The position numbers and the translations under genes were made by a program. From NCBI GenBank assembly GCA_038373885.1, contig JAWZYV010002471.1:496001-560000 (forward strand): 64,000 nucleotides of DNA. Direction: 5' to 3'. Numbering within the stretch: position 1 is the first letter of the stretch; each line of letters opens with the position of its first letter. This stretch comes from Cheiracanthium punctorium. Taxonomy: Eukaryota > Arthropoda > Arachnida > Araneae > Cheiracanthiidae. The notes beneath the pieces are model-generated. The model saw nothing but the letters and a program-made list of their open reading frames with translations. It was not told the origin of the DNA and searched no databases. Positions 1 through 64,000 of this stretch are shown in pieces.

Positions 1-916
1 TTAAGATGCTTAATTTTCTTTCTTTATAATTTTAATATTTAGGTAACGAAAGTATTTAACTTGACATTATATGAACTGATGCATTCGTCTGAAAATCAAT
101 AATATCAGGTGAACAAATTGAAACATATCTTAATTGTTTTAAAAACATCTATTTGTAACAAATATAACACAGTAAATTAACTATTTTAAACTTTAACGAC
201 ATATGGTGAGTGGGAGAGGTCGTCATGCCAATGAATAAGAAAAGCTTTTAATAGGATTTTTTTTTTTTTCATTTAGATATCGGCATGAAAAGTAATAAGC
301 TGTAATAAATTCACGTATATTATATTATTACTTTTCCATCAAAAACAAATAAGAAGAATTTGAAAATAAAATAAGATAAGTATAGAAAGTAAAAGTAAAG
401 TATTTTTGTCGCTAGCAAAATGAAAAATAAATCTAGAAGTTCTACATGACTAAGATCTTTTAATAGTAAATAGTCCAATATTTAAAAATTCAACTTTCAG
501 ACTAATAATTACTCCTTAAAAAATTTCATGAAACATAGAACTAGCATTTTATATAGAAAGTTTAGCAGACTGCAAAATAAAACCGAAAACAATCAAGGAA
601 CTTTTAAAAATGGGAAAAGCGGAATAATAACTTAGCAGTTGTCCCTGATACGGAACATTCATATTATGCACTAGTTAAATCTTCATTAGATACACAGATC
701 ACCTAAGTCAATCTGGTAATTTACTGTAATCGAACGTATACTACATAGAGCTTGATTTATGTGGTGCCGCAGTTTGTCGCTGGGAAAACCGAGATAAGAG
801 TGTGAGAACGTTCTGAGCGATGAGCTCATAATTTAGTTGTTACCATACTGGCCGGATAAAAGGAGGGGATAAACATTTTCGGAGCTTGCAGTTACTTTTA
901 GTACTACACACATTAA

Positions 917-1290
917 CCCTTTGAGGCGCAATCCTTTCCCAATGCTGAAAAAAAGGGCATCCGTTGCCATCGCTCGGCTTAACTACCAGCAAGATGGCGG
1001 ACGATCGAAGTGTTCATCGCGGCCACAGATTTAGAGAGCCTTTTTTGACGCAGCTGGCTGTGCAGCACAGCAACGGATGCACAGCAACGGATGCCCTTTT
1101 TTCAGTATTGGGCAATCTATCCAGTCGTTCTCGCATTCTTCCATTTTTCAGCAGATGTCAGTGCTGTTAAAAATAATCGTGACCATTTTTTTACGGGAAA
1201 TGACGTGCTAGAAAGTAAAGGATTCTCGTGGAGCTATGTCACTCGCAACTATTTTTATAGAAATCAAATCTATTCTTCGTGACTTTTAAC
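917..1290. repeat. Foldback-type repeat, copy 1 (TTAA-flanked on the left)
   Basis: The left edge is TTAA (913-916) followed by CCCTTTGAGG, the form expected of a piggyBac-like terminal repeat. Positions 938-1065 match 49,477-49,601 in direct orientation, while 1090-1282 match 49,308-49,498 as the reverse complement. As a result 938-968 and 1081-1112 are inverted copies of each other, so this copy can fold back. A 14-bp tandem duplication (CACAGCAACGGATG) lies at 1067-1094. No matching right-hand TTAA end was found. A non-autonomous rearranged element is the simplest reading; it has no coding capacity. Confidence 0.7.
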
Positions 1291-1311
1291 CCACAATGAG
1301 TAATTAAAAAG

Positions 1312-1565
1312 TTGAATTTTACTAAAGTGTCCGAAGAGTCATTTTACCTGAACCAAAGCGCAAAATGATCCGTTGATTAAAAATAATAGTAAATTGTTTT
1401 TATCGGCAAAATAATTAGATGTTAAAGTATGACTATACATAATAAAATAAAATACGTTTTACAATCAAATAGTACACATGATTTATTTTATGAAAATTTT
1501 AGAATAAAAAAGGTTTCACATACAATAAAATTAAATATTTTAAAGTTATAATTAAAAAATTATTG
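1312..1565 (-). repeat. Inverted partial copy of the 2.8-3.8 kb TIR element
   Basis: Read as reverse complement, this stretch follows 3345-3605 closely: both carry a phrase like 'GTCATTTTACC', then 'TTGTTTTTATCGGCAAA', then 'AGTATGACTATACATAAT'. It is an AT-rich internal fragment of the element at 2838-3759 and lacks clear ends. It sits directly to the right of the foldback repeat. No coding signal was seen. Confidence 0.65.
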
Positions 1566-2280
1566 CATATAATTAACGCAGAAATAAATTCAGCAGAACG
1601 CAGAAAATAATGTCTTTTTCCTCCATTTCGAAAACTCGGAATATTTGAGCACAAATCCCAAAATATTACATGATCTCCATTCTCAGGTATCCCACCGCAT
1701 GCACCTTTCACCCACGTAGCCATTTGTTGACATTGGATCTAACCTAAAAAATATACTCCATTCACTAAACCAAGCCATATTTCTGTACATGAAAGACTGC
1801 TAATCTAAATAAATATGAAATTTAGTGCTTGTCTGGTGACAAACGTTATAAAACCCAATTTTTGAAAGAATTCTATTTAGATACCCAATATTGTGACCAC
1901 TTTCAATACCGCCATTGCTTCTTCTCCACTTGACACAACTTGTTTATGTGTTACTCTGTAGATAGCCCTATCTGTATGGAAAGAAACGTATGTGGATGGT
2001 ATGCGCACCGTTTTACCCGCTAGGATCATTTTATGCCACCTTCTCCTACACAGCAAAAACCATTGTTGTGCTTATTTGAAATTCATTAAGTCCAGATCTT
2101 TCAGAAACACCACACTTACTGATTTTTCTTTTCATTGTTCTGAACATCAATATAATGTCAAACGTTTTGTTATTAAAATGTCAGCGTATTTCGTAAAGAA
2201 TTTTTTTTTTTCATTTTATCTAGATATTTATTGTTGAAATTAGTGAAAGATAATCGGATCAATTTTTTATCCTCATTCAT

Positions 2281-2325
2281 AGCACACACACACACACACA
2301 TATATATATGTATACATGTATAATT
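2281..2325. repeat. (CA)n/(TA)n microsatellite
   Basis: A run of CA dinucleotides passes into TA/TG dinucleotides. It is simple-sequence DNA in otherwise featureless AT-rich sequence. Confidence 0.85.
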
Positions 2326-2585
2326 TATTTATTTGATCCCACAGTTTTCTTTTTACATCACTCTTTATGAATAAAATTATTCCGTCTTATCTGACCTTCA
2401 AAGTCATTGTTTAGTTCTGAAGCATGAAAGAGATTAAACGATAATTCTTCTTATATATTAAGTTTTATGTTTAATACAAAAGTGTCACGTTAAAAAGACT
2501 TTTAGTTGAAACACCAGTTAATAAAGATACAAATTCTACTGACTGAAAAGAGGAACTTTAAAAACTAATATGAGAATAATTTTTT

Positions 2586-2670
2586 TGTAGGGGAAGGTGG
2601 CCCAAAATGATCCTAACGGGCAAAACGATCCACATATGTTTCCTTCCACACAGACAGCGTTATCCATTTT
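2586..2670. repeat. Solo end of the 'GTAGGGGAAGG' TIR element
   Basis: This stretch matches 2837-2921 in direct orientation. Both begin GTAGGGGAAGGT, continue CGCCC/GGCCC plus AAAATGATCC, and keep similarity through 'TGTTTCCTT'. It is an extra left end about 250 bp upstream of the full element, which suggests a nested or tandem insertion of the same family. Confidence 0.65.
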
Positions 2671-2837
2671 TAAACTATCCATTAATTTAAAAATGAATAC
2701 TTATAATTCAATATTGGATTTTCATTACACACCAAAAGAATTTATGCACTCTTTTTGTGACAAACTACACGTAGAATTGTATTTTTAAAAAATATTGAAA
2801 AGCTAGTTTTAGAGAATAACAAATATATAAAACTTTA

Positions 2838-3759
2838 GTAGGGGAAGGTCGCCCAAAATGATCCTTGAGGAGAAAACGATTCACAAATGTTTCCTTAGAT
2901 ACAGGTAGCGCTATCTACCGGGTAATGAGTCTACTAGTTTTGCCAAGTCAAGAAGAAGCCATGGCTTCATTTAAGCAATCGGTGCATTACGTATCTGAGT
3001 AGAATTCTTCAAAATAAAACTACGTTTTATCATGTCTCTTATTAGGTAAGCGCTAAATTTCCTATTTATTTAGAAATAAAGTATTTAATTTGAAGTATTA
3101 TAATTTGGTTTACTGCATAAAATATGTTCCTACACGTTAATTACTCTTGTTTAGTTTGTTATATTTCTCGGTGTGTTCCAGTAATATGACCTAAAGTGGG
3201 CAGCCATACTACCGGGGAAAATGATCCATCGACTGAAGAAACTCCGATAGCGGGTCCTAGTCCTCATGGTAGCCCTTCAGACGTTCCCAAAATGCGTGAT
3301 TCCCATTACATTATTTAATTTATCTCTTCATTTATCGTAGGCCGTAATTTTTAAATTATAATTTTGAAATATTCGATTTTATTGTTTGTGACACTTTTTA
3401 TTTTAAAATTTTCGTAAAATAGGTTATGCATACTATACGATTGCAAAACATATTTTATTTCATTATGTATAGTCATACTTACTTTTATATATTTTACTTT
3501 GCCGATAAAAAACAATTTACGATACTTTTCAAATGAAGGATCTTTTTTTTTTTCTTCAGGGCGGGTAAAATGACACTTTAGACTACTTTCCAAAGTTCAT
3601 TTTTTTTTGTTACTCAGTTTGGGTTTAAAATATTATTAAAATATGTTTATGATGGAAAATATAATGTAAAATATTGTGGCAAAGGGCCAAAGTTTATTTA
3701 ACTTTTATGTTAAGCAAGTTTTCCCCTTAAGGGGATGATTTTGGGCCGCATTCCCCTAC
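2838..3759. mobile_element. DNA transposon with ~34-bp imperfect TIRs (family unassigned)
   Basis: The left end (2838-2870) reads GTAGGGGAAGGTCGCCC AAAATGATCC; the right end (3729-3759) is its reverse complement with a few changes. The element is about 0.9 kb, and target duplications are not convincing. A short open frame, rich in proline, serine and acidic residues, lies inside it (3190-3318). An internal fragment is repeated in inverse orientation at 1312-1565, and a solo end lies at 2586. A remnant of a cut-and-paste element is likely; superfamily cannot be fixed without a full transposase. Confidence 0.65.
3190..3318 (+). pseudogene. Possible transposase C-terminal remnant
   Basis: A 42-codon frame follows an in-frame TGA and ends at TAA. 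It carries acidic and proline/serine-rich sequence (for example ENDPSTEETPIAGPSP). This bias resembles the C-terminal tails seen in some pogo/Tigger-type transposases, but no catalytic motif is present. The frame lies inside the TIR-bounded element at 2838-3759 and has no Met start. Treat it as a possible fossil exon of that element; chance is a real alternative. Confidence 0.25.
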
Positions 3760-3839
3760 TTCATTTATTAAATATTTTTTTTTAATCATGCAAATTCTTG
3801 TAAAATATAGGTTTGTAAAAGCAAGCAAAGAAGTTTAAG

Positions 3840-6545
3840 AAATTTATAAATGTTTAATGACGTATAGAGCATTTCAAAAGTTCAAATTCCTTTTTTTAAT
3901 TGTTGACAAAATTTAAGTGAAAAATATTTTCTAAAGTTAGTTCTAGGGGAATATTAGAAATAAGTACACTATCATTTTTCAAGAAATCTACATACAAGCA
4001 AACAAAAAGCAAAGTAAGAAGATATTCATAAAAATCTATCTTTGCTTCCAATTTGAGTTATGCCACACGCTTAAAACTTCATAGTTTGATGTACAGCACT
4101 TCACTTCACTTTACCATTTCCTATGAAATCTTTTAAAATAACAGTTCGTCTAGTCCTTCATGTATCTGTTAGTTTAAATCCGAGCATTGAATTTGTTTAA
4201 TCAAGAATAGTCTCACTTACTTAAGTATTTAACATAAAAATAACAAATAAATTTAAAGAAAGACTGTACAAACTAAAGTCAACTACTCAGACAAATCAAT
4301 TTGAATTAGAAATACGGCTTATTTTCAAAGCATTTGAAGAAATAAGTAACGAGAACCCGAAAGAAATATTTTAATTTACTTGTTAAAACAGTTGCATGAG
4401 AAAAGGAATGCATTATTAACTTGATTAGTGACAAGTCGTTAACACAAATAATTCCGAGAATTCTGTCAGTACATTCAGTTTGTTTAATTTTTTCCTGTCC
4501 TAACGAAAGCTCTTTAAACTGAATGAAGATCAACTTTGTGATTCTTGAACTTAGCTCTGATATTTTTGTAAGCACTCGCTTAATGTAAGTAAATAATATC
4601 TTTTGAATATTTAAAGTAGAACGATACTTGTAAAATTGTTTCAAAACTCCTCTATTTTTTTATTTCGGTAAATATTGGCTTATTAAATACTATTTATTTA
4701 GTAACTAGGAAATTTTTTTTGAGTAACTAGGTATACTAATTAACTAGATATTACCAAAAAAATACTTTTTATTGATATAGTGTTATGTCCTTTATTATAT
4801 ATATAAAAGGCACAATTGATAAAAACTTAAATCATTATTTTGTTTTTTGCAATAGGCTTAAAGCTATTTTATCAGTACTCTGAAAATAAGCAGTACCCGT
4901 ACCTTCAGAATTAAATTCCGCTTTAGAAGTGCATATATCATTCTTCTTTGGAAACTATTTTGCAACGTCTCTTTGATTTTCCAAGTAATAACTACTCGTG
5001 CGCCTGTTTTATGATTTATGGCCGTGAAAAAACGCTGGATAAATTACTTAACAATCTCTTAAAATGCATCTAATAATTTTCCAATTATTTGCTATCATTT
5101 TCCAGCAAACTCTCAATTCCCAAGAGGCTGTTAATATCATTTAGTAGTTAAGGTACACTATACACACAATTTGTACACATGACTTAAATTCTATAGTTAT
5201 CAATTACTGCTGGAAATTCAGAAATGACTCTAGTTTCAACAGCGCAGTACACTCTCGGTACTGGCTTGTTAATTAGTTGCATTAAGTGGTTCTCAAGCCA
5301 GACCATCAAACGAAGTATCGATCTTCATTATACTCATAAAATCAACGTATTCATGAAAAATAGATTGGAGTATTCGACCTAGACTCACTTTGATAAGTAA
5401 AAGCATGTAGTAAAAATCAGAGGGAAAAATAAATGAATTAAGAATTTATTACTATACAATTTTTAAAGACTGATGTTTACAGTTATAAATTCCTGAAAAA
5501 TGCTACTAAAAAAATCCATACAATTTTAAAATTGCGTCTTTTTACTTTTGGATATCTATCTAAATGCATATGACGTGTTGATATGGAGTGGGAAAGAGAA
5601 GCCGTATTTCATGATTAGTTTTTCATAAGTGATATATCGATGACAAAATGGTTTACCTCGTCATACTGAAAATATATGCATACAAAAGGGAAAATGGCGC
5701 AGTAGATAGACAGAAAATTAAATTTGAACTATATTATTTTGAACTATTAAAATAAACAAAAAATGTAATAAAATATAAACAATGAAACAAAGAAAGTCCC
5801 AAAGCATCTTTTCAAAGCAGGATGAATGCACAAAAAATTTGGAAATTGAAAAGATATATTCTAAAATTATTTATTTAACTAATAACCCCTTGGCATTGTT
5901 ATTTTCCGTTCTCCGAATACTTATTTGTATGCAAAATTTTTATTGCGAGTAATGCTAAATATTTTTTTTCTTACTGTTTTAGGAAATTTTAAACAAAATG
6001 AAATGAAAAGTAGAATCATAATATAGAAGTCTTTCCATGAGCAGGATTAAAATAACCAACTTTGTGATTTCCCCCCCCCCTTCCATTTAATGAATTTTCT
6101 ATTATCTTTCTCCTCTTACTAGCTTTTAAAAATAATTATTCTAATAACTGTTCATGTATTTTTTCTAATTTATTTATTTGTTTTATTTATTGTGGATTAT
6201 GAAATTGGTAGAATATTTTAATACTTTTTCTGTTTGAAAAAAAAATGTATATTATTTCATTAAACTTTTCAATTGATTATGTTTATTAATTTTCTTTCAT
6301 TCTTTCAGCAAGTAATGCTTTATTAATCTTACAAAAACGAATGTTAAGCAGCAATAAATTCCCAATGTAATTATGCGAACACAATAAATATTTGAGGGCA
6401 TATTACTGGTTTTTGAAAATAATAATAGCTATTGGAATTTAAAATTGAAAAATATGAATCCCTATGAAGAGTTGCTTTGAGAGACTGTGTTTAGGTGATC
6501 AACTAATATTAAATCAACTTTTTATAAAAGCAATTTCATAAATTG
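3840..6545. repeat. Segmental duplication, copy 1 (clearest part)
   Basis: This AT-rich stretch is collinear with about 15,640-22,000. Clear blocks are 4270-4520 with 16,720-16,950; 4870-5000 with 19,230-19,390; 5150-5350 with 20,180-20,390; and 5840-6035 with 21,330-21,530. Weaker similarity continues upstream, around 110-600 with 15,200-15,600. Copy 1 lacks the insertions found in copy 2 at about 15,940-16,610, 18,422-18,590, 19,663-20,003 and 21,543-21,624. I see no gene in it. Divergence is heavy, so the duplication is old. Confidence 0.7.
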
Positions 6546-6563
6546 CTATCCGACTGATATATT

Positions 6564-6565
<2 letters not shown>

Positions 6566-6623
<58 letters not shown>

Positions 6624-6640
6624 TATTTATTTATTTATTT
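6566..6640. repeat. (TA)n microsatellite
   Basis: About 55 bp of nearly pure TA dinucleotide, followed by TATATTTATTTATTTATTTATA. TA-rich sequence also follows the insert on its right (about 7020), so the next element probably inserted into this tract. Confidence 0.9.
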
Positions 6641-6646
6641 ATATAC

Positions 6647-7016
6647 ACGTCCCGCAGTGGCCAAGACGCTTAAGCTCCATTCCCATCACGACACGGAAAG
6701 TAAAGCACCAAAGCTTTGGAAGATGAAAACCTCTCTCAGATGGGCTGTTGTGTTACCACGTACACTAATGAGAGCTGGTAGACATAAAATCTGTTCGTGG
6801 CTCAAACTTCCTCCATGTTCACACGGTATCTCTGAGGATGCCTATTCCAGGTGTTAGGTCTCTCATCTGGAATTGGTTCAAAATCAGGAGGCCACACATA
6901 GGGGGCAACGTTGGTCTGCCTAATAAGCACCCTCATACTGAAAAGACCAACATCTGCGGTTCTCGTAGAGGTCAAGCATGCAGTAGGCCGCTGACACCGG
7001 GATATTAGGGGAAAAA
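6647..7016 (+). repeat. Dispersed repeat inserted in TA tract (SINE-like head)
   Basis: This is a sharply bounded island of balanced base composition between two TA-rich tracts. It begins CGTCCCGCAGTGGCCAAGAC, which resembles a Pol III A box. A B-box-like GGTTCAAAATC lies at 6875-6885, but the spacing of over 200 bp is too long for ordinary tRNA geometry. An open frame of 66 codons crosses its left half and starts at a non-ATG codon. I read it as a dispersed repeat; whether it is a true SINE is unsettled. Confidence 0.5.
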
Positions 7017-7417
7017 AGTATATATATACAGCGTGTCCAGTGGCTAATTTCTGAATTGTTTTTCAGAGAGGCATACTTCCATTAGGGAGATGGTTTCAAA
7101 TTTTAAAATATACTGTATCAGAACACTTTAAGTCAAAAACTCTATTCCTGTAAAAAATGCAAAATTTAAATTTTTATGCCCCCCCCCACACACACACATA
7201 CATACGGTCCTACCACTTATATTTAACTCCACGCCAAATCATCTGAGAGACATGAAATTCAGAAATGAGAGACAGCATTTTGTATTTGAACGATGACGAA
7301 AGCATAGTGGAGTAAAAAGGAATAGTTATGAATGAAACAAAAAAAGATTTTATTGAACTCACAGTATTGTTACACATGATTGTCTGTACAAGAAGAATAA
7401 CGATAAGCAGATGTTCA

Positions 7418-8444
7418 TTAGCATGGGATATGCCCTCCCCTTACTGCAATGGTTGCTTCGCACCGTCTCTTCATACTCACCACTAGGTTGTCCAAAAGTT
7501 CTTGGGGTAAGAGTGCCCATTCCTCAATCAGCATCTGTTTCAGTTGTTGGGTGTTCCCCGAAGGATGTAATTGTGCCACAAAGCGTCTCCCCCAAACCAT
7601 CCCACGCATGTTCCATAGGAATTTAAATCCGGGGAGTACGCTGGCCAATCCATTGTGTGATATCTTCACTTTCCAGTAGCTCCTGAACAGCAAGAGTCCA
7701 GTGTGGCCGTGCATTACCAACCATAAAATCGAAGTCTATTCCAATGACGCCTCGGAACAGACGCACATGGGGAAGGATCCCCTTCCGACATGAGCGATCT
7801 CCGGTTACCGAACCTCTGTCGAAAACGTGGAGCTCAGTCCGACCGTTCAGCATAATGCCTCCTCAGGCGAAAACTCCAGGACCACCGTAACGGTCTCTTT
7901 CCGTGATGTTACTGGTATGGAACCTCTCGACACCGACTTGTCTCCAAATCAACTGGTTTTAAGAATCACTTCTGCACTGAAACGACTCTAATCCGTAAAG
8001 AGAACACGAATATATTGTTGAGATGTCCAGTTTGGGGGCTCCTTGTACCACTCTAAACGATGGTGCCGACGCCCAACTTTCAAAGGGATACAGCGTTCAA
8101 GACGGTGGGCGAATAGGCCACCTTTGTGAAGACGTCTGGACGCAGTAAGCCGCGACACTTGTCGCCGTACACAGTTGCTGTACAATGGCGTTTGCTGACT
8201 GGTTTTGGGCTCTTTTTGCCTGCAGGACGAAATATCGGTCATCCACTGCAGTTGTTTTCCTGGGGCGGCCACCACCAACCTTTTTAACAGCTGTACCTAT
8301 AATTTGGAAGGATTTTCAAGGGCGCAAAACGACACTTTTGTTGATTCCGAACTCTTCAGCTACACTGGTCACACTATGACCCTCCTCCAGCGTTCCGATC
8401 ATTCTTCCACGTGTGAAGTTGTCCAGCTGATTTCTTCTAGCCAT
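7418..8444 (-). pseudogene. Tc1-like (Tcb1-type) transposase pseudogene
   Basis: Translation on the minus strand from the ATG at 8444 to the TAA at 7418 covers about 342 codons, the usual Tc1 transposase length. The N-terminal helix-turn-helix begins MARRNQLDNFTRGRM. The region before the first catalytic Asp ends RVLFTD at about 7991. The C-terminus ends RCEATIAVRGGHIPC. It is broken in several ways: a TAG replaces the Glu codon expected directly after that Asp; the second catalytic Asp, expected before NARPH, is Gly; and the SPDLN motif is separated by a one-base shift from a frame that still has the Glu. Several other stops occur. Tc1 transposases cut and paste at TA sites; this copy cannot make a working enzyme. 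Confidence 0.92.
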
Positions 8445-8659
8445 ATTTCACGAAAGAACTCGCTTGCAGTTGCAGTGAATGTTTTTAATTGCATCTCCGT
8501 CCTTCCTTTTACTGTAGTCTCGAGTTCTGCGGGTCGACCGTAGGTGTTTATCGTACGCTCACGTCGCCTGTGACGTTTCGTTACCAACGTTTGCATATGC
8601 ATGACCTTTCTGCTGAATTGCGTGTTCATTTTACTGAACGTAAGAACCCTTTTTTTCCA

Positions 8660-10770
8660 ATTTCATGGCTATCTGATTAAAATTGACATTATTGCTTAAG
8701 TTTTGCATGCCAATGTATTTCTAAATGTTGATTATCCAGTGGAGTAATTGTACCCGCTATAATTAAGCAAATTATGAAACCAACACTATAAAAAATTTGA
8801 TTGAAAAAGTATACGAAAAACGAAGATATTTATAAACGAAGATATTCTAAATACGTAAAGTTTTATATTATTCATCCAACAAATAATCTTATTTTTCTGT
8901 CTTAATTACATTTTTTCAGTACGAAAAAAAATTACTTTTTAATACCTGCTAATGCGAATTAAAAACTTTTAAATGTTTCAAAAAGAAAGGTTAGCTCTGG
9001 TAATTGATATTGAAAATGTATTTCTGAAACCCAAAGGTAAAACTCTTTTAATAAAAAATGTCAAAGCTTTGAACATTGATCACTAAAGAAAAGCATACAA
9101 GATAGTTAAAATTTTTGTTGTCTATCTTATCTTAAAAACACTTAGTGATTTTTTTTTTGGCCATCAAAATTTTACATATTTTTTTAGTGTTTGTTCTTAT
9201 TAATCTCCTTAAATTAAGGAAGTAAAACTCATTTCCTTTAAAAGCGCTTGTCCATTACTGTATAAAACTAATAACCGATACGAACTATCGTCAAACTTGC
9301 AACATGAGATTAAGACAACAACAACAACAGCAACAACACACAAAAAAAACCTTCTATCTTTTCTTATTCAAACCTTTATTTTAAAAATTTCACTGAATCA
9401 GATCTATTTTTAATTTTTTTGCAATGGTCATTTATTCTAGCGTTACACGTGAGCTTTTTAGTAACTTATTCCATTACGGCGCTTCCTTATACATATTTTA
9501 ATTTTAGTTTTTAATCGGTCTAAGGTAGGATGTTGAAGAAATTGCGATTCACGAAAGAATATCAGCGAAATAATTTTCGTTTGCCCTTAAATTTATTTTT
9601 TGCCCGCCCCCACCCCCAATTCCCGAGCAGTTGCAAATGAAGTTCTTTTTTCCTTTTAATACGGATTCTAGTTTTATAATAGAGACGATAAAACTCGAAT
9701 ATTGTTTCTAAATTTGAAATTGCGTCGCTATTACATTCATAATTTTCTCTTGTAAAAGTACTCTAGCAAACAAATTTTTGTCATTCAGAAAATCTCAGAA
9801 TAGCTTTTAATTCATCTTTTCGGGTGCAAGTACAAGTGCGATCTACGTGTGTTGGTCGCAGAAGTTTTGTTTCTTAAATCATGCAAGTAAGATCGCCTGA
9901 CATCAATGATTTACACGTTCGAAAAAATCTAAATTGGACACTACATGATTTCATTGTGCTTCTGTTAAATTATAGTCAATTTATGCACTTCATTTAAGTG
10001 TAATTTCTAAAATTTAGTGTCATTTGATGCCTATGTGTAAACTATTTCTTTTACAAGGTGAAAGAAAATTTAAATGATTTTTCTTTTTTATCATAGATTT
10101 TATCAGAGAGTTTACAGTACTGAAACAATAGATTCAAAATCACACTACATAATGAAATTTGTTTTAAAAAGAAATGAGTAGAAAAGATACAGAAATATAG
10201 CTATCCGAATCATAGAACATAAAACGTGTTATGCAAAATTACTGCACAAAAACTGAAATTTCTGTCCTGACATGCATTAACATTGTGAAATATTGTTCAA
10301 ATTATACATTTGTAAATTCTTGGTGGCAACCGAAAAGAAACGAGGTTGTCATGGGTACGAGAGAAAAGGAAAAAAAGGAGAGTTTGGAATAAATAAACGT
10401 TGAAGAAAAAATTAAAAGCGAAAAAGGTTTTTCGCTGACTGTATTATCTATTGATTTTATTTATTTAGCTATTAAAAGTAGTTATCGAGGGGTAAGTACC
10501 CCATTAGAAATCTTGTGTTCTTTATTTAGTTAAACATTTTTGAACCTGGGCACATTTTCGTATCGGAAAGTATGGAGTTATATGTGCGCCGAACCTCTTT
10601 CACTACAACATTATAAAAATGTTTTTATAAAGTTTTAAGAAAAGTAGAAGATTTCTGATAATTAAATTTAGCTGTCCGGACATTGATATCAAGTCTGTGA
10701 CCATACATTATTTTCACCTTTTTAAACAGCAAAATTGAAATTTGAGAGTAGCAACACCTGTTTACTAAAG
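8660..10770. other. AT-rich sequence without recognised genes
   Basis: I see no coding, RNA or transposon signature here. A short (CAA)n tract lies near 9313-9340, and a poly-C/A patch occurs at about 9601-9620. The terminal repeat of the Tc1 element should fall near the left edge of this stretch, but I could not define it. Confidence 0.6.
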
Positions 10771-10777
10771 GAGTGTG

Positions 10778-11023
10778 TGTTGGAATTGTTTACCTTGGCT
10801 GTTTGACTTGAATGAATACAAATCATAAATTCCAGTGATTCCGACTTTATTGATAGCTATTTTACATAAAACACAGAACTGAACTACAACTGTAATAAAA
10901 GATAACGTGAACTAGATTGAAGAGAAATTAACTAACAGCGTGCTCTCGCATTGCCCTTTTATAGTGTGGTGCGAGGGCGTAAGGATGCATCAACGCTTGC
11001 TCTAAGTTAGAGAGGTGTTACCA
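10778..11023 (-). mobile_element. 3' LTR of BEL/Pao element
   Basis: On the minus strand this segment directly follows the end of the pol remnant and runs about 246 bp from TGGTAA to CCAACA, so it begins TG and ends CA. It contains a TATAAAAG box (10,956-10,963) and an AATAAA signal (10,846-10,851) in the order expected of U3 and R. No second LTR was found upstream of the pol remnant, so the element is 5'-truncated. The exact right-hand boundary is approximate. Confidence 0.65.
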
Positions 11024-11041
11024 CTTGTTCAACTCAGCATT

Positions 11042-11525
11042 CTATTGCCCAGGGAAAAGCACCGTTACTTTGGTAATAGGTGTTGTCTTAACACCATCAT
11101 CAGTCTGAATGTTTATCACCCCGATTTTCTTGTCAGGACCAGGAAAAACTTGGGTCGACCTAACTCGACCTAATTCCCACTGTAACGGTGGGGCTTGTGC
11201 ATCATGTACAGTGACTAGATTACCTACCTTCCACCATGCTTACGAGAACACCATTTTGGTAGATGTTGTAAATGAAGAAGGTATCACTGGACCAGCTGGA
11301 CAAAAACTGTTGTTTGATTTTGTTAGCTAGTGGCCATCGCGTAGATAGATTTAAGATGGCAGGGGTTGGTGATTCTAGAATTTCAAGCAGAGGAGTTCCG
11401 AAAAGAAAATGCCCAGGGGTGAGGGCACGGGCATCTATAGGATCGGAAGTGATAGGTGCGAGAGGTCTTGAGTTGATACAAGCCTCTATTTGGCACATTA
11501 ACGTGTTCAGTTCTACAAAATTCAA
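11042..11525 (-). pseudogene. BEL/Pao pol remnant: end of integrase core plus C-terminal domain
   Basis: The minus strand reads a Pao-type integrase end: FVELNTLMCQIEACINSRPL, then LTPGHFLFGTPL, then a C-terminal domain containing LQWELGRV and VFPGPD, ending in FPGQ and TAG at 11,042. These are characteristic of BEL/Pao integrases and the DUF5641-like domain that follows. A frame change separates the two parts near 11,235. The stop lies about 20 bp upstream of the 3' LTR, as expected for the end of pol. The parts are not in one reading frame, so the product is defunct. Confidence 0.85.
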
Positions 11526-11639
11526 AGGGTTGAGTTACAAGCTTTGAGAAGATGATTCTTAATCAGTTTTACGGACGCTTTCCATAGTCCGTCGAAATGG
11601 GGAAATATGGCGGTATGAAATGCCATGTGATTAATTGAT

Positions 11640-12149
11640 TCGCATGGATTGAAGCAATTTGAACAATTCTTTCAGTTGCTTAGAGAGGCCTCTTAAGTTT
11701 TTCAAATTATTAGATATATATCTCATGAGAGATCGCATCTAACGATCTTAAAAGCCGCCTGCAGTGCCTATGTTGATAACCGCTTCTAAGTGCACTGCCT
11801 TCGTACACATAAATAAGCAAATATACGATTTAAGTTTGACTTTACTTCTGGGTACGTTTGGTTTCGTTATTAAAGGACTTACGTAATCGAACCCAGTCTT
11901 CGAAAACAATCAGCTAGGTGTTATTCTATGCTCCGGTAAATCACCCATTAACTGCCGACATTTTCGAGCCCTTAAACGTTTGCATACAAGATATTTACTT
12001 ATTACTTCACGTACAGTGGAGAATACATCTACAAACCAATATTTTTGTCGAAGTAAAGAAAGTACTAGTTGTGGATCGCCGTAAAATGACTTTAAATGGT
12101 AATGACGTATGGCCAAGTCAGTCACATAATCATTCTTTGGGAGGAGCAT
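11640..12149 (-). pseudogene. BEL/Pao pol remnant: integrase zinc-binding domain and core
   Basis: From 12,149 the minus strand reads an HHCC-type module (IRHYHLKSFYGDPQ, then CKRLRARKCRQLMGDLPEHR). After a frame change it continues into the integrase core: GFDYVSPL, which aligns with the family's 'VDYAGP' and first Asp, then KAVHLEAV. Where the family has a conserved 'DNGTNF', this copy reads NNLKNL, so the second catalytic Asp appears to be Asn. Stops and shifts show it is decayed. Confidence 0.82.
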
Positions 12150-12465
12150 TGGATGCTTTTGTTCTTGATCTAAAAATTGATGCTGAGACAGTCGCCTCCT
12201 ACTCTAATGACACCCACGGGGTCCAAAAATATGTTCAAAGGGATATATTTACAGCGTGACGGTAGTGGCTGTTTTTTTCGTGAGAAGGGATAACTCTGTT
12301 GAAAATTCTTTCTCGTGAACCATTTTTACAGTACAAGTTTGCTGCTCATCGAGTTCCGTTGAACTCAAAACTCCCGTGAGGCGTTCAGAAAATTTGGAAT
12401 TATGCATAAACCGTTTACTCGTTTAAGTGTAACATACGATGAAAATCTCAATAAAACATTCGAAA

Positions 12466-12813
12466 TTATTGATTTAGGGGTGACTGGCACTTTACTGATG
12501 ACTTCGTGATCGAAAGATGGAGACTTGTGTTTTGTAAATGACGAATAAGCGATATTATCTGAAGAAAGCCAATCAGACCCATTGAGCCAAATGTCATGGT
12601 TAAGTAGCCGCTTTGGTAATATGTCTCTTGACGCAGAACCCGATGTATTTCAGGAGCTAGAAGTGTCATTCTATATGGCTTGTGGAACCAACGATTTATA
12701 ATCGTTCCTCTGTTCGTGACAAATTGATTTCCTTTTGGAAGGGGTGAGTGGATCCAGTTTAAGACAATTTCTGAATCAGACCAGCGATATATTGATTTAG
12801 GGGTGACTGGCAC
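12466..12813 (-). pseudogene. BEL/Pao pol remnant: RNase H region
   Basis: The minus-strand frame contains WSDSEIVLNWIHS, matching the Pao RNase H motif around a catalytic Asp, followed by FVTNR. It then loses similarity. The segment is bracketed by a short direct repeat (12,471-12,548 and 12,793-12,870). It sits between the connection region upstream and the integrase downstream, in the normal pol order. Confidence 0.78.
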
Positions 12814-12973
12814 ATTAATGATGATAGAGGAACGGAAGATGGAGACTTGTGTGGTGAAAATGACGAAACGTTGATTTGATTCGAATAAAGCGAGGTTGCA
12901 TGTTTCATTAGATTTAATTTTGTTTTAGCCAAAATGAATTTAACAGATATTTCGTAAAGCTTAGAAATAATCC

Positions 12974-13324
12974 TTAAATATACGTAACTGCATCGTGTGC
13001 CTTGCCTGACCCATCACATAAACTATTTATTTGTATTAGATTAATATTTAGCCGATTAGTAAATTTCACATGCCTGGAAAATGATACTAATTCTGAAAGT
13101 TCTATTTGGGAAATAAATTCATTCCAAGGAGTTAAAATTGAATTGAATATAGGACCATCCCAGCAAATATTACTTTTCCAAAGCTCCTGCATCATGATTT
13201 TAAGGACAATCGCAGTAGATGACAAAAATCTAATAGATTGCAACTTCCCTATAAAATGAACTGTGGCGGTGACTAGTTTCCACAGTATTGCAATAGTGCA
13301 ATAAATTATGGAATTTAGTTGCAA
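12974..13324 (-). pseudogene. BEL/Pao pol remnant: region between reverse transcriptase and RNase H
   Basis: The minus strand contains IMMQELWKSNICWDGPI and, further on, LCDGSGKAHDAVTYI. These correspond to the Pao-family segment after the reverse-transcriptase palm ('MQELW..LxWD') and the start of RNase H ('FCDASxxAYGAVxYI'). The RT catalytic block itself, gag and protease are absent, so truncation lies just upstream, near 13,330. Translation breaks occur before the next module. Confidence 0.8.
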
Positions 13325-13329
13325 CTAAA

Positions 13330-13904
13330 TTATGGAATTTGTTTCTAATTTCTGAGTTTTTCAATAATACAACGATATCTATCGTCCCACTGTGTCCTCC
13401 TCTCCCCTATTGGTATTTGTAATGTGTCAAACCTCGTATAAATATCGCACTTTATAAGATTATTTTTAACAGAAAAAAAAATTCAAGGAATTATCAACCC
13501 TTTTTTTACGAATAAATTGATAAAGAAGAACAATATTCATACTAGAAAATAATTTTTAAAAGTAAAAAGAAAGATTTTTGAATAGAGATGTAGGAATTCC
13601 AAAAATTTAATTTATATCACAAGTTATTAAACTATTAAAATTTATGAATTTGAAAATATATCTCTAAATAATGTATCGAAACTAGCAAATGTTCAAGAAA
13701 TTACTAACATTTATGCATAATAAATCAATAAATAAAAACACTGCTAGAAAATAATATTTGAAAAAAAATCTAAAAATTTCATTTACATCTTAATTTAATA
13801 ATAAATATGTTTTTCCTGTTATTAGAAAGTACGTCTCCAAAATTTCATGTTTCAAAACTCATTTCCGCAATCAGTTAACTTTTTAAAGAAACTACTAAGA
13901 ATCT
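13330..13904. other. AT-rich sequence without recognised features
   Basis: Very AT-rich sequence follows the truncated end of the BEL/Pao remnant. I see no 5' LTR, gag frame or other repeat in it. Confidence 0.6.
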
Positions 13905-14230
13905 GAATGGCGTAACGCTAGCGCATTCTCCCACCAACCAATTGGTCCAGGCTCGTATCTCTCGGCAAAAGCCGGAATCCGAGGAGAAATTCCGGATATT
14001 CAAGCCACATGGCAGCACCCCATTTTTTCCTCCTATTCGGTTCACTATTTGTTTCTCCTATTCCTTTCAACATTTTTTTTTCTCCTACCAGGTCACTATT
14101 TGATGTTATGCGCGCACATTGTTTGGTCACAAGGTGACCATCACGAGAGTAGGACATATCGACCTCACAGTGACTACACATCGACATCGGAATGACTACG
14201 CGTGACCGGATTGTATTTGTCACTTGAGGG
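13905..14230 (+). repeat. Candidate tRNA-derived SINE
   Basis: A GC-richer island starts with tRNA-like sequence: an A-box-like TGGCGTAACGCTAGCGC followed about 45 bp later by GGCTCGTATCTCTCGG, a degenerate B box. The body has pyrimidine-rich 'TTTCTCCTA' phrases. The spacing fits tRNA geometry, but no target duplication or second copy was seen in the window. The 101-codon frame crossing it on the minus strand is probably incidental. Confidence 0.45.
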
Positions 14231-15130
14231 TCATCGTGCTATCAGATTAGAAACATTTATCAGTGGTGACATTCTAACGTTCAAATGGTGCATTTTTCAT
14301 TAAAAATAACACTTGCGCATGCATTTTTCGCCATCATAAATTTCAGCGAGCCCATATGAAAATGACTTTGAATAAAAATATAACTATAAAAAAGAGGCTG
14401 TGTTATTTTTTTTTCCTTTTGCAAAAAACTTTCTCAATCTTTTAATATTAAAAATATTTTTTAATATTTTACCATGGCAAACTCACAAATGCATTTTTAG
14501 AAATGCATGAATCGACAAACTAATTTCAATCACTCCAAATAACATTCGTTTCGGGTCACATTTTTCTGACATTCTCCCTCTTTTACGATGTTAGAAGACA
14601 CGCCAGCAGCTGCCTTGGCTTCAAACAACATTTTTTTTTCTTCTTTCTTGCGGGATAAGTCTAAGTGCTACTTTAAAAAGAAAAAAAAATACTGTGCTAT
14701 ACAAAAAGTTTCATATTTCATATGAAAACCTTCGACAGAATATTTATTGTTCTACCACAGAAGTACCTCACATAGAAGGGGGAGAAGGAAGGTACAGATT
14801 TTATTTTCTGATTCTACGTTATTGAAACAAATAAAAAATTTTACACGTTTGAATAAATACTGTCATTTCAAAGCATATTTTAGATGAGTTGGAAGGTATG
14901 TGCATGCATAAAATATTTTTGAAACACAAAAATTCAGGGTGATTTATGCATGCAGCTTACGAGTATAATTATGTGAGAGCGAGGAAATTATATCTACACT
15001 GAGAACATATGGTTATTTGAGGTACTTGTTCAACGTAATTGCAGCCAACCTAATATTTTAGACAGCAGCAATTTTGTTTCAACTCAAATACTCATCTTTA
15101 CTTTTTAAAATATAGCTTTAACTGAAGGAC
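14231..15130. other. AT-rich sequence without recognised features
   Basis: I see no gene, RNA or transposon end in this stretch. Homopolymer runs and short AT-rich phrases only. Confidence 0.55.
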
Positions 15131-15984
15131 ATATTCAAATAAGAACTAGTGTATTCATCCATGTAAAAGCTAGCGCAGACTTTAATTCATTTTTAAAACT
15201 TCGGCTATTTGTAACAAATACATATATCTCTGTAAATAAAATTCACTATTTTTAAGTTATTAAACATAAGCGACATCAAGGGGTGTCATGCGAATGAAAA
15301 AGGATTTTTTTAATTTGAATTTATTAAAAAAACAATCAAACTAATGAACTCGCTTATTAGATAGAAAAAAAAGTATATCATTTTTACTTTTCCGACTAAA
15401 ACGAATTTTTTATGAAAAAGATTTTAAAAAACCAAAAAGAACAAATGTGGAAGTTGCGAGAAATATATTTATTTCTTATAATATTAATAAGTTTTCAGAA
15501 CTTCATACCTAAGAAGTTTTTTATAAAATAGAGTAATGTGCAAAAATTGCACTTTCAGGTTAATATATTTTCAAAAAAAATCATACGTTCACAGAGACAA
15601 GAACTAAAATGTTATGTGTAAAATTTAGAGGACAAAAATAAATCCAAAGTAGACCAGAAAAACGACGCAATACAAGAAGATATTCTTGTAGTGTATTAAA
15701 TTAAAGAAGTCAAATTAAAGAAAGTAAAGAGAATAATTAGTAAATAGTTGATTATGCATTAATTCTGAAGATCCAAATTATGAAATTGTCACATTGCTGC
15801 GGTTCGTAAAATATATGTCATATGCGACAAGAGATGAACAAACAGAAGCAACGACTCATTACATGCTCTTTTTAAGAAGTAAATGTTATATTTAAAATTC
15901 CTTGTTTGATGATATACAACATGCCAATGTAAGTAGTTTTTATATTTTTGTAGTGATGTTGATTTTTTCTTAAATGAAAGGAAG

Positions 15985-16064
15985 TTTTCGGATTATCCGT
16001 GTTTTTCTATTATCCGTGTGACCCCTCCCGGTGATTAGCCCGGAAAATCGGGAGTGCACTGTAT
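15985..16064. mobile_element. Pogo/Tigger-like terminal fragment
   Basis: The segment ends CGGGAGTGCACTGTA and contains GGATTATCCG twice. A TIR reading TACAGTGCACTCCCG on the other strand, with TA target, is the usual form of pogo/Tigger elements. Only one end is present here. It lies in an insertion that copy 1 of the segmental duplication lacks. Confidence 0.6.
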
Positions 16065-16285
16065 TTGAAATCTCATCTGAATTGGTTGTACGGAACGAAG
16101 GCTGACGGTTCATAAATCGGGAACGTTTTTTTGTGGTCAACCTGTAAATTTAACGATTGTCATTGTGTATGCAATTCTCTAGATTTATCTTTCTACTTAT
16201 AACCGACATCATATTGTAGTGCCATTCTATCCTGCCAGTCCAATGCCCACCATAATTCGTATTCTTAGCGCACAAGATTGTGAAG

Positions 16286-16418
16286 ATGTCAGACTTCCCA
16301 AGAGATGCCACCACTTGCAAGCGTCGTCGGTTTCCATGGCAACAGGCTAGGAAAATCGCCGTTTTGCTTTTCGCGCCAGAGCGAGTAGACGTACACGAAA
16401 TTCGACGTGTGATACTAG
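16286..16418 (+). CDS. Candidate first coding exon (unknown protein)
   Basis: An ATG with a good context (GAAG before it, A at -3) opens a 49-codon frame beginning MSDFPRDATTCKRRRFPWQQ, basic at first and then ILLFAPERVDVHEIRR-like. A plausible 5' splice site (CTAG followed by GTATTC) falls at 16,418/16,419 before the in-frame TAA at 16,433. The patch is CpG-richer than its surroundings and contains an X-box-like palindrome inside the frame. I do not recognise the protein and find no downstream exon. It lies in an insertion private to copy 2 of the duplication, so it could be part of a mobile element. Confidence 0.2.
16330..16343. promoter_or_regulatory. X-box-like palindrome (RFX-type site)
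   Basis: GTTTCCATGGCAAC is one base from the perfect palindrome GTTGCCATGGCAAC, the classical target of RFX transcription factors, often found near ciliary genes in animals. It sits in a local CpG-richer patch. Whether it is used is unknown. Confidence 0.4.
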
Positions 16419-18421
16419 GTATTCCTAAGAACTAACCTTTTTTTAATATCTTTCTTTTAATATGTAAATAAGTTGTCTAATTTGTATTGTTAACCTAGAC
16501 TTTCATTAAATGTTAATTGGACTATGCTTTATTAAATGTCTGGAGTATCATTTTCCACAATATTTTGCATGCATTCTTTTTTTGAAGAAACTTTTAAGAA
16601 GTTAGTTTAATTCTCCAAGCACTGTATCTGTTCATTCAAGATTAGTCGTTCTTAATCAAATACTTATTTAAAGTGAAATGAAGAAATATATTTTAACCAA
16701 GACTATGTTCTCCAAATTCATCTACGTAACCGAATAAATCTGAATTAGAATTACTACTCATTTTCAAAATGTCTAAGCAAACAAGTAATGAAAGACCGAA
16801 AGAAGTATTTTAATTTGCTTGTTGACCCAAATGGAAGTGAAAGGAACGCTTTATTAACTAGATTAGTGACAGGGTGTTAACTCAAATAATTCGAAGAATT
16901 CTGTTAGTACATTCAGTTGTTTAACTTTTCAAATCTTAACTGTAAGTGAAATGAAAACTATATATTTAAATTGAGTGTAGATGCATGTCTCCACTTGGTT
17001 CTGACATTTTTCAGAGCTCTTGCTTTATATAAAGCGTTAATGTATTTTAAAGTTTTACTATTAAATGATACTGGTAAATCTTTTCGATTTTAAAATTTGA
17101 TAAATATTTACTTGTTAAGCACCATTTAATTTGTAATTACTCTCAGTAAAATCTTAATTTGCATTATTTATAAGAATGCAATTTTTAAGTAATTATAACT
17201 CTCATGATGTGTTCAGCTATTGAGAAAATCATTTGGGATAAACCTAATACATATCAAATTTTAAATGAATTAATTTGTGTATTGCTGTAGATTTTCGTAT
17301 GAGTAATATTTTTTCGAAGGGTCTAACATTAAAAGAACATCTAGCTGCTTTTCAGACCCAATGCTTGGATACAAACTTAAATTTTTCAAACAGTCAATTA
17401 AAATTTGTAAATTAACTATGGGATTTATGAAATGTAATATTTGTAAAGTAAAATAATTAGTAACAATTTTTATTGTTGTTGTTTAATAATTTTATTAATG
17501 TAAATGACTGTATCATTTGAAACAGGCTGTATATATTACACAGTTATTTGAAAAAATATATATAAATTTAAAGCAATCAGTTAATATCAAGAGAGCAATT
17601 GTATTTAAAGAAAAGGAAACATTTTACGAAACTGCTTACGAGTAAAATGCATATTTCCCCCCTTAAATCAATGTATTTTATTAAAAGAGAAATTAAACTA
17701 TAGATTTTGCAATGCTTTACAAAAGTTCCGTGTAAAAAAATTCATGAAAAAATTAGCAGTGTATAAATATATTTATCTACAAATATAGGCATAGCGTCGG
17801 GAGGAGGTAAAATTAACATTGTCTAAAAATTTTGACCTACATAATTTATTTTGAAATTTAATAGACCTTTTCTACACAAAACCTCTTCCCCTCCCACCGA
17901 AAAAAAAATTATTTGCACTACGCTTAAATGTGCAAGTGAAAATTTAAGTGAAGCGATCTGTTTCGAGACCATACCTGAGAGAGAAGGCTCCTAAAGTTAC
18001 TCATCCTACACAAATAATGCCTTCGGTAATGTTATACACATAGAAATTCTTTCTCCAAGGATTTTGAATAAGGAAACACGCGGTAATGTAGGGAGAAGAC
18101 GAGAAACCTCGTTCATATATCAATTGGTGTGTTGATTCCTACTTTAACTTTTTGGTGAAAATAGCTGTTATGTTTCTCTAGGTTTAATGCACAATTTTCA
18201 AAGCTCTCAAAAGAACTATATGAAAACGAAAGAGAACAAATTAGCGATAAACGCACCCGTTAAGGAATCTGTATACATTTACTAAAAGTAGTTTCATTGA
18301 CAAACCCAATAAATAAATAAATAAATAAATAATGATGTACTTTGCATGTTGTTTCAAACCAACCATTTTAATTCTAATTTACGGTTGCCACAAACGTATA
18401 AAAATATGTCATGGTAACCGG

Positions 18422-18590
18422 CAGTGGCGTAGCTACGGGGGGCGCGGGATTAGGGGAGTTATAACCCCCTATGAGGAATTTTTTGTCATACAAAATGTAT
18501 TTTCTTCCCATACACACAACATATATATACATGTGTAAGAGTTGCAATAGTCGTAACTCCCCCAATGAAAAATTTCTTGATACGCCACTG
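18422..18590. mobile_element. hAT-like MITE (family A), 169 bp
   Basis: The ends are perfect 10-bp inverted repeats, CAGTGGCGTA and TACGCCACTG. Flanks GTAACCGG and GTAACTGC match at 6 of 8 positions, a decayed 8-bp target duplication as made by hAT transposases. The interior holds no coding sequence. A second, more decayed copy of the same family lies at 58,458-58,617. Confidence 0.8.
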
Positions 18591-19662
18591 GTAACTGCAT
18601 ATATATAGTTATCGCCACCTTGGTGAGAGTACGGGGCGGTTAAAGTAGGAATCAACCCAATTGACAACCTAATAACTTTGGTGAATTAGTACCATTTCAA
18701 AATGCTCGCATTCTTCGTTCATCACCTTGTCTGACATGTCGAGGGGAGAGGGACACTGAAATTTTTCTGAAACCCAATTTTTACAAGGGGAACTATTTGC
18801 ATATAGCTAAATCCATTTCACGGAATGACATGACATTTTAAAGTCATAATGTTTTGCTTTTGTCTTCTTTGGGTTTGTATTAATTTTATAATTTTTCACT
18901 TCGTGATCCTTAGATTTTAGTTCTTTTTCCACATAAAGTTTAAATTCAGAGTCATCTTTACCGTTAAAATATTTGCTAATAATGTACTTGGTTCAGAAGA
19001 CTAAAAGTCTTTCTTTGAAATTAAATGTAATTGTGACACACAAAACGTACATAAAAGAAAATATTTATGTTATAACGATATTTTTTTTAAATCATCAATC
19101 ATTAGGAATCAAAATTAGTCAGCAATAATTAAGAATTATTTTTTTTATCATGGTTGGTGTCACATCTTTTATTTACGACACAAAAAATAAAAATAAAAGT
19201 TGAAGTTTTGGTTTACGAAGAATTGAATTAAAATGGTATAGAGCTATTCATTTTAATACTCCGTAAATAAATAATATTTCTTCCTCTGAAATGGAAATCC
19301 GTTTTAGATGCATAGATTTAACCTTATTGAGAAACATTTTGCAAAGTCTCTTTGTTTTTGGAAGTAGTAGCTATTTATTCTACTCGTAGAGAGGATTATA
19401 AATTCTGCATGAAAACAATTAAATAAATTTAATAGTCTCGTAAATTAAAATACTCATGAATTAAAAGATTGGAATTCCAGTTATATGCTACCATTATCTG
19501 ACAACCTGCTAGAACTACTATCATTTAATTTATTATATTTAATATTTTTTAGTTGAGCTGATTTAGATAACCAATAATCTGCATTAAATATTAGAAATAA
19601 AACATAATTTTTTGAAAATTTCACAAAATTTTCGTTTTTTTTTTATCAAGGGTGTTTCGAGA

Positions 19663-20003
19663 TCATGGGCAAAAACTTAAGGAGTGGTAGAGGAAACCAA
19701 GACGGTTTAGAATCGCATAGTTTGAGGTCGGAAACGCTGTTTTCATTTACCTGCTAATAATCACTTTAATAATCAATCTTGTAAACATTGTATAATCACT
19801 ACATTAGTAATCAACCCTCTTACAAATGAGTTTTAATCAAGTGATTTTTGTGAAAGATGCATTAGTTTTTGACGAACCATAGTCGGAAAGTTCACTATTA
19901 TACCAATATGATTATGAACAGGTACATGAGCACGATCCCACATTGCTATGTGATTATGAACCATCTTGGCTCACAGTACCACCTCTTAAATTTTTGCCCA
20001 TGA
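19663..20003. mobile_element. TIR element with ~28-bp imperfect inverted ends
   Basis: The left end reads ATCATGGGCAAAAACTTAAG and continues GAGTGGTA; the right end is the reverse complement with a few differences. About 340 bp in all and non-coding. Copy 1 of the segmental duplication has no counterpart between about 5100 and 5160, so insertion after the duplication is likely. The superfamily was not determined. Confidence 0.65.
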
Positions 20004-21542
20004 GTTTTGTAATATGCTTCACATTTATTTCTTTATTTGGAACTAGTATATAATTCTTCTATAACCTTCCATTTATATGATATTGATCAAACATAAATGT
20101 AATATGGACATATTATATATAAAATTTTATATTACTCAATTCCTAGCAGGCTTTTAAAGTCATCAAGGAGTAAATATATACACTAACTACATAGAAAATT
20201 TGGTGCACACGACCTAAACTCTATACTTATCAATTACTGCTGAACATTCAGAAAGGACGCTAGTTTCTGCAGCGCAATATGCACGTTCTCAGTAATGACC
20301 TGTTAATTATTTGCAAGAAGTGGTTATTATGCCAGGCTATCAAACTGAACATTGATTTCCATTGCACTCAAGAAATCATATTATTGTTTGAAATGTTTGT
20401 ATTTGACTGAATTAGTAAAGTAATAAGAGTATTTGAAAATACAAGATGGTTTTCGGCAATTACTGATCAAGTTAATGATAATGCACTGGAAATGCCCTAC
20501 GAAAGAATGTTATTATTATTTTTTTCAATTAAGTCATCACACAAATAATGGGTTGGAGTATAATATATATAATTAGTATAACGTTATAAAAATTTTACTG
20601 TAGTTCACCATAAGTAGATGTTGTACATGCAGGTTTTTTTTTCCTTATAAAATAAAAGAATGATGGCAGAAGATTAATATAAAAACTGAATAAATTTTAA
20701 TAGGTAGTTCGAAAACGGCTGTTTGTGTGTTTACCTTCATAATTTGGATTTCTTGCAAGCGTTTTTTGTGATGAGATACTTTATTTCTATTCAAACAGTT
20801 CCGGTTAAAACGACAGGTCTCATACAGAATTATTTATATCAATGTCCTTTCAGGTTATTTTCAGAGATTTGCATGAAAACAAGAAGAAGCATTCTAAACA
20901 AGTGCAATCCAAACATCTACACTAAATACAAGCCAAAGATTTACCAGTACATAAACTTCTAACTATATACATATATATGTATGTAGAAAACTTAACTTCA
21001 AAAAAGATAAACGCAGCAATAAATTTAATGTACAGCTTTAAGCATTCGTTTTCAGTAGTAAAAAATTAAAATAAAAAAGTATTTACGAAAAATAGAGAGA
21101 GATAGAGGCAGAACAAAGCGGATTTTCTTCATTAAAATTCTACACGTGAAACAAATATTCAATATATTTCGTTACTGTAAAAAATCAAAGTCCATATAAA
21201 AAATGCTCTACAATCGAGAGTGACAGAAAATGGAACCATAACTGTGTAACTATTCCAACTCAAAGATAAATACAAAACAAAATAAAAAAGTGTACAAAAA
21301 GAATTTCTAAAATAACACGTTAAAAAAGGGAGAATGTTCTAGAAATTCAGGAATTGAAAAAATATATTCTAATTTAACAAAAGATTATGGGATCGTATTA
21401 TTATGTTTTACCCTCTTACTATTTACTTGCATTATTTTGCGTAATTACAAATAATACAAAATATTTTTTTGTTTCTGTATTAGAAATTACAAAGAAAACA
21501 TAAATGAATAAGTAAAAAGTAGTAGTCTCTTTATGTGTACAA

Positions 21543-21624
21543 TGTTTGTTTGCTTTAAGACAAGGCTACTATTGGGCGATCTACCTAATATGGGGGGGGG
21601 GCAGGGTCGCCTTGGTCGGAGGCA
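21543..21624 (-). mobile_element. 5'-truncated SINE with perfect 16-bp target duplication
   Basis: The 82-bp insert is bracketed by CTCTTTATGTGTACAA at 21,527-21,542 and 21,625-21,640. On the minus strand it reads CCCCCATATTAGGTAGATCG and ends in AAAGCAAACAAACA, matching the 3' part and tail of the SINE at 22,794-23,032. It is a strongly 5'-truncated insertion made by target-primed reverse transcription. Copy 1 of the duplication (near 6035) is the empty site. Confidence 0.85.
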
Positions 21625-22793
21625 CTCTTTATGTGTACAAAATTTTAAAAAAAGCTTTGCATTCCTTTGAGGTTTATATATTACTTTTATCTACAAAATT
21701 TCCTATATATTTTTAATCTTCTAATTTTGATTTTATTATTTTTGCGATTGCTCACATTTCATGTACTTTTTACTTATTCTTTTACTTTATTTGCTATGAT
21801 TTGTGTTTTTGAGGAGAACTTTTACGTTTTATTCGTTTTTGAATAGGCCTTATTTTTCAAAAAATTGTGTGTGTTATATGGTTATGTTTCATTAACTTCA
21901 ACCTAAACTCATCTAAATCTGAATTTTGTAAAAATAGCAGCCGTGATATGTGCCACTTTTCTAAAATCATTTTATTATTTAGTATATTATTTTTATTATA
22001 TACAATGATTTTCTAAATATCGCTTTTCTAAAATCATTTTATTATTTATCATATTATTATATACAATGTTAACAGTAATGATTCTTTGCTCGTTCCTAGA
22101 TCTGTGTGGAATAGGAAATGCATATGAGAAAAAGAAATAGCAATACGAATGTTTTCGAGAGATAACTTAGAAAGAAGTGGCTAATCTTGATTTGAACTCT
22201 TTAAAAATAAAATAATAAATTTTTTTCTAGAGATTAAGCTTTGTTTTAGAAAAATATCTCTGGGAAGATTAGTTTTAAAGCGGCTGTGAATGAGTTATCA
22301 AATATAGTACCAAACAAATTTTAAACATGCATCTTGATATATTACATCACGGGAAAGTTTCTTGTATATGTGAAGCAAAAGAAAATGATCAATTTTACTT
22401 TTTTTAAATTATTGTAAAATTTAATTTCTTTTGTTAAATATAAACTCTTGCCAGATTGATTAAAATTTTCTAAAACAATATTTTAAAAATATATCTTGTT
22501 GTTAGAGGCGAAGAGCTCAAGTAGCACTTTACCTTCATCTTTTCAGTTTGCTTTTTTTTTCAAGGAGCAAAAAAAAAATGATAAATAAAGCATATAGGTG
22601 TGGGAATTTTCTCGTATTTCTCTGCGATTTACTGATGAGTGCCCATAGAAGCACGTAATCTGACGTTGTCGTAATGTAGCAACATGTACTTCCTATTCAA
22701 CATAACTGGCTCTGTTAAGTGCTTTTTTCAAATCATCCTGTGTTGGTAGCGTCTCTTAGAATGAATTTAAGTGAAGCAATAAAAAAAAAATAG

Positions 22794-23032
22794 GCCCCCA
22801 CCCTGGCCGAATGAATAACGCACTCAAAATGGTTGAGGGCGAAGTGTGAAGGTAACGGGTTCGGGCCCCATCGCGCTGCTGTCGATCTAAGGGTCTGGCG
22901 TTTTTGTCGGTTTATTCCAGATGTAGCGTGAATACGCGTTAAAACCCCTTAGAATGTTTTCCGACGAAAACACCCCCATCCTAGGTAGATCGGCCAGGCG
23001 TAGCGATTCCATAACGAAACAAACAAACAAAG
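22794..23032 (+). mobile_element. tRNA-derived SINE, fullest copy
   Basis: An A box (TGGCCGAATGAATAACGC, 22,804-22,821) and a B box (GGTTCGGGCCCC, from 22,858) are spaced about 50 bp apart as in a tRNA gene. A body follows with GTCGATCTAAGGGTCTGGCG and CGTGAATACGCG, and the tail is CGAAACAAACAAACAAAG. Possible short target duplication AAAATAG on both sides. Relatives in this window lie at 21,543, 55,442, 58,618 and 61,351. Such SINEs are transcribed by Pol III and mobilised by LINE machinery. Confidence 0.88.
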
Positions 23033-23039
23033 AAAATAG

Positions 23040-25800
23040 ACTGATGATATTCAATAAGACGCACGCTATACTGCATCTTGACAATATGAAACTACATGCT
23101 GCTATGGCAACTAGCCAAAAGTATCTCAGAAGTAGACTGGTAAATTTAGTCGCATTCATCATTCTTTACAGACTGAGCATCTTCCGAGTACCATTAGTTT
23201 CCCTTTTGCAGAAAATTCTTGAAGGACAAAAAAATTGTTGCCTGTGTTCTCCTAGCACTACTGGAGTTCTTTGGCTTGAAGGACGAGGCATTTAACAAAT
23301 ATGATACATAGGAAATCATCATAAGTAATGACGGAAATTATACTACACAATAAATATTATTAAATATCAGAAAAAGAAATGTCTCACTCTCTTAACGGGC
23401 CATTTACGGACAAGACTTTCAGCTTGATTTAATACGTTGATAATTCTATGTGCATCACGATTTCAAGAGCATCTCATGCAATTTGTGGTGCTATGCAGAC
23501 ACTGGTATTCACTGAACCATACGGCAAATGTACATTTGGAGAATAGCCGAGAGAATACATTACCACCCGTCAAATGAGTTGTCGTCATCCACGGTTGCAT
23601 AACCTTTCAATTACGCAAAGACGTCTTTCAAGACGGACAAGTGACCATAACACATCTCTAATTATTAATATCACGGGGTATGCTCGTACTTCGAGAATAG
23701 ATATAAAACAGAAAAGATATAACAAGCCAAACAAATTGATCATTGAACACATTCCAACAAAAAAATTCTTAATTGTATGTACGTAATTCCAGGATTGACG
23801 AATGAAGCAAATAAAGTAGCCTCATTAGTTTATTTTAATCTTCTCTCTTAGAACTTAGTCTACTATTCAATATTGTGATCTCTTATAAAGGAACTAAATC
23901 CCCTCTAAATCCTGTGAACCCTTCTAAAGGATAGAAATGTTGCGCTGATGAAGAGCATACATTCATGAACTTTGATCTTTGATAATGTATTGGAATTTAA
24001 ATGTACTTTAAATAATGAACGTTTCTAAAATGCTGTTTAAAAAGTTACTGTCTACATATGCGTAATGTATCGAAGTTATGCTTTGTACTTGTAAAATCAC
24101 ATGTCCATCATCATTTACATGCATAACACCGTTTGCATCACATTGTAATGCAAAAGAAATATATTTACACTATTCATTTTAAATGGAGTTCAAAATATAG
24201 AACATCAAAATATGAATTTTGTCGCAATGAATATTTACGGGAGTTACAGCACGAAAGACAACGTAAATAAATAAATAATCCATTTTAAGTTGTATCAGAA
24301 AGAACGCAGCTCTTATGCAAAACAAGTCGTAATATTTTTTCCCTTCAAGATGGTGCACATTAAAAAAAAAAAAAAATCTTTTACAAATTCCTCGAAGAGA
24401 AAATAGAAAAGCCTTCATCGCAGACATTAAACATTCAGTAATGTATTTATCAATATCATTTCTATAAACACATCCCGATGGACACAGAGGAGAAGCACTT
24501 AACGGTGTAGTTCGAAAAAGTCATCTGATTTTTGGTACATAAGTTCAAATAAACTAATTATGTCAGGCACTTCAAATTTTTGAAAGTCTCTTTATAAGTT
24601 GTACTAAATACTGAAATAAAAGATAAACCTGTATAAGTTTCAAAACTTTTAGAAAAATTCTTAAAAATCGGAAATTGTCGCAAAACGTGTCACTTTTCGA
24701 AAAATCTTGCAGCTCAGATCCATGTTTAAGAATTTTTTCTGAAAATTTTATAAAAGGTGCAGCTTTTTCGCTTATTAAAATGTCTAAAGCAGCTTATGAA
24801 GAACCATCTGGAATTTATTTGAGACAATCGTGCTATCAGTTTATTTCAATTTATGTACCGAGACTAAAAACAGAGGGTTTTCTTTCTTAGAACTACAGCC
24901 TTAACAACTCAACGTAGTTTCAAAACCTCAAAGAAATATTTGTTGATCTATTATTTAGTTACATGGCGCCTAACAGTTATTTTTTGCCTGTCTACACTCC
25001 TCTTCTTAAAAGAGAAACTTCTTATACAATTAAACAACTTAGACCCCCCCCCCCCAACTTGTATTAATATGAAAGTCAATAGCAATTGAAAATAGCAGTT
25101 TTCAAAAAAAAAAAAAAAATCACTATTACTGGATGAAACTACCTTTTTATATTTAAACTAACATCCTTTTTCTCCCAATTTAAATATCAATTAATGTGTC
25201 GGAAACGCTCATTGAGAATAAATAACGTTTTAGGAAAGCATGAAGAACTGCGGCATGCAGAGTTGCTGAGAATTTTGGAATAGCGCGACACTTAATTGGA
25301 ACTGACGTTGAGTCGGGAGGATAATGAAGTCCCATTAGCTGAAGATGTTCATCCGGAAGACACATTCCTACATTGTTTGTTCCGAAAGTGAAAGGTAAGA
25401 AGTGTCAGTTATTGTGAAAGATTAGCGGGAAAATTAATTCTCTTGGGAAGTGCCCCGATATAGTTGAAACTAGCCAGTAATAGCCTGTCCTCGTATAACT
25501 GTTATCTGTTTTGGAATTCAGACGCTAGTTAGATATATTTGAAATCTGCTGGATTTCCGCATTAAACTGTTAAAATAATATATAGGGCAAGAGAATTGTT
25601 GGACATTTTGCAAATTAAATAAAAATATTCTAAACATAGTAGCATTAAAATGCAATTGCTAGATAATTGTATACATAGCACAACTAATAGATTTGAACAT
25701 GAAATCCTTTTGTGATTCGTACAATATATAAACGATATTCGATATCATTCCAAGTATTTGAAAGTATGTGGGGAGTTCCGAAATGAATAGCAGTTGCGAT
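23040..25800. other. No recognised gene; includes one protein-like open frame
   Basis: Mostly AT-rich and unremarkable. A somewhat less AT-rich part, 23,395-23,720, has no recognisable coding content. At about 24,631-24,890 a plus-strand frame of some 85 codons, with no upstream ATG, reads protein-like sequence (for example SSDPCLRIFSENFIKGAA and YLRQSCYQFISIYVPRL) before TAG. I do not recognise it; chance is possible. A poly-C tract lies at 25,045-25,055. Confidence 0.4.
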
Positions 25801-25812
25801 TCGCTGCTTGAA

Positions 25813-26110
25813 TTACTGTGTATTAGGACACGCAATCCTGTAAACAATATATTTGACGTAACCCCAGATGAAAAAGTCCAGGGGGGGGGTAATTCGGGCG
25901 ATCGAGAAGGCCATTGAATTGAACCACTGCGACCAATCTATTTGTTTGTGACATGTTGATTGAGACATACGCTCACAGACTTTTGCCAATGTGGAGGTGC
26001 GCCGTCCGATTGAAAATTCGCATTTCCAATCCTGCCACGCAATCTCCATGTATGCTGCGCTCTTCTGGATCGCTTGCCAACGCCCTAGACACCTAGCGCC
26101 ATCTATCAGA
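25813..26110 (-). pseudogene. DDE transposase C-terminal fossil (Tc1/mariner superfamily)
   Basis: On the minus strand, pieces in two frames read IGRSGSIQWPSRSPEL and then LDFFIWGYVKYIVYRIACP. They match the family phrase 'IGR.GP..WP.RSPDLTPLD.FLWG..K..VY', which contains the last catalytic Asp region of a mariner-like DDE transposase found in many arthropods. A stop replaces a Trp just before it, and a frameshift falls in the poly-C of the 'LTP' region. Only the C-terminal part can be followed, so this is an old truncated copy. Confidence 0.72.
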
Positions 26111-26523
26111 TTTTTTTTTTTTTTTTTGGTACAAAATTATAGAAAACGAAAATCTAGCTCATTTTTGAATACCGCATCTTTCAAATATCCGGTTCTAACG
26201 GATATTTTTTGTAATTTAAATTTTTAAACAATTCTCGGACACACTTTATATTAATAGTTAGGGATGCAAATTTAATTCAGTCACTGAGATGATATTCTAG
26301 CATGATTAAAAAGTAAAGAAACATTCAACGAATGCTTTTTTTTCTCAAGTTAAATCATTTGATAGGTTTATTTACCTATTTCTCTTGCGTATCGTTTCAA
26401 CAACTAGGTATCGTAGAAAGATATGTTAGGAAAGTTTAAATTAAAATGCAAACGATTAGGTAAAGTAGCAAAATAAACAAATTAGAGAATCTATTTTAAA
26501 AGCAAGTTTGTACATTAACTGAT

Positions 26524-26562
26524 CACTAGTACCGCACGTTTATTCACTAGTACCGCACGTGT
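26524..26562. repeat. Short tandem duplication (23-bp period)
   Basis: CACTAGTACCGCACGT occurs at 26,524-26,539 and again 23 bp later. It stands alone in AT-rich sequence. Confidence 0.7.
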
Positions 26563-27699
26563 TATAGTATTTTTCAAGTTTTACCTTAAAATTTAGTAGT
26601 ACTAAAAATGAGTAGAAATCAAGAAAGTGGAAAATGATCTTGCAAACTTTCATTCAGGATTTTGATTATTATCTGGAAAAAAGTCGGAATAAATCTGTAA
26701 AATGTTAGAATAATGAAGAAAAAATCCATAAAAATACACTTGCAGACTGTGAGAAAATTTTTCATAATAATGTGAAAATTATTTTTTGAAACACATTTGG
26801 CTGTCATTTTTTTTACTAACTCTTTCTTTTGCCTATGTTGAGACGATGTTTTCTGTATTAAGATTTATGCCGATTACAATCTCGTTTTATTTTATAATTG
26901 TAAGCATTTGCTTAAAGGAGTTGTATGCATCACTCTCTCGAGTTATCTAATTTTCCGCCTGAAATCACATGAGTCGTTCCGGTACACCTCATCAGTCACT
27001 GTCTGAGAGACTGCCCACTTCCTATATTTCTGTGTGATAGTCTCTGGTTTTGTTGCTAAAAGTATGGAAAATTGAGTCTTTTTCTTCAGTTTAATTAACT
27101 ATAGTGATAAATATTGAAGAAACTATAGGGTAGGGTAACTAAAGATGCTGCTGAATATTTTCCTACAGTAACGGCGGTATTAAGAGAAAAATTATTTGTG
27201 GACGAATAACAAAATCTATATTAACTATGCTTCTTATCCACAGAAAAATTTATCAGTATTCGGTTTTGAAAGGATAAATTAAAATGGCATTGGCTCAGTT
27301 GGGATGCGATTGATATAAATACGACCTTTTATTAAAATGATTTTCGAGTTATTAAAATCTGATAACAAGCATTTAAAATACTATAACTGAGTTTTTACAT
27401 GTAAACCATGTACAATAATTATTTTGAATGAAATAATCCTGCTGAAACATGTAAAACTTGCTCTATAATTATTATTACTGAAAGAGTAGCATTAAAACAG
27501 CTACTTTCTCAAAATGTGCTTTTATAGCCATACTACATGATAGGTGATGTGGAGAGTTTATTTACAAACTATTTTTGAAATTGAAAACATAAATTAATTC
27601 AACTTTTTTATAAAAACACATTACATTACCAAAATTATAAAATGACAGTAAAATCTGTAGATTCACTGCAGTCAAAATGTAATGTAAATGATTCTTCAG

Positions 27700-27910
27700 G
27701 GATAGGGCATCTGATGATCACTTATTTCTAGTCTATGCTATTTCATTAGTAGATGGTGAAAAATATTCTCATGAAGAAATTATAAGAAACTCTACAGCTT
27801 GTGGAAAAGTATGCGAAGGTTCCAGTTCAACAACCTGCGCAATAAAATATTTGTTCGATATTTTTTGCCAGCAATGGAAGTTTGAGCATAATGATATTGA
27901 ATTTCTTTAA
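27700..27910 (+). CDS. Candidate terminal coding exon (unknown protein)
   Basis: A possible 3' splice site (TTCTTCAG) precedes a 69-codon open frame without any Met, ending in TAA at 27,908. The translation looks protein-like: DDHLFLVYAISLVDGEKYSH, then EEIIRNSTACGKVCEGSSS, four cysteines in all, then FCQQWKFEHNDIEFL. Because it has no start codon, a Met-based ORF search would miss it. I do not recognise a family and see no upstream exon. Many random frames of this length exist in AT-rich DNA, so confidence is low. Confidence 0.25.
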
Positions 27911-28312
27911 TAACCTTTAGTCCTAATTTGATATATTCTTTCCTGCAAAGACATATACTACTTAGAAAATAATCCTCTACATAATATATATATTAAAACA
28001 AGTAACAGCCGCACTTTAAGGGTCTTATTTTGAAAGTAATATAAGTAATATATTCGTTTGATTTTTTCCAAGGGAGACAGGATAAATCCAACTCCCCCTC
28101 CCCCTTGCTCTTGGATAATAGCATTTGTTTTTATAACATGGAGGTGAGCGATCATATTAAATATGCATCATTTTATGAATAATCGTGTTTTAATTTTGAT
28201 TTGATTTGCCATGAAATATTCCAACTTATGTAGTCTTAAAATTGCAGTTCTTCGGTATTTTGAGTGAAAAATGAACTTTTGAAGGAAGTAACAGTTATCT
28301 TTGTCTTGTCAG

Positions 28313-28535
28313 TCCTTCATCTGTAGGGAAATCGCTCGCCGCGCCCAACTCGACTCATCACAGCTGCCGGAACCGGAGGACACATGGACTTCTCGTATGC
28401 CAACCGTGTTCGAAACGGAAACTTGTTCCATAGGTTGACATGTCCCGCATCTGAAAAGAGAACATGTATTGGCGCCAAATGCCTAAGCATTTCACTTAAA
28501 AAACAAAGCACTGTAAAAAAAGCCGAAACTTAGAG
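28313..28535 (+). repeat. Left edge of 322-bp satellite (partial, diverged first monomer)
   Basis: The array begins abruptly at CTTCATCTGTAGGG inside the monomer. This first, partial copy carries several private changes (for example GGGAAATCG, CAGCTGCCGG, TTCGAAACGG and TTCCATAGG) that the core copies lack. TTCCATAGG recurs only at the decayed right edge, near 45,253. Edge copies escaping homogenisation fit unequal crossing-over or gene conversion. Confidence 0.9.
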
Positions 28536-31500
28536 TGTGTCCATAGAGAAATGATTTTTTTACCTCCGGTATAGCGTGGGCCGCTCAGTCAATAGCCGGA
28601 AGGGGGCCGGGTCTTGTGCTCCCGTCGCCGTCGTCTTCATCTGTAGGGAGATCGCTCGCCGCGCGCCCAACTCGACTCATCACAGCGGCCGGAACCGGAG
28701 GACACATGGACTTCTCGTATGCCAACCGTGTTCGACACGGAAACTTGTTCCGTAGGTTGACATGTCCCGCATCTGAAAAGAGAACATGTATTGGCGCCAA
28801 ATGCCTAAGCATTTCACTTAAAAAACAAAGCACTGTAAAAAAAGCCGAAACTTAGAGTGTGCCCATAGAGAAATGATTTTTTTACCTCCGGTTTAGCGTG
28901 GGCCGCTCAGTCAATAGCCGGAAGGGGGCCGGGTCTTGTGCTCCCGTCGCCGTCGTCTTCATCTGTAGGGAGATCGCTCGCCGCGCGCCCAACTCGACTC
29001 ATCACAGCGGCCGGAACCGGAGGACACATGGACTTCTCGTATGCCAACCGTGTTCGACACGGAAACTTGTTCCGTAGGTTGACATGTCCCGCATCTGAAA
29101 AGAGAACATGTATTGGCGCCAAATGCCTAAGCATTTCACTTAAAAAACAAAGCACTGTAAAAAAAGCCGAAACTTAGAGTGTGCCCATAGAGAAATTATT
29201 TTTTTACCTCCGGTTTAGCGTGGGCCGCTCAGTCAATAGCCGGAAGGGGGCCGGGTCTTGTGCTCCCGTCGCCGTCGTCTTCATCTGTAGGGAGATCGCT
29301 CGCCGCGCGCCCAACTCGACTCATCACAGCGGCCGGAACCGGAGGACACATGGACTTCTCGTATGCCAACCGTGTTCGACACGGAAACTTGTTCCGTAGG
29401 TTGACATGTCCCGCATCTGAAAAGAGAACATGTATTGGCGCCAAATGCCTAAGCATTTCACTTAAAAAACAAAGCACTGTAAAAAAAGCCGAAACTTAGA
29501 GTGTGTCCATAGAGAAATGATTTTTTTACCTCCGGTTTAGCGTGGGCCGCTCAGTCAATAGCCGGAAGGGGGCCGGGTCTTGTGCTCCCGTCGCCGTCGT
29601 CTTCATCTGTAGGGAGATCGCTCGCCGCGCGCCCAACTCGACTCATCACAGCGGCCGGAACCGGAGGACACATGGACTTCTCGTATGCCAACCGTGTTCG
29701 ACACGGAAACTTGTTCCGTAGGTTGACATGTCCCGCATCTGAAAAGAGAACATGTATTGGCGCCAAATGCCTAAGCATTTCACTTAAAAAACAAAGCACT
29801 GTAAAAAAAGCCGAAACTTAGAGTGTGTCCATAGAGAAATGATTTTTTTACCTCCGGTATAGCGTGGGCCGCTCAGTCAATAGCCGGAAGGGGGCCGGGT
29901 CTTGTGCTCCCGTCGCCGTCGTCTTCATCTGTAGGGAGATCGCTCGCCGCGCGCCCAACTCGACTCATCACAGCGGCCGGAACCGGAGGACACATGGACT
30001 TCTCGTATGCCAACCGTGTTCGACACGGAAACTTGTTCCGTAGGTTGACATGTCCCGCATCTGAAAAGAGAACATGTATTGGCGCCAAATGCCTAAGCAT
30101 TTCACTTAAAAAACAAAGCACTGTAAAAAAAGCCGAAACTTAGAGTGTGCCCATAGAGAAATTATTTTTTTACCTCCGGTTTAGCGTGGGCCGCTCAGTC
30201 AATAGCCGGAAGGGGGCCGGGTCTTGTGCTCCCGTCGCCGTCGTCTTCATCTGTAGGGAGATCGCTCGCCGCGCGCCCAACTCGACTCATCACAGCGGCC
30301 GGAACCGGAGGACACATGGACTTCTCGTATGCCAACCGTGTTCGACACGGAAACTTGTTCCGTAGGTTGACATGTCCCGCATCTGAAAAGAGAACATGTA
30401 TTGGCGCCAAATGCCTAAGCATTTCACTTAAAAAACAATGCACTGTAAAAAACGCCGAAACTTAGAGTGTGCCCATAGAGAAATGATTTTTTTACCTCCG
30501 GTATAGCGTGGGCCGCGCAGTCAATAGCCGGAAGGGGGCCGGGTCTTGTGCTCCCGTCGCCGTCGTCTTCATCTGTAGGGAGATCGCTCGCCGCGCGCCC
30601 AACTCGACTCATCACAGCGGCCGGAACCGGAGGACACATGGACTTCTCGTATGCCAACCGTGTTCGACACGGAAACTTGTTCCGTAGGTTGACATGTCCC
30701 GCATCTGAAAAGAGAACATGTATTGGCGCCAAATGCCTAAGCATTTCACTTAAAAAACAAAGCACTGTAAAAAAAGCCGAAACTTAGAGTGTGCCCATAG
30801 AGAAATGATTTTTTTTACCTCCGGTTTAGCGTGGGCCGCTCAGTCAATAGCCGGAAGGGGGCCGGGTCTTGTGCTCCCGTCGCCGTCGTCTTCATCTGTA
30901 GGGAGATCGCTCGCCGCGCGCCCAACTCGACTCATCACAGCGGCCGGAACCGGAGGACACATGGACTTCTCGTATGCCAACCGTGTTCGACACGGAAACT
31001 TGTTCCGTAGGTTGACATGTCCCGCATCTGAAAAGAGAACATGTATTGGCGCCAAATGCCTAAGCATTTCACTTAAAAAACAAAGCACTGTAAAAAAAGC
31101 CGAAACTTAGAGTGTGTCCATAGAGAAATGATTTTTTTACCTCCGGTTTAGCGTGGGCCGCTCAGTCAATAGCCGGAAGGGGGCCGGGTCTTGTGCTCCC
31201 GTCGCCGTCGTCTTCATCTGTAGGGAGATCGCTCGCCGCGCGCCCAACTCGACTCATCACAGCGGCCGGAACCGGAGGACACATGGACTTCTCGTATGCC
31301 AACCGTGTTCGACACGGAAACTTGTTCCGTAGGTTGACATGTCCCGCATCTGAAAAGAGAACATGTATTGGCGCCAAATGCCTAAGCATTTCACTTAAAA
31401 AACAAAGCACTGTAAAAAAAGCCGAAACTTAGAGTGTGCCCATAGAGAAATGATTTTTTTACCTCCGGTTTAGCGTGGGCCGCTCAGTCAATAGCCGGAA

Positions 31501-34500
31501 GGGGGCCGGGTCTTGTGCTCCCGTCGCCGTCGTCTTCATCTGTAGGGAGATCGCTCGCCGCGCGCCCAACTCGACTCATCACAGCGGCCGGAACCGGAGG
31601 ACACATGGACTTCTCGTATGCCAACCGTGTTCGACACGGAAACTTGTTCCGTAGGTTGACATGTCCCGCATCTGAAAAGAGAACATGTATTGGCGCCAAA
31701 TGCCTAAGCATTTCACTTAAAAAACAAAGCACTGTAAAAAAAGCCGAAACTTAGAGTGTGCCCATAGAGAAATTATTTTTTTACCTCCGGTTTAGCGTGG
31801 GCCGCTCAGTCAATAGCCGGAAGGGGGCCGGGTCTTGTGCTCCCGTCGCCGTCGTCTTCATCTGTAGGGAGATCGCTCGCCGCGCGCCCAACTCGACTCA
31901 TCACAGCGGCCGGAACCGGAGGACACATGGACTTCTCGTATGCCAACCGTGTTCGACACGGAAACTTGTTCCGTAGGTTGACATGTCCCGCATCTGAAAA
32001 GAGAACATGTATTGGCGCCAAATGCCTAAGCATTTCACTTAAAAAACAAAGCACTGTAAAAAAAGCCGAAACTTAGAGTGTGTCCATAGAGAAATGATTT
32101 TTTTACCTCCGGTTTAGCGTGGGCCGCTCAGTCAATAGCCGGAAGGGGGCCGGGTCTTGTGCTCCCGTCGCCGTCGTCTTCATCTGTAGGGAGATCGCTC
32201 GCCGCGCGCCCAACTCGACTCATCACAGCGGCCGGAACCGGAGGACACATGGACTTCTCGTATGCCAACCGTGTTCGACACGGAAACTTGTTCCGTAGGT
32301 TGACATGTCCCGCATCTGAAAAGAGAACATGTATTGGCGCCAAATGCCTAAGCATTTCACTTAAAAAACAAAGCACTGTAAAAAAAGCCGAAACTTAGAG
32401 TGTGCCCATAGAGAAATGATTTTTTTACCTCCGGTTTAGCGTGGGCCGCTCAGTCAATAGCCGGAAGGGGGCCGGGTCTTGTGCTCCCGTCGCCGTCGTC
32501 TTCATCTGTAGGGAGATCGCTCGCCGCGCGCCCAACTCGACTCATCACAGCGGCCGGAACCGGAGGACACATGGACTTCTCGTATGCCAACCGTGTTCGA
32601 CACGGAAACTTGTTCCGTAGGTTGACATGTCCCGCATCTGAAAAGAGAACATGTATTGGCGCCAAATGCCTAAGCATTTCACTTAAAAAACAAAGCACTG
32701 TAAAAAAAGCCGAAACTTAGAGTGTGCCCATAGAGAAATGATTTTTTTACCTCCGGTTTAGCGTGGGCCGCTCAGTCAATAGCCGGAAGGGGGCCGGGTC
32801 TTGTGCTCCCGTCGCCGTCGTCTTCATCTGTAGGGAGATCGCTCGCCGCGCGCCCAACTCGACTCATCACAGCGGCCGGAACCGGAGGACACATGGACTT
32901 CTCGTATGCCAACCGTGTTCGACACGGAAACTTGTTCCGTAGGTTGACATGTCCCGCATCTGAAAAGAGAACATGTATTGGCGCCAAATGCCTAAGCATT
33001 TCACTTAAAAAACAAAGCACTGTAAAAAAAGCCGAAACTTAGAGTGTGTCCATAGAGAAATGATTTTTTTACCTCCGGTATAGCGTGGGCCGCTCAGTCA
33101 ATAGCCGGAAGGGGGCCGGGTCTTGTGCTCCCGTCGCCGTCGTCTTCATCTGTAGGGAGATCGCTCGCCGCGCGCCCAACTCGACTCATCACAGCGGCCG
33201 GAACCGGAGGACACATGGACTTCTCGTATGCCAACCGTGTTCGACACGGAAACTTGTTCCGTAGGTTGACATGTCCCGCATCTGAAAAGAGAACATGTAT
33301 TGGCGCCAAATGCCTAAGCATTTCACTTAAAAAACAAAGCACTGTAAAAAAAGCCGAAACTTAGAGTGTGCCCATAGAGAAATTATTTTTTTACCTCCGG
33401 TTTAGCGTGGGCCGCTCAGTCAATAGCCGGAAGGGGGCCGGGTCTTGTGCTCCCGTCGCCGTCGTCTTCATCTGTAGGGAGATCGCTCGCCGCGCGCCCA
33501 ACTCGACTCATCACAGCGGCCGGAACCGGAGGACACATGGACTTCTCGTATGCCAACCGTGTTCGACACGGAAACTTGTTCCGTAGGTTGACATGTCCCG
33601 CATCTGAAAAGAGAACATGTATTGGCGCCAAATGCCTAAGCATTTCACTTAAAAAACAAAGCACTGTAAAAAAAGCCGAAACTTAGAGTGTGCCCATAGA
33701 GAAATTATTTTTTTACCTCCGGTTTAGCGTGGGCCGCTCAGTCAATAGCCGGAAGGGGGCCGGGTCTTGTGCTCCCGTCGCCGTCGTCTTCATCTGTAGG
33801 GAGATCGCTCGCCGCGCGCCCAACTCGACTCATCACAGCGGCCGGAACCGGAGGACACATGGACTTCTCGTATGCCAACCGTGTTCGACACGGAAACTTG
33901 TTCCGTAGGTTGACATGTCCCGCATCTGAAAAGAGAACATGTATTGGCGCCAAATGCCTAAGCATTTCACTTAAAAAACAAAGCACTGTAAAAAAAGCCG
34001 AAACTTAGAGTGTGTCCATAGAGAAATGATTTTTTTACCTCCGGTTTAGCGTGGGCCGCTCAGTCAATAGCCGGAAGGGGGCCGGGTCTTGTGCTCCCGT
34101 CGCCGTCGTCTTCATCTGTAGGGAGATCGCTCGCCGCGCGCCCAACTCGACTCATCACAGCGGCCGGAACCGGAGGACACATGGACTTCTCGTATGCCAA
34201 CCGTGTTCGACACGGAAACTTGTTCCGTAGGTTGACATGTCCCGCATCTGAAAAGAGAACATGTATTGGCGCCAAATGCCTAAGCATTTCACTTAAAAAA
34301 CAAAGCACTGTAAAAAAAGCCGAAACTTAGAGTGTGTCCATAGAGAAATGATTTTTTTACCTCCGGTTTAGCGTGGGCCGCTCAGTCAATAGCCGGAAGG
34401 GGGCCGGGTCTTGTGCTCCCGTCGCCGTCGTCTTCATCTGTAGGGAGATCGCTCGCCGCGCGCCCAACTCGACTCATCACAGCGGCCGGAACCGGAGGAC

Positions 34501-37500
34501 ACATGGACTTCTCGTATGCCAACCGTGTTCGACACGGAAACTTGTTCCGTAGGTTGACATGTCCCGCATCTGAAAAGAGAACATGTATTGGCGCCAAATG
34601 CCTAAGCATTTCACTTAAAAAACAAAGCACTGTAAAAAAAGCCGAAACTTAGAGTGTGCCCATAGAGAAATGATTTTTTTACCTCCGGTTTAGCGTGGGC
34701 CGCTCAGTCAATAGCCGGAAGGGGGCCGGGTCTTGTGCTCCCGTCGCCGTCGTCTTCATCTGTAGGGAGATCGCTCGCCGCGCGCCCAACTCGACTCATC
34801 ACAGCGGCCGGAACCGGAGGACACATGGACTTCTCGTATGCCAACCGTGTTCGACACGGAAACTTGTTCCGTAGGTTGACATGTCCCGCATCTGAAAAGA
34901 GAACATGTATTGGCGCCAAATGCCTAAGCATTTCACTTAAAAAACAAAGCACTGTAAAAAAAGCCGAAACTTAGAGTGTGCCCATAGAGAAATGATTTTT
35001 TTACCTCCGGTTTAGCGTGGGCCGCTCAGTCAATAGCCGGAAGGGGGCCGGGTCTTGTGCTCCCGTCGCCGTCGTCTTCATCTGTAGGGAGATCGCTCGC
35101 CGCGCGCCCAACTCGACTCATCACAGCGGCCGGAACCGGAGGACACATGGACTTCTCGTATGCCAACCGTGTTCGACACGGAAACTTGTTCCGTAGGTTG
35201 ACATGTCCCGCATCTGAAAAGAGAACATGTATTGGCGCCAAATGCCTAAGCATTTCACTTAAAAAACAAAGCACTGTAAAAAAAGCCGAAACTTAGAGTG
35301 TGTCCATAGAGAAATGATTTTTTTACCTCCGGTTTAGCGTGGGCCGCTCAGTCAATAGCCGGAAGGGGGCCGGGTCTTGTGCTCCCGTCGCCGTCGTCTT
35401 CATCTGTAGGGAGATCGCTCGCCGCGCGCCCAACTCGACTCATCACAGCGGCCGGAACCGGAGGACACATGGACTTCTCGTATGCCAACCGTGTTCGACA
35501 CGGAAACTTGTTCCGTAGGTTGACATGTCCCGCATCTGAAAAGAGAACATGTATTGGCGCCAAATGCCTAAGCATTTCACTTAAAAAACAAAGCACTGTA
35601 AAAAAAGCCGAAACTTAGAGTGTGTCCATAGAGAAATGATTTTTTTACCTCCGGTTTAGCGTGGGCCGCTCAGTCAATAGCCGGAAGGGGGCCGGGTCTT
35701 GTTCTCCCGTCGCCGTCGTCTTCATCTGTAGGGAGATCGCTCGCCGCGCGCCCAACTCGACTCATCACAGCGGCCGGAACCGGAGGACACATGGACTTCT
35801 CGTATGCCAACCGTGTTCGACACGGAAACTTGTTCCGTAGGTTGACATGTCCCGCATCTGAAAAGAGAACATGTATTGGCGCCAAATGCCTAAGCATTTC
35901 ACTTAAAAAACAAAGCACTGTAAAAAAAGCCGAAACTTAGAGTGTGCCCATAGAGAAATGATTTTTTTACCTCCGGTTTAGCGTGGGCCGCTCAGTCAAT
36001 AGCCGGAAGGGGGCCGGGTCTTGTGCTCCCGTCGCCGTCGTCTTCATCTGTAGGGAGATCGCTCGCCGCGCGCCCAACTCGACTCATCACAGCGGCCGGA
36101 ACCGGAGGACACATGGACTTCTCGTATGCCAACCGTGTTCGACACGGAAACTTGTTCCGTAGGTTGACATGTCCCGCATCTGAAAAGAGAACATGTATTG
36201 GCGCCAAATGCCTAAGCATTTCACTTAAAAAACAAAGCACTGTAAAAAAAGCCGAAACTTAGAGTGTGTCCATAGAGAAATGATTTTTTTACCTCCGGTT
36301 TAGCGTGGGCCGCTCAGTCAATAGCCGGAAGGGGGCCGGGTCTTGTGCTCCCGTCGCCGTCGTCTTCATCTGTAGGGAGATCGCTCGCCGCGCGCCCAAC
36401 TCGACTCATCACAGCGGCCGGAACCGGAGGACACATGGACTTCTCGTATGCCAACCGTGTTCGACACGGAAACTTGTTCCGTAGGTTGACATGTCCCGCA
36501 TCTGAAAAGAGAACATGTATTGGCGCCAAATGCCTAAGCATTTCACTTAAAAAACAAAGCACTGTAAAAAAAGCCGAAACTTAGAGTGTGTCCATAGAGA
36601 AATGATTTTTTTACCTCCGGTTTAGCGTGGGCCGCTCAGTCAATAGCCGGAAGGGGGCCGGGTCTTGTGCTCCCGTCGCCGTCGTCTTCATCTGTAGGGA
36701 GATCGCTCGCCGCGCGCCCAACTCGACTCATCACAGCGGCCGGAACCGGAGGACACATGGACTTCTCGTATGCCAACCGTGTTCGACACGGAAACTTGTT
36801 CCGTAGGTTGACATGTCCCGCATCTGAAAAGAGAACATGTATTGGCGCCAAATGCCTAAGCATTTCACTTAAAAAACAAAGCACTGTAAAAAAAGCCGAA
36901 ACTTAGAGTGTGCCCATAGAGAAATGATTTTTTTACCTCCGGTTTAGCGTGGGCCGCTCAGTCAATAGCCGGAAGGGGGCCGGGTCTTGTGCTCCCGTCG
37001 CCGTCGTCTTCATCTGTAGGGAGATCGCTCGCCGCGCGCCCAACTCGACTCATCACAGCGGCCGGAACCGGAGGACACATGGACTTCTCGTATGCCAACC
37101 GTGTTCGACACGGAAACTTGTTCCGTAGGTTGACATGTCCCGCATCTGAAAAGAGAACATGTATTGGCGCCAAATGCCTAAGCATTTCACTTAAAAAACA
37201 AAGCACTGTAAAAAAAGCCGAAACTTAGAGTGTGTCCATAGAGAAATTATTTTTTTACCTCCGGTTTAGCGTGGGCCGCTCAGTCAATAGCCGGAAGGGG
37301 GCCGGGTCTTGTGCTCCCGTCGCCGTCGTCTTCATCTGTAGGGAGATCGCTCGCCGCGCGCCCAACTCGACTCATCACAGCGGCCGGAACCGGAGGACAC
37401 ATGGACTTCTCGTATGCCAACCGTGTTCGACACGGAAACTTGTTCCGTAGGTTGACATGTCCCGCATCTGAAAAGAGAACATGTATTGGCGCCAAATGCC

Positions 37501-38197
37501 TAAGCATTTCACTTAAAAAACAAAGCACTGTAAAAAAAGCCGAAACTTAGAGTGTGCCCATAGAGAAATTATTTTTTTACCTCCGGTTTAGCGTGGGCCG
37601 CTCAGTCAATAGCCGGAAGGGGGCCGGGTCTTGTGCTCCCGTCGCCGTCGTCTTCATCTGTAGGGAGATCGCTCGCCGCGCGCCCAACTCGACTCATCAC
37701 AGCGGCCGGAACCGGAGGACACATGGACTTCTCGTATGCCAACCGTGTTCGACACGGAAACTTGTTCCGTAGGTTGACATGTCCCGCATCTGAAAAGAGA
37801 ACATGTATTGGCGCCAAATGCCTAAGCATTTCACTTAAAAAACAAAGCACTGTAAAAAAAGCCGAAACTTAGAGTGTGTCCATAGAGAAATGATTTTTTT
37901 ACCTCCGGTATAGCGTGGGCCGCTCAGTCAATAGCCGGAAGGGGGCCGGGTCTTGTGCTCCCGTCGCCGTCGTCTTCATCTGTAGGGAGATCGCTCGCCG
38001 CGCGCCCAACTCGACTCATCACAGCGGCCGGAACCGGAGGACACATGGACTTCTCGTATGCCAACCGTGTTCGACACGGAAACTTGTTCCGTAGGTTGAC
38101 ATGTCCCGCATCTGAAAAGAGAACATGTATTGGCGCCAAATGCCTAAGCATTTCACTTAAAAAACAAAGCACTGTAAAAAAAGCCGAAACTTAGAGT

Positions 38198-38520
38198 GTG
38201 TCCATAGAGAAATGATTTTTTTTACCTCCGGTATAGCGTGGGCCGCTCAGTCAATAGCCGGAAGGGGGCCGGGTCTTGTTCTATCGTCGCCGTCGTCTTC
38301 ATCTGTATCGAGATCGCTCGCCACGCGCCCAAAACGACTCATCACAGCGGCCGAAACCGGAGGACACATGGACTTCTCGTATGCCAACCGTGTTCGACAC
38401 GGAAACTTGTTCCGTAGGTTGACATGTCCCGCATCTGAAAAGAGAACATGTATTGGCGCCAAATGCCTAAGCATTTCACTTAAAAAACAAAGCACTGTAA
38501 AAAAAGCCGAAACTTAGAGT
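38198..38520 (+). repeat. Divergent monomer inside the satellite array
   Basis: Unlike its neighbours this copy reads TTCTATCGTCGCC, TGTATCGAGATCGC, CCACGCGCCC, AAAACGACTC and GCCGAAACC over about 90 bp, then becomes identical to the core again. CTATCG and GTATCG are shared with the decayed right-edge copy near 44,830-44,870. It looks like an old edge-type sequence patched into the core, with one half already converted. Confidence 0.85.
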
Positions 38521-41500
38521 GTGCCCATAGAGAAATTATTTTTTTACCTCCGGTTTAGCGTGGGCCGCTCAGTCAATAGCCGGAAGGGGGCCGGGTCTTG
38601 TGCTCCCGTCGCCGTCGTCTTCATCTGTAGGGAGATCGCTCGCCGCGCGCCCAACTCGACTCATCACAGCGGCCGGAACCGGAGGACACATGGACTTCTC
38701 GTATGCCAACCGTGTTCGACACGGAAACTTGTTCCGTAGGTTGACATGTCCCGCATCTGAAAAGAGAACATGTATTGGCGCCAAATGCCTAAGCATTTCA
38801 CTTAAAAAACAAAGCACTGTAAAAAAAGCCGAAACTTAGAGTGTGTCCATAGAGAAATGATTTTTTTACCTCCGGTTTAGCGTGGGCCGCTCAGTCAATA
38901 GCCGGAAGGGGGCCGGGTCTTGTGCTCCCGTCGCCGTCGTCTTCATCTGTAGGGAGATCGCTCGCCGCGCGCCCAACTCGACTCATCACAGCGGCCGGAA
39001 CCGGAGGACACATGGACTTCTCGTATGCCAACCGTGTTCGACACGGAAACTTGTTCCGTAGGTTGACATGTCCCGCATCTGAAAAGAGAACATGTATTGG
39101 CGCCAAATGCCTAAGCAATTCACTTAAAAAACAATGCTCTGTAAAAAACGCCGAAACTTAGAGTGTGCCCATAGAGAAATTATTTTTTTTACCTCCGGTT
39201 TAGCGTGGGCCGCTCAGTCAATAGCCGGAAGGGGGCCGGGTCTTGTGCTCCCGTCGCCGTCGTCTTCATCTGTAGGGAGATCGCTCGCCGCGCGCCCAAC
39301 TCGACTCATCACAGCGGCCGGAACCGGAGGACACATGGACTTCTCGTATGCCAACCGTGTTCGACACGGAAACTTGTTCCGTAGGTTGACATGTCCCGCA
39401 TCTGAAAAGAGAACATGTATTGGCGCCAAATGCCTAAGCATTTCACTTAAAAAACAAAGCACTGTAAAAAAAGCCGAAACTTAGAGTGTGTCCATAGAGA
39501 AATGATTTTTTTACCTCCGGTTTAGCGTGGGCCGCTCAGTCAATAGCCGGAAGGGGGCCGGGTCTTGTGCTCCCGTCGCCGTCGTCTTCATCTGTAGGGA
39601 GATCGCTCGCCGCGCGCCCAACTCGACTCATCACAGCGGCCGGAACCGGAGGACACATGGACTTCTCGTATGCCAACCGTGTTCGACACGGAAACTTGTT
39701 CCGTAGGTTGACATGTCCCGCATCTGAAAAGAGAACATGTATTGGCGCCAAATGCCTAAGCATTTCACTTAAAAAACAAAGCACTGTAAAAAAAGCCGAA
39801 ACTTAGAGTGTGTCCATAGAGAAATGATTTTTTTACCTCCGGTTTAGCGTGGGCCGCTCAGTCAATAGCCGGAAGGGGGCCGGGTCTTGTGCTCCCGTCG
39901 CCGTCGTCTTCATCTGTAGGGAGATCGCTCGCCGCGCGCCCAACTCGACTCATCACAGCGGCCGGAACCGGAGGACACATGGACTTCTCGTATGCCAACC
40001 GTGTTCGACACGGAAACTTGTTCCGTAGGTTGACATGTCCCGCATCTGAAAAGAGAACATGTATTGGCGCCAAATGCCTAAGCATTTCACTTAAAAAACA
40101 AAGCACTGTAAAAAAAGCCGAAACTTAGAGTGTGCCCATAGAGAAATTATTTTTTTACCTCCGGTTTAGCGTGGGCCGCTCAGTCAATAGCCGGAAGGGG
40201 GCCGGGTCTTGTGCTCCCGTCGCCGTCGTCTTCATCTGTAGGGAGATCGCTCGCCGCGCGCCCAACTCGACTCATCACAGCGGCCGGAACCGGAGGACAC
40301 ATGGACTTCTCGTATGCCAACCGTGTTCGACACGGAAACTTGTTCCGTAGGTTGACATGTCCCGCATCTGAAAAGAGAACATGTATTGGCGCCAAATGCC
40401 TAAGCATTTCACTTAAAAAACAAAGCACTGTAAAAAAAGCCGAAACTTAGAGTGTGTCCATAGAGAAATTATTTTTTTACCTCCGGTTTAGCGTGGGCCG
40501 CTCAGTCAATAGCCGGAAGGGGGCCGGGTCTTGTGCTCCCGTCGCCGTCGTCTTCATCTGTAGGGAGATCGCTCGCCGCGCGCCCAACTCGACTCATCAC
40601 AGCGGCCGGAACCGGAGGACACATGGACTTCTCGTATGCCAACCGTGTTCGACACGGAAACTTGTTCCGTAGGTTGACATGTCCCGCATCTGAAAAGAGA
40701 ACATGTATTGGCGCCAAATGCCTAAGCATTTCACTTAAAAAACAAAGCACTGTAAAAAAAGCCGAAACTTAGAGTGTGTCCATAGAGAAATGATTTTTTT
40801 ACCTCCGGTTTAGCGTGGGCCGCTCAGTCAATAGCCGGAAGGGGGCCGGGTCTTGTGCTCCCGTCGCCGTCGTCTTCATCTGTAGGGAGATCGCTCGCCG
40901 CGCGCCCAACTCGACTCATCACAGCGGCCGGAACCGGAGGACACATGGACTTCTCGTATGCCAACCGTGTTCGACACGGAAACTTGTTCCGTAGGTTGAC
41001 ATGTCCCGCATCTGAAAAGAGAACATGTATTGGCGCCAAATGCCTAAGCATTTCACTTAAAAAACAAAGCACTGTAAAAAAAGCCGAAACTTAGAGTGTG
41101 TCCATAGAGAAATGATTTTTTTACCTCCGGTTTAGCGTGGGCCGCTCAGTCAATAGCCGGAAGGGGGCCGGGTCTTGTGCTCCCGTCGCCGTCGTCTTCA
41201 TCTGTAGGGAGATCGCTCGCCGCGCGCCCAACTCGACTCATCACAGCGGCCGGAACCGGAGGACACATGGACTTCTCGTATGCCAACCGTGTTCGACACG
41301 GAAACTTGTTCCGTAGGTTGACATGTCCCGCATCTGAAAAGAGAACATGTATTGGCGCCAAATGCCTAAGCATTTCACTTAAAAAACAAAGCACTGTAAA
41401 AAAAGCCGAAACTTAGAGTGTGTCCATAGAGAAATGATTTTTTTACCTCCGGTTTAGCGTGGGCCGCTCAGTCAATAGCCGGAAGGGGGCCGGGTCTTGT

Positions 41501-43852
41501 GCTCCCGTCGCCGTCGTCTTCATCTGTAGGGAGATCGCTCGCCGCGCGCCCAACTCGACTCATCACAGCGGCCGGAACCGGAGGACACATGGACTTCTCG
41601 TATGCCAACCGTGTTCGACACGGAAACTTGTTCCGTAGGTTGACATGTCCCGCATCTGAAAAGAGAACATGTATTGGCGCCAAATGCCTAAGCATTTCAC
41701 TTAAAAAACAAAGCACTGTAAAAAAAGCCGAAACTTAGAGTGTGCCCATAGAGAAATTATTTTTTTACCTCCGGTTTAGCGTGGGCCGCTCAGTCAATAG
41801 CCGGAAGGGGGCCGGGTCTTGTGCTCCCGTCGCCGTCGTCTTCATCTGTAGGGAGATCGCTCGCCGCGCGCCCAACTCGACTCATCACAGCGGCCGGAAC
41901 CGGAGGACACATGGACTTCTCGTATGCCAACCGTGTTCGACACGGAAACTTGTTCCGTAGGTTGACATGTCCCGCATCTGAAAAGAGAACATGTATTGGC
42001 GCCAAATGCCTAAGCATTTCACTTAAAAAACAAAGCACTGTAAAAAAAGCCGAAACTTAGAGTGTGTCCATAGAGAAATGATTTTTTTACCTCCGGTTTA
42101 GCGTGGGCCGCTCAGTCAATAGCCGGAAGGGGGCCGGGTCTTGTTCTCCCGTCGCCGTCGTCTTCATCTGTAGGGAGATCGCTCGCCGCGCGCCCAACTC
42201 GACTCATCACAGCGGCCGGAACCGGAGGACACATGGACTTCTCGTATGCCAACCGTGTTCGACACGGAAACTTGTTCCGTAGGTTGACATGTCCCGCATC
42301 TGAAAAGAGAACATGTATTGGCGCCAAATGCCTAAGCATTTCACTTAAAAAACAAAGCACTGTAAAAAAAGCCGAAACTTAGAGTGTGCCCATAGAGAAA
42401 TTATTTTTTTACCTCCGGTTTAGCGTGGGCCGCTCAGTCAATAGCCGGAAGGGGGCCGGGTCTTGTGCTCCCGTCGCCGTCGTCTTCATCTGTAGGGAGA
42501 TCGCTCGCCGCGCGCCCAACTCGACTCATCACAGCGGCCGGAACCGGAGGACACATGGACTTCTCGTATGCCAACCGTGTTCGACACGGAAACTTGTTCC
42601 GTAGGTTGACATGTCCCGCATCTGAAAAGAGAACATGTATTGGCGCCAAATGCCTAAGCATTTCACTTAAAAAACAAAGCACTGTAAAAAAAGCCGAAAC
42701 TTAGAGTGTGCCCATAGAGAAATGATTTTTTTTACCTCCGGTTTAGCGTGGGCCGCTCAGTCAATAGCCGGAAGGGGGCCGGGTCTTGTGCTCCCGTCGC
42801 CGTCGTCTTCATCTGTAGGGAGATCGCTCGCCGCGCGCCCAACTCGACTCATCACAGCGGCCGGAACCGGAGGACACATGGACTTCTCGTATGCCAACCG
42901 TGTTCGACACGGAAACTTGTTCCGTAGGTTGACATGTCCCGCATCTGAAAAGAGAACATGTATTGGCGCCAAATGCCTAAGCATTTCACTTAAAAAACAA
43001 AGCACTGTAAAAAAAGCCGAAACTTAGAGTGTGTCCATAGAGAAATGATTTTTTTACCTCCGGTTTAGCGTGGGCCGCTCAGTCAATAGCCGGAAGGGGG
43101 CCGGGTCTTGTGCTCCCGTCGCCGTCGTCTTCATCTGTAGGGAGATCGCTCGCCGCGCGCCCAACTCGACTCATCACAGCGGCCGGAACCGGAGGACACA
43201 TGGACTTCTCGTATGCCAACCGTGTTCGACACGGAAACTTGTTCCGTAGGTTGACATGTCCCGCATCTGAAAAGAGAACATGTATTGGCGCCAAATGCCT
43301 AAGCATTTCACTTAAAAAACAAAGCACTGTAAAAAAAGCCGAAACTTAGAGTGTGTCCATAGAGAAATGATTTTTTTACCTCCGGTTTAGCGTGGGCCGC
43401 TCAGTCAATAGCCGGAAGGGGGCCGGGTCTTGTGCTCCCGTCGCCGTCGTCTTCATCTGTAGGGAGATCGCTCGCCGCGCGCCCAACTCGACTCATCACA
43501 GCGGCCGGAACCGGAGGACACATGGACTTCTCGTATGCCAACCGTGTTCGACACGGAAACTTGTTCCGTAGGTTGACATGTCCCGCATCTGAAAAGAGAA
43601 CATGTATTGGCGCCAAATGCCTAAGCATTTCACTTAAAAAACAAAGCACTGTAAAAAAAGCCGAAACTTAGAGTGTGTCCATAGAGAAATGATTTTTTTA
43701 CCTCCGGTTTAGCGTGGGCCGCTCAGTCAATAGCCGGAAGGGGGCCGGGTCTTGTGCTCCCGTCGCCGTCGTCTTCATCTGTAGGGAGATCGCTCGCCGC
43801 GCGCCCAACTCGACTCATCACAGCGGCCGGAACCGGAGGACACATGGACTTC

Positions 43853-44296
43853 TTTGTATGCAACCATTTTCAAAAAGACTGGCAACGGAAAAACTTTTCC
43901 GAGGAAGACACTCTCACCAACTTATTTTTTAAAACGAATGTCAACCATACCACTGGCGAACAACACAAAAATAAGAACAATAGAAAAAATAAAAATGACA
44001 CTGAATAAAAACTAGCAGACCGAAAACCCTTTTTCATGTCAAGAGCACGAAACGTTATTTAAAACCATCAAAAGAAAGTTTCTATGCCTTCCACTCAGAA
44101 AGCCATAGAGGGGTTGTAGCATGGCGCATAAATTTCGTAGTCTATATTTTGGGAATATCAAGCTTTGATTCGTATAATTACATAACTTAGACACAAGAAA
44201 CATACAGGACCTTACTCGAGTGCCACACATAGCTGTTTCGAAAAAAACGAAACTATGATGAAATTCCTATAGATAACGGGAAAATTGCATTGTTCT
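43853..44296 (+). repeat. Break in the satellite: diverged or foreign segment
   Basis: The last regular monomer stops after ACATGGACTTCT. What follows still resembles the unit for some 40 bp (TATGCAACC, ACGGAAAAACTTTTCCG) and then becomes unrelated AT-rich sequence. Part of it (ACTAGCAGACCGAAAAC and CAAGAGCACG) resembles the degenerate tandem repeat at 46.1-49.0 kb. Monomer sequence resumes at about 44,297 (CCGCATCTGAAAAGAG). Confidence 0.7.
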
Positions 44297-45480
44297 CCGC
44301 ATCTGAAAAGAGAACATGTATTGGCGCCAAAAGCACTAAGGCAATTCACTTAAAAAAACAAAGCACTGTAAAAACGGCCGGAAACTTAGAAGTGTTGCCC
44401 ATAGAGAAATTATTTTTTTTACCTCCGGTATAGCCGTGGGCCGCTCAGTCCAACGAGCCGGAAGGGGGCCGGGTCCTTGTGCTCTCCGTCGGCCGTCGTC
44501 TGCCTTCGGTAGGGAGAATCGCTCGGCCGCGCGCCCAAACTCGACTCATCACAGCGGCCGGAACCGGAGTGACACATGGGACTGCTCGTAAATGCCAACC
44601 GTGTTTCCGGACACGGAAACTTGTTCCGTAGGATGACATGTCCCGCATCTGAAAAGGAGAAGCATGTATTTGGCGCCAAATGCCTAAGCAATTTCACTTA
44701 AGAAAACAGAGCACTGTAAAAAAACGCCGAAAACTTAGAGTGTGCCCATAAGAGAAATGAATTTTTTACCTCCGGTATAGCGTGGGCCGCTCAGGTGCAA
44801 TAGTCCACCGGAAGGGGGCCGGGTCTTGTGCTATCGTCGCCGTCGTCCTTCATACCGGTATCGAAATCGCTCGCCGCACGCGCCAACACGACCACATCCA
44901 GAGCGGCTCGGAACCGGAGGACACATTGGACTTTCGATGCAACCTGTTCGACACGGAAAATTTTTCCTAGGTTGAAGTGATTGAAAAAGAAAATAATTGG
45001 CCCAAATGCCTAAATTTTCCCTTAAAAAAAAAAAGCACTGTAAAAAAAACCCAAATTGAGTTGCCAAAAAATTTTTTTTTTTACCCCCGGTTTAGCGGGG
45101 CGTCAGCAATACCGAAGGGGGCCCGGTCTTTGCTTTTCCCCCTTGTCTTTCATCTGTAGGGAGTCGCTCGCCCCCCGCCCAAACCCATCATCAAGCGGGG
45201 AACCCGGGGGACCAGGATTTTGTATGCCAACCGTGTTCGACACGGAAACTTGTTCCATAGGTGACATGTCCCGCATCTGAAAAAAAAAACAGTATTGGGG
45301 GCCAAAGCCTAAGCAATTTTTAAAAAAAAAAGAAATGAAAAAAAAACGAAACTTAGAGTGGCCATAAGAAAAATTTTTTTTCCCCTATAGCGTGCCGTCA
45401 GTAAACGGTGGGCGTTTTGGGCTTTTTTTTGGCGGGGGGGTCCGCCGCGTACTCATTCTGTAGGGAGATCGCTCGCCCGC
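44297..45480 (+). repeat. Decayed right flank of the 322-bp satellite
   Basis: About three and a half monomers are recognisable but carry many single-base insertions, deletions and homopolymer changes that worsen to the right. Examples are GGCCGTCGTCTGCC for GCCGTCGTC and GGGAGAATCGCTCGGCC. The open frames of the core are destroyed. Either this is a truly old array edge, or the assembly here rests on poorly corrected long-read sequence; the dominance of indels over substitutions favours the second. Confidence 0.85.
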
Positions 45481-45813
45481 TCGGCAACAAAAGACTGCAT
45501 CATAGCGGCCGGGAAACGTAGTGTGAGCGAACACACACATTGGGCGTGCGAGGAGGCATACAGTGTGTTAGAGAAATGTGAAACGTGGGTAATTGTGGTG
45601 TGTGTGGGAGCGGGGGATGGACACACAATTATGAGAGAGAGTACTCTCTCTGGTGTGGACAAATTTTGAATTTGATTGGAATTAGGTTTTTTTATGGGAT
45701 AGGGTTTTTAGATGTTTAGGGTGGGGGGAGATTTGTGTTGGTGGTGGTGGGTAATTAAGGGGTGAGGGAGTGGGAAAGATGGATTGTTGAATTGGGGGAG
45801 GGCGGGGCTTGTG
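45481..45813. other. G/T-skewed, C-poor low-complexity stretch
   Basis: From about 45,530 the plus strand becomes dominated by G, T and A with very few C: for example GGGTGGGGGGAGATTTGTG and GGTGGTGGTGGG. It lies between recognisable satellite fragments. Artefact, strand-biased mutation, or a G-quadruplex-prone repeat are all possible. I see no gene. Confidence 0.6.
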
Positions 45814-45925
45814 CTATCGTCGCACTGTAAAAAAGCTGAAACTTAGAGTGCGCATAGAGAAATTATTTTTTACTTCCAATATAGCGTGTTCCGTTCAGTG
45901 AATTCGTGTAAGGGCGATTTAAACT
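45814..45925 (+). repeat. Last satellite fragment, internally deleted
   Basis: TTGTGCTATCGTCG is joined directly to CACTGTAAAAAAGC, skipping about 190 bp of the monomer. It continues through ACTTAGAGTG, the T run and ATAGCGTG before similarity ends. This is the right-hand limit of the family in the window. Confidence 0.75.
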
Positions 45926-46366
45926 GGGAACATTTTTTTTGCGGACCTCTGGAGTCTACTATTGGCAGCTGCTGTAACAGAGCACAAGAGCCGGTTTACC
46001 GAAATATACCAGATCAGACATGTCGTTATTAATAACATTTTTAATAAAAATGTGTTATAATTTTTGAAGTAAAACTTCTTTAGGAGAAACTAGGGAGTAA
46101 CTCAGATATTTTTCCTGACGGAAGTAACGCTCACGCGGTTTTGGAAAAGCGGAAGCTGCCTGTGATCGAACCCAACCAGCAGGCGAAAACTACAGTTTAA
46201 GAACACGGTGATAGAAAAACATGAAGAAATGGAACCTGCAATCGAACCAAACTAGCAGACGAAAACTACATTTCAAGAGCACGGAAACAGAATAATACTT
46301 CGAACAAAACCAGCAGAGAAAAAGAAAGTTTTAAGAACACTGCCATAGAAAAAGGCAATAATAGAC

Positions 46367-47359
46367 TAAGGCGACCATATTTCTAACAGTGATTTGGGGA
46401 CAAATCAAGCATTGTCCTAGAATCTAAACAAAACTTGGGGACACTAGAAAATATTTTCGAGGACTTATTCGAGGACACAACTTATTACCATGTATACCCT
46501 CCAAAAAAAGAAATCGAGTAAGAGATAAATTTCCTATTTTAGATTTGCGAATAATAATTGAGTTTTTGAAAAACATAAAACGTGACAGAAATATGGAAAG
46601 TCATACTTATACATATCCTAATTCATATTCTATGATAAATAATTTTTAATATACGAAACCAACGTAGGAAATTTTTACTCGAATACTTTTTTTGGAGGGT
46701 GTATACCAGTATACCCATACTTTAAATCTTGACTGACTTTGATACTTAAAAAGGAAACCTAATAGCTCTTTATATCAATTGTGTATTCTTATTTCTAATA
46801 AATTAATGGAAGTATTTCATTCATTTATAAATATTTATTTAAAACAGTATTAAAGGAATATCATGTTGAAATACTGAAATTCATTCAAAATTTAACTCTT
46901 GGAATAGTATTTGTATTTTTCAGAAGACATTGCTTTTTACATTGGATTATTTTGTGATAATTTTTCATGAAACTTTGGACACCCTCTAAAAAAATTATTC
47001 GAGTGCAAGAAAATTTTCGTACGTCAATATCAAGCATGGTTCTTCATTAAAAGTGATTAATAATTAACAAAACTCAATTGGGAAATTTGGCTCATAGTCG
47101 GATACTTTATTGAATGTCTGTACACGTTACACACACAATGATAGCAAATGTTTGCAGAGATCGAATTTCATTGTTTCTCAGAGTAGATGGCGCTTTTAGT
47201 TGGTTTATTTTTCTTATTTCTTCAATTATTTCTGAAAGAAATAAACTAAACGGAAACTTTCAGGGAAAAAAATTCAAATCTTTAAATTTGGGGACAAAAT
47301 GAAAAAAAGATCTATATTTGGGGACTGTTCTCGAATTTCGAGGACGTATGGTCACCTTA
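46367..47359. mobile_element. hAT-like non-autonomous element, copy A (993 bp)
   Basis: The inverted ends read TAAGGCGACCATA (left) and TATGGTCACCTTA (right). A perfect 8-bp target duplication, TAATAGAC, flanks it at 46,359-46,366 and 47,360-47,367. Just inside are ATTTGGGGACAAATC and CTCGAATTTCGAGGAC. It is AT-rich with no transposase. A shorter sister copy lies 180 bp downstream. The 8-bp duplication supports hAT; the terminal TA is unusual for hAT, so the superfamily is an inference. Confidence 0.85.
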
Positions 47360-47538
47360 TAATAGACCCTATGTGCATTTGATACCAACCAACAGAAGAA
47401 AACACCAGTTTAGAAACACAGTTAAAGAAAAATACCACAACATAGACTTTCTCTTGATTCAAATCCTACGGAAAAACGTTTTAAGAAAACAGTGAAAGAA
47501 TAATTGTCCAACACAGACACTTCCTGGATGCTAACCTA

Positions 47539-48301
47539 AGTTGACCATATTTATAAACAGTATTTTGGGGACAAATCAAGCATTGTCCTGGAATCTTAGG
47601 AGAACTTGGGGACACTAGAAAATATCTTTGGGGACTTATTCGAGGACACAACATATTACCATGCTAATAGCTCTTTATATCAGTTGTGTATTCTTATTTC
47701 TAATAAATTAATGGAAGTATTTATAAATATATATTTAAACCAGAAATATGAAAGGAAAACCATGTTGAAATATTGCAATTTATTCATAATTTAATACTTG
47801 GCATAGTATTTGTATCTTTCAGAAGACACTGCTTTTTACATTGGCTCGTTTTGTGATCATTTTTCATGAAACCTTTTACACCCTCTAAAAAAGTATTCGA
47901 GTGCAAGAAAAATTTCGTACTTCAATTTCATATTTAAAGCATGGTTATTCCTGAAAAGTGATTAATCATTAACAAAACTGAAATGGGAAATTTGACTCAT
48001 AGTCGAATACTTTATTGAATGTCTGTACACGCTACACATACTTTGACAAGAAATGTTTTCAGAGATCGAATTTCATTGTTTCTCTGAGTAGAAGGCGCTT
48101 TTAGTTGTTTTATTTTTCTTATTTCTTCAATTTTTTCTGAAAGAAATAAACTAAACGGAAACTTTCAGGGGAAAAAGTACAAATCTTTAAATTTGGGGAC
48201 TTTTCACGTCCCCAAGAAGTCAAGGTATTTTTAGGGACAAAGTAAAAAAAAATCTATATTTGGGGACTGTCCTCGAATTTCGAAGACTTATGGTCTCCTT
48301 T
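47539..48301. mobile_element. hAT-like non-autonomous element, copy B (763 bp)
   Basis: This is the same family as 46,367-47,359, with TAAGTTGACCATA at the left and TATGGTCTCCTTTA at the right. The flanks TGCTAACC and TGCTACCC match at 7 of 8 positions. Compared with copy A it lacks about 230 bp in the left-central part. Its separate target duplication shows independent insertion and not a local tandem duplication. Confidence 0.83.
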
Positions 48302-49242
48302 ATGCTACCCCGACATGCAGACGGAACAACGGTTTAAGAACACGGGTATGTAACACCACAAAGAAACAAACACTGGCTGCAAGCTGTTTAAGAACAGAAT
48401 AAAAGAATAACAAATGGACACACCGTGGATTCTAACCCAACCTCAAGACGGAGGCGGTTTAACACGGGGATGGAACGTCACAAAGAAACGGACCCTGGCT
48501 GCAATCAATCCTAAACAATAAACAGAACCTGCAGTTTAAAACGCGGATGCAGTACAATAATTTGAAACCTACCAACAGACGAAATCAACGCTTAAGAATA
48601 CTGTGATAGAAAAACACACAAAAAAATGTACACTATTTGCATTCGAACCCAGCAAACAGAGGAAAACATCAGTTAAAGAACACAGTTAAAGTATAATACT
48701 AGACTATGGACATTCCCGCCATTCAAACCCAACCTCCAGACGGAACAATGGCATAAGAGAACAGTTAAAGAATAATACTACAACATGGACACTTCCTAGA
48801 TTCTAACCCAATTTCCAGGCGGAACAACGGTTCAAGAACACAGGTATGGAACACCACAAAGAAACAAACCCCAGCTGCAAACGATTTAAGAACACAGTTA
48901 AAGGATAATACATGGACACTCCCTGGATTCTAACCCAACCTCCAGACGGAACAACGGTTTAAGAATATGGGGATGAACACCACAAAGAAAATGAATCTGG
49001 CTGTAACTGAATCCAAATTCAAAGAAGTTTTACTTCAATCGCGCGTAAGGATTACACGCACTCACTTTTTTTTCTGTTTGTTTTGTTTGTATTGCTTCAT
49101 TATATTCATTTTTCGTCTCGAGAATTTTTGAGCATAGCGGAAACACATTTTAAGGTCTTTGTTGAAGCTAGCACATTTTTCGCTATTGCACAAATGTACC
49201 TTAAAATTTTATTGTGGATTTCTTTATCCTTTTATGTCTTAA

Positions 49243-49620
49243 CCCTTTAACGCGCGGTGTCCTCGCCGTGAGGACACCAAACTCTGACGTTTTGACTGTT
49301 GTCAGTCACGAAAAATAGATTTGATTACTATAAAAATAGTTGCGGGTGACATAGCTCCACGAGAATTCTTTACTTCTTAGCGCGCCATTTCCCGTAAGAA
49401 AAATTGTCATGATTATTTTTAACAGCACTTACATCTTCTGAAAAGTGGAAGAATGCGAGAACAGCTGGATAGATTGCCCAATGCTGAAAAAAGGCAACCG
49501 TTGCCATCGCTCGACTTAACTACGAGCAAGATGGCGGACGATCGAAACGTTCATCGCATGCCACAGGTCTGGAGACCCTTTTTTGACGCAGCTGGCTGTG
49601 CGCGAGACACATATTTGCTC
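49243..49620. repeat. TTAA-flanked repeat, copy 2 (relative of 917-1290)
   Basis: It starts TTAA (49,239-49,242) then CCCTTTAACGCGCGG, a piggyBac-like terminal form, followed by a short hairpin (GGTGTCCTCGCCGTGAGGACACC region). The interior matches both halves of the repeat at 917-1290, one directly and one in inverse orientation. It contains AAGATGGCGG (49,528-49,537), a YY1-type motif also kept in copy 1 (991-1000). The right end is not defined. Confidence 0.65.
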
Positions 49621-49880
49621 AGATGATGGTCGTACACTTTTAAGAAACCATCGAGATGCTTTTTTGTGCGTTTGCAGTAACTTTTGACATGTATACCTCT
49701 TTAAATATACTTGCATATTGGAGCAATTCAGTATACAGATGATAAGGAAATCGGAGGTTTGATGTTGCAGCTACGTACCTCATAATCTACATCTAAAATT
49801 TTACTACACCAGTCGATAGCGAAAGTTTCAGGTAACGTTAAGTGAGGGCTGTGACTTTTCGCTCTCCGTGAAAGGGAAGA

Positions 49881-49892
49881 GCCGCCATTTTG
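49881..49892 (-). promoter_or_regulatory. YY1-like motif in a CpG-richer patch
   Basis: GCCGCCATTTTG is the reverse complement of a YY1-type site (CAAAATGGCGGC). It lies in a short patch (about 49,855-49,915) with more CpG than its neighbours. It could mark a promoter, but no exon was identified next to it. Confidence 0.25.
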
Positions 49893-50203
49893 AGGTCGTT
49901 TCGCTGCGTCACATAATATCCGTTTAGTTTAAATGTTTACTCGCAGAAATTAGGACATTCGTTTGCGTTTCAACCGTCAGTTCTCGTCAAGATCTATCGA
50001 TTGAGCATATAAAACAATAGTGTGAAATAATTATATTGAATGTGTATATGATGTTAAATTAAGAAATTAAAATAAATAATTGAATGTCGGCCTATTATTG
50101 TCCAAAAAACAAATGAAAAAGATTATACCCGAATACGGGCCGGATCTCGCTATACACCAGTCGTGATTTTCAGAAACTTTATACGTGAAACTTAATGTGT
50201 TAA

Positions 50204-50721
50204 CCCTCTCGTCACCGAATTATAAAAAAATCAGAGAAAAAAAAATCAGTCTAGCATTTAATGCATCTGAAATACTATTATAAATCATGCAAAAATATTT
50301 TTTTCTAATGTCGATTAATATTAGATTTTTCTAATATTAATTTCTGCATTTTCGAAGCATTTTGTTATACTAAAATTAATTTAAAAGGATGCACATATTA
50401 GGTAAAGGTTGAGGAATAAGAAAAAAAAACTATACTTACCTTAAAAAGAAAAGAAAACGGTAAAAAATCCGCTTAAATATTTTCATAATTTTTCTCCTGA
50501 AACAATGAAGCTAAAACTGTAAAAAATGATCTAAATTGACTAGTACTGCAATCTAGTCACGATTTATGCATCTAGTTAAGAGCCTCACATACTTTCTACA
50601 TGAATTAATGATATTGATATCACTGAAAGAAAAAAAAAAATATACTAAATTCAACTGTTTTCTCTCTAAATATTGCTATTTGAAGTAGGAGCCTCATATG
50701 AGGTTCAGGGTGACGAGAGGG
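50204..50721. mobile_element. piggyBac-like MITE (518 bp) with TTAA duplications
   Basis: Perfect 13-bp inverted ends, CCCTCTCGTCACC and GGTGACGAGAGGG, are flanked on both sides by TTAA (50,200-50,203 and 50,722-50,725). TTAA targeting plus ends beginning CCC is the signature of the piggyBac superfamily. The interior is AT-rich and non-coding, so it would have been moved by a transposase encoded elsewhere. Confidence 0.92.
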
Positions 50722-50725
50722 TTAA

Positions 50726-53470
50726 TGTCTCGCAGGAAAACTCATTTCCCGACTTCATGATCAACGAGTTTAATTTTTCTTACATTGGAACTTTTTCAAC
50801 AACGGCAGGTAATACCTGTATTTATTTAACCTTTGCTAGAAACCTCAATGTATCTTTATGCCATTTGCATGTATTTTTCGTATCACGGACCTATCATTAA
50901 TAAAGTTATAACAGTCTTTGTTTTCTTGATTTCTTTACTCCCTGAACCCGATGAAACGCAAAGAAAATTATTACTCACAGCCAAAGCCCGTTTCTCGCAG
51001 CGTCTAGGTTCCTTTTGTGCTCATCTTGAAACGCATTCCGCATTTACTTTGAAATCACTTGTGAAATTGACGTCATTTTGATGTCATGATTTTTGAACCG
51101 AGTTAAGAAACTCAATATTGGGTTAACAAAAGAATTAGATCCCGAGCTATGTATTTCTTGAAATTCTCAGGTGTCGACGAATTTAAAATTTACCATACAA
51201 TTACTGCGTTTTTTAAAATTTTTTATCTAATATGTCGGCGAGATTCTGTTTTTACCCACGGTTGACACTGTCTTTTTAAATTGCCAGGCTTAAAAAAAAA
51301 TATTGGTTGCGAAGGCGATAAAAAAATTGTACATTTCAGATGATATGATGCGAAATGGTGGATACGCCTGACCTCCCGGAAAGTTTTATTGAAATTTAAT
51401 TAAAGAAAAAGAAATGCGTGTATAATATGATATGGTTGAAAAAGATATTTTTATTTATGTCAGCGTTGCCTTTTGTAGTGGAGAACTCAATACTCTGCTG
51501 AGCAAATTTTTGGTGCTTTACGAAAAAACTAACGCTGAAAGCTAACTTTAGACAAGTTTTCAGTAGTTTTGGAGTAAATTTTCGTGCTCCATTTTGAATT
51601 AAACGCTACTTATGTGATAATCTGCCAAAATTATTTGGCGAAAATACCGTTCTTCGGCAATGGTTGTAGATCTTAACATCAAGTGCGTTTACTGCTTATT
51701 AATCTCTCTGAGATGTATTATTATTTTAAAATAGCGAAATCGTGCCAAAATAAAGGTGAGTGCGTTTTCCCGTTATTTTTATAACCTGTGTTTTCGTAAT
51801 ATATTTTCTCACACACACACAAACACACAATCGTCACGTAGAATATGTTTAGGTGTACAGCCGGCGTTACGAAATATTTCATCTTGTTAATGGATAGTAA
51901 TCAATTAACCTCCGTCAATGTAGAGTAGTGTATGGTGTTTAAGAACGGAGATTTTTTTAATAATTTACAAACCCATATTAGTAGAAGGAGGGGTGAATAA
52001 CAAAGTGAAACTCAAATTTCATAAAATAGGATAACGGCGAATAACAGCTATGAAAATAAGGAAAGTTATAGAATTGGCATGAAGTTAGCTAAAAAGCAAA
52101 GATTTGAGAAAAACCCATAACCCTACAGTATATTATGCACGGCGAAAACCCAGCAAATACGAAAACTATCTCCCTGCTTAAAATCCTGGTTGTAACAACC
52201 GCAAAAGAAAATTAAATTTAATAATATCGGTTTATTTACGGGTATTCATAAAAAAATATTGTGTTTATGTTTTCTAGATACAGCAAAATATAGTTAGTAT
52301 AAAATATAGCTATTCAATAGAGATATCATGGTAAAACTTCTTCGGAAAATCAAAAGACGTTCTTAAAACGTAATAACAACTAGAGGGATATGCTACTATT
52401 CAGTGGTTCTTCAGTCTTTTTATACAAACTTTAGACTGAAAAGATGTCACAGCAAGAAACTACAATAAGCTCATGCTCAATAAAAAATTATTCACATTAA
52501 ATTATATTTCAAAGTTTCACATGACTATGATATTAAATATATTAAAATATGCATTGATTTGTCAGCAAATTTTGCCAAAGACGTCTAAAAATCTGACAAT
52601 CATTATAATAATATAATTAATTAATACATATATACATATAAATATATATGTATATATATACACTATCATATCTTATTACATCGCTTATATTATGTATTAC
52701 AATGCAACAGTTAAACTATTAAGTTCCTCCTACCTTAACCTTTAGCGCTCACTTGGCGACGGCCTTGGCGTAATTTCAACTTTACACAAATTCCTGAAAC
52801 TTTGAAGAGCATTTTCTTTTGCCACCTTCTTCTGTGAAATTTTTTGTGGAAATGACGGTTCCTGCTGAGTTCTCTTTGTTGTGATATTATTGGCACCACA
52901 TTGTTAGTGTTTGTTTGTTATGTAAACAAACGCAACAAATGTCTCCCAACAATGATATGACATTGTTACGTCATCTAATGTAAATTATGCTGATATAGGA
53001 ATTTTATAGAAAATTATGAAAAAAATTGAAAAAAATCAGAAAATTTCACAAATAATAAAGTTTTATACACATTTCCCACACTGAATATCAATCAGCATCA
53101 CAATTTGCAGTCATATGTTAAAGAAAATCTAATAAAAAGCAATATTCTGCCTCCTATTCTCTCAAGCGTGAATCACACTAAACACACATAATTTTACTCT
53201 AAATTCCCTATTTCAAATAAAATTACAGAATATTAGATAAATAAAGATGCTCCTCACTCTCTTACACATATTCTTTTTCATTCAATTCCTTCTTTCCCAT
53301 CGTGAAACCTTCATACAATCATACAGTTCATCCAAAGATTTCTCCTTTTCGTTCCAAAAATTTCATATTTTTATTAACTTCATGCTGGAAATTGATAATT
53401 TCTCATCATTTTGCATTGCTTTCATGTAATACCATTACTTTTTATACATAATACCTGACGTAACCATTTA
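50726..53470. other. No recognised gene; scattered motif-like sites
   Basis: AT-rich sequence. Points noted: an octamer-like ATTTGCAT near 50,864, a full CRE palindrome TGACGTCA at 51,068-51,075, a strong consensus 5' splice site (AAGGTGAGT) at about 51,753-51,761, and TA-rich microsatellite at 52,625-52,665. Facing forkhead-type sites GTTTGTTT and GTAAACAAAC lie at 52,909-52,931. TTAACCTTTAGCGCTCACTT at 52,735 resembles another piggyBac-type end, without a partner. None is tied to a recognisable exon. Confidence 0.35.
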
Positions 53471-55730
53471 ACGTAACGACCCAGAAACGTAACGATGCGA
53501 GATTTCAAAATTTAGCTCATGTGTAATTTCAACCGACTTTCTCGTAAATTCTAAATCTATTTTATAAAATTTACTTAAAATAATTAAATATTTACAAATA
53601 TGTACTGTTTTTAACTTCGAAAATATAGTAATTTCATGTTTTACTTTGAAAAGTAACTGAAAATGTGTACCACATTTATTGACAAGCTTTCATATTAAAT
53701 CAATGTTTTGTAGTATTTAATAACAAAACATTCATATTCTGTATAAAAACTGTAAATATTTGCAAATATTTATCGTTTTTAGAAAAAAATAAAGGGTAAT
53801 TTAATGTTTTACATTAAAAAATACATGAAAATTTAGTTTACTACTTGCGATGTTACCATGTTTAGCAAATTTCTTCTTAAACACCAGAAACGGACAGACA
53901 GATTAGAATCAGTACATACTTTGCAAATAATGATTACTTTTATCTTGAACATGTCGATAAGATATTGTTTTTGTACAGAAAAGTGTAAAACATTGAGATA
54001 CAAGTTCCTACAAGTTAGCATAAACTTTCTATTTTCGATTTTTCCAATAAAAGGTGAGAAAATCAGCAATATTAAATCAAAATAAACTGTTAGCAAAATA
54101 AATGTAAGTGTTTTTAGTAAACATAATTGTACCTTGATATTTTTTCATAAGAAATCGTCTTAACAAATTGTAATGCGAGTTTGTTTCAAGTTAGCGTATG
54201 TAGGTTCAGTAAATTTTCACAGAAGGGCAGCATAAAAACAGAAATATCATTAAAATAAACATACAATAGCAAAATCTTACTGATTCTATCATATTTGTGC
54301 TATAGTTTAAATGATATCATAAGTAAACGTGCAAAAACTTTCAATGTTTTTGTATTCTGCAAGCATCGTACAGAGTATACATGCATTTTTAGCGACTTTT
54401 CTCAGTAGTTTAGCAAACAGTATGTATTATATCATTAAAATAAACATATATTTACAAAATTTCAATGATTTTAGCATGTACAAAATGTTTTCCTGTTTTT
54501 ATAAGTAAAATTGTGAAATAAAAGATACCTTGTTGGGCTCATTTTTAGCCCATTTTCTCATAAATTTGCTACAAATACTTATCGTTTTTAACATAGAATA
54601 GTAGTTTAACAGTTTTAGCTGTAAAAATGCACGAGAAACTAACTTATGGCATGTTACCATGTTTAATGAACTTCTTAGATTCCATAGCTAACCAAAACTA
54701 TTAAAATGAGCATGAATTTTTACAAATACGTATTTCTTTCAATCTTGAACAAATTGATGATATAGTTTTTACAGAGAAAAGGATAAAATATTTCTAAAGG
54801 CGTTCCTGCCCGTTAGTGTAAACATACTTTTAGTGACGATTATGTTAAGATATAATATACAAAATGTAACATTACACCAAAATAAACTAATATTAACCAA
54901 AATTTAATTCCTTTTAGCAAACATAACTTAGCGATTTAATGTTTTCATAAATAAGATTCTTTAAAAATTATGATCCAAGTTGGTTCAGATAAATGTACGT
55001 GTATATTTAGTTAATTTTTGTCGTAAGTTTACAAGTCCAATGTGTAATATCACATTAAATGTGCATTCACGATATTCTATTGGTTTTAACATACGTACGT
55101 TAGAAATTTACCACTATCATAATTAGACAGGTAAATTCAGGGTAAAAGGGGTTCAGGATACAAATAATTAATAATAGTCCATGGATTGAATTTTTCCGAT
55201 CTAAACAAATGCATGTATATAGCATGACTTTTATTTACGATTAGTTTCCTTTACCGCAAATAAGTTTCGCTTTTGAACAGCGTATGAGATGCACACCTCC
55301 TACCGCTCTTTATATCCCTGTTCGATGGCACAGCTATAGCAGGAATCATTCTGACGCAATCGAGCGTGTCCACTTGTCATTTGGGAAAACTTTCGTAATT
55401 TTAGGGAATTTTCATTCAAATTTGGTTAGCAAAGTAATACTAAATGTGTGAAGGTCCCGGGTTCGGGTCCCATCGCGCGGCTGTCGATCTAACGGTCTGG
55501 CGTTTTGGGAGGTTTTCTCCTGATGTAACGTGAATACGTGTTAGAACCCCTTAGAAAGTCCATATATCAAGGCACCCCATCCTTGGCCGATCGCCGTAGC
55601 GCAGCGTTTCCATAATCACACACAAAGAAACAAACAAACGAGAATCACACAAACAAACAGCAAAGTAATACTCCATTAAAATAAACATTTTTGACAAAAC
55701 TGTTTGTTTAACTCTATGTTTTGGAAATTT
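53470..55730. repeat. Degenerate AT-rich satellite (~800-bp direct repeat with a shorter sub-period)
   Basis: Blocks repeat at an offset of about 800 bp: 53,775-53,880 with 54,583-54,680 (shared GTTACCATGTTTA); 53,928-54,045 with 54,724-54,850; and 54,103-54,170 with 54,908-54,975. Within this, ATCATTAAAATAAACAT recurs at 54,246 and 54,431 (185 bp apart), and a relative (TCCATTAAAATAAACAT) stands at about 55,672 after the SINE. The frames of 75-87 codons here are not conserved between copies, so coding is unlikely. Confidence 0.65.
55442..55658 (+). mobile_element. SINE copy with perfect 14-bp target duplication
   Basis: AGCAAAGTAATACT flanks the insert at 55,428-55,441 and 55,659-55,672. 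The insert has the B box (GGGTTCGGGTCCC, 55,459-55,471), the GTCGATCTAACGGTCTGGCG body and the CAAACAAACGAGAATCACAC-type tail, but lacks the A-box head, so it is 5'-truncated by about 50 bp. It interrupts the degenerate satellite, hence is younger than it. Confidence 0.93.
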
Positions 55731-55839
55731 AAACCTCCCTACCCTTAAAATTTCGCAACCTTTTAAATGCAGTTACAAGATAGTACAGAGTAGTGCACTT
55801 ATTAGGTTAAGGTTGTATTTTTATTGTTTTTTCTTTCTA

Positions 55840-56160
55840 ATGGACGGGACAGCTGCCTACTTTAGTCTAGACCGCTACGAGATCCAGAGATGTTAGTATT
55901 TTCATTATGGAGACGCGCCTACGAGGCAGGTCGACCTTGCTCCCCATGAGTGGTCTCCTAATGTTGAACCAATTTCAAGTAAGAGACCAAACATCTGGAT
56001 TAGCACCCCCAGGGGTATCGTTTGAGCTTGGAAGACATTGGAGCCACGGCAAATTTTACGTATACCTTTAGCACACACGGTCCGCATTGGACTCAGTCGA
56101 GGGAGGACTAAGTACTGGCCAAGCCGGTGCTGCTTCACTTTCAGTGAAATATTGGGAACC
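55840..56160. other. GC-richer unidentified stretch
   Basis: This segment is less AT-rich than its surroundings. A minus-strand frame of 114 codons crosses its right part (55,905-56,249) and runs into the neighbouring element, so it is probably incidental. I see no tRNA-like head or second copy. It may be an unrecognised repeat. Confidence 0.35.
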
Positions 56161-56164
56161 GAGT

Positions 56165-56561
56165 AGGTCCGGACTGGCCAGGTCGGCTGGTCGGCGATTG
56201 CCGAGAGACCCAGCCCAAGAGGCCCGGTGATGCCCACAAAAATGAACATACTACTTTATAATTGGAATAATTTGGTATATGCATCAGAGTAATTTGATTA
56301 TTTATATTAGAGAAATCGTACGCTTTTACATAATGTTGCACATAGCTTTTACATAGTGTGCGGGGGGACCACACAGACCCCGCAGCTCGAGGGGGACCCG
56401 GAATACTCAGGGGCCCCAAAAGCTCTATAATAGTTAAATGCGATTTTTAGGCACGCAAGCTTAACTTTCAAATATTGCATATTCTAATCTTTTATTCCCT
56501 CTAAATTCCTCGGTAACGTATGCCCCTAGACAAGAGCCCCCTAAGAAGCCAGTCCGGGTCT
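56165..56561. mobile_element. TIR element (397 bp) with 10-bp direct duplication
   Basis: Inverted ends AGGTCCGGACTGGCC (left) and CCAGTCCGGGTCT (right) are flanked by perfect 10-bp repeats, GGAACCGAGT, at 56,155-56,164 and 56,562-56,571. Duplications of 8-11 bp occur with Mutator-like and hAT or P-type elements; I cannot choose between them. The interior has GC-rich parts but no transposase. It abuts the left edge of the foldback element. Confidence 0.75.
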
Positions 56562-56640
56562 GGAACCGAGTTTAACCAACACCTCCTACTTATAGAAAGC
56601 CTAACAACGAAAGCTTTGACGTCAGCACTAGGCCTTCAAG

Positions 56641-56880
56641 CAGTGGCGGATCTAGAAATTTTTTTGGGGAAGGGTTAAATATTTAAAAAAGCTTATTTCA
56701 CCCAGTTGAAATGTACTATAAATCAAAATTTTAGTCTAAACCAATGTGCTTGCTTTTGTGAGGAGCTAAGTTATAAAATATGATCATTTTAGCTATTTAA
56801 AGTGTATAATAAAGCAGAATGTTTCCCTTTAGCAATCTCTTTTGGGGGGGAGGGGCTGAAACCCCCTGAATCCCCTACTG
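56641..56880. mobile_element. hAT-like MITE (240 bp) in the foldback left arm
   Basis: The element starts CAGTGGCGGATCTAG and ends CCCCTACTG. The flanks CCTTCAAG and ATTTCAAG match at 6 of 8 positions. The foldback's other arm reads AGGCCTTCAAAAACGACG across the same point and so shows the empty site, confirming both boundaries. It was inserted after the foldback formed. Confidence 0.85.
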
Positions 56881-56956
56881 ATTTCAAGTAATGACGTCAT
56901 CACACTTTTATCTTCATAAAGTAAAACTATTTAAATTTTCTGGTGAATGCTACAAA

Positions 56957-57030
56957 CAGGGGCGTAGCCAGGGGGGGATATCAGAATATATCTCCCCCCC
57001 CCCCGAAAAATTTTCCTGGCTGCTCGTCTG
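56957..57030. mobile_element. Tiny hAT-like MITE (74 bp) with perfect 8-bp TSD
   Basis: The element starts CAGGGGCGTAGCCAGG and its other end, read inversely, is CAGACGAGCAGCCAGG. GCTACAAA stands on both sides (56,949-56,956 and 57,031-57,038), a perfect 8-bp duplication. The 10-C run in the middle is a likely site of length variation. It is one of the shortest intact-looking elements in the window. Confidence 0.88.
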
Positions 57031-57479
57031 GCTACAAATATTAGACAATAGATAAAAATTAAGATACCTTTGTGATACAAAACAATCCATTATGGTCTAT
57101 TTCCTTATTACATTAATATATATAATTAGTTACAGTTAAAAACTTCCCTTTGTCGTAAAATTAAATTTCTATCTTAAATCATTAAAATGCTGTTGTGCGC
57201 GAGTAAATTCACCGGAAATTTTAAGTAGTTTTACTTTATGAAAGTTAAATTGTGGTGCGTCGTTTTTGAAGGCCTACTGATGACGTGAAAGCTTGGTGAC
57301 GTAGCAGTTGTTAGGCTAGGTGTTGGTTTAACTGATTGATCTATTGCCGGATCAGAATGTTCCATTAAAAAAAAAAAAAAAAAAAAAAGAAGAAGAAGAA
57401 GAAAAATAGCTTCAAAAGCAAATCATTGACGGTAAACGTTCGAAAAAATCAATACTGATTCTTCACAAACTGTACTAAA

Positions 57480-57751
57480 CAGTGGCGCACACAAGGGAGG
57501 GGTCCAAGGGGTCCGGACCCCTCCCAAAAGAATTGTCAATTTTCCTTCGTTAAATCGTCAGGTAATTTTTGACTTTTAAATATGTTAGAAGACATCAAAT
57601 TCTTATTTTCAGCAGCTAAGACAGATAAATAAAATCACAGTAAAAGGGGGTTACGATAAAAATATAAAAAATTCGCATTTTTTTAGGTGGTTGGTGTCAC
57701 AGTTTTATGGGTTGGACCCCCCTCCAAGAAAAAATCCAGTGTGCGCCACTG
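57480..57751. mobile_element. hAT-like MITE (272 bp), 13-bp TIRs
   Basis: Perfect 13-bp inverted ends, CAGTGGCGCACAC and GTGTGCGCCACTG, are flanked by GTACTAAA and GTACTAAG (7 of 8). Just inside are runs of GGGGTCC and its complement. It is non-coding. The CAGTGGCG ends relate it to the other hAT-like elements here, but the internal sequence is a different subfamily. Confidence 0.9.
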
Positions 57752-58457
57752 GTACTAAGCACTTTTACTAATACGAACCCTATACGTCTTATGTAACTTT
57801 CATAAGAAAAAAAATATTTTTTAAGCCCAAAAATCACTGATATGAATAGACAAAGAGGTCATTAAAATAGAGATGTTTTCCTGACTATTTAAAAGCTCTT
57901 GCAGGTTACCAAGAGAAAGTAGCACCCAAGGCAGACAACAAAATTGCGCTTTTCTTTTAGTAAAGTTGACACCGATCATTTCCTCTGTATGGTAATTATT
58001 AAAATATCTTGTGAATGAACATTTATATACACATAGGGTGTGTAACGCGCTTTAAGTCTTTATCTATTAGAGATAAAAGGGTAACATAAAGTGAAATAAT
58101 GTTCAAAATAAGGTTGGGAAAAAAGATTACGCCACGCCACGGGAAAATGTCTCTCGTTAATTTTCAAAAGGTTACACTTTTAAATTTTTGTATACGACCC
58201 CCGTACAAAAACATTCCCAGTTAGTAAAATGTGCCTCATGCACTCATGAGGTGACATACAAAATTTGAGAATTATATCCTCTAAAGTGTCAGAGATATGG
58301 AGCTAATACAATGCTGACTTACACAACTTTTCAATGGCTTTCGGAGGGAAAAAATCACGTCGAATGATCGCATTTCAGGGGTAGTATAGAAATTAGGAAA
58401 GAAAATCTTCCTCTATAGCGATAAACATTTACATTCAAAATCATGTATAGTCCCTGA

Positions 58458-58617
58458 CAGTGGAGTAGCCAAGTGGGGTGGGGGTGAATGCGGTTCTTAA
58501 CCCCACCCCCCATGAGGAATTTTTTGCCATACAAAATGTATATTCTTCACATCCTTGTCACGCGCACCTATACATATATACGAGTTGCAGTAGTCGTAAT
58601 CCCCCTCCTAGAAAAAT
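58458..58617. mobile_element. hAT-like MITE family A, second copy (decayed)
   Basis: It follows the element at 18,422-18,590 almost throughout. Shared phrases are CCCCATGAGGAATTTTTTG(C/T)CATACAAAATGTAT and GAGTTGCA(A/G)TAGTCGTAA. The left end is CAGTGGAGTAGCC; the right end is lost where SINE sequence begins at about 58,618. Since the SINE head is missing too, a deletion may have joined them. Confidence 0.78.
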
Positions 58618-58755
58618 TCGAGTTAGTACCCCTTAGAAAGACCCCCATGGAGGGCACCGTACACCCCTTGTGTTGCCCTTCTGACGTGGCTTTATAAGCG
58701 GGTTTCGAGCCAAGCACACAAATCCGAAATACATGTTACACAAACAACAACAAAC
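58618..58755 (+). mobile_element. SINE 3' fragment (decayed)
   Basis: The segment starts GAGTTAGTACCCCTTAGAAA, matching the GTGTTAGAACCCCTTAGAAA part of the SINE at 55,442, and ends in an ACACAAACAACAACAAACA tail. The tRNA-like head is absent. It follows directly on the decayed hAT copy. Confidence 0.65.
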
Positions 58756-58869
58756 ATACGGAATTTCGCCATATTTTCAAAAACGGGTCAATCCTCGGCT
58801 CATTTCTGAAACCAATTTGTGTGCTTCTGAATTTTGCCCAAAAGTTGCAACGAGACATACAGCTATACT

Positions 58870-58915
58870 GGAGAATTGGAGACCTGGGGCATATCGAAAT
58901 TGGAGACCTGGGGCA
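58870..58915. repeat. Short tandem duplication (~22-bp)
   Basis: AATTGGAGACCTGGGGCATA occurs twice in tandem. No wider context. Confidence 0.75.
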
Positions 58916-59224
58916 TAAGTCCCTCCTGCACCTGCGATAATCAGGGCCTGGCTGCATTAGTTTTTTCGAGTGTTTAACATCATTGGTTTGTTTATAAAGC
59001 TGTTCAAAAGTCCTGAAGCGTTCAAAAGTTCAAATCGCTCTTCAGGTAGAACATCCTAAATTATTGTGTAGAGGAATAAGTAAAAGGTTTGTAACCTAAA
59101 TTACCTCTAATTCAAGGAGAACATTTTATTTCCTCCATACCAGATTCAGTGTTTTCCCGCATATAACGTTATATCTTTTCGGTCCATTGAAGGACGTTAT
59201 ATCGAGGTTTCAGATCACAGTACC

Positions 59225-59418
59225 AGACTCTGATTATGACCAACGGGGACCCCGGACATTGATGAATTTGGGGGCCCCCATCTATGAAATTTGTTTTATT
59301 TTTCATAAAATTTTGATATAAAAAAGGATATTTCAGAACAACATTTGATATTGGAGGCCCTTTTGAGCCGGGGTCCCTGGGCAAAGTCCCGCTTTGCCCA
59401 TGAGATAATAAGGCTCTG
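59225..59418. mobile_element. TIR element (194 bp) with 7-bp direct repeats
   Basis: Inverted ends pair imperfectly: AGACTCTGATTATGACC at the left, and the right end read inversely as CAGAGCCTTATTATCTCATG. GGGGACCCCGG near the left also pairs with GGGACCCCGGC on the inverse of the right side. CAGTACC stands directly at both flanks (59,218-59,224 and 59,419-59,425). Probably hAT-like with one end base eroded. Non-coding. Confidence 0.65.
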
Positions 59419-59429
59419 CAGTACCTACT

Positions 59430-60240
59430 AAATCATCTTTCAAACTACATAAAGAACTGCTTTCTACCTGAAAGCCGAAGTAAAATATTTAATTAAAATA
59501 AATAAAACTTTGTGAAAAAACACACATAAAATGTTACTTATAACACGCACGTTACGATCGTTTCGACCAAAAAATTCTTTTGGTCTTTTTTTTTTTTTTT
59601 CAGTCAGTTCCCTCTGCTTAGTGAGACGAAGGGCTTTTATTCGATCAATTTAAATTTATTTTCTCGTTTATATAGTTACAGTTTATGAGAAATGTATCAT
59701 TTTAATACTATCTTATAATAATCATTAATAGTAAGTTCGTCAAAAAAAAAAAAAAAAAGATCAAAAATTTTGGTCAACTTTCTTTCACAAATTTTTACGT
59801 TTTAGAAAAGGGGGGGAGGGGTGGGGATTGCTTGAAGGAGATCTCCTAAAGCCTTTTCAACTCTTAGAGTATTTTCAAAGGAGACGAGAATATATATATA
59901 TTTGCATTTTAAGACTATTCTTTTTACAAAGCGATTGGCGCCACGGGACTTTTGAGCAGCTTTAAAAACAAACCAATGTTGTGAAAGGCTTGAAAAAATA
60001 AATAATACTTCTTCACCAAATACACCAAAGGCGCACCCACGGAGGGGCCTATAGAGGGTGAACCCCCCCCCCATCCTAAAGGTATCGCTAACATATTTTA
60101 AGTATTAAATTAAAATATGTTAGCGATAGAAATTTGTTGTTTAATTAATAAATTAAAACTTTTAAAAAAGTTGTCTTCAAACTAATCGTAAAGTGTTTTT
60201 TTTTTTTTTTTTCCAAAAGAAAAGTTGTTTATCTTGAATA
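59430..60240. other. No recognised gene; homopolymer-rich
   Basis: AT-rich with long T, A, G and C runs (for example 59,588, 59,742, 59,810 and 60,061). A phrase GGCGCACCCACGGAGGGGCC at about 60,029 resembles the start of hAT elements in this window but has no partner end. Confidence 0.4.
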
Positions 60241-60242
60241 AA

Positions 60243-60993
60243 TACAGCAGAACTTGTCAGGGGCGACCTCCTTCCGTTCCATAAAAAATCGGTCTTTAAG
60301 AGGTGGTCGCTTAAAGAAGTACAAACATTTGGTAACCAAGAAAAGAATGCTAAAAAATATTGTTTGTTCTGCTATTTGTGAAATTGCAAACTAATACATA
60401 AATAATTGTACAGACATATTTTTAAAATTTAAATTTTAATAAAATATTTAGAAATTTCAGGCTGTTTCATTCTATTTTCTGTCTTCGACGATACTTCTCT
60501 CTCTCTAGACAAAAATAAAAGCATTTATCCTGATATTCTTCATGTATTCTGAATTTTCCATGATAAAATCTATTTGCTTTAAAATTTGCTGTTTGGGTTT
60601 TCCCACAACCGAAAATAACCGCCAACTTCCTCTCTGAATTACTTTTTTCGTGTGACTCCGTCAGACCAATGCGCTGCTCTAACGGTATAATCACTCGGTT
60701 CTTACACATGCTTTTTCTCTAACTTTCAAGATTTCTACGTTCTGTGTGCGTGTACTTACGTACTTGCAACTGCTGTCCATTTGCAGTGGAGCGACTGTTT
60801 TGGAATGTAGTTTCCGTTTACTTTATTTCCGGAAAAATGTTTGAAATTTTTCGCACAGGGAACCGGTTGCTTAAAGAGGGTTCTGTGATCTCTTCTAGAG
60901 GACCTTTTAACATGAAGTAGACAGGGTAAAATATTGGTAGTTGGAAGAAGGGGCCGTTTAATAGGGGTGGTTGCTCATAGAAGTTTCACTGTA
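60243..60993. mobile_element. Pogo/Tigger-like element with TA target sites
   Basis: The left end is TA then CAGCAGAACTTGTCAGGGGC; the right end read inversely is TA then CAGTGAAACTTCTATGAGCA. Both continue into GACC/AACC phrases (GGTGGTC-like repeats occur just inside). TACAGT(R)GAAC-type ends with TA duplication are characteristic of pogo/Tigger and related Tc1-mariner elements. No transposase is seen in the 750 bp. Part of its interior (60,391-60,452) is repeated at 61,046-61,103. Confidence 0.6.
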
Positions 60994-61017
60994 CTCGCAA
61001 ATGTGAACATGGTGATA

Positions 61018-61103
61018 TACAGTTGAATTCGATTGTCTGATCGCTGACATAAATAATTGTACAAATATATTTTTAAAATTTAAATGTTAATAAAATACTT
61101 AAT
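61018..61103. repeat. Second pogo-like end plus duplicated AT-rich block
   Basis: TACAGTTGAATTCGATTGTC looks like another pogo-type terminus. It is followed by ACATAAATAATTGTACAAAT, matching 60,398 onward in the previous element. A fragment of a related element, or a local duplication, would explain it. Confidence 0.45.
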
Positions 61104-61350
61104 TAATAATATTGATTTTTAGGACGAATTTGGATTATCACGTAGGGCCCATTTTTTCTTTTCTTTTGCCCAGGGCTGCAGTTGTCTTAATCGGTTATAA
61201 AATATTTAAAATATTTTATAAAGATCAATTAACTATTTGTGTTTGTTTGTGCGTTATGGCAAGTCTGCACGAGAGGTATCTGCCTAGGGAGAGGGTGAGT
61301 GTCTTTTTAAAGTAGTTAGTAGGACTTTTAAAGTAGGACTTTTTAAAGTT

Positions 61351-61490
61351 TTCCAATGCGTATTCACATTACATCTGGAGAAAAAATTCCGGACCTTTAG
61401 ATAGACAGCCGCACGATTGGCCCGAACCCGTGACCTTCACACATCAGACATCTACCATTGTCTGATCCTCTCGGCCATAATGTGGCCGAT
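61351..61490 (-). mobile_element. SINE copy, minus strand, 3'-truncated
   Basis: On the minus strand it reads the head TGGCCGAGAGGATCAGACAA, then the B box GGGTTCGGGCC (61,419-61,429), then GGCTGTCTATCTAAAGGTCC and GTGAATACGCATTGG, where similarity to the other copies stops. It has the best-preserved tRNA-like head of the family but lacks the 3' tail. Confidence 0.82.
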
Positions 61491-61499
61491 AACTATTTA

Positions 61500-64000
61500 T
61501 GACGCTATGACCATAGGCTTTTGCTCTATGAGCGAATGATACTTAATATTTTGACGTCAAACAATGTTTTTTGTTTTTATTCTTTCATTGCTCTGTCATT
61601 GTAAGTTTATTTCTTATCTGGAGTGAGAGTTAACGAAAATAGGACTTTTCCGAAATAAACGGCAAATTTAATATTTTTTTTTTTTTCAAAAAATTAAGTA
61701 ACTTTCCAAATTTGATATTTTTTTCAGTTCACGGTATAGTTTCTGGGGAAACAGTCTAAAAATTTTCATAGTTATGACGTTGTCAATTTATTTTTGATCT
61801 TCACTGAAAGTCCATCAAAAATGTCTTCCTCTGAAAAAGCTTCAAGTTTAATAATTTTTTAATAGTTTGATAGTTCTTTAAATTTTAGCTCGGTGTCAGT
61901 TTACAATATAGTTTCCGAGGAAGCATTCTGAAAATTCTCATATTTATGCTTGTTTTTGAGCTCGCGCAAAAGTCAAGAAAACAAATAATTCTCTGAAAGT
62001 TTGTCAAGTTTAATAATATTTTCAAAAAATTAAATAAAGTTTCAAATTTTAGCTCAATATCAGTTCACAATACAATTTCAGAAGAAACATTCTGAAAATT
62101 CTCATAGTTGTGTGTGATTGTAAGTTTATTTCCTACCATGAGCGAAAGTCAACCGAAATCCCCCTTTTCAGGTAGAACAGCCTTATAACTAACAGTAAAG
62201 CTATATATGCGTCATGCAACTTTCAGGAAAAATTCTTCAGGAACAGTGGCGTAGCCAGAAAAAAAAATATAGGGGACGGGGGGGGGGGTGTTAGCAATGC
62301 CGTAAAAAAAAAAAAAATCTTGTAGTCTGGAAATAGTAAGCTCAAAAAAGGCTCTTTTTTAAGGAACAAGTGGCTTTAAAATTGAAAACTGTCGATTCTT
62401 AGTTTTTTAAATCATGCTTAAAGTTGTTAAACACAAAGGTATACGTTTAGATTAGTACGAAAAATACAAAATTACATGATTTCTTAAAAATATATTGATA
62501 TTTGAGAAAAAATGCGCATTCATTATTTTTTCAAATATCCCATGCGCATTCCAAATAAATAAAAAGCTGTAATTTTTTCAGTATACACTTATAATACATG
62601 CATGAATATCATCGTGCATTAAATTTCCGAACAAAGTTATTTAATAGCGATATAGGAATTTAAATGTATCAATAGGATGGTAATATTAAAAAAAGCTATA
62701 TCTCACATGCATATATTTTTTCTATAAAGTTCACCCTTGGTCACACATAAAAATAAATGCACAGTTATGTTCATAATTGCAAGTGTATATTTAAAAAATT
62801 ACAGCTTTTTATAAATTTGGAATGCGCATGGCGTATTTTAAATAAAAAATAGAAAGCGTACTTTTTTCAAAAATATATAATTTTTATGAAAAAAAAAATT
62901 TTTAATTTTAGTTTTAATATACATACAAAATTTCATGTTAAACAACTTGTGCTCCGGGGCCCTGAGTTTAGGCGATGCCTTACATGCGAGAAAAGTGAAT
63001 CAGAGATGAGGCCCCATTATCATTTATTTGCCAGAGTCCCCTAATCTATTGTTAAGAATCGGTCTTTATCATCGAATATTTCCACTACACAAAAACAATT
63101 AATATTCTATTTCATATTTACAATAATAAAAGGAAATTATGCATAAAATATCTCTAAAACTTCTAGCTAAAAATTAAAAGATGAAAGATATGGAGCACTT
63201 CCTATTCTGTGGGCCCGATTCTCATTGCCAAGAATAAAGCCGTTTTTGAAAATTTTTGAGGAATTCTGGCCTTCACATCACTAGCACGAAATTACTCAAC
63301 ATAGTCGCAAATTATCTATTTCTGAAATTGCAAATACGTACACAGTAAAAAATCGAACGTACTACTATAGCGAAGGTTCCGAAGTTAGCGTAACCACGAT
63401 GCTCTACTCGAACTCACGATTTGGAACTAACCATTTCGGGTAAAGTATTACGTTCTAAATAGTTTACCCGTTCGAAACGTTTCGCAATTTAACTACAGAG
63501 CTGCCTATTTTTGGGTACGTTCGCATTTTTTTACGTAGTTAGATTTTTTCCTGAATACTTTGTAACTGTCATAAGTTCACTTTTTAAAAGAGACAGTTTA
63601 AATTTTTTTGAGTCTCCCGCGCAAATGCGTTCTTGAAAAAAACTATTCGGAAGTTGTGTAATTTCTTAAAGGGACAACTTTAATCCTTGAGCAACGTGAC
63701 TGTAACCAACCCTTCGAACTGTTATTGTAAAAGTAAATGTTTATGCGTCTGTAATTTGAGATACACAAATTAGTTCAATTCTAAACACTATTCTGCAGTA
63801 CATTTTTGTCCGGGGGTGGAAGATTCACATACACATCCATTTTATGTAAGTAAAACGGGATCTTTCACGATAAATTCTTTTTTTCTCGGAGGGAATAGTC
63901 ACCCCCCTCTTAATCCATCCTTGCTCTCAACTGTGTTCGGATCCTGATGCTGGGCAAAGCATGGGCTTATTTTCATCTCTTTATCTCCAGCCCAATAAAA
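61500..64000. other. No recognised gene; one orphan hAT-like end
   Basis: AT-rich to the window end. Three loosely similar phrases (AGTTTAATAAT...TTTTCA, then TTAGCTC..TATCAGTT, then GAAACATTCTGAAAATTC) near 61,690, 61,850 and 62,010 suggest a degenerate ~150-bp repeat. CAGTGGCGTAGCCAG at 62,244 is a hAT-like left end without a recognised right end. Poly-G (62,279) and poly-A runs follow. Confidence 0.4.

Follow-up and report, generated by a model that had tools for sequence, protein, structure and literature searches.

A GC-rich 322-bp satellite family of Cheiracanthium punctorium that evolves locus by locus, with an array end and downstream DNA common to some loci

What is the long GC-rich tandem array on a contig of the spider Cheiracanthium punctorium: a young satellite, a subrepeat of a larger unit, or a locus that was amplified on its own? 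These readings were all put forward in an initial annotation of a 64,000-nucleotide stretch of DNA (the window, C2329:496001-560000). We cut and compared the units of this array, searched the genome (2,534,024,540 bases in 15,171 contigs) for relatives, and aligned the DNA adjoining them.

The array in the window and its right end

The array and the sequence that follows it are made up of the following parts:

28315 to 43871 (+): tandem array of 322-bp units, 48 full and one partial (TRF, unit cutting, monomer matches)
43872 to 44296 (no strand): segment within the right end with no good relative among the loci compared at that stage (best E 4e-4 over 50 bases)
44297 to 45518 (+): roughly four more copies whose indels lean one-sidedly to insertion and then to deletion; probably unpolished (monomer alignment)
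45519 to 45821 (no strand): C-poor stretch without any C in 45700-45799; probably faulty sequence (base composition)
45822 to 45903 (+): last, diverged monomer piece, common to the right end of the C5891 array (monomer match, alignment)

TRF called a repeat of period 322 at 28315-43865, with 48.3 copies and 99% matches, which bears out the expectation of about 48 near-identical monomers. After cutting at a fixed anchor, 43 of the 48 units measured 322 bp, four 323 bp and one 320 bp, and together they comprise only 12 distinct sequences, the commonest of which occurs in 17 units. Mean divergence among them is 0.63%. Variation is found in 23 of 323 alignment columns and lies mostly at two sites, which split the units 26:22 and 35:13; the 17 private variants are confined to five units (six each in u32 and u01, two each in u34 and u31, one in u07), leaving 43 of 48 with none. 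We observed no block order of unit types: the longest repeated block is 3, within the range of 3 to 5 obtained in 483 of 500 shuffles, and the p-value of 0.036 for the best of 12 lags is accounted for by the twelve tests. A higher-order-repeat satellite was thus rejected, there being no ordered multi-monomer blocks among the 48 units.

The composition of the array is as had been described. GC content is 0.51-0.53 in the 1-kb bins fully within it (to 43000) versus 0.26-0.43 in the 28 bins leftward, and the CpG observed/expected ratio is 1.20, compared with 0.93 on the left and 0.98 on the right. The monomer had also been called full of dyads. This is true of inverted 6-mer pairs at most 60 bases apart, of which there are 15, whereas 500 dinucleotide shuffles average 4.5 (p 0.004), but not of the predicted single-strand fold, which is no better than that of shuffled monomers (z -0.75; 24 of 100 shuffles equally good), ruling out strong secondary structure.

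The array begins abruptly at 28315 but has no such clean edge on the right. The right edge had been placed at 43852; instead, indel-rich copies run on to 45903: monomer matches resume at 44297, extend to 45512 and close with a piece at 45822-45903. Because these copies continue there, the right side is not plain AT-rich DNA before 45903. Aligned to the array monomer, the stretch 44297-44846 gains 37 bases, loses none and has 17 substituted; the next, 44848-45423, gains 15, loses 68 and has 40 substituted; and the short stretch 45443-45518 is mixed, gaining 7 and losing 3. Since ordinary decay would not be expected to be so one-sided in neighbouring stretches, we take 44297-45821 to be probably unpolished or faulty sequence, which makes the copy number, the right end and perhaps the evenness of the array uncertain. 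An array that looks perfect can thus end in sequence that looks unpolished, and copy numbers from such an assembly should not be trusted.

At alignment column 260, an A is found in 6 of the 48 units, the leftmost included, in three of the four noisy right-end copies and in the consensus monomers of four other loci compared. Units at the edges of the array therefore retain a variant found at other loci. Weaker homogenisation at array ends is described in a review (PMC12692304).

Related arrays at other loci

Searching the genome with three pieces of the array (4 of 93, 4 of 91 and 7 of 91 candidates scored) returned relatives on at least six other contigs: C9933, C4715, C13384, C1356, C3764 and C5891. 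Seven loci is a lower bound, because the searches scored few candidates and omitted the window's own array. Three of the sister arrays touch contig ends, C9933 and C1356 at base 1 and C3764 at its last base, 10943. Full-length units alone were compared, 48 from the window, 6 from C13384, 3 from C4715, 4 from C9933, 10 from C1356, 7 from C3764 and 9 from C5891. Each locus has its own variant of the consensus monomer, 318-326 bp in length. Mean divergence within loci is lowest in the window (0.63%, as given above), followed by C13384 (0.96%), C3764 (2.70%) and C1356 (3.68%), and is higher in C5891 (4.17%), C4715 (5.04%) and C9933 (5.13%); between loci, monomers differ by 7.17-11.66%. The window's array is the longest and most even among the seven.

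These arrays thus form a satellite family that is evolving locus by locus. A single-locus amplification is contradicted by the relatives on at least six other contigs. What survives of the amplified-locus proposal is a likely local expansion, for which the data do not distinguish rolling-circle copying from unequal exchange; the proposal of a young satellite is supported in part only, by the presence at seven or more loci and by the evenness of the window's array.

One part of the monomer is kept at all seven loci:

28578 to 28618 (+): first occurrence of a 41-bp block that the window contains 44 times in exact form (consensus comparison, exact count)

This run of 41 columns, identical in all seven consensus monomers, was reached by 0.17% of 20000 column shuffles; with five loci the identical run was 47 columns, reached by 1.6% of shuffles. 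As column shuffling ignores the clustering of changes, we regard it as a hint of constraint only. Conceivably, a large mobile unit of a kind not yet described could use the monomer as a functional module, for example as a promoter or as a site of protein binding. This speculative reading we consider unlikely, although the block is kept while the rest of the monomer drifts and the satellite of the window is closer to that of C13384 (7.98%) than the adjoining DNA is (12.2%). If true, a mobile unit would have seeded the arrays as satellites, and selection or exchange between loci would maintain them.

Two of the sister arrays have been invaded by other elements, which we identified by eye from the sequence. 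In C13384, there are three copies of a 1.76-kb LTR-like sequence, one of them truncated, at 98.9-100% identity to the first, and a 2.7-kb piece consisting of LTR-like sequence and array is duplicated at 99.2%. The middle copy is flanked on both sides by the array's CTTAG, and the left neighbour of the third is ATTAG, one letter off. By eye the element was read as Copia; since part of it, scanned against Pfam with stops written as X, matched no family, we name it LTR-like only. C13384 also contains, at 149259/151057, a stretch with roughly matching inverted ends and GGCCGGGTC on either side. In C4715, reverse transcriptase and RNase H frames lie antisense between two copies of ATAGCCGGAAGGGGG. 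The arrays of C13384 and C4715 are therefore older than the insertions within them. One genome thus displays several of the discussed stages of satellite birth, namely diverged short arrays, arrays broken by insertions and one evened-out array, here linked in part to a dispersed unit. A second tandem repeat, with a period of about 155 bp, was noted near the C13384 array (L009 9055-9901).

Downstream DNA and the origin of the arrays

Beyond the last monomer piece, alignment to the other loci divides the window as follows:

45904 to 46065 (+): start of the downstream DNA common to C5891 (alignment)
46066 to 49067 (no strand): stretch in the window only, relative to C5891, with degenerate 70-80 bp repeats (alignment, repeat scan)
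49068 to 55059 (+): downstream DNA common in pieces to C5891 (to 52232) and C13384 (49666-55059) (alignment)
50980 to 52230 (+): block of this common flank with 52 matches on 36 contigs (genome search, 40 of 41 candidates scored)

The array of C5891 ends in the same diverged monomer piece as that of the window and then continues into the window's downstream DNA: array end and flank are common at 85.7% identity between 45822-46065 and C5891:82891-83156, and 45822-52232 is colinear in five pieces, the C5891 sequence compared stopping at 52232. In C13384, other repeats come after the last array piece, and the common DNA begins only 3.2 kb beyond that piece. The flank diverges from the window by 7.4% in C5891 (2643 aligned sites) and 12.2% in C13384 (4611 sites), and the satellite by 8.85% and 7.98%, respectively; between C5891 and C13384, identity of the flank pieces is 81-86%, and divergence of the satellite is 8.16%. 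From these values, the satellite is more alike than the flank in two of the three locus pairs.

With 40 of 41 candidates scored, the block at 50980-52230 was found on 36 of the 15171 contigs and on three of the seven that carry the satellite. Six matches, the window's own included, span practically the whole query, and several others are shorter than 200 bases. The 36 do not include C9933, C4715, C1356 or C3764. For C9933 and C1356, the side downstream of the array falls off the start of the contig, and in C4715 the array gives way to a different element; C3764, by contrast, has 8.3 kb downstream of its array, and the block is absent there. The exact array end is seen in the window and C5891 only. 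On the other side, no sequence related to the window's left flank was found at the loci compared, except for a dispersed repeat at 913-1284 (E 1e-20).

Three further observations concern the flank. Parts of the degenerate repeats at 46159-49011 match C4715:515277-516482 at about 90%. The window carries a 0.5-kb insertion at 50200-50725, absent from the C5891 copy, with inverted ends TTAACCCTCTCGTCACC and GGTGACGAGAGGGTTAA and bounded by TTAA, which resembles a piggyBac-type MITE. In the C5891 flank, an exon-like stretch followed by a splice donor was picked out by eye as a candidate (L066 8401-8620).

We favour, as the probable explanation, a satellite family in which at least some of the arrays border a larger dispersed unit on one side, laid out as the array, a diverged last monomer and then several kilobases of common DNA. 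Satellite copies would have spread with this unit, by transposition or segmental duplication; each array would then have been expanded and evened out separately by unequal exchange or gene conversion, most recently perhaps in the window, where the copy number, the right end and part of the evenness may be set by assembly and polishing. The suggestion of a subrepeat of a larger unit is supported in part, by the array end and flank common to C5891, the farther DNA common to C13384 and the part found on 36 contigs. Counting against a unit, no ends, transposase or target duplication were found, the sequence covered stopping short of the ends; the exact array end is common to two loci only; C3764 lacks the block; and the left edges of the arrays fall at differing monomer positions (1 in the window, 66 in C5891, 204 in C13384). 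Growth of tandem arrays inside transposable elements is described in reviews (PMC10048060, PMC12628747).

How do other explanations compare? The satellite could be independent, with the common flank derived either from segmental duplication of one region or from a mobile element that by chance neighbours some arrays. That the C3764 and C4715 arrays lack this adjoining flank, that the window's left flank is without relatives beyond one dispersed repeat, and that flank and satellite have diverged to a like extent between the window and C5891 would all fit; the block, however, is on so few contigs of the genome and yet on three of seven satellite contigs, and the array end itself is common to two loci, and we find this reading rather unlikely. 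Were the array instead internal to a Helitron- or Helentron-type element and multiplied by rolling-circle copying, its junction to a dispersed unit would be expected, and such arrays are described in other animals in the same two reviews; no positive evidence favours this class, the sequence covered does not extend to the unit's ends, and we judge it improbable. Least credible to us is a LINE-type element whose 5' end carries the monomers as promoter-like repeats. GC-rich monomers do flank AT-rich DNA on one side here, and the left edges do vary in monomer position, but ORFs between 45.9 and 64 kb of the window do not exceed 116 aa, and those of the common flank are all short.

Compatible with the favoured reading of a satellite beside a dispersed unit, assembly and polishing might also explain the number of copies and much of their evenness, a real array that is smaller or more varied having been stretched or smoothed where reads could not be placed. 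The one-sided indels and the stretch without C at the right end, the 43 of 48 units free of private variants and the three of six sister arrays that run into a contig end are what this would produce, and ambiguous read placement is reported to cause polishing trouble in repeats (PMC7484160). Yet real-looking variation persists, in 22 and 13 of the 48 units at two sites, C13384 is similarly even without such an end, and a real recent expansion predicts the same pattern. We therefore regard an assembly effect of this extent as a distinct possibility, while leaning against it.

Comparison with known classes of repeats

The family is an ordinary, known kind of satellite DNA: its arrays are head-to-tail and without coding function, and they occur at several loci with units closer within than between loci. 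The common unit length of 322 is not a multiple of 3, and a coding repeat was rejected, the sole read-through frame scanned (30754-31110 of the window) having no Pfam match. The CENP-B box motif is NTTCGNNNNANNCGGGN; neither strand of the doubled window monomer contains it, and a CENP-B-box satellite was rejected. An RNA gene cluster or rDNA spacer was ruled out: at the gathering score, Rfam gave no match in the window or in L009-L013 (a set without C1356, C3764 and C5891), and a bacterial-code scan of the window gave no tRNA. Exact matches to 40-base and 26-base pieces of the satellite numbered 0 among viral, bacterial and archaeal contigs. We found no paper on a 322-bp insect satellite; as no published monomer was compared by sequence, we do not claim that the family is absent from print.

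As in classical satellite DNA under concerted evolution, head-to-tail monomers here occupy several loci and are closer within than between them, although these arrays are short, none exceeding 48 full units. The 5' end of mouse L1 elements carries tandem promoter monomers, which likewise are GC-rich, stand at one side of an AT-rich unit and have left edges at differing monomer positions. Unlike in L1, no reverse transcriptase frame was seen downstream of the array in 45.9-64 kb, where one of the 17 ORFs (55905-56255) was scanned against Pfam, giving no match. The satellite-like arrays of Crassostrea gigas Helentrons (PMC7492417, PMC10048060) resemble those described here, a likeness of arrangement and not of monomer sequence, in that an array is joined to a dispersed unit at scattered loci; they differ in that no Helentron ends or genes are shown here, and with respect to an array inside a dispersed element, we found an array end common to two loci only. 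Reverse transcriptase relatives numbered 115, few of them listed under an organism name; those names are, as far as recognised, arthropod ones, which together with a Pao peptidase match points to a probably arthropod source. This match lies to the left of the array, next to a frame at 12466-12924 without a Pfam match, at 12974-13324 (-) of the window (PF05380, Pao retrotransposon peptidase, E 6.6e-12).
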